A DNA stretch of 29,301 nucleotides from IMG/VR virus record IMGVR_UViG_3300020196_000175, positions 1-29,301 of that record. One strand, 5' to 3'. Source of the DNA: a virus. Of this stretch, positions 1 through 29,301 are shown one piece after another. The notes beneath the pieces are model-generated. The model saw only the letters and a list, made by a program, of their open reading frames with translations. It ran no database searches and had not been told where the DNA came from. The translations under genes and the position numbers were made by a program. Every line of letters begins with the position of its first letter. Position 1 is the stretch's first letter.

Positions 1-103
1 GATCCTCGACCTGTGAGTCGTCCACATTAATCTCTATGACTGGTGCACCCAGTGCGCGAAGACAGTACTCTTTAAATTCTTGTCTGTTTGTAGGCAGTGG
101 CAT
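1..103 (-). CDS. 13: Neck protein gp13-like, N-terminal 34 codons (runs off the window)
   Basis: An open frame starts at the ATG at 103 and is still open at base 1. It begins MPLPTNRQEFKEYCLRALG and continues with an APVIEINVDD core and a QVED motif. As I recall it, T4 gp13 begins with a similar R-x-LGAPI-x-N-x-x-x-x-x-Q helix-strand element, and cyanophage neck proteins carry the same pattern. gp13 helps close the filled head and join it to the tail. A strong Shine-Dalgarno, AAGGAG, lies 7 bases upstream of the ATG and settles the start. Position also fits: in T4, gene 13 directly follows the baseplate and fibre genes 6-12 and wac, and here the gene ends the same kind of block. Only about a tenth of the expected protein is visible, so the family call is likely but not proven. 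Confidence 0.65.
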   Translation of the reverse strand, partial: MPLPTNRQEFKEYCLRALGAPVIEINVDDSQVED

Positions 104-120
104 ACAGTTCTCCTTTTAAG

Positions 121-127
121 TATTTAG
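121..127 (-). promoter_or_regulatory. Possible late promoter, CTAAATA, ahead of gp13
   Basis: Read on the minus strand, the gap between the 84-residue gene and gp13 contains CTAAATACTTAAAAGGAG. CTAAATA resembles the T4-type late promoter box TATAAATA, which is read by a phage sigma factor plus sliding clamp. It is one of only a few such boxes in the window and sits in a true intergenic gap. Against it, it lies so close to the gp13 Shine-Dalgarno that the leader would be only about ten bases. No transcript data are available here. Confidence 0.3.
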
Positions 128-139
128 GAGTATTGTGTA

Positions 140-394
140 TTACCGTCTTAGTGTGGGGATAAGTCTTGCCAATTCTCCTTCTCTATTGCATATTGCATCA
201 CAATACGCGTCAATCACTGGCAGTTTTATAAGATTGTGACCGTCTGTAATGTAGTGCTGTATTCCGCGCTCGTAAATACGAGTATGAAACCCAAAAGGAA
301 CACTGTAGTCAGGAACAAGTTTCAGAAAATGACCAAAATCGTATTCGTTATCATTAATCGTTATTTTATACCGATCATGGTGTATAAGTTTCAT
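140..394 (-). CDS. Small protein of unknown function, 84 residues
   Basis: I do not recognise this protein. It begins MKLIHHDRYKITINDNEYDF, looks like a compact alternation of short strands and helices, is rich in His and Tyr, and has no signal peptide, membrane segment or cysteine pattern (two Cys near residues 65-69). The ATG at 394 is supported by an AAGGA Shine-Dalgarno about 8 bases upstream, and the gap to the stop of the preceding LamG gene is only 15 bases, so it is probably co-translated as part of the late operon. It lies between the last adhesin gene and gp13. Small accessory proteins at this place in T4-like phages are often virion components or assembly helpers, but nothing in this sequence decides between these. 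Confidence 0.7.
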   Translation of the reverse strand: MKLIHHDRYKITINDNEYDFGHFLKLVPDYSVPFGFHTRIYERGIQHYITDGHNLIKLPVIDAYCDAICNREGELARLIPTLRR

Positions 395-409
395 GTTTTA
401 TATTCCTTA

Positions 410-2365
410 TCACAGCGCAGTAGGAGGAATTTTCGGATCTTTGTATTTTGCCTTTTCGGGATCAAGGTACTTTTGTGTAATCTTGTTCTCGGAACCGATA
501 AAAACCATTGGATTTTTGCCTGCAAGAGCAGACAACTTGTACACCAACTGATCAGCAGTGTAGCCCTTTACGGATTTTACATCTTTAAAAGTACTAGAAT
601 CCTGAAGGGACTGTTTCACAGAATTGTTACTGGTGGTTGACGATGAGTGGTAAGCAATCACATCATTGTACAGTGCTTTTATACCACCAGTATTGAACTG
701 AAACGCAATTCCATACGAATCAGAATATTGATATGTACCATTCTGATTGTTGTTTATAATGTTATCCCTCAAGTACTGTAGAGAATTGACGTTTGATTGT
801 GTTGCAAGAAAGGTGAATGTACCTCCGCAGAATCCTGATCCTGCTAGAGCAAGCAATTGCGGAAAGTCTCCAGTTTTTCCTAGAGTTCCGTACATTTGGG
901 AACCACCAAGCAGAAGACGGTACGAAAGATCAGTCATTTGCTCCTTTTGTGACCGTTCTTCGTCTAAGGTAAGCAATTGCTGTACACCTGTAATGTTTAG
1001 AGCAGCACCACTATTGTAGCCAAACAAATACGATGAACCACAAACACCTGAAATTTCAAACCCTCCGCAGGTTCCATTAAACAAAACCTGTCCGTGTGTA
1101 GACCCGTTTTCCCGTAAAATCATACTTACATAGCAATTTCCACTGACATCTTGCGCGTCTAGTACCCCAATCACCTTTCTATTAGTGTCACACGGCACAT
1201 ATGATGTGCCAACAGGGCCGTCCATACTAAAAGAGAACACTGTGTTATCGGCAGAGTCCTCCCGTTCATGTGGAACAACTGCTACGCCTGAAAAGGCGAA
1301 TCCACGAAGAGAAGATGCTGTGTTTCCACCGCTAACAATCCAGTTGTCCACCGCTGCCCTGAAAGGACGGTTTCCCCGCTGATCTGCACCAATGCAAAAC
1401 GGACGATTGGTTGTGCGAAGTTTATCGTTTTTTGCAACCGAAGTATTTGCTAAATCAGATGCCACAATGGTTCCATTAAAGAAAGTTGCCACACTCGTAG
1501 ACGCACCATCATAATGATAAGAAACCGCGATGTGGTGCCAGGTGTTTAATGTGATGCCTTGAGGAGAAGCGTTTAATGTGTTTTCAAATCCGTTATATGA
1601 AGGAGAAGAGTTTGTAGTCCACTTGAACACAAAACGACCACTACTGTTATCGTATATCAGAGCGTATGCGTCCGCTGAACTGCCGGCAGTAATGCTTTCG
1701 CAAACACAGCACAAAACAGGATCATAACTACTAGGAAGACCTGATTGCAAATAAAAGTGACCACCAACAAGGTGATAATTGCATTTTTCAAGTGAGTATC
1801 CACCAGGAACACGCAATCCGCCAGCAGCAACCGAAGGCTGATCCAAATATGTTCCTTTTAATTGCAGTGCACCTAATCCAATAGGAGTTCCTAAACAAAC
1901 TCCAATACTTCCCACTGTTGGGGTGTACTCCACCACTGTGTTTCCGTTTTGAGAGTACGTGTTAAAGATTTCTGCTACTCTATTTGACTGAACCACAAAC
2001 TCGCCTGGTTGAAAATTTCCGTATGCCGTACCAGACAACAACTGCTCTGATGTTTTTGGAATACTGATTGTTTCGTATTGTCCTGAAGTTGTTGCCGTAA
2101 TAGGAATTAATGTATTTTGTATTGCATCTATATCGTTTTGATCTGGATTAAAATTATTAATACTATCAGGATTTATTTGATAAAAAATCTCTTCAGTTCC
2201 GCGAGTGATTCGCACAGGAATACTAACAGTATTAAAATTATCGTCCGAAATAATGTAACGAAATTGTTCGGTTTCCGTAGGAACAAAATTAGAGAAATCG
2301 TAATTTCTCGTAATGGAAACAACCTGTCCAGTGTCTTGATCTATTTTGACTAGTGTTTGTGACAT
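410..2365 (-). CDS. Cysteine-rich LamG-domain virion protein, probable adhesin
   Basis: This 651-residue protein has an N-terminal part of about 170 residues with no recognisable domain, then a concanavalin/LamG-like fold around residues 180-360. The fold is recognised by its core NTWHHIAVSYHYDGASTS followed by a FNGTIVA strand, the usual W-H-H-V-A plus F-x-N-G signature. LamG folds commonly bind sugars. The C-terminal third (from about 470) is Gly, Ser and Asn rich and ends in a Lys/Pro-rich tail. It has about eleven cysteines, including a CCVC cluster, which is unusual for a cytoplasmically assembled fibre. There is no signal peptide. The start at 2365 follows the stop of the tailspike gene by 19 bases, with only a weak purine stretch as ribosome site. 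It occupies the place of the T4 wac (fibritin) gene just before gp13, but shows no fibritin-like coiled coil. A role as a virion-surface sugar-binding protein is inferred. Confidence 0.75.
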   Translation of the reverse strand: MSQTLVKIDQDTGQVVSITRNYDFSNFVPTETEQFRYIISDDNFNTVSIPVRITRGTEEIFYQINPDSINNFNPDQNDIDAIQNTLIPITATTSGQYETISIPKTSEQLLSGTAYGNFQPGEFVVQSNRVAEIFNTYSQNGNTVVEYTPTVGSIGVCLGTPIGLGALQLKGTYLDQPSVAAGGLRVPGGYSLEKCNYHLVGGHFYLQSGLPSSYDPVLCCVCESITAGSSADAYALIYDNSSGRFVFKWTTNSSPSYNGFENTLNASPQGITLNTWHHIAVSYHYDGASTSVATFFNGTIVASDLANTSVAKNDKLRTTNRPFCIGADQRGNRPFRAAVDNWIVSGGNTASSLRGFAFSGVAVVPHEREDSADNTVFSFSMDGPVGTSYVPCDTNRKVIGVLDAQDVSGNCYVSMILRENGSTHGQVLFNGTCGGFEISGVCGSSYLFGYNSGAALNITGVQQLLTLDEERSQKEQMTDLSYRLLLGGSQMYGTLGKTGDFPQLLALAGSGFCGGTFTFLATQSNVNSLQYLRDNIINNNQNGTYQYSDSYGIAFQFNTGGIKALYNDVIAYHSSSTTSNNSVKQSLQDSSTFKDVKSVKGYTADQLVYKLSALAGKNPMVFIGSENKITQKYLDPEKAKYKDPKIPPTAL

Positions 2366-2384
2366 AGTGGTTTTCTTATACTAG

Positions 2385-5300
2385 TTAAAATTCTGCCCGG
2401 AAAATTGCGCTGCCGTCTGCTGACAAATTATTAGTGAATGCGTAACTCAATCCTGCACTTCCCATTATGGGTTTAATCATGTACTCGCCGTAGGGGTTTA
2501 ACACAGTACCTTCGGACATCCTCTGACCGTCAACCGCAATACTGTCAGATACACCGTAACCTGGAGTGCTTGCGAGCACTGCCCGCACAGGGAACAACAC
2601 GAAAGCTGTGCTGCCAGTAATAGTTCCTATTCGTTTGTTCCAGAATCTCCACATGGAATTTGTTGAGGTTTGATCAGTAAACCGATGTGCTGTTACTCCC
2701 TGGCACCGTTGAATTTTGTACCCTACACCACCCGACCATCCAAGCACGACAAAATCTGTGCTGGGTTGCGTTCCTCCATTAACAATAGCCTGAGTACTCA
2801 CTGCTTGTGGAACACGCACACGAGACTGCTCCGTGGCGCGAATAAACACTGCGTTTGCGTCTTGGAATTCTGTTGGCGCACTACCTGACGGATACACTGA
2901 TCCATCAGACGCAAATATTGCGCGTGAACCGTATCCCTCGTCAGTTACAAGCACAATTTCTGAGCCTTTAGTTGCCCAAACAGGTACTGTCCGCAAATAA
3001 CCATCCCGGCTGTTGGTTACAGTACTGCTAACAGTGCCATTTCCTCCCCAATTCGCATTTACATTAACACCATAATTTGGTCTAGGTTTACTCCAACAGT
3101 TGTTAGCGGTTCTAGTGGGAGACACTAAAATAGAGTCGCCTGAAACCTGAATTCGGGAGTTTCGCTCTGCTCTGAGTTGATTAAATTCTCCCGAAGTCTG
3201 AAATTGATTACCAGACGGAGCAACTGGTGGATCCTTGCTGTACACACTACCAAGTTTTACCGTGCTGCCGTTCACCGCCCAAATTCCTCGGTGCGATTGT
3301 CCGCCCATGAGAAGGTAGGTGGACGGCCAGTGTGCTGTACCCACATCACTTCTGTTTTGCGAGTACAGACTGGAACCGTTTTTGGCACATATCGCGTTTG
3401 CTCCACCGTAAAGAATAAGATTTTTCTCAAACGATAAAGTTGACTCGTTCATTAACTCTATACAACCACTTGACCATGCGTAGTGCGGAAATGACGCAGG
3501 AGAGGTTGGTTTTAAATCATACGGCCGAATAAACGCATAGATAGCACTCCTTCCCACCCGTGCCCCTGTTCCACCAGGACTCTTTACCTCATATGTTCCA
3601 CCTGGAGTTTGCATTGCAATGTACTTATCGCTTATAAGAACGGAACCGCTGTATCCTGCCTGTTCTGCATTGTCCAAATACGCATGAAACTCAAATGTGT
3701 TTCCTATAGACAATTCTGATTGAAAATCACCTTCGCTGTACATCTTATTGCCAAATGTACCCACAGGAATCATATAAAAGGTCATTAGTCGCCAACCACC
3801 ACCGGTTGAACTAATACCATAAGACGGGCCCGGAACTGTGCCGCCATTAAAGGTGAATGTGCTTCCACTTACTCCTGCATTCACAAATGTGGGATCGTAA
3901 TAGGTGTATTCTGTAGAGTTTCTAAATGTACGGTAACTTACACGACAAAAGGTAATTCCTTTTCCAGGTGAAGTAGAAGTTTTAATGTACCCCACCATAT
4001 TGGCAAACCTGTTAGCATCGCTAATAAGGTTACCGTGCGGCGCAGTATTTCCCCATATCGAGCTCGTGGGACTGTACACTCCAGTACTAACACCAGTGCT
4101 AGAAGTGCTTGCTGCGTATGTCATTCCAGCCCAATACGGAAGGAACAGATCAAACCTATTACCAGGAAACTGTGAATTGTTTGTCATTACCGCAGAGGTT
4201 AGCCGTATTTCACTTTGGTTTGCCGACACCACGTATCCGGATCCTGAGCGCATAATCACACTCTCATCACACAGCCTATCAGAATTAGAGCCTTTTCCCG
4301 TATAATAGGTGTTATACCCTTCTAAAATACCAGAGGTCATGGCAAAATCAACAAGAGAATTTTGTGCATAAATTACAGGACCAGATGAAAAAGCGTTCAG
4401 AATAGGAGTGTTGTTTAGTGATCGTAAACGAGCATACGTCACCATATGACCACTCGCCCTTCTCTCTGTGTTATTAACATTTCCACCTATAATGTTGGAG
4501 TATTCTCCATCAATTCTAGTATACCACTCAAAGTCAGAATACGCGGTAAGTTTAGAGCGGGTAAGAGTAATTGCAGATTGACCGTAATATGCACCGAAAC
4601 CAAAAATTCCAATGTGCCTGATACCAAGACTAGAGTCCATCAGATTAATACATGGTCCGTTGTGTATAGTTGGAATACCACCAACACCACCATAATGGCA
4701 AGACACAAGAGTTCCCAAACCACTCGCATTATCGTAGTGAATGGTTTCCAAATTTGTTGAACCTGTTCCACCACCAAATCCAGCACGAACAAAACACAGG
4801 TTTCGTAGTGCACGTAAAGAGCATCCCACAACATTGATTGGTGAATTGCTCGTGTACGCACTATTAACAATAATAGTTGCAGTGTAACTTGTTACAAGCA
4901 GCGATTCGTCTGTAACCTGACGACTTGCTCCTGATTGGGTTAAACTAGGAAAGGATGAAGGATTCTCATTAGTATAAACTGCACCATCGACATTTTTTCG
5001 CCCCCCGGCTGACAGATTCTGATTCATGTATGTTGCACCGTAGTATCCAACAGGATCGTACAACTTGTTTTCAGGAAGATTGCCGGGTACACCGTGGAGA
5101 GCATCCTGTGACTGCACATTACGTATTCCACCAGAACCGCTGTCGTGGAACGTGCCTGCTCTCATGTCCATATTCATGTTAATAAAATCCAGGTCTAGTT
5201 TGCCAGCGTTTACGATTTTTCGTACACGAGCAAGACCCAGTATGCCTAGATGGTGTCCGTGCTTTGCAACGGAAGTGTACGCAGGCTGGTGTCCATACCA

Positions 5301-6032
5301 TAAAGCAGCGTATGCGTCATGGGTACACTCGCTGTGCGTGCGGTTGGCAACAGGAGCAGAGGAATTTTCAGGACTGTCGTAATAAAGCCGGTGAATGTAC
5401 CCTGAATGATACCTGAAATTCTGAATTAAATTCTGAGCATCGTAATAGTACATTGGTGCACCCAACCACGGATTGCTAATAGACACAAAACTGCCCACGT
5501 CATCTGTTCTACTGGTTCCGTCCCCTATGAATCCGTGAGCAGTAGTTCCAGCTCCACTATAACTTTGTGCAAAAGCATTGTTAGTATCACTGCTGTTAGT
5601 TGAAGTGGTTCCACGAGTCCACAACTGCACCGTACCCGTGTGTCCGTGTGTAGTAAACTTGGATATATTCCAGTTGTAATTGTCCACAGAAAACAGGTAG
5701 TGCTGTGTGAGTGAACGAGGATCTCCCTGAATAATAATATTATTTGCCTGTGGGTGGTAAATAATTTCAGGAAAAAAATCATTTGGAGTTTGTGCCCAAT
5801 ACTTGCCTTTCAGAAAAGTAATATACAGGATAGCATTACCACGAATAACGAAGGTGCTTGCAACCTCCCACGCCTTTTTCAGAGTGGCGTATGGAAGGGT
5901 TTCGGTGCCGATTCCAGTGGTGTCGTTTCCGTTTGGCCCAATGTATATGGTGGTATCACTAGTAATTACCGTGGTGGTATTGGGCAGAAATGTCTGCTGT
6001 ATAGAAACCGGAATATGGGAAAAATTGCTCAT
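2385..6032 (-). CDS. Parallel beta-helix tailspike or tail fibre
   Basis: A 1215-residue protein. Residues about 26-56 contain IYIGPNGNDTTGIGTETLPY followed by ATLKKAWE, the entry motif of right-handed parallel beta-helix proteins (DUF1565 / pectate-lyase type: Y-x-x-x-N-G-N-D, then P-Y-x-T-L). The long middle is Gly, Ser, Asn and Thr rich with recurring short strand turns of the form NGSxVxLGS, as expected of solenoid rungs. The C-terminal 200 residues (GYKIQRCQGV onward) are less repetitive and could be the trimerising or receptor-facing tip. Phage spikes of this fold bind or cleave host polysaccharide, but I cannot point to catalytic acids, so enzyme activity is not claimed. The ATG at 6032 has a good AAGAAGGA site 6 bases upstream, 11 bases after the preceding stop. 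A CTAAATA box lies about 75 bases upstream. Confidence 0.8.
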   Translation of the reverse strand: MSNFSHIPVSIQQTFLPNTTTVITSDTTIYIGPNGNDTTGIGTETLPYATLKKAWEVASTFVIRGNAILYITFLKGKYWAQTPNDFFPEIIYHPQANNIIIQGDPRSLTQHYLFSVDNYNWNISKFTTHGHTGTVQLWTRGTTSTNSSDTNNAFAQSYSGAGTTAHGFIGDGTSRTDDVGSFVSISNPWLGAPMYYYDAQNLIQNFRYHSGYIHRLYYDSPENSSAPVANRTHSECTHDAYAALWYGHQPAYTSVAKHGHHLGILGLARVRKIVNAGKLDLDFINMNMDMRAGTFHDSGSGGIRNVQSQDALHGVPGNLPENKLYDPVGYYGATYMNQNLSAGGRKNVDGAVYTNENPSSFPSLTQSGASRQVTDESLLVTSYTATIIVNSAYTSNSPINVVGCSLRALRNLCFVRAGFGGGTGSTNLETIHYDNASGLGTLVSCHYGGVGGIPTIHNGPCINLMDSSLGIRHIGIFGFGAYYGQSAITLTRSKLTAYSDFEWYTRIDGEYSNIIGGNVNNTERRASGHMVTYARLRSLNNTPILNAFSSGPVIYAQNSLVDFAMTSGILEGYNTYYTGKGSNSDRLCDESVIMRSGSGYVVSANQSEIRLTSAVMTNNSQFPGNRFDLFLPYWAGMTYAASTSSTGVSTGVYSPTSSIWGNTAPHGNLISDANRFANMVGYIKTSTSPGKGITFCRVSYRTFRNSTEYTYYDPTFVNAGVSGSTFTFNGGTVPGPSYGISSTGGGWRLMTFYMIPVGTFGNKMYSEGDFQSELSIGNTFEFHAYLDNAEQAGYSGSVLISDKYIAMQTPGGTYEVKSPGGTGARVGRSAIYAFIRPYDLKPTSPASFPHYAWSSGCIELMNESTLSFEKNLILYGGANAICAKNGSSLYSQNRSDVGTAHWPSTYLLMGGQSHRGIWAVNGSTVKLGSVYSKDPPVAPSGNQFQTSGEFNQLRAERNSRIQVSGDSILVSPTRTANNCWSKPRPNYGVNVNANWGGNGTVSSTVTNSRDGYLRTVPVWATKGSEIVLVTDEGYGSRAIFASDGSVYPSGSAPTEFQDANAVFIRATEQSRVRVPQAVSTQAIVNGGTQPSTDFVVLGWSGGVGYKIQRCQGVTAHRFTDQTSTNSMWRFWNKRIGTITGSTAFVLFPVRAVLASTPGYGVSDSIAVDGQRMSEGTVLNPYGEYMIKPIMGSAGLSYAFTNNLSADGSAIFRAEF

Positions 6033-6043
6033 CTATATCCTTC

Positions 6044-6370
6044 TTAAATGCTTTCCCTGAATGTCAATAAACCAATAGGAACACTGCAATGACTTGCTTT
6101 CGTAAAATATTTAGTTTGTGGTTTCACCTTTACCTCGCTGAACGATCCAATATTTGAAGACGCTGTACAAAGAATAGTAGAATCAGTGTTATTTAGCACA
6201 ATCAAATTTCCGTTTTCTTCACCTTTTTTCCACAAGAATTCCACTGTTCCTTCGTCTTCCCACGGGCAAAAAGAATTGCCCACTGAAAACCCGTGAGTGT
6301 TCTGCTTCACGCTCTCTTTAATAGAGTTCTGTGTTGCTGATCCGCCTTGTAGAATAAGTGATGATGCCAT
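6044..6370 (-). CDS. Truncated paralogue of the collar fibre N-terminus, 108 residues
   Basis: Residues 1-32 (MASSLILQGGSATQNSIKES, then VKQNTHGFSVGN) align almost position by position with the first 32 residues of the 805-residue fibre encoded at 8898-6481 (MGSSLYLQGGAATQNTLKDT, then LVQGSHGFAVGS). The rest looks like a shortened, diverged version of the beta module that follows there, and the protein stops before any collar domain. The DNA around the two starts is also similar (6327-6375 against 8855-8903). In the larger protein this N-terminus presumably docks the fibre on the baseplate, so the short protein could be a cap, an adaptor or a leftover of recombination. It has its own ATG but only a weak purine-rich site, and it follows the only sizeable gap in the block. 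The intact frame argues for continued use. Confidence 0.7.
   Translation of the reverse strand: MASSLILQGGSATQNSIKESVKQNTHGFSVGNSFCPWEDEGTVEFLWKKGEENGNLIVLNNTDSTILCTASSNIGSFSEVKVKPQTKYFTKASHCSVPIGLLTFRESI
6108..6114 (-). promoter_or_regulatory. Possible late promoter, CTAAATA, upstream of the tailspike gene
   Basis: On the minus strand CTAAATATTTTACG lies inside the 3' end of the 108-residue gene, about 75 bases before the tailspike ATG at 6032. It is the same heptamer as the one ahead of gp13 and resembles the T4-type late box. A promoter within the end of the upstream gene would allow separate expression of the tailspike. The AT-rich box could also arise by chance, so confidence is low. 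Confidence 0.28.
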
Positions 6371-6480
6371 GTGTGTTCTCTCTTTGTTTTAAGGTATCGA
6401 ATAGTGTTATTTGTGTAAATCAAGCAAAAAACCAAAAAGTGTGTTTGAGTTGTGTTTTTAGTTCTGACATTTTAAACCTT
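6371..6480 (-). other. 110 bp intergenic gap, the largest in the window, with a 16-codon mini-ORF
   Basis: This gap separates the collar fibre from its truncated paralogue. Read on the minus strand it holds an ATG at 6469 preceded by GAAAGGTTTAAA and encoding MSELKTQLKHTFWFFA before a TGA at 6421-6419, then an AT-rich stretch containing CAAATAA at 6413-6407 about 35-45 bases before the next start. The mini-ORF could be the stub of a lost gene or a leader peptide, and the AT-rich box could be a weak late promoter. I see no stable hairpin followed by a T run, so I do not call a terminator. Confidence 0.35.
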
Positions 6481-8898
6481 TCATGCTACCTTAAAGAAGA
6501 TTGCAGATATGCCACCAACATAAGAAACTTGACCTGCTTGTTCTACAAGTTTTCCACCAAAAGTAAGTGATTGCCCACTTGTGACTGTAAAAGAGTGTGT
6601 ATCACTTGATGCTGTGCCCATGAATGTATCTCTTTCATTCTGGTATCCTGCTGTTTGATGTGAAGCATCCTTGAACCAAACCATAATGTAAGAACCAACT
6701 GGTATCTGTTGAGAAAAATTACCACCCGTCTGCTGATACGGGCTGCCCAATGAACTCCATCTGAATATACAGGCTGTGTATATGGAAGAAAGTGATGGTC
6801 TGAATGTGCTACCATCAACATAATCCTTGGTGGTCAGCGTCTTGGCATTGGAACTGGTTGTAGTGCTTGTGGACGAGCGAGCTTCACCGTTCACGTGTAG
6901 TGCTACCGATGGAGCAGTAAATCCAATACCTAATCTACCAAGATGATCCAGAGTCACATGAGGTGGTTGATTCGAGCCACCAGCAAAATGTAATTTGGAA
7001 TTAGCTTGTCCTGTTCTAATAATTGCATCAAATCCACCCACTGACCACAGCGGGTTTCCCTTACCATCTGCTCCCGATGCTTGAATAATGCTTAATCCTG
7101 ATGTTCCATTGTATACATTAAGCCTCGCAGCAACATCGGATCCCGATGTCGGATTTCCATTCCTTAATTCTAAAGCATCATGTCTATCCGGCGCGCCGTT
7201 GGCCGGGCCCGTTGCTGAAATAAAAACCGTGGAGTATGAAGCGGGCAAAGCACCAGCATTTCCTTGTACTCTGAGTCTGGGGCTGCCAGAGGCGTTCTGC
7301 GAGGAGGGAGCTAAATTATGAATTGTGACTGTATCAGTAAAAGTAACACCAGCCGCAAATCGTGCCACACCAGTGTGATCTGATGTTCCAGCAAATGTAA
7401 CACCAGACGCAAATCGTGCCACACCAGTGTGATCTGATGTTCCAGCAAAGGTGACACCACCACTGGCTATAATAGTGCCGTTCACATCCAGTGACGCGCC
7501 TGGAGTAGAGGTTCCAATGCCTAATAGACCAGCATTTGTTAGTCGTAACCGCTCCGTTCCATAATTAGTTCCGGTGTTTGTCTTGAACACCAAATCTTCA
7601 CCCACACCACCACCGCGCTGAAAACCTGATCGAATATCAGTAACCAAAAGATTTGGCCAATCTATTGGATCCGCACCACCAATAATTGCAGCACGAGTGT
7701 ACGGTTTGGCCTTAATAATGTACCGCACCGCAAGGAACGGCGGCATATTCGGCATGAGATTGCCTGTGAACGGAGCAACTGCGTTTGCTGATCCCGAACC
7801 CGCACTAACAACAGAAGTAAGAAGGCTTTCCTGACCGCCAAACGCTCCCTGCGGATACGCAGCAAGAGAAGAGGAGTAGTTAGTATCATTTTCGAGAGTT
7901 TCAATCTGAGCAGTAGCGTTTCTTCCAAGCACAAAGCGTGATCGCAAGTCAGGCACATTAAACCCGATAATATTTGCAGTATTGACTGATGCGGGCCCTG
8001 ACCCTCGTAGAGTGGTAAGTGAGATTGAATTGTATGCAATCGCTGTGTTGGTGTGGGCCACCACACGATTGGGAACAACAAGTGTTTTTGTGCTGCTGTC
8101 GTACTTTGGAAGAATCTGAACAGTCAACCCGTATGAACCAGACAAAGAGGAAACAGTCTTCGTGAGTACTCGCCCAATCATGTCGAACGCAGCGGTGGTC
8201 GGAGAGGTTACGCTGTTATTGATCAGCACAATGTCGTTTTCCTGAACCGCTCCATGCCAAGATCCTGATCCTGAACTGAACGTAATTTCAACCACATGAC
8301 CGTACATGGGAGCGCGTGGTGCAGCATCGTACTGCACGCGATTGTACAACTCTGGATAGTCAGATAGTGAATACGAAACGCCGTTACACTCCAACCACGT
8401 GTCAGGAATGGCAGTTCCCGCATACGGCATGATTGTGCCCACAGGTTGAATTTGCTCAACAGAGACAGTGGACGACCCACCAATCTGCGTGCCAAGATAG
8501 TTTACAACCAAATACCCAGCACTATTACTCTCAGACCTAACCAAAACAGGTTTCACCACTGACCCAATAACACTTGGTGGATTGTGTGTAATACCACCAG
8601 GAACCGTGTCAGACAAGAAAAAAGCAGGATGAGAAAGTCCTGCCATTGCAGGAATGTTGATTACTCCTGAGTACACCAACGTGAACGTATCAGGATTCTG
8701 AACTTCTGAAACAACACCAACCACTTCTGCGTTTTCTGCGTTGTTTGCGCGAGCAAGAGTCCATCTAGACCCAGAAGCACCAGCGGCATTGTACCTGACC
8801 GCAGAACCAACAGCGAACCCGTGACTACCTTGAACAAGTGTGTCCTTTAGTGTGTTCTGAGTGGCTGCTCCGCCTTGAAGATATAGTGATGATCCCAT
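6481..8898 (-). CDS. Tail fibre with phage tail-collar domain
   Basis: An 805-residue fibre. Residues 1-30 match the truncated paralogue downstream and probably form the attachment end. Residues about 25-140 are a beta module with AEVVGVVSEV and a GYLVVNYLG end that recurs in the neighbouring fibre. Around residue 152 begins a tail-collar domain: VGTIMPYAGTAIPDTWLECN, then SDYPELYNRV, FNVPDLRSRF near 312 and NMPPFLAVRYIIKA near 390, the standard order for this Pfam family (T4 gp12 type). After it come two GIG..PGASLDVNGT-type repeats, one on each side of a region that includes an 18-residue tandem duplication (GVTFAGTSDHTGVARFA). The C-terminal 110 residues (IYTACIFRWSSLG onward) are unique and may be the receptor-binding tip. 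The start at 8898 has an AAAGGA site and follows the previous stop by 11 bases. Confidence 0.88.
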   Translation of the reverse strand: MGSSLYLQGGAATQNTLKDTLVQGSHGFAVGSAVRYNAAGASGSRWTLARANNAENAEVVGVVSEVQNPDTFTLVYSGVINIPAMAGLSHPAFFLSDTVPGGITHNPPSVIGSVVKPVLVRSESNSAGYLVVNYLGTQIGGSSTVSVEQIQPVGTIMPYAGTAIPDTWLECNGVSYSLSDYPELYNRVQYDAAPRAPMYGHVVEITFSSGSGSWHGAVQENDIVLINNSVTSPTTAAFDMIGRVLTKTVSSLSGSYGLTVQILPKYDSSTKTLVVPNRVVAHTNTAIAYNSISLTTLRGSGPASVNTANIIGFNVPDLRSRFVLGRNATAQIETLENDTNYSSSLAAYPQGAFGGQESLLTSVVSAGSGSANAVAPFTGNLMPNMPPFLAVRYIIKAKPYTRAAIIGGADPIDWPNLLVTDIRSGFQRGGGVGEDLVFKTNTGTNYGTERLRLTNAGLLGIGTSTPGASLDVNGTIIASGGVTFAGTSDHTGVARFASGVTFAGTSDHTGVARFAAGVTFTDTVTIHNLAPSSQNASGSPRLRVQGNAGALPASYSTVFISATGPANGAPDRHDALELRNGNPTSGSDVAARLNVYNGTSGLSIIQASGADGKGNPLWSVGGFDAIIRTGQANSKLHFAGGSNQPPHVTLDHLGRLGIGFTAPSVALHVNGEARSSTSTTTSSNAKTLTTKDYVDGSTFRPSLSSIYTACIFRWSSLGSPYQQTGGNFSQQIPVGSYIMVWFKDASHQTAGYQNERDTFMGTASSDTHSFTVTSGQSLTFGGKLVEQAGQVSYVGGISAIFFKVA
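6884..6939 (-). repeat. Dispersed fibre repeat, copy 1 (GIGFTAPSVALHVNGE)
   Basis: The most diverged of four roughly 56 bp copies of the same coding element, which are found at 6884, 7475, 9403 and 9640 in two different fibre genes. It encodes LGIGFTAPSVALHVNGE, where the others read DVNGT. Such elements are thought to form short beta segments in fibre shafts, and shared DNA like this can serve as a crossover point between fibre genes. Confidence 0.6.
7343..7461 (-). repeat. 54 bp tandem repeat, two full copies and a partial third
   Basis: Copies at 7343-7396 and 7397-7450 are nearly identical, and a third begins at 7451 and decays after about 11 bases. The 54 bp period keeps the frame and encodes GVTFAGTSDHTGVARFAS twice inside the shaft of the collar fibre. 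Both copies begin with GVTF, a strand also seen as GVTFTDTV just after the second copy in protein order. The very high identity points to recent duplication or ongoing correction. Confidence 0.9.
7475..7530 (-). repeat. Dispersed fibre repeat, copy 2 (GIGTSTPGASLDVNGT)
   Basis: It encodes LGIGTSTPGASLDVNGTI in the collar fibre. At DNA level it is close to the copy at 9640-9695 in the neighbouring fibre gene: both share the run gacgcgcctggag and the flanking gtgccgttcac. This is the best-matched pair among the four copies. Confidence 0.75.
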
Positions 8899-8909
8899 GT
8901 GTGATTCCT

Positions 8910-11900
8910 TTACGCGATGCGGATAGCAAAACCATTAATATACTCTATCGCACCATTTCCCTCAGAGTGCGCCAATCCTTTATGTGTTCCTGCTCCAAAA
9001 ACAGTTGAAAAGGTAGCAGATCCCGCTGCATACGAATCGGCTAGTGGAATAGCAGTAAATGCTCCAGACCCGTCCACAGCAGAACTAGTGCTACTCGAAT
9101 ATGCTATACCCGCATTAGTATTTGTGATAGCGAAGGATGGTTTAAATCTCAAAAAGTTGGAAGAAGTAACAGTCCACACTTTAGCCATCACAACAGTAGA
9201 ATCTTCATCAGTACCCGACGCGTTTTCGGTTCCCACCAAATACACAAACCAAGTTCCTGCGGGAAGTGGAATAGTATTGTAGGCACCATGTACGGCGTGC
9301 AGGGGAACCACACATCCCACGGACGGTGTATTTGCAGTAGGAACAGAATTATTCAGTTTAGCCATCACATTGGTAGTACCACCAAAGTTGCCCACCCTTA
9401 GTGTGCCGTTCACATCAAGAACCGCAGTTGGACCAGTGGTTCCGATTCCCAAGTACCCGCCAGTAGGTTGAATAGCCAATGTCAGTCCACCGTACCCGAG
9501 GACCCAACCTTCAATCCATCCAACCTGACTGGTGTCGTTTATACCAAACTGAATTTGACGACTATTTGTAGCGTTGGAAACAAGAAGCGTTCCTGTGTTT
9601 GCTGCCCCGTTTACGGATGAGCCTCCCAATACCCGCATCGTGCCGTTCACGTCTAGTGACGCGCCTGGAGCAGTAATTCCAATGCCTATTCTGCTAGTGT
9701 GTTTAAATCCCATTAACAGAGGCGTAAAACCAGCTCCAGTGGTTACGTTTGCCTCGTCTTGAAAACCCAAAGCAAAAGCGGCCTGGTCATATCCTTTATG
9801 AGCAGCCAGATACGTTGTAGAATAACCCTTGTCTGTGTCGCCACCGTAATTCCCGTGCACACTTCCAAGACCAACGCCGTAAGGGTATTGATTTTGTGCG
9901 AAATTAATAACTATTCCTGGGTTTCCACTGGCGTTACGAGAAACGTGCAAGGGGTACGCTGAGTTAGTGTAACCGGCGGCAAACTCTCCACTGGTAACTC
10001 TGGCCCCTTGTCCTGATGGAAAACCAGCAACACTAAAATACTCGGTCATTTGTACTGCGGTGCCAATAGCAGTACCGGTTGCACCTGCGGAGTGACCAAG
10101 AAACATTAATGCTGGACGATTACCACCAATGTCTTTTTGTCCTACTTCAATTGCTGCCCGGCACAAATTTTGGTTAGTTGATGACTGGTAACCACCACCA
10201 ATCAAAGTTATGCCACGAAGACCTGTAGAAAGGTAAGAGTTTCCTGTACTGTACTTTCCTCCAAACACATTAAGTGTACTGGGGTAAGGGCCATTATATC
10301 GACTACCAATAATAACAGCACCATTAGTACCTTCACCGTCTCCTGCAAGAATCGGACCAAGAACAGAAAGGGCTGCTCCTGCACCGGATGAAGATGCGTT
10401 GAAACTAGACGGACCAATCCGAACATTTCCCACCGTGGTTCCATCAAAAGTCATAACACGCACGCCACCTGCAATTCCTGTTCCGGTTTTAACACCAAAA
10501 TTTAAATCTGCTGCTCCACCACAAGACCCAAGGTCTTGAATAAGAAGGTCGCTTAGTGAAACATTTGCACAAAGTCCTGGTAAACCTGTAACATCTCCAC
10601 GATACGAAAACAAGTACCCTGTAGTGCTGCTTGTAGCATACAACATGGGTTTTCGAACTTGTCCTGCAACTGTTGGATGACCGTTGTTGTAGCACGGTGC
10701 TGATGGTTTTTCAAATGAGCCCGTGGTTCCCGCGCAGTTAATGTTAAGGAAGTACACGGTTCCTGCATTTAACCCCCCGGCCTGACCACCGTTAATGGCA
10801 CACACCCCACCGGGAAACTCAAAGAATCCGTCCATAAGCAGATTAAAAGCTCTGTACACTCCAGTGTCGGCAATTTCCTCACGAAGTATAACAATACCTG
10901 CAACTTCTGCTTCACTTGTTGAGTTTGCTTGTGCACGAACAAAAATACCGTTTGCGTAAGTTGCACTTGTAGCACCAGGGCCAGCACCATACGTAAGTGT
11001 AGTAGAGCCTGCTGGTTTAAATCGTACAATATCACCCAACTTAAACTGATTTAACTGATTAATTCGCACCGATGTTTGAGCAGAAGAACTCAAAACAATA
11101 GGTTCGCTAAGAATTCCTCCTGTCCACGGATACACAATTGCAGAGGTGGCAGATGTGGCAATAAACACCGCCTTGTGTACTACTCCTGCTTGAGTTGGTT
11201 GTGTTGCTGTTACCTTTCCGCTATGGTACGGACTAAGATAATACACTGCACCTGTTGTTAACGAGCCTCCATCCTGATTAGTGGTAAGGTCAATTCCAAA
11301 AATTTCACCAATAAATGTAATTTCAAATTCAGATGCTGACAAAACATGAGAAACAATACCTACAACTTCTGCATTGGTTGAAGTGTCTGCTGTTGCTAAA
11401 AAGTATTGTCCTCCTGAGTTCATAGACACAGGATTGCCCACCACAAAATTATGATCCTGCTTTACAATCTTTTTATTTACGCCGTTGGGAATTCGTACAA
11501 ACGGTTGCTGACCAGCAGAAAGCCCACTAGTATTGGTGTATGTTGATCCGTTCAGCACTTGCATGAACAGGGTTGCCCCGGCTGGAGAGTAACGACTAAA
11601 ATTAATTTCCCGATTAGAAGTATTGCCTCCGCCAGCACTGCTCACAGACACTAACAGTCCGTGTTCAGTTGTGGAACCACCATCAAGAAGAATTCCTGTT
11701 CCGTGAACTCCTAAAGTTGTTCCGTTATACGGAACAACAGCACCACCACTAGTAAAACCAATGTTTCCGTCTGGCAACCAAAGACCAGTAGTTCCGTGAA
11801 TATTCACAGGATTCCACAACCACGAAGCCGTTTTACCTGAACCACGATTAATCTGCAACCCACCACCGCCTGCTTGTGAAATGTTTTGGTCACTTGCAGC

Positions 11901-12254
11901 AGCAGTGTCCCCAAGAACAAGGTTGTAGTCGTCAATAGTTACAATATTTGCGTTTACTGTGAATGTTGGAGCATTAAATGTAACTGCACCATTAAATGTT
12001 ACACCAGAACTAAACACAACAGGAGATATGAACGAAACTCCCTTTGTAATATTGTCCTGTAATTCAAACGCAGCAGTGCCACCACCAGAAACATTAGCAG
12101 AAATGCTTGACGAGGAAATGCCGTCATAAATCTTTAACTTGTTCAGTTTGTATACAGATAGATTAGTAATGTCCCTCCACGTATTAAAGGTGTCACCAAG
12201 ATCTATTTCTGGTATGCTAAAAAGATTGCTATCTGGTCCTGTGTCTACTGGCAT
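8910..12254 (-). CDS. Long tail fibre with shared beta modules and DVNGT repeats
   Basis: A 1114-residue protein. Residues 1-40 (IPEIDLGDTFNTWRDITNLS, then VYKLNKLKIYDG) resemble the attachment ends of fibres from T4-like phages of aquatic hosts. Residues about 103-150 (IVTIDDYNLVLGDT, GGGLQI, SWLWN) are a shaft element that I also associate with such fibres. Two copies of a beta module follow (about 261-381 and 405-565), each with AEVVGIV or AEVAGIV, a GxVYxLx core and a KPML/KAVF-ATS segment. The module matches one in the collar fibre. Two GIG..GxxLDVNGT repeats lie late in the protein. The last 110 residues (from VVPLHAVHG) look like a compact beta domain and may be the distal tip. The start at 12254 sits 2 bases after the upstream stop with a weak GTGAG site, so it is probably translationally coupled. 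Receptor binding is inferred. Confidence 0.83.
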   Translation of the reverse strand: MPVDTGPDSNLFSIPEIDLGDTFNTWRDITNLSVYKLNKLKIYDGISSSSISANVSGGGTAAFELQDNITKGVSFISPVVFSSGVTFNGAVTFNAPTFTVNANIVTIDDYNLVLGDTAAASDQNISQAGGGGLQINRGSGKTASWLWNPVNIHGTTGLWLPDGNIGFTSGGAVVPYNGTTLGVHGTGILLDGGSTTEHGLLVSVSSAGGGNTSNREINFSRYSPAGATLFMQVLNGSTYTNTSGLSAGQQPFVRIPNGVNKKIVKQDHNFVVGNPVSMNSGGQYFLATADTSTNAEVVGIVSHVLSASEFEITFIGEIFGIDLTTNQDGGSLTTGAVYYLSPYHSGKVTATQPTQAGVVHKAVFIATSATSAIVYPWTGGILSEPIVLSSSAQTSVRINQLNQFKLGDIVRFKPAGSTTLTYGAGPGATSATYANGIFVRAQANSTSEAEVAGIVILREEIADTGVYRAFNLLMDGFFEFPGGVCAINGGQAGGLNAGTVYFLNINCAGTTGSFEKPSAPCYNNGHPTVAGQVRKPMLYATSSTTGYLFSYRGDVTGLPGLCANVSLSDLLIQDLGSCGGAADLNFGVKTGTGIAGGVRVMTFDGTTVGNVRIGPSSFNASSSGAGAALSVLGPILAGDGEGTNGAVIIGSRYNGPYPSTLNVFGGKYSTGNSYLSTGLRGITLIGGGYQSSTNQNLCRAAIEVGQKDIGGNRPALMFLGHSAGATGTAIGTAVQMTEYFSVAGFPSGQGARVTSGEFAAGYTNSAYPLHVSRNASGNPGIVINFAQNQYPYGVGLGSVHGNYGGDTDKGYSTTYLAAHKGYDQAAFALGFQDEANVTTGAGFTPLLMGFKHTSRIGIGITAPGASLDVNGTMRVLGGSSVNGAANTGTLLVSNATNSRQIQFGINDTSQVGWIEGWVLGYGGLTLAIQPTGGYLGIGTTGPTAVLDVNGTLRVGNFGGTTNVMAKLNNSVPTANTPSVGCVVPLHAVHGAYNTIPLPAGTWFVYLVGTENASGTDEDSTVVMAKVWTVTSSNFLRFKPSFAITNTNAGIAYSSSTSSAVDGSGAFTAIPLADSYAAGSATFSTVFGAGTHKGLAHSEGNGAIEYINGFAIRIA
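9403..9458 (-). repeat. Dispersed fibre repeat, copy 3 (GIGTTGPTAVLDVNGT)
   Basis: It encodes LGIGTTGPTAVLDVNGTLRV in the long fibre. It keeps the gtgccgttcacatc flank of the other copies, but the middle has diverged. It lies 237 bases from copy 4 within the same gene. Confidence 0.65.
9640..9695 (-). repeat. Dispersed fibre repeat, copy 4 (GIGITAPGASLDVNGT)
   Basis: It encodes IGIGITAPGASLDVNGTMRV in the long fibre. It is closer in DNA to the copy in the collar fibre at 7475-7530 than to copy 3 in its own gene, as expected if segments have moved between the two fibre genes. Confidence 0.75.
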
Positions 12255-12256
12255 GG

Positions 12257-12439
12257 TTACTCACTTTTTTGTTGATTAGAGATGCTGAATTTTATTTCTT
12301 GTAGTTCTTTCTTCAGTTTATTTATCTCGTTTTGTAAAGACTCTATAGTTTCTCTATCCTTATTTTTATCAATATACTCCTGCATCTTGCCGTGATCGGC
12401 AAGAACTGCTATACCATTACTGTTTCTTGTGTAATTCAT
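12257..12439 (-). CDS. Small coiled-coil protein, 60 residues
   Basis: It begins MNYTRNSNGIAVLADHGKMQ, and residues about 20-56 form a charged amphipathic helix with heptad spacing (IESLQNEINKLKKELQEIKF), predicting a coiled coil. Its ATG overlaps the stop of the DUF4815-type gene as ATGA (12439-12436), and its stop is 2 bases before the long-fibre ATG, so it is tightly coupled to both. Small proteins with a variable head and a helical tail of this type occur in structural operons of T4-like cyanophages, as I recall. It could be a fibre-assembly chaperone or a small virion coiled coil. The function is not established by the sequence, but overlap on both sides and the clean heptads make it a real gene. 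Confidence 0.75.
   Translation of the reverse strand: MNYTRNSNGIAVLADHGKMQEYIDKNKDRETIESLQNEINKLKKELQEIKFSISNQQKSE
12317..12326 (-). promoter_or_regulatory. Possible late promoter, GATAAATAAA, upstream of the long fibre
   Basis: On the minus strand GATAAATAAA lies within the small coiled-coil gene, about 63 bases before the long-fibre start. It matches ATAAATA of the T4-type late box. The spacing to the start is similar to that of the CTAAATA box ahead of the tailspike (about 75 bases). It lies in a Lys/Asn-rich coding stretch, where such sequences arise easily. Confidence 0.28.
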
Positions 12440-15400
12440 GGCCTAAAGAAACTAACCGCTCTAATGTTTCGTGCAGACGGAGTTTTATCGTAGATAGAAT
12501 TGGGAGAAGAAGTCATTCTTAATTTGATCTGATACGATTGAAAAACTGTGTTTGTAGGAAGAGTAGAGGAACGAAACAGTGCTTCACGAAAATCCAAATC
12601 TGATGTTGCAGAAAATTGCGGAGTAGTGGACGAACGGGTAAGAGAAATCCACGGTTTATCAAAAATATCGGTTTCTCCGTTCTCACTGTACCTATACCAC
12701 AACGATATGGCAGAGCCTACTGGTGTACATTCGTCCACAAACACTGAAACTCCATTTGAAGCAATAGCATCAGGCAACTCTACTACACGAGACACGTACT
12801 CTGAAACGGGAGCACTAGGTGTTGTATACATCTTTACTGCAACTCCACCCAAAGACTGTAAATCTAAAACAGGAGAAACCGAATCGTTTGCTGTTGCTAG
12901 TGTAAAATTTGCATCTGGATTAGTTCCGATCAAATCAGAAACATAAATTTCATCTCCAGATTCGTATGTGTAGTTTCCAATTTTTCTGACAAGAGAACAT
13001 CCACTAGGAACCACTTCGTTTACTCCAACACGAATAATTTGTGAATTTAAACAACCATTAACTCCCGTAAAGTTTATTGTTCCGGATGACACAAATTGAC
13101 AGGTAGATAAAGTAAACATAATATCTGTTGTTGGTTCCGATACAGAAGAGCCCATTCCTTGAGGCAAGAAAAGAGTTCCAATCAACTGCGAGTTGCCTGC
13201 ACGACCAAAACTAGAGTCTCCAACAAGCAGAGAATTTACTCCTGTATCTGATGCGTACAATTCGTAATCGTCACTGTTTGCCATTATACACAGGGCATAC
13301 TCTCCTGGCTCAAGATAGACGGGACTACTAAACTCCATCACGGTTGGTACTGGATACTCTGTATTAGTGTTTATGTTTTCGGGAAGTGTAACCACTGTGC
13401 TAAAAGGAATCACAACCGATGGTGACGGATATCCTGAAACAGTAGGACGAATTTGAATCACCACAGGAAGTTTAGCATCTTTTTTAGAGAAATACAGAGA
13501 AATATTTTTTAAGAATAGTCCCTGTGAATTAGTCTTTGAGTCTACAAAGAAAGTTTGTGCCAATGGATCTGCCCATTGATCGTTTTGAACACTGTCAATA
13601 TCACGAGTAAAGGGATTTTTGGAAATAGTTTCACTGCTTGGAGTTTGTCTCCTTAATTCAGCAGGACGAACAGAGTGTGCACCAGACGAACTCTGCTCAA
13701 CCAAGCCTGCACAGTGTATAACTGCATCAGCAGACATTTCACAATTTGCAAGTTCTGAATTATCAGAAATTCTTACTGTTCGTGAACCAATAGGATGTAC
13801 ACCAGGAGGAATTGAGAAAGTAACAGTTGCAGATCCATTGGCATCTGTATTAACTCCTCCCGCAGCAGTATTATTATCAAAGTACAAATATAGTCCATTT
13901 GAATTTGGTTTTAGTCCATGTACTTTTGCTGTAATTGAATCAAAACTCATATACGGCACAACACTTCTGTCAACAATTTTGCTGCCGATTTTGTTTTTAA
14001 TTCTGCTTTTCAATTGTCTTGCTCGGACGTAATTACTAGTTTTTTCGTTTAGTGGCTTTGCGTTTCTACTAGAAAAAGAACGAACATTACCAGAATTAAT
14101 ATTTGGAATTTGAGAATCGGAAGACACACGAGGACTTTCAAGAACTCGTTTTTGAATGTCGTCTTGATCCATGTCAACATCGTCTATACCGTACCAAATA
14201 CTCTGCCAATCATTCCATTGCGTACCAAATCCACGAGCATCATTAGTGTTTGAAGACAACCAATTATCATTTTCCATAAGCGAGTTTGTTTTGACAATTG
14301 GACGGTATGATTTATCAAATTTGGGAATAATTGTCTTCGACAAAGACATGAATCCCAACCAACTCACATTGTTTGTGGGGTTGATTTTTATTGTTTTTGT
14401 GTACGACTTGTTTTCAATATACGGTCTATTTGAATATTTCAAAGTAACTATTCCGTCAGGAGAAATAACCGTGTCAACAGTTGATCCAGCTGCAGGATTA
14501 GTCAAAGAAGGAAACACAATATCAGTTGTCGAGAAGAAAGGACGTAGTTCTCCACGCTCGAAATCAATAGAACAATTGTGTTCATTTGAAGACACATCAG
14601 AAACAGAGTGTCCATAAAATTCATCAACAAAAATAGATGTTTTTAAAGGTTCAATATCGGTTGGTGATGTTTTTAAAGAACGAGTTTCAATTTCGTTTTC
14701 TGAAATTGATAATTTGGTAAAAACTTCAACATCCTGAACTCGTTTTTGAATTTTTCCAATATCTGACATTGTAAATCGCTTGGTGTCCACTGTAGTAATG
14801 ACAACATCTTCAGGATTGTGTGTAAACGCAGGAACAGTAAGTGCAGATAAAACAAGCACATTTGCTGGATCAGAAGGAGGAGTAGGGGATATGTCTGGAA
14901 TTCCGGATTGTAAAAAGAAATCAGGAGAACCGTCTTCTGAATCTATACGCAAACACAACTTGTCTATACGTGGCAAATAGTGTTCGTACTGTATTTTGGT
15001 GTCTCCAACAACGCCAAACTCAGATCGTCCATACGGTTTAATCATTGGAGTAGATGATGTAAGACCGCTATGACGAAAATCCAAACAGTTTGCTAGAGAC
15101 ACAGTTTTTCCTGTTCGTGAATTGGTGTACAACGGAATTTTTTCGTAATTTATATTTGTATACGAATGCTGTCCAATAAAAGGAGCGTAAGCAAGTCCTG
15201 AATGGGTAAAATACGAGTAGGTAATTTTAATTGTAACCGCAGGACCAGAACTGTACCTGAGTTGATTTGCAACAGAAGGTTTTATGTACAGACGACCTCT
15301 ATTATATGTAGCTTCTCTTTGACCGTCATCTAATTCAAAATCACCAATATAAGTAATTGATGTAGTAGTATTATTGACAATCTCCAAAACAGAAAAAATA

Positions 15401-17391
15401 TCAATGTCTGGAAGTTCAAAGAATTTTCTACCTGTAGAGTCTACGGAATACGAATTAGACAAGAAAGTAATAGTTTTGTTGGTAAGTGATTTAGTTCGAT
15501 ATGTGGACTGATCAGAAATAGTTGGTGTGTACACCACAGGCGCAATAACCTTAAAATTACCTGATGTAAATCCTGCTGCGGCATTAAAAATCTGAATTTG
15601 AAACTCGTTTTCATCTCCAATAAGAGTAACACCAGAAGTAGGAAGCGTATACGCCACGCCAGTAGGTGCAACAATAGAGATTTCAGATGTGTCTGACGAA
15701 TTATTACTGGTTCCGTAATTAAACAGATTAAAAGTGGATGCAGAAGAAGAAGACATACTGTCGCTAAAGTGAGTTTTATTAACAGTATAAGTAGTGGTAT
15801 TGGTGGTCTGATTATGGGTTGCCGTAACAAGGTTGGTGGACCCACCAATCATTTTTCCAACAACATTACAATACAAAAATTTGGAAACAGCGTATGCAGG
15901 TTTAACTTCAAACACCAAAGACTGCTTGTCATTTAACACAACATTTCCAAATGAGGTTCCAGAATTTGGAATCACTCTGCCTGCGGCAACAGCAGAAGTA
16001 GATGGAGGAAGAGCAGTAAGGTAAATCATTGCAGAACTACCGCTGCTAACAGAACCACTTATACCATGAAGATACATTCTGTAACTGTTACTTGTAACGC
16101 CAGCACTCGCGTTTGGCAACATACCGTGGACATATCCTAATGCCACCTGCTGATTCGAGCTATTATGGAATCTAACAAATGCAAAACCAGAACCAATACC
16201 TACAAGATTTGTTGAAAAAATAGAACCAAACAAATCTACTTTTACATCAATGTAATTCCCAACAGTGTAATCGTATGTTAAATACGATGGTGAGCCTTCA
16301 AGTTTAGTAGTTTGTGCCCGTGGAAGATTTACAGAAACAGGATACTGATTTTCAATTTCACGACCAAGCACATACGCTTTACCCTGACCAACAACAATTT
16401 TAAAATTTGAATCGTTTGGACCCAATTCTGATTCTTTCATGGTAATGTCAAACGGATTCACAGTATACGAACCAGACTCATCAAAAGTTCTTCGTGCAAG
16501 TGTTTTTTCAATTTCTGCATACGAAATACGGTCAATCTTTCGAATAATTTTTCCCTTATCAAAACGCAACAATTCAACAAAATCAGTGGGGGTGTCTTCT
16601 ACAGCGTATTGTGTTAAAGTAGGGGTAATTGTGTAACGATCTGCTCCTGCTGCATTGTAGTTGTACGACCCAATAGACGGATCACGCAATGTGCTGTCGT
16701 CTTTTTCTGTAACATTGTCCTTATTAATGTAAAATCCAATCTTCTGTGTGAGATCAGTGTAGTTGTTCATCTCAAGATTGCGGTGTGTTGATTCGTTTTT
16801 ATACGGAGCAAACACCTGTTTTTCAGTACGCACAAAGAAACCATCAATATAAAAAATTCCATCGGTAACAGTTACAAGTTTACAACGACCACGAGTAGAA
16901 TACGGCAAGTTGCTACTAACACTTAAATCACTAATAATGGTGTCGTCTTTTTGAAAATTAAATGTACCTGAATATTGGTATCCAGAAATAAAGTCAATAA
17001 TTAGAATAAGTTTTCCGTCACGGGACACATCAGGTGGAATAAAATGAACAATTTTTGCTTCGGTAGTGTCGTTCGCAACTGCTGATTTCAAGTATCCACC
17101 AACCAAACTACTGTAGTTTGTTACTCCGCCCAATGGGGAGTTCACACCAGAGTCAATCATAATATAATTGGAATTTCTTACAGAAATAGCACCACCAAGA
17201 ACGCGAGAACCGTCCTTAAACAAATGATCACCAAGTTTTGAAATTTGATTTTGTAAAAGGGTTTGTGCTTGGGTTAATTCACGAGCTTGTAAAGCGTAAC
17301 CAGGCTTGAACAATACCCGTAAAAATCCCTTTGATAAATTAAAATCGTCATAATACGGACTAATATTGAATGTGTTTGGATCGTATGACAT
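12436..17391 (-). CDS. Large DUF4815-type baseplate wedge or fibre protein
   Basis: A 1651-residue protein. The N-terminus (MSYDPNTFNISPYYDDFN, then KGFLRVLFKPGYALQARELT, then QNQISKLGDHLFKDG) is the hallmark of DUF4815 proteins found in structural blocks of T4-like phages. Residues about 1145-1215 form an Ig-like strand set (ITAKVHGLKPNSNGLYLYFD and a DANGSATVTFSIPPG segment). From about 1275 comes a conserved beta domain: DPLAQTFFVD, LFLKNISLYFSKKD, IQIRPTVSGYPSPSVV and YLEPGEYALCI. The position after gp8 and before the fibres corresponds to T4 gp9-gp10, the wedge pin and fibre-attachment site, so a gp10-like role is inferred rather than read from homology. The ATG at 17391 has an AAAAGGA site that overlaps the gp8 stop, 9 bases away. 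It is among the largest genes in the window, with no break in frame. Confidence 0.85.
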   Translation of the reverse strand: MSYDPNTFNISPYYDDFNLSKGFLRVLFKPGYALQARELTQAQTLLQNQISKLGDHLFKDGSRVLGGAISVRNSNYIMIDSGVNSPLGGVTNYSSLVGGYLKSAVANDTTEAKIVHFIPPDVSRDGKLILIIDFISGYQYSGTFNFQKDDTIISDLSVSSNLPYSTRGRCKLVTVTDGIFYIDGFFVRTEKQVFAPYKNESTHRNLEMNNYTDLTQKIGFYINKDNVTEKDDSTLRDPSIGSYNYNAAGADRYTITPTLTQYAVEDTPTDFVELLRFDKGKIIRKIDRISYAEIEKTLARRTFDESGSYTVNPFDITMKESELGPNDSNFKIVVGQGKAYVLGREIENQYPVSVNLPRAQTTKLEGSPSYLTYDYTVGNYIDVKVDLFGSIFSTNLVGIGSGFAFVRFHNSSNQQVALGYVHGMLPNASAGVTSNSYRMYLHGISGSVSSGSSAMIYLTALPPSTSAVAAGRVIPNSGTSFGNVVLNDKQSLVFEVKPAYAVSKFLYCNVVGKMIGGSTNLVTATHNQTTNTTTYTVNKTHFSDSMSSSSASTFNLFNYGTSNNSSDTSEISIVAPTGVAYTLPTSGVTLIGDENEFQIQIFNAAAGFTSGNFKVIAPVVYTPTISDQSTYRTKSLTNKTITFLSNSYSVDSTGRKFFELPDIDIFSVLEIVNNTTTSITYIGDFELDDGQREATYNRGRLYIKPSVANQLRYSSGPAVTIKITYSYFTHSGLAYAPFIGQHSYTNINYEKIPLYTNSRTGKTVSLANCLDFRHSGLTSSTPMIKPYGRSEFGVVGDTKIQYEHYLPRIDKLCLRIDSEDGSPDFFLQSGIPDISPTPPSDPANVLVLSALTVPAFTHNPEDVVITTVDTKRFTMSDIGKIQKRVQDVEVFTKLSISENEIETRSLKTSPTDIEPLKTSIFVDEFYGHSVSDVSSNEHNCSIDFERGELRPFFSTTDIVFPSLTNPAAGSTVDTVISPDGIVTLKYSNRPYIENKSYTKTIKINPTNNVSWLGFMSLSKTIIPKFDKSYRPIVKTNSLMENDNWLSSNTNDARGFGTQWNDWQSIWYGIDDVDMDQDDIQKRVLESPRVSSDSQIPNINSGNVRSFSSRNAKPLNEKTSNYVRARQLKSRIKNKIGSKIVDRSVVPYMSFDSITAKVHGLKPNSNGLYLYFDNNTAAGGVNTDANGSATVTFSIPPGVHPIGSRTVRISDNSELANCEMSADAVIHCAGLVEQSSSGAHSVRPAELRRQTPSSETISKNPFTRDIDSVQNDQWADPLAQTFFVDSKTNSQGLFLKNISLYFSKKDAKLPVVIQIRPTVSGYPSPSVVIPFSTVVTLPENINTNTEYPVPTVMEFSSPVYLEPGEYALCIMANSDDYELYASDTGVNSLLVGDSSFGRAGNSQLIGTLFLPQGMGSSVSEPTTDIMFTLSTCQFVSSGTINFTGVNGCLNSQIIRVGVNEVVPSGCSLVRKIGNYTYESGDEIYVSDLIGTNPDANFTLATANDSVSPVLDLQSLGGVAVKMYTTPSAPVSEYVSRVVELPDAIASNGVSVFVDECTPVGSAISLWYRYSENGETDIFDKPWISLTRSSTTPQFSATSDLDFREALFRSSTLPTNTVFQSYQIKLRMTSSPNSIYDKTPSARNIRAVSFFRP

Positions 17392-17400
17392 CTATTCCTT

Positions 17401-19782
17401 TTAGAAACCTAGTCTGATACGGAATTCCTCTTCTTGACCTAAAGTTCTCTGTATGGGTCTTACATTTTCTATGTATATGATATCACCAGAAGTTGGTTTA
17501 ATCTGTGGTTTAAGTACAGAAGAAACCACATAAGCTCCAAGTGTGGTACCAGTTAAACCATGAGACTCCACACTTCGAAAACTTCCTAATAAATTTGTGA
17601 GATACAAATGCCCCTTTGCAGGATTTAAAAAATTCCAATGGTACACTGTGCCACGAGCGTAGTTTGAAACTCCACTTGTAGAACCTTGGACAACTATGTC
17701 TCCGTTCATAAAAGAGTTTCTGGTTAACTGACTTGAAGTAATATCAATACCGCCTGTGGCTGGATTTACACTACTTGTTATTGTCAGTTGCTGCAATCCT
17801 GTATACAGAGAGTCTGAAACATTATCAAAATATGTTTCACCAACATCAACAATTCTATATTGAGTGTTTGTAGCAGTATTTGTACTTCCTGATTGCAAAA
17901 CCACTTCTGCAAGTCCGTTAGACTGTCTAGTAATAATAATTGATTCTCCGTACTCTCTATCGACACTAGTGATTGCTGCCTGGACTTGAGATTGAACTCC
18001 TTCTAAAGTTGCTCCTGTAATATTTGAAACAAAGTTGCTGTTTGTTTCTAATTCCACAGATATATTATTTGACCCCACAGCAACAACCGTACCCCTGGTA
18101 ACAACAGAATATCCGTATCCACTGCTTCCAGTTCCACTAGGAATAGTTTGCTTTACAGTTTCTCCCAATGTAAAAGTAAAATTAGGAGGGGTACTAACAA
18201 AATTAATATTATAACGATTGATTCGATCCTTTGCTGTAATAAAAGATCGTGGAGAAGCACCGGTAGTTTTTAATGTTACTAGTTTATTACTCGCCCCTAA
18301 ATCAGAAACAGATCTAACCGACAAAACTTTTGCTGAAGAGTTGGTTTCCATTCCTATTATATTTCCGTACTTGTCATTAGTAGTAAAATGGGAATTAGAG
18401 TACGCACTACTCGGAACAATTAGTGAAATGTCTCGGTTCGAATAAATTTCAGAACCAGCAATACGATTAGTTCCGTCAGTAAGAACAGGATTTTTTATGA
18501 TTCCAAACTGTCTGTACGAACCCGAACCAACAAAGCTTTCAGAGGACTTTTCATCAATATCAATAATCAGTATGACATCTTTTACATTTAACTCTCTTAA
18601 AATATTGCTTCCGTGACCGCCTTTGGGAGACAACACCGCACGAAGAACTGGATGTGCAGTTGTAGAAACTTTGGGACTGTTCACAAAAACTTCTACGTTG
18701 GAGTACCCGTAACCAGGATTAACAATTGAAACTTCTTTTATGGTTTTATTGCTGTTCATTTTTGCTAAACAGTACGCACCCGCACCATTACCAATAATTC
18801 GTACAAATGGAACAATCTCTACCGATGAATAATTAGTTGCTGATGTGCTTGGAGTAATCACAAAATTTACGGCATCATTTTTTACCGTAAAAGTTATATT
18901 ATTACCATTATCCACAACACCCACAATTACTCCGTAGTTTCCTACTTGTAGAGAATTTACTGTGCTGCTTTCTACGCGAATAGCGTATCCAACATAGTCT
19001 TGCAGTAGGAATCCAGCACTACCCTGACGAAGTCTAGTGAGAGACTCTGAATTTGTAATCTTTACTGTTTTAGTTTGCTGATCTATTTGGGTAAAACCAC
19101 CCACATCAATAAGTGTAGATGTGCTAATAGCGGATGTGCGAATCACTGTATTAGTGTACACACCTGTGCTTGCTCCTGCTGTATTAGTTAAAACTATTCT
19201 GCTTAAACTCCCGTCTACTGCCTGTGTCTGAACATTATACTGATTCGAGTTTTCTATTTGGCTAGCACTACGGGCGTAATCAATAGGCATATAGTCTGTT
19301 AATTCATACGGTATATCTGATTCCACAAGTGTTGCCAAATACTTCCATGTGTAACCGTCTGACAATGAAAACGTATCGGTGTTTCCGATACCGTTAGGCT
19401 TCACAGTAGACACTGCACCACCACTATTACCAATACACTTATAGATGTTTTGATCATCTGTAACTACATAAAACACTTTTGGATAGTTTTCATTAAATAA
19501 CTCTACTGTATCATCGTATTGATCGTAAGATACACCCGATGTCCACTCGTATCGAGGAAGAGCAAACACAACATCTTTTGGAGTAATTTTTTTATACCCT
19601 ATAATGTTGTTCATTACACTGTATTCTTCCGCAACAGTGTCTGTATACGCTGGTGGGGAATTGTCATTGCTCCATGTGGTTCCTTTAGCAACAAACAAAA
19701 AATAAGTGTTATCATTCCTTTCAAGATCGGTAAGGAAACTTTCTGCGTATGATCTTTGAAGAGATGCTTTTATGAGTGTCAT
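17401..19782 (-). CDS. 8: Baseplate wedge protein gp8, enlarged
   Basis: The first 180 residues carry the gp8 pattern of T4-like phages: NDNTYFLFVAKGTTWSNDN and SPPAYTD, then DVVFALPRYEWTSGVSYDQY, then KVFYVVTDDQNIYKCIGNSG and DGYTWKYLATLVES with DYMPIDYA. gp8 is a wedge subunit bound to gp7, gp10 and gp6 in the baseplate rim. At 793 residues it is more than twice T4 gp8 (334). The extra part is beta-rich, with elements such as VNPGYGYSNVEVFVNSPKV near residue 355, as in gp8 of many aquatic T4-like phages. The C-terminus (ENVRPIQRTLGQEEEFRIRL) is charged and looks conserved in style. The ATG at 19782 has an AAAGGA site 7 bases upstream and follows the orphan LamG gene by 10 bases. Confidence 0.87.
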   Translation of the reverse strand: MTLIKASLQRSYAESFLTDLERNDNTYFLFVAKGTTWSNDNSPPAYTDTVAEEYSVMNNIIGYKKITPKDVVFALPRYEWTSGVSYDQYDDTVELFNENYPKVFYVVTDDQNIYKCIGNSGGAVSTVKPNGIGNTDTFSLSDGYTWKYLATLVESDIPYELTDYMPIDYARSASQIENSNQYNVQTQAVDGSLSRIVLTNTAGASTGVYTNTVIRTSAISTSTLIDVGGFTQIDQQTKTVKITNSESLTRLRQGSAGFLLQDYVGYAIRVESSTVNSLQVGNYGVIVGVVDNGNNITFTVKNDAVNFVITPSTSATNYSSVEIVPFVRIIGNGAGAYCLAKMNSNKTIKEVSIVNPGYGYSNVEVFVNSPKVSTTAHPVLRAVLSPKGGHGSNILRELNVKDVILIIDIDEKSSESFVGSGSYRQFGIIKNPVLTDGTNRIAGSEIYSNRDISLIVPSSAYSNSHFTTNDKYGNIIGMETNSSAKVLSVRSVSDLGASNKLVTLKTTGASPRSFITAKDRINRYNINFVSTPPNFTFTLGETVKQTIPSGTGSSGYGYSVVTRGTVVAVGSNNISVELETNSNFVSNITGATLEGVQSQVQAAITSVDREYGESIIITRQSNGLAEVVLQSGSTNTATNTQYRIVDVGETYFDNVSDSLYTGLQQLTITSSVNPATGGIDITSSQLTRNSFMNGDIVVQGSTSGVSNYARGTVYHWNFLNPAKGHLYLTNLLGSFRSVESHGLTGTTLGAYVVSSVLKPQIKPTSGDIIYIENVRPIQRTLGQEEEFRIRLGF

Positions 19783-19792
19783 AGTCTGTCCT

Positions 19793-20338
19793 TTACAATC
19801 CTATGTTAGAGTATGTATCGCCTGCTAATACGCTTCCGTTTGATAATCTGGTGCCAGCAGACTTGTACAAATGTTTAGGCATTTCAAAAAACTCTGAAAG
19901 GGTTATTCCAGAAAATTCTGCACCATACGGAAGAGTTTTCAGGTTCTTTTTGTTGGGATGAGACTCAATTAACCAGTACGCAGCAGTTCTTCCGTGAGAA
20001 CTTACACTGTTTCTAACACTTTTCATGTCTTCTGGTAATTTTTCTTCAAGTCCATATTTTAAAGACAGGTATTTGTACACCTCCTCGCGTTCTGAAACAG
20101 ACAGTTTTCTGTTAAACGCTATTACTTCATGCAGTGTTCCTGAAAAAGAATGTGGTGGATTTGTTGTGGAATTGGTTAGATTCGTTATCCAATTGCTGCT
20201 ACCTACGATATTTGTAGAGTTTGCAGTTTCTCGTACATACGATCCTAAACGAGACAGAGTAACAGGTGCTGAATTACTTATCTCTTCACCAGCAATAAAA
20301 TTGCCTTCATCATCCGAATCTATTAGTTCGTCTGGCAT
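19793..20338 (-). CDS. Orphan LamG-edge protein, 181 residues
   Basis: Residues about 66-100 read FSGTLHEVIAFNRKLSVSER, then EEVYKYLSLKYGLEEKLP. This is the C-terminal edge of a LamG/concanavalin-like domain with its trailing helix. The same edge occurs in the giant protein just upstream (FDGEIAEVVLYQGDVGESDR, then KIEGYLAHKYGLAYKLP). The preceding 65 residues are too few to complete a LamG fold, and the 80 residues after it have no domain I recognise. The gene has a strong GAGGAG site 6 bases before the ATG and lies 18 bases after the giant gene, so it is probably expressed. It may be a recombination remnant of an older adhesin tail, or a small subunit that completes a fold on the partner. 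The sequence alone does not decide. Confidence 0.7.
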   Translation of the reverse strand: MPDELIDSDDEGNFIAGEEISNSAPVTLSRLGSYVRETANSTNIVGSSNWITNLTNSTTNPPHSFSGTLHEVIAFNRKLSVSEREEVYKYLSLKYGLEEKLPEDMKSVRNSVSSHGRTAAYWLIESHPNKKNLKTLPYGAEFSGITLSEFFEMPKHLYKSAGTRLSNGSVLAGDTYSNIGL

Positions 20339-20356
20339 ATACTCTCCTCTGGTGTG

Positions 20357-23300
20357 TTACAAACCAAATCTGCTCCGCAGAGCATTAAAGTTTTGTTGGA
20401 CTTCTGCCTGATTCAAAGCGCGTGAGTACACACGAGTGTTTGAAACCGAGCCTCGCCAAAAAGTATTTGTTCCATTGTTATTAAATCTTTTACCGCTTGC
20501 ACGATTCGCTATGTAGAATTCAACATTTCCGTTATTACTGCTACCTAACTGTTCTTTTCCACTTATTCCAATGGTTGAAGTGTCTGGTGAAATAAACACG
20601 GAAGTATCATTCACAGTGCCTGTAGTGGTGATCTTTACTCCATTTTTGTAAACTGTGTACCGAGTAGTTGTTCCATCGTATTCAGAAACACACACCACAT
20701 GGTGCCAAGTATTTGCCACGAAAAATCCTAAGTTTGATTTAATTAATATCTGCGTGTTGTTCGGATGATACACGCTCCACAAAAATGCAGTGTAATAGTT
20801 ACCGAAATATGGAAGACTACCACCTCCCATGTACATATCAGTCTCGTAAAGGACGGACGGTTTTACCCACGCCTCCCATGTAATGTTTCTGTTGGTGCCA
20901 AACACCAGTGGAGTATTTGTAGAGATTACACCTGGACCGCCGGTAAACACCACAGACCCGCCTCCGTCTGGTGTGTAACCCACTTCATTTATGACTTCCA
21001 TGTTCGCACCACTACTACTTAAATCGTTCACGGTGTTAATGCTGCTGCTTGTCAGAGCTTCAATTGAGAGTTCATTGCCGTCAACCACCTCAATTCTGGG
21101 ACGAGCAAACTGTACTTCTTCTCCCCTGTTGTTACATTGATACAAGAACGTACGAATACTGCTTCTTGCGTTTGTGGAAGTCCAAACTTTGTCGCCATAC
21201 TGATTTCCTGTTAAAAATCCTGTGTAGGTTGTTCCTGTGTTGGGCAGATAGTACCCGCTGTTGGAGTGATTGGGGCCTGTTCCGCTTCCTATAGGGTGAA
21301 CGTGCCCAACAACCAGTACCCACTTGTTTTCCTTTCCACTCCACGCCAGTTGGGATGGATGCTGAAAATCAAAATATGAATTGTTGTCCGACTCTCCATC
21401 ACTTCGCCTTATAATAGGAAGACCACCACTAGTCGCAGTGGTACCAGGACCAAAATATACTGCTCCATTATTCAACACCGCTCGGTTTATCCATACAGAG
21501 TACCTGTACATTTTTGTGCGGTCTATTGGCACTTCAGGAGAAACAAAACCAGCATTACTCATGTAATTCCCGTGAAGATGAGCTTTGCCGTGCCACACTG
21601 TTTCCGGTTTTCCCGAAGGTCCAGTCTTGTATCCAATTTCGTTTGAGTTGGGAGTTCCTAGACTGGCACCTCCAATATAATCACGAATCGAATAACCATT
21701 AAGATAACTGTTGTGTGACCGTATGGTTGTGCCTGGAATATCAACATCAGTACCCGCAGGATACGGTTGCAAGAACACACGACCTATACGGTATGCTGTA
21801 TTCGGAACTAAACCAGTAAGCCCTATGAGATTGTTGGGGCAGATAGGGGATGCTACTGTTCTTGTTCGTGTAACACGATACCATCCACCACCCAAAGGTT
21901 CAACTGTACTTGAGTTAGCAGGAGGATATTTACCGTCTGCAAAAGTAGGCCCACTCACCGGATCGTATAGGTACACACCAATAGAATTTGGAATGGCTAC
22001 ACCGTCTTCCCTACGAATGGTGAACGAAGCAGTCCAAGTGGTGGACTTGGTGGTAGTGTCTACCCACGCGTTTGCAGCTGCGCCGCCTCCAGTATACCTG
22101 TTCAAATAAACATTGTACTGCGCCCCTGTCGTGAACCTGTGTACTGGATCCCCACCCAATTCCTTATCTGCGGCATCACCTAAAGTTACACCATCGGCAA
22201 TGAATCCTGCTCCATCTCCTTGCCACATCGTTGGAGCAATAGGGCCAATAATGTTTACGGGTGTTTCACGGAACGGATACGGATCAAGCAGGTTTGCAGA
22301 TTTTGCACTGGCAAACCCACCAACCGAAGCACTCTTACCTGGATCAAAATTAAACATTAAACCACTTGCCATAGAGTACTGTTCTCCTGATGGAGCACCA
22401 GTTGAAATTATTCTACGACCAGTAATTAGAGAGCGATTAAGTGAAGCGTCCCCGTTCAGATACGTTTGTATTTGATTGTTACTGTCTCGTGTCCACTCAC
22501 CAATTACCAGTCCCATACACGCTCCAGACACATGGGGATCGTATGAAATAGTTGTTTTTTGTTCCTCGGGTCGGCCTCCGTCAGGACGAAATCCCACAAG
22601 ACCTGTTCTCTTAGGATACAATAGGGTTCCTAGTGGTGTAACAGAATAAAACCCTGATGTTTGATTCGCGGCAATGCGATCAACACTGTTGTAAGACCGA
22701 TTAAACAGAACTGAATCGTCTTGTATTGGTTCGGTTGCTGAAAACGATGGGGACAGCGAATCAAGTCTAGAAAACAACCCCATTCCATTGTTGGGAGAAT
22801 CACTGGTGCTTTTCATCACCATGAACACGTCCATTTCATCTGAAAAGTTTAAAGGTTTCTTTAAATACAGGTGTTGTGCAGTAAGAATGCTTGCGGCACT
22901 ACTGCCTGGTCCTGTGGTGTATCCTAGTCCCATAAGACCACCAAGAGTTTTTCCTGCGTATGTGGTTCGTGCAGAGTACAATACACCACCATTAAACGAC
23001 ACCCCTGTGACTCCACCGTATGCTGCGGTTTGCAGAGTGGGACGCAGTTTGTCCACGGTGACTCCTGAGTACACAACAGTAGTCAAACCAGCTGTAGTCG
23101 TTATGCCTGCTGCTGATGGTCTAACAGGGGTATCACCGTTCCACATTCCCAAAACGGTAAGCGAGTGTCCAATTCGAGTACTATTTCCATCCCCGTAGAA
23201 ACTAGAGTCCATGTAGTAAGTTTTCCCGTACCCACTGTAGACCAGTCTCTTTTGCACACCGTTTATACGGTAGATTATATCTGGTTCTTTGTACTCAATC

Positions 23301-26221
23301 TCAAATACACTGGTGTCAAACGCAGAATAATTGGTTCCCGCAGAAGGCGTTATGTCCGACTTACTCACTCCGCTTTCATAAGCAATAATACGCCTACCCC
23401 AAGTCAGATTTGTACCAGAACTGTGTGGACCGAAAGAGTAAAAAGCGTAGTCAATACTTTGATAACCTGCGTTTGTATTCGGATCAGTGTTTAAACCAAC
23501 CATCATCAGTCGTCCAGTAGTAAATCCGCCACACACCCCGTTAAACGCAAACTGTAGTCTTGTTATTGGAGTTGAGACTGCTGAGTCTTGACAAACCTGT
23601 TTACTCCACTCGCCAACAGCAGGACCAGTGTAAGTGGTGGTAAGAGTGTTGTTCCACCGATCCCATGTGGGCGGCAGTGCGTCATTGCCTGAAGGCGATG
23701 CGTCTCGCCACACATCCACGCTTGCACCGTTCACTACAGACCCACACACCCCAATGTTTTCTGGTTTTAACCACAACACCATACCAGAAATATTGCCAAT
23801 ATTAGGATTTGTTTCCCTTTTTGCTCGCCAAGCAGTAATTCCACCAAGAGGAGAACCTGTGGGATTGTGTGCAGTCTTGCCCAACTCGTTTGCTACTGTG
23901 TAGGTGTATCCGCTGTACTTGTTAATAAAAAGGGATCCATTTGGAGCGGTTGTGCCGTCTGATCCCACAGCAGAGGTTGAACCAATATACGGATTGTAAC
24001 CTAGTGGATAAAAGTCTCCTGTTGCTCCGTACCACTTGCCATCAGAGAAAGATGCACCAGGCGGTGATGTTTTGTGTGGGTGATTGCTTGGTAATTTGTA
24101 CGCCAAACCGTATTTGTGCGCCAAGTATCCTTCAATCTTCTGTCGGTCGGATTCTCCCACGTCTCCCTGATACAGAACAACTTCGGCAATCTCTCCGTCA
24201 AACTGTCGCGTGATACTTGTAGAAGCGCATCCAATTCCAAGACTCAAACCAGGCGATGAAAAAATTCCAGCACTTTGAGGAGAACCAGCCAACTCAAACG
24301 TTCCGAGACACACGCCATTTAGGAAAAGAGAAAGCGGACCAGGTGATGTTCCATTTTTTCGGTATGTGTTACACAGCAGTTTCCACTCACCTGTGCCACC
24401 AATACCGGCAACCACAAAAGGTCGGTTTGTGCTACTCGCATAATTGTAACACAACGCTTTTAGACTAGGGTCGTTTGGGCCTGTTTTTCCAAGAAGGATT
24501 CCGTGCCATCCACCAAAATCTCCAACAAGCACCTGCTGTGATTCAGAGTAAATACTTCCAATATCTCCAATAGTGCCCACCGAATTAGGTTTACACACAA
24601 TAAAATAAGAACGGTCAGAGGTCAAACCCAGAGCACCAACAGTTAGGCCACTCATAAAACCAGTAGATCGCAGGTTGGTATTAGAACCGGATTCAGCAAA
24701 TGGACGGATTTTTACCGATGGATGCGTATTTACTGCATTAGGCACATACTGTGGTGTAAGCCAAATATCGGTAATTGCAGTAGTAGCAACCTCAAATGTG
24801 ACTCCGTTGTGTAGACTGTTCCAGTACCGAATTCCCCATCCACTATTCCTAGAAAGAACTGCTTCCACACCAACCGTTACACCGTTGTTGGTAGGGCCAG
24901 AAATGTTGTACGCACTTAGCCACACCTGAAGGGTTGCTCCTCTAACCTGATTGGGCAAGAAGTAACCAGAACGGAGATTATTAAATGATCTTGGAGAATA
25001 CGGAGTATACTGACCAATAATCGGTTTTTGTGATACTGTAGACTGAGTGCTTGCAGATATTGAATTTTCAAGGGCAGTATTTACCAGCACAGACCCAAAC
25101 ATTTTCGTACCAGCAGGATGAACAATCTGCTTTAATGTTTCAAAGTAGGTATCAAAAGGCACTCTAGAGCGTAACGAATACGAATACGGTTGGTAATAGT
25201 CTCTGTCTTGGATACGTTTGTTTGAAGAAATTTTTCCACTGTTTCCTAAAAAATAACCAGGATACTCTGTGATTGCACTTGACACAGCAAACACTAGTGA
25301 ATTCTTTACCCCTTTTTGATTAAACACATCAAGAACAACACTTTGAGTGTAGTTTAAACCAGAGTTAAGAATAGACAATTTCTTGATGCCACCAGAAAGA
25401 CTGATCTGTTCAACCTTTGCAGAGTATCCTACACCTGAAGAATCAATCACAACAGCAGAGTCTCCAACGCGATAGTCTGTTCCAGGCAGTTCAATAAAAA
25501 ACCGTCCAAGTACAGAGTATGTGGTTTCTTGGACTGTATCAGATTTATTGCTGTACACCACTGTTTTGTTAGGAGAAAAATCTCCAACAATATTTTTTAA
25601 GAAAACTTCTGTTATATCGTATCCATAAAATTTGTACTGTATAACGTTATCAATAAAAGCCTGTCCAACAAGATTATCGCCATCGTATTGACGGATTTCT
25701 CCGCCAATATAGGAGAACAAAGCAGACCCATTAGTACTTGTTGTCTTTATTGTTTTGGGTTCAATCCACACCCCACCAGAAACTTTTAGTATGTCTTTTT
25801 CTGGATAATAGATTTCAACATCACTGTCGTACAAAATTTTGAATAAAAAACGATACGCACTTTCTGTTCCTTTGTTACCGTAGAAGTCTCGTATTTTCTT
25901 TAGTAAAATTGTTTTATTGGGTTTATTTCCTGAAGTATTAACAGCAAATTTTTCAGGAAAAGAAACAAGATAGGTGTTCTTAAAGTGTTCGTAAAACTCC
26001 TGTGCATTGCTGTCTATGTCGGAAACAGTCTGTAAATTTCCAATTACGTATGAAGGTTTTCCAATACTATCCAACCACTCATAGTACGCCTTAACAAGCA
26101 ACACAAGTTTTCTGTAATCGGTTCTAATAAACAAAGGAAACTGCTCCTCAATAAAAGGAGACAGAATTTTTTCGAGAGACTCCTCAGATGTATTCAGAAT
26201 AATATTCTTTATTTCTTTCAT
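20357..26221 (-). CDS. Giant fusion: gp7-position baseplate protein with LamG/CBM-like adhesin modules
   Basis: A 1954-residue protein. Residues 1-385 form a baseplate-type head: FPLFIRTDYRKLVLLVKAYY, then KKIRDFYGNKGTESAYRFLF, then YYPEKDILKVSGGVW, ending QIVHPAGTKMFGSVLV. This pattern is widespread in T4-like phages of aquatic bacteria, between gp6 and gp8 where T4 has gp7. The rest is lectin-like: a LamG-type domain about 420-720 ending in the IEGYLAHKYGL helix; a second beginning GMVLWLKPENIG near 813; a carbohydrate-binding-module-like stretch about 1330-1720 (GGWYRVTRTRTV, MYRYSVWINRAVL, NKWVLVVGHVHP); and a LamG_3-type domain about 1750-1954 (NTWHHVVCVSEYDG, ending VYSRALNQAEVQQNFNALRS). 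The last segment is typical of marine phage adhesins. The ATG at 26221 lies 10 bases after the gp6 stop and has a poor Shine-Dalgarno, so coupling is likely. Calling the head gp7 is based on position. Confidence 0.85.
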   Translation of the reverse strand: MKEIKNIILNTSEESLEKILSPFIEEQFPLFIRTDYRKLVLLVKAYYEWLDSIGKPSYVIGNLQTVSDIDSNAQEFYEHFKNTYLVSFPEKFAVNTSGNKPNKTILLKKIRDFYGNKGTESAYRFLFKILYDSDVEIYYPEKDILKVSGGVWIEPKTIKTTSTNGSALFSYIGGEIRQYDGDNLVGQAFIDNVIQYKFYGYDITEVFLKNIVGDFSPNKTVVYSNKSDTVQETTYSVLGRFFIELPGTDYRVGDSAVVIDSSGVGYSAKVEQISLSGGIKKLSILNSGLNYTQSVVLDVFNQKGVKNSLVFAVSSAITEYPGYFLGNSGKISSNKRIQDRDYYQPYSYSLRSRVPFDTYFETLKQIVHPAGTKMFGSVLVNTALENSISASTQSTVSQKPIIGQYTPYSPRSFNNLRSGYFLPNQVRGATLQVWLSAYNISGPTNNGVTVGVEAVLSRNSGWGIRYWNSLHNGVTFEVATTAITDIWLTPQYVPNAVNTHPSVKIRPFAESGSNTNLRSTGFMSGLTVGALGLTSDRSYFIVCKPNSVGTIGDIGSIYSESQQVLVGDFGGWHGILLGKTGPNDPSLKALCYNYASSTNRPFVVAGIGGTGEWKLLCNTYRKNGTSPGPLSLFLNGVCLGTFELAGSPQSAGIFSSPGLSLGIGCASTSITRQFDGEIAEVVLYQGDVGESDRQKIEGYLAHKYGLAYKLPSNHPHKTSPPGASFSDGKWYGATGDFYPLGYNPYIGSTSAVGSDGTTAPNGSLFINKYSGYTYTVANELGKTAHNPTGSPLGGITAWRAKRETNPNIGNISGMVLWLKPENIGVCGSVVNGASVDVWRDASPSGNDALPPTWDRWNNTLTTTYTGPAVGEWSKQVCQDSAVSTPITRLQFAFNGVCGGFTTGRLMMVGLNTDPNTNAGYQSIDYAFYSFGPHSSGTNLTWGRRIIAYESGVSKSDITPSAGTNYSAFDTSVFEIEYKEPDIIYRINGVQKRLVYSGYGKTYYMDSSFYGDGNSTRIGHSLTVLGMWNGDTPVRPSAAGITTTAGLTTVVYSGVTVDKLRPTLQTAAYGGVTGVSFNGGVLYSARTTYAGKTLGGLMGLGYTTGPGSSAASILTAQHLYLKKPLNFSDEMDVFMVMKSTSDSPNNGMGLFSRLDSLSPSFSATEPIQDDSVLFNRSYNSVDRIAANQTSGFYSVTPLGTLLYPKRTGLVGFRPDGGRPEEQKTTISYDPHVSGACMGLVIGEWTRDSNNQIQTYLNGDASLNRSLITGRRIISTGAPSGEQYSMASGLMFNFDPGKSASVGGFASAKSANLLDPYPFRETPVNIIGPIAPTMWQGDGAGFIADGVTLGDAADKELGGDPVHRFTTGAQYNVYLNRYTGGGAAANAWVDTTTKSTTWTASFTIRREDGVAIPNSIGVYLYDPVSGPTFADGKYPPANSSTVEPLGGGWYRVTRTRTVASPICPNNLIGLTGLVPNTAYRIGRVFLQPYPAGTDVDIPGTTIRSHNSYLNGYSIRDYIGGASLGTPNSNEIGYKTGPSGKPETVWHGKAHLHGNYMSNAGFVSPEVPIDRTKMYRYSVWINRAVLNNGAVYFGPGTTATSGGLPIIRRSDGESDNNSYFDFQHPSQLAWSGKENKWVLVVGHVHPIGSGTGPNHSNSGYYLPNTGTTYTGFLTGNQYGDKVWTSTNARSSIRTFLYQCNNRGEEVQFARPRIEVVDGNELSIEALTSSSINTVNDLSSSGANMEVINEVGYTPDGGGSVVFTGGPGVISTNTPLVFGTNRNITWEAWVKPSVLYETDMYMGGGSLPYFGNYYTAFLWSVYHPNNTQILIKSNLGFFVANTWHHVVCVSEYDGTTTRYTVYKNGVKITTTGTVNDTSVFISPDTSTIGISGKEQLGSSNNGNVEFYIANRASGKRFNNNGTNTFWRGSVSNTRVYSRALNQAEVQQNFNALRSRFGL

Positions 26222-26231
26222 TATTTACCGC

Positions 26232-28112
26232 TCAATAAGTGCTATTACCCATACTTCCCATACTTCCCATACTATTTGTCTGGGTGGGTGTAGATGTTAC
26301 ACCTTCTATAAATTTATTTTTTCTACTGTCCTGATTAACAATACTAACCTTTACGGAGTCAGAGTATCCACGATTAATCCTTAATATATTGTTTTCATAA
26401 ACAAACAAATCAGAATTGAGTGGTTTGGCAGTAACACTAAACAGAAATGTTCCCACTGGATTAAAGTTTGTATTGAATCGGACCACGCCTGTATCATAGT
26501 CAACCAATCCAATATTATCGTAAATTATTTTCTTATTACCTTTGGAATCAATAGTAATTAGATTAATAGTGCCTAAACCGTTATCAATAGCAATTACCCC
26601 TGAATGCAGAACGCCAAACTTGTCTTTATGTTTTATTTCACTTGTTGTAATTGAGGCAGTTTCAATCATCTGTCCGTGCAATGGATTTTTAAAATCTACT
26701 ATAATGCCTTTTGATGTACCAATCGCAGAAAGATCAATAGTTTTACGCATTTTTACAGTTGTTTGATTGCTAATAATACTAGAATTAAGTGAATTGATTC
26801 CTTGAATAATTTTTGACAGATAAAGATTTGATCCAAAAGATTCCATAAAATTCGTAGAATACGTGAATATGTACGCAAGAACAAGTGCTTTTATAGTTCC
26901 AATATTTGTTTCTGTTTTGTTTGCATCAATTGTAATAATAGAATCAAACACAAGATCAATGTAATCAGGATCTACTATTTCGGGAACAACGGTAAGAACA
27001 GATCGGTTTGCTCTAAGTTTTTTGGTTAAAGCAATTTTGTCCTGACTTGTAAGAGCAAAACCAGAGTTTGGTTTTATAGCAACAAACACTTTTCCGTACT
27101 GTGGAGGAGTAACTGTTTCTCCTCCGTAAACATAAACAGAAGAAGAGTTTGGGTACTCTTTCATTACAGCAGAGGTGTAATCTGATTCTGTTACTGCTCG
27201 ATTTTGAGACTGATAGAATCTTGGTGCAAGAAATTTAATTTTAGAAATAGATTCTTCAAGACATCCACCACTAGAAGGACTCTTTAATTTGATTTGACTC
27301 AAACCAGGAAAAGATGTAGTAAATGCGCTAATTCCATTTCCCTGATCCCCACTAGTCTCTAAATATTCAACAATAACAATGTTGCCTGTTTCTGGCTGCT
27401 TACCTAAAAAATTGTCTCCAAAAAACAATTCGTAAATACCGGTTTCTCGCTCCTGCAAGAAAAAAACTTTTGAGTTGGGGGTTAAGTCTATGTACGACTC
27501 TGTATACGACCAAACGTCTTCTATTCCTGTATTATCTGTCGCAGAAGTCTTTACACGAACTTGTATTGTACTGGTGTCTATCTTGTCATTTGGAATAACA
27601 AGATAAGATCCTGTCTTTTTTGTGGAATCGTACACGTAACTCATTCTACGAAGAGTGCCTTCATAAATTTCAATATTGTTAAAAGACTGAGTAGCAGAAT
27701 TTGCGTACACGGTATCAAGCAAAATAAAAGAGTACTCTGTTCCAAGGGGATCAATTCCAGTAAATTGTAAACCACGAGAAAGATATGTGCTTTCCGATGC
27801 ACCAGCAGCACAAACACCTAGAACAGCCTTTGCTGCCCGTCTTGATGTGGGAACGTACCCCAATGTTTTTGCGTGAGATACTACTGATGGTCGTAACAAT
27901 GCACTGTCAAGAAACATTTCATTGGCAATCATATTTGCGTAAAACGCCTGATAGTGGGTATTGTATGCAAGCACATCTAAAACAGTATTGATAACAGACC
28001 CATCAAAATTATAGTCCTTTAAAGTTTCCTGTGACTGTAAAAATGCTTTGAGTGATGACTTTGCGTCTTCAAAGTCTAGTCCTACAATATTAAAGTTGTT
28101 TTTATTGGGCAT
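26232..28112 (-). CDS. 6: Baseplate wedge protein gp6
   Basis: A 626-residue protein, close to T4 gp6 (660). The N-terminal signature is clear: FEDAKSSLKAFLQSQETLKD, then VINTVLDVLAYNTHYQAFYA, then NEMFLDSALLRPSVVSHAKT and LGYVPTSRRAAKA. gp6 is the central wedge subunit whose dimers form the continuous inner ring of the baseplate, and its family is related to the J/GpJ-type baseplate proteins of other myophages. The middle holds the conserved KVFVAIKPNSGFALT segment. The C-terminus ends in an odd MGS tandem (SMGSMGSMGNSTY) encoded by 9 bp repeats. The ATG at 28112 overlaps the gp25 stop as TAATG, with AAAGGA about 8 bases upstream. Confidence 0.93.
   Translation of the reverse strand: MPNKNNFNIVGLDFEDAKSSLKAFLQSQETLKDYNFDGSVINTVLDVLAYNTHYQAFYANMIANEMFLDSALLRPSVVSHAKTLGYVPTSRRAAKAVLGVCAAGASESTYLSRGLQFTGIDPLGTEYSFILLDTVYANSATQSFNNIEIYEGTLRRMSYVYDSTKKTGSYLVIPNDKIDTSTIQVRVKTSATDNTGIEDVWSYTESYIDLTPNSKVFFLQERETGIYELFFGDNFLGKQPETGNIVIVEYLETSGDQGNGISAFTTSFPGLSQIKLKSPSSGGCLEESISKIKFLAPRFYQSQNRAVTESDYTSAVMKEYPNSSSVYVYGGETVTPPQYGKVFVAIKPNSGFALTSQDKIALTKKLRANRSVLTVVPEIVDPDYIDLVFDSIITIDANKTETNIGTIKALVLAYIFTYSTNFMESFGSNLYLSKIIQGINSLNSSIISNQTTVKMRKTIDLSAIGTSKGIIVDFKNPLHGQMIETASITTSEIKHKDKFGVLHSGVIAIDNGLGTINLITIDSKGNKKIIYDNIGLVDYDTGVVRFNTNFNPVGTFLFSVTAKPLNSDLFVYENNILRINRGYSDSVKVSIVNQDSRKNKFIEGVTSTPTQTNSMGSMGSMGNSTY
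26248..26274 (-). repeat. 9 bp tandem repeat at the gp6 3' end
   Basis: Three direct copies of cccatactt (the last with one change) lie in frame near the gp6 stop and encode SMGSMGSMG. Slippage here would add or remove three residues without breaking the frame. Confidence 0.85.
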
Positions 28113-28525
28113 TATCGAATCCTTTCTAATACTACTGATATTCGGTCGTTTTTACCAATAGCAATAATAGAGTATTCAACATTAACCACATACCCATTTT
28201 CATCAGGATTAGCAATTACATCAACAATAATATTGGAAACACGAGGTTCGTGATTTTTTATAGTCCGAAAAACTCTGTCGTGTATTTCAAGAGTTGTTAT
28301 TGCATCTATTGGTTCAAACAGCATTGGTCGAAGAGAACCACCTATGGTTGGTTGAAAAAGGCGTTCACCAAAAGCAGTAGACAGCAAATTTTTAAGAGAA
28401 AAACGAATAGCAGAATCGTTTTGCAACAACAGTAAATCTCCTGTCTTTGGATTCCGTGTTAAATACGGATCTAAATCAGTGAATACTGGTTTATTACTTT
28501 TTCCTCCTACTGCTTTAAGTGTCAT
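28112..28525 (-). CDS. 25: Baseplate wedge protein gp25
   Basis: A 137-residue protein, against 132 in T4. Features of the family are present: an N-terminal DLDPYLTRNPKTGDLLLLQN, a helix SAIRFSLKNLLSTAFGERLF, a PTIGGSLRPMLFEP segment and the conserved NHEPRV (EPR) motif near residue 100, followed by paired strands. gp25 is the sheath-initiator-like core of the wedge, related to lysozyme-like TssE/gpW family proteins of contractile systems, and sits with gp6 and gp53 around the hub. The ATG at 28525 has an AGGGA site and lies 10 bases after the stop of the GAF-like gene; its stop overlaps the gp6 start. Confidence 0.94.
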   Translation of the reverse strand: MTLKAVGGKSNKPVFTDLDPYLTRNPKTGDLLLLQNDSAIRFSLKNLLSTAFGERLFQPTIGGSLRPMLFEPIDAITTLEIHDRVFRTIKNHEPRVSNIIVDVIANPDENGYVVNVEYSIIAIGKNDRISVVLERIR

Positions 28526-28535
28526 TAATGATTCC

Positions 28536-29204
28536 CTATTTTATATGTGTCAGGTGTGTGTTGATGTTTTGTACAGTATTGATTATTAATTCTTGAAGTT
28601 TATTTCTACTAATCCCTTCTTTTTCTATTTCATTCAGTAATTCCGCAGAACACCAATGACAACACACAAAACCCAAAGGAGTCAATCCGTCCACGCACTT
28701 TAATGGAATAATACTAAAATACTCTACATTATTTATCTCAAGTCCTGAACGAAATACGGACGATGAAATATTATTAACATCTATTATTTCACCTGATTGT
28801 CTTTGCATTATGGGAACAATATCTGTGTATCGTGTCAAAAATACGTCTTGTGATTCAAGAAGAATACTTGAAACTTTAGGGTCACTAGATTCGTGAGTAA
28901 CAGAAAACCTCTTGATAGAAGTACCGTCTGCAAAAGAGCCACTATTGTGAAACTGAAAAATAATGCACCGTGACGCTCTAGAAACCACTCTAAGTTCTGT
29001 TAACATTTCATGTATTCGACTGTGTTGCTCGGAAAACAATTTGCTCTGTTTTTGAGTAAACTTAAAAGATGATTTATTCTTTTTTATGGCACCCATCAAA
29101 CCAATACACAAACCAACTACAAATATTCCAAATATCTCACCAATCATCAAAGCTATATCTTTGGAGGAAGACAGGTGTTCAACAATAGAGGGGTTTGTTG
29201 TCAT
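28536..29204 (-). CDS. Membrane-anchored GAF-like protein of unknown role
   Basis: A 222-residue protein. Residues about 17-40 (DIALMIGEIFGIFVVGLCIG, then LMGAI) form one strongly hydrophobic segment followed by a basic KKNK, so an N-out single-pass anchor is predicted. A short helical linker (HSRIHEMLTELRVVSRASRC) leads into a GAF/PAS-like alpha-beta domain about 65-200, with IIFQFHNSGSFADGTSIKRF and SVTHES, and a FSIIPL strand followed by GFVCCHWC. The FQFHN-G-x-F element is one I associate with small GAF-like proteins in phage and bacterial genomes of unknown function. A membrane sensor domain is out of place in a baseplate operon. Its ATG overlaps the upstream stop as ATGA and it lies 10 bases before gp25, so it is co-expressed with late genes. 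It might act at the host membrane during assembly, lysis or superinfection control. This is inference. Confidence 0.75.
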   Translation of the reverse strand: MTTNPSIVEHLSSSKDIALMIGEIFGIFVVGLCIGLMGAIKKNKSSFKFTQKQSKLFSEQHSRIHEMLTELRVVSRASRCIIFQFHNSGSFADGTSIKRFSVTHESSDPKVSSILLESQDVFLTRYTDIVPIMQRQSGEIIDVNNISSSVFRSGLEINNVEYFSIIPLKCVDGLTPLGFVCCHWCSAELLNEIEKEGISRNKLQELIINTVQNINTHLTHIK

Positions 29205-29301
29205 CTTGAGCTGGTTCCAAATCCAATAGAATTACCCCGAACCACATCAATAAATTGGGGACTAACAAGACTTCCGTTTAGAGTGCTTCCGATTTTAAAA
29301 C
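29201..29301 (-). CDS. C-terminal 32 residues of an unidentified late protein (runs off the window)
   Basis: The frame is open from the right edge to a TGA at 29203-29201 and reads FKIGSTLNGSLVSPQFIDVV, then RGNSIGFGTSSR. The stop overlaps the ATG of the GAF-like gene as ATGA, which is the same tight junction style as elsewhere in the block and supports a real gene. Position before gp25 would suit a baseplate hub or spike component such as gp5 or a PAAR-type protein, but the visible residues do not show either family. Confidence 0.55.
   Translation of the reverse strand, partial: FKIGSTLNGSLVSPQFIDVVRGNSIGFGTSSR

Follow-up and report, generated by a model that had tools for sequence, protein, structure and literature searches.

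The ORF at the gp7 position of this virus probably encodes a baseplate wedge subunit that has been turned into a host-contact arm. Sequence comparison, structure models and analogy with T4 point to nested insertions of lectin modules, capture of a distal cassette and severance of the original C-terminus, with six putative glycan-binding arms on each baseplate.

Gene order and relatives

The window, which is the whole stretch of DNA analysed, is a 29.3-kb virus contig with its structural genes on the minus strand. An ATG ORF of 1954 aa runs uninterrupted from 26221 to 20357; the sequence-only reading had delimited this ORF without stating a strand, and it is real, at full length, on the minus strand. 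The features of the locus are as follows.

28112..28525, minus strand: gp25 homologue, baseplate wedge (Pfam/PHROG)
26232..28112, minus strand: gp6 homologue, baseplate wedge, upstream neighbour (Pfam/PHROG)
20357..26221, minus strand: gp7-position ORF (1954 codons, ATG start)
25034..26221, minus strand: gp7-like wedge head, residues 1-396 of that ORF (profile, fold, gene order)
20344..20348, minus strand: AGGAG, Shine-Dalgarno-type site, 5 nt before the ATG of the 181-aa ORF (sequence)
19793..20338, minus strand: 181-aa ORF, severed C-terminus of gp7 (fused to the head protein in 24 relatives)
17401..19782, minus strand: gp8 homologue, baseplate wedge, downstream neighbour (Pfam/PHROG)
12436..17391, minus strand: DUF4815 protein at the "VrlC" position, a gene separate from gp7 (Pfam DUF4815 and gene order)

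The order gp25-gp6-head-(181-aa ORF)-gp8-VrlC is kept in about 50 or more genomes. DUF4815 is absent from the 1954-aa protein, and its Pfam match lies in the separate ORF at 17391-12436. Across the relatives the gp7-position ORF ranges in length from about 520 to 3274 aa, and the lectin-free relatives (~590 aa) have the same neighbours as in the window. One architecture common to all relatives had been raised as a possibility; the forms found run from lectin-free ones of ~590 aa to one of 3274 aa, and the arrangement in the window is neither unique nor universal. Four more long minus-strand ORFs lie at 410-12254 (1114, 805, 1215 and 651 aa), with weak family matches or none. One of them has tail-collar/fibre similarity, and they are probably the tail-fibre set.

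The head is a gp7 homologue

The identification of residues 1-396 as a gp7 homologue is supported by synteny, profile and fold. The head has two conserved blocks, A (residues 20-292) and B (residues 319-382, with the motif DYYQ..SY...HPAG..MFG), which are present in all intact relatives. It matches the PHROG "baseplate wedge subunit" with an E-value of 1.7e-58. A profile of 74 heads finds the gp7 of a Klebsiella phage (E 7.1e-11) and of T4 (E 2.4e-8) in the PDB, blocks A and B being colinear in both matches, and hhalign of the head against T4 gp7 alone gives a probability of 96.9 and an E-value of 1.5e-10 over T4 residues 642-923. The correspondence is to the C-terminal core of T4 gp7 only (about 642-907). 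A multi-sequence profile is needed, since the single head sequence, searched with phmmer, reaches T4 and Klebsiella phage gp7 via a 30-35-residue stretch only. Pfam PF23786 scores 24 bits in the window, below its 27-bit cut-off, and is above the cut-off in most of the relatives scanned. In T4-type wedges, gp7 joins two copies of gp6 in a heterotrimer.

The AlphaFold2 model of the head is of moderate confidence (mean pLDDT 72). Three PDB fold matches have E<=0.001, and all three are gp7 chains. When superposed on gp7 as a whole the model fits poorly (TM about 0.2), so that the fold match is local and rests on local and sequence similarity. The sequence-only reading had taken residues 1-385 for a conserved baseplate protein at the gp7 position, and had suggested a profile search of these residues against T4 gp7; its boundary is correct within about 10 residues, and the profile and the head model both lead to gp7.

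The head profile also matches residues 43-162 of the T4 tail sheath protein gp18, via head residues of about 185-302 (E 1e-7 to 1e-6); the two proteins may have a beta domain in common, or the match may reflect a similar repeat pattern. In relatives L013-L037, L039 and L041 the head's beta domain (HMM positions about 116-269) recurs once or twice between the two head blocks, and this repetition is another route of growth for their gp7 proteins.

Modules of the arm

About 1550 residues follow the head, and there is no N-terminal extension before it. This extension is separate from the downstream tail fibres, as had been proposed, the tail-fibre genes being other ORFs. It can be divided as follows.

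24908..25072, minus strand: linker, first half, residues 384-438, "YTPY..LR" (linker HMM positions 1-56, E 1.3e-7)
24044..24934, minus strand: module C1, about residues 430-726, ConA/LamG-like, within the linker (homology of its C-terminal half)
23843..24043, minus strand: linker, second half, residues 727-793 (linker HMM positions 41-107, E 5.8e-27)
23069..23842, minus strand: module C2, about residues 794-1051, lectin-like beta sandwich (AlphaFold2 and relatives)
22370..23068, minus strand: lectin module C3, N-terminal half, about residues 1052-1284 (C-terminal half in the 181-aa ORF)
20360..22369, minus strand: putative captured distal cassette, about residues 1285-1954, with its own stop codon (HMM, Pfam, AlphaFold2, Foldseek); its parts are a LamG start strand, B1 (1326-1510), B2 (1511-1730) and the LamG tip L4 (1731-1954)

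The tip L4 is the sole part of the arm that is significant by Pfam sequence profile (Laminin_G_3, PF13385, E 3.6e-13, above cut-off). The same family is matched by the arms of 33 of 37 relatives, and when the 37 are pooled the tip resembles solved LamG and sialidase lectin-type domains. C1, C2, C3, B1 and B2 fall below the Pfam thresholds. C2, B1 and B2 are lectin-like by predicted fold only, and C1 and C3 by homology to the 181-aa ORF family, the C-terminal half of C1 matching the lectin C-half of the 181-aa ORF with an E-value of 9e-13. A phmmer search of the whole arm against the PDB gave no match.

A structure prediction of the full protein had also been suggested; the AlphaFold2 model of the arm covers residues 755-1954. 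C2 (about 857-1051, pLDDT mostly 70-90) and the B1-B2-L4 cassette (from about 1285) fold as beta sandwiches, and the Foldseek matches of the model in the PDB comprise generic jelly rolls of lectin type, tandem CBM22 domains and laminin-G domains. The N-terminal half of C3 (1052-1284), which is half a lectin domain only, is unfolded in the model (pLDDT about 30), and this poor confidence may come from a shallow alignment and not from a missing partner. The earlier description of the region as a string of LamG/CBM modules was right as to their kind, with uneven support along the chain: residues 727-793 are linker, not lectin, and 1052-1284 are half a domain.

Clostridial toxin binding domains, in their lectin-like part, supply many of the top fold matches. 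At 9-16% identity these reflect a common shared fold and have no bearing on toxicity. In phage Pam2 (ON014754.1), a lectin-like protein (hit H98) annotated as "botulinum neurotoxin type A" matches as a module of LamG/ConA type, and the toxin name appears to be an erroneous annotation derived from the fold.

Insertion of modules between the head and the C-terminus

About 60 IMG/VR relatives have a head that is 49-72% identical to that of the window, always N-terminal, with differing subsets of modules behind it. C1 is missing from many of them, and in these a linker of ~107 residues follows directly after the head. In the window the HMM of this linker is broken into two matches, residues 384-438 and 727-793, that precisely flank C1, and it matches the lectin-free 592-627-aa proteins of L235, L237 and L233 unbroken (E 5e-11 to 2e-27), which places C1 within the linker. 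The lectin-free forms also have a motif near their C-terminus that makes up the end of the 181-aa ORF as well (E 1e-9 to 1e-12). Since these forms show both linker and motif, C2 and C3 lie between the two.

These comparisons indicate that the arm was built by stepwise insertion between the head and a conserved C-terminal motif. The lectin-free state is likely ancestral, and graded no higher than likely because the polarity rests on long-branch outgroups. A head followed by C-terminal adhesin modules, as first pictured, holds for the presence of a lectin-like extension; the modules are inserted and not simply C-terminal.

A split gene and a probable captured cassette

The 1954-aa ORF had been treated as the whole protein, which is incomplete: the remainder of C3 and the true C-terminus are encoded by the 181-aa ORF, outside 20357-26221. 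The finding is richer than first stated, as the protein continues in the next gene. In the 181-aa ORF, residues of about 10-98 are the C-terminal half of C3 and those of about 99-181 the conserved gp7 C-terminal motif. Head and motif belong to a single protein in 24 same-clade relatives as well as in the lectin-free L235, L237 and L300 (27 in the tree set), and the lectin-bearing fused relatives contain almost all of the 181-aa sequence. In the fused protein of L064, residues 1-1296 correspond by alignment to window residues 1-1271, and residues 1315-1469 to residues 26-181 of the ORF; the break falls midway through the C3 lectin fold.

In the split genomes, including the window, extra modules stand at the break, with a LamG tip (signature QNFN.LR.RFG) and then a stop. 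Nine free-standing phage ORFs of ~440 aa yield an HMM whose match to the window spans residues 1525-1954 and reaches the final one (E 7.6e-63); in L112 the HMM covers positions 9-438 of 438 (E 1e-71). The simplest reading of these matches is that a whole adhesin-like gene was captured with its stop codon, together with an extra CBM-like domain, B1, in the window. Position and homology of the cassette are apparent from the alignments, and we infer that it moved into gp7.

Short LamG ORFs (225-460 aa; pattern GLVL.LDA...QNFNA.RGRFGI) lie side by side in L172, L173, L180, L194 and L208, and the array in L194 stands upstream of gp25-gp6. Such arrays are a possible donor pool of arm cassettes.

On the head tree, a quick tree of one gene in which L062 and L138 are left unclassed, the two states need 8 changes, at least 4 of which are forced by strongly supported branches, so the exchange between them is recurrent. 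Shine-Dalgarno-like sites similar to that of the window precede the downstream ORF in 13 of 19 relatives. The 181-aa ORF of the window is in frame with the 1954-aa ORF, six codons separating stop from ATG (20338-20359). Among 22 split genomes, near-duplicates included, the downstream ORF is in frame in 13, which is more than one in three, and out of frame in nine. Programmed read-through of the stop into the 181-aa ORF was set aside as not needed, given these nine, several of which have a ribosome-binding site of their own, though it may occur.

Sequence variation along the protein

Identity to the nearest relative falls along the chain, from 78% (residues 1-150) to 70-75% in C1, about 50% in C2/C3 and 30-37% in the cassette (about 35% over 1321-1954). 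The near-identical strains L011 and L012, compared over the colinear stretch from gp25 on (21% "differences" upstream are a contig offset and were excluded), are the same throughout the 2208 bp of head and C1 and show 88 differences in 3732 bp of arm (2.4%, p 2e-18 relative to head and C1). The 181-aa ORF has no differences between these strains, gp6 has 0.11% and gp8 0.55%; VrlC also varies somewhat, as does gp8. Codon changes in the cassette are 21 nonsynonymous and 8 synonymous. Tips are also exchanged between lineages: relative to the window, L074 is 69% identical in the tip and 58% in the head, and L085 29% in the tip and 72% in the head.

The falling identity and the concentration of strain differences in the arm indirectly support its contact with the host. 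The excess variation could also come from recombination or relaxed constraint. A diversity-generating retroelement was rejected as its source for the pairs L010/L012 and L010/L011, where the changes are not confined to template adenines.

Proposed arm and alternative explanations

By homology and gene order, the head replaces the core of T4 gp7, in a predicted wedge with gp6 and gp25. As comparison with relatives that lack them shows, lectin/CBM domains were inserted into the short region behind the head, C1 in the linker and C2 and C3 ahead of the C-terminal motif. The cassette, most of which resembles a free-standing phage adhesin-like ORF, would have entered the C3 fold with its stop codon, and the displaced gp7 C-terminus would be translated separately from its own start site. 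The 181-aa protein would most likely supply the missing part of the C3 fold in trans and rejoin the wedge. Each wedge would carry a single arm, which by analogy with T4 would make six on a baseplate, and the arms would bind surface glycans as a second host-contact layer beside the downstream tail fibres. A bolder proposal, plausible but tentative, is that of a two-chain wedge protein, in which the halves of one lectin sandwich lie on different chains, gp7 and the product of the 181-aa ORF, and come together in trans. The junction would then be a branch point, with the captured adhesin free and the gp7 C-terminus docked, and a recurrent capture site for exchanged adhesin genes. Were this true, phages could change receptors without touching their tail fibres.

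The arm may instead be a structural decoration, with lectin folds that bind virion proteins (gp10/VrlC-type or fibres) and brace the baseplate, and do not bind the host. The extra domains of T4 gp7 make contacts with partners inside the baseplate, LamG-type folds bind proteins too, and the proximal modules are fairly conserved, at 70-75%. We consider this explanation unlikely, however, as the modules are dispensable, lectin-free relatives having the same neighbours, and as the most distal part evolves fastest, even within one population, and is exchanged between lineages (the L074 and L085 tips).

Cutting of the chain after synthesis, with wedge head and adhesin separate in the virion, appears improbable: the two-ORF break shows that the chain tolerates interruption at C3, but the head-arm junction is conserved and continuous in all intact same-clade relatives. 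It is more improbable still that the head is not gp7 and that some different wedge or fibre-attachment protein has come to lie between gp6 and gp8 by chance. Profile, profile-profile and fold searches all rank gp7 best, over the same residues and in order, and VrlC has a gene of its own in the window and in the relatives, even though the TM-score is low and papers on cyanophages and pelagiphages give gp7 as missing or VrlC-replaced (PMC7029224, PMC3037559). A gp7 subunit converted into a host-contact arm remains the preferred reading.

Comparison with known systems

The gp7 proteins of T4 (PDB 5IV5, 5HX2) and of Klebsiella phage KP1/Lilla1 (9F4A) have the homologous core and the same place between gp6 and gp8. 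T4 gp7 begins with ~640 residues that have no counterpart here and contains no lectin domain, whereas the protein of the window has ~1550 residues after the head and a split C-terminus. That T4 gp7 carries no adhesin, as the sequence-only reading held, agrees with this, since its extra residues are N-terminal and it is without such a part.

The giant gp7-position proteins of T4-like cyanophages (Syn1_094, 3274 aa; PHROG 4406/2885/701) have the same head blocks and gene order. They are very long and have adhesin-like inserts; unlike the window, they have a large insert between blocks A and B, where Syn1_094 (L008) has a YHYH domain at residues 713-839 (Pfam E 7e-25), and no LamG cassette was detected behind block B. 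Syn1_095 (176 aa), in the same position as the 181-aa ORF, had no homology to it that was found. In the literature gp7 is reported as missing outside the non-cyanophage T4 group or as replaced by VrlC (PMC7029224, PMC3037559). T4-like cyanophages and Melnitz-type phages (L008, L005, L013 and others) have the gp7 core between gp6 and gp8, and we argue that gp7 is present but unrecognised in such phages, VrlC being another gene. With the gp7 gene identified in T4-like aquatic phages, the wedge inventory of these abundant viruses would be consistent with that of T4, which is testable.

Vp4 Gp119 (Herelleviridae; PMC11406892) is a wedge protein that carries CBMs, as here, and its binding to host cells has been shown for Vp4. 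It is the third wedge protein (BW3, A511 gp105 type) and not gp7; it has two CBMs, and no split gene is described for it (PMC11406892). With this precedent, the general principle of a CBM-bearing wedge adhesin is already known. Evolved Dit proteins in siphophages of lactic acid bacteria (e.g. PMC10688798) likewise have sugar-binding domains inserted in a core baseplate protein, and differ from the gp7 of the window in tail type and carrier protein. A limited search of the literature found no description of gp7 as the carrier, of the nested insertions or of the split gene. Beside Gp119 and evolved Dit, the window would offer a conserved, load-bearing baseplate subunit as the carrier of modular, rapidly changing adhesins, and a gene-level route that leads from domain insertion, through uptake of an entire adhesin ORF, stop codon included, to a displaced C-terminus as a new gene.
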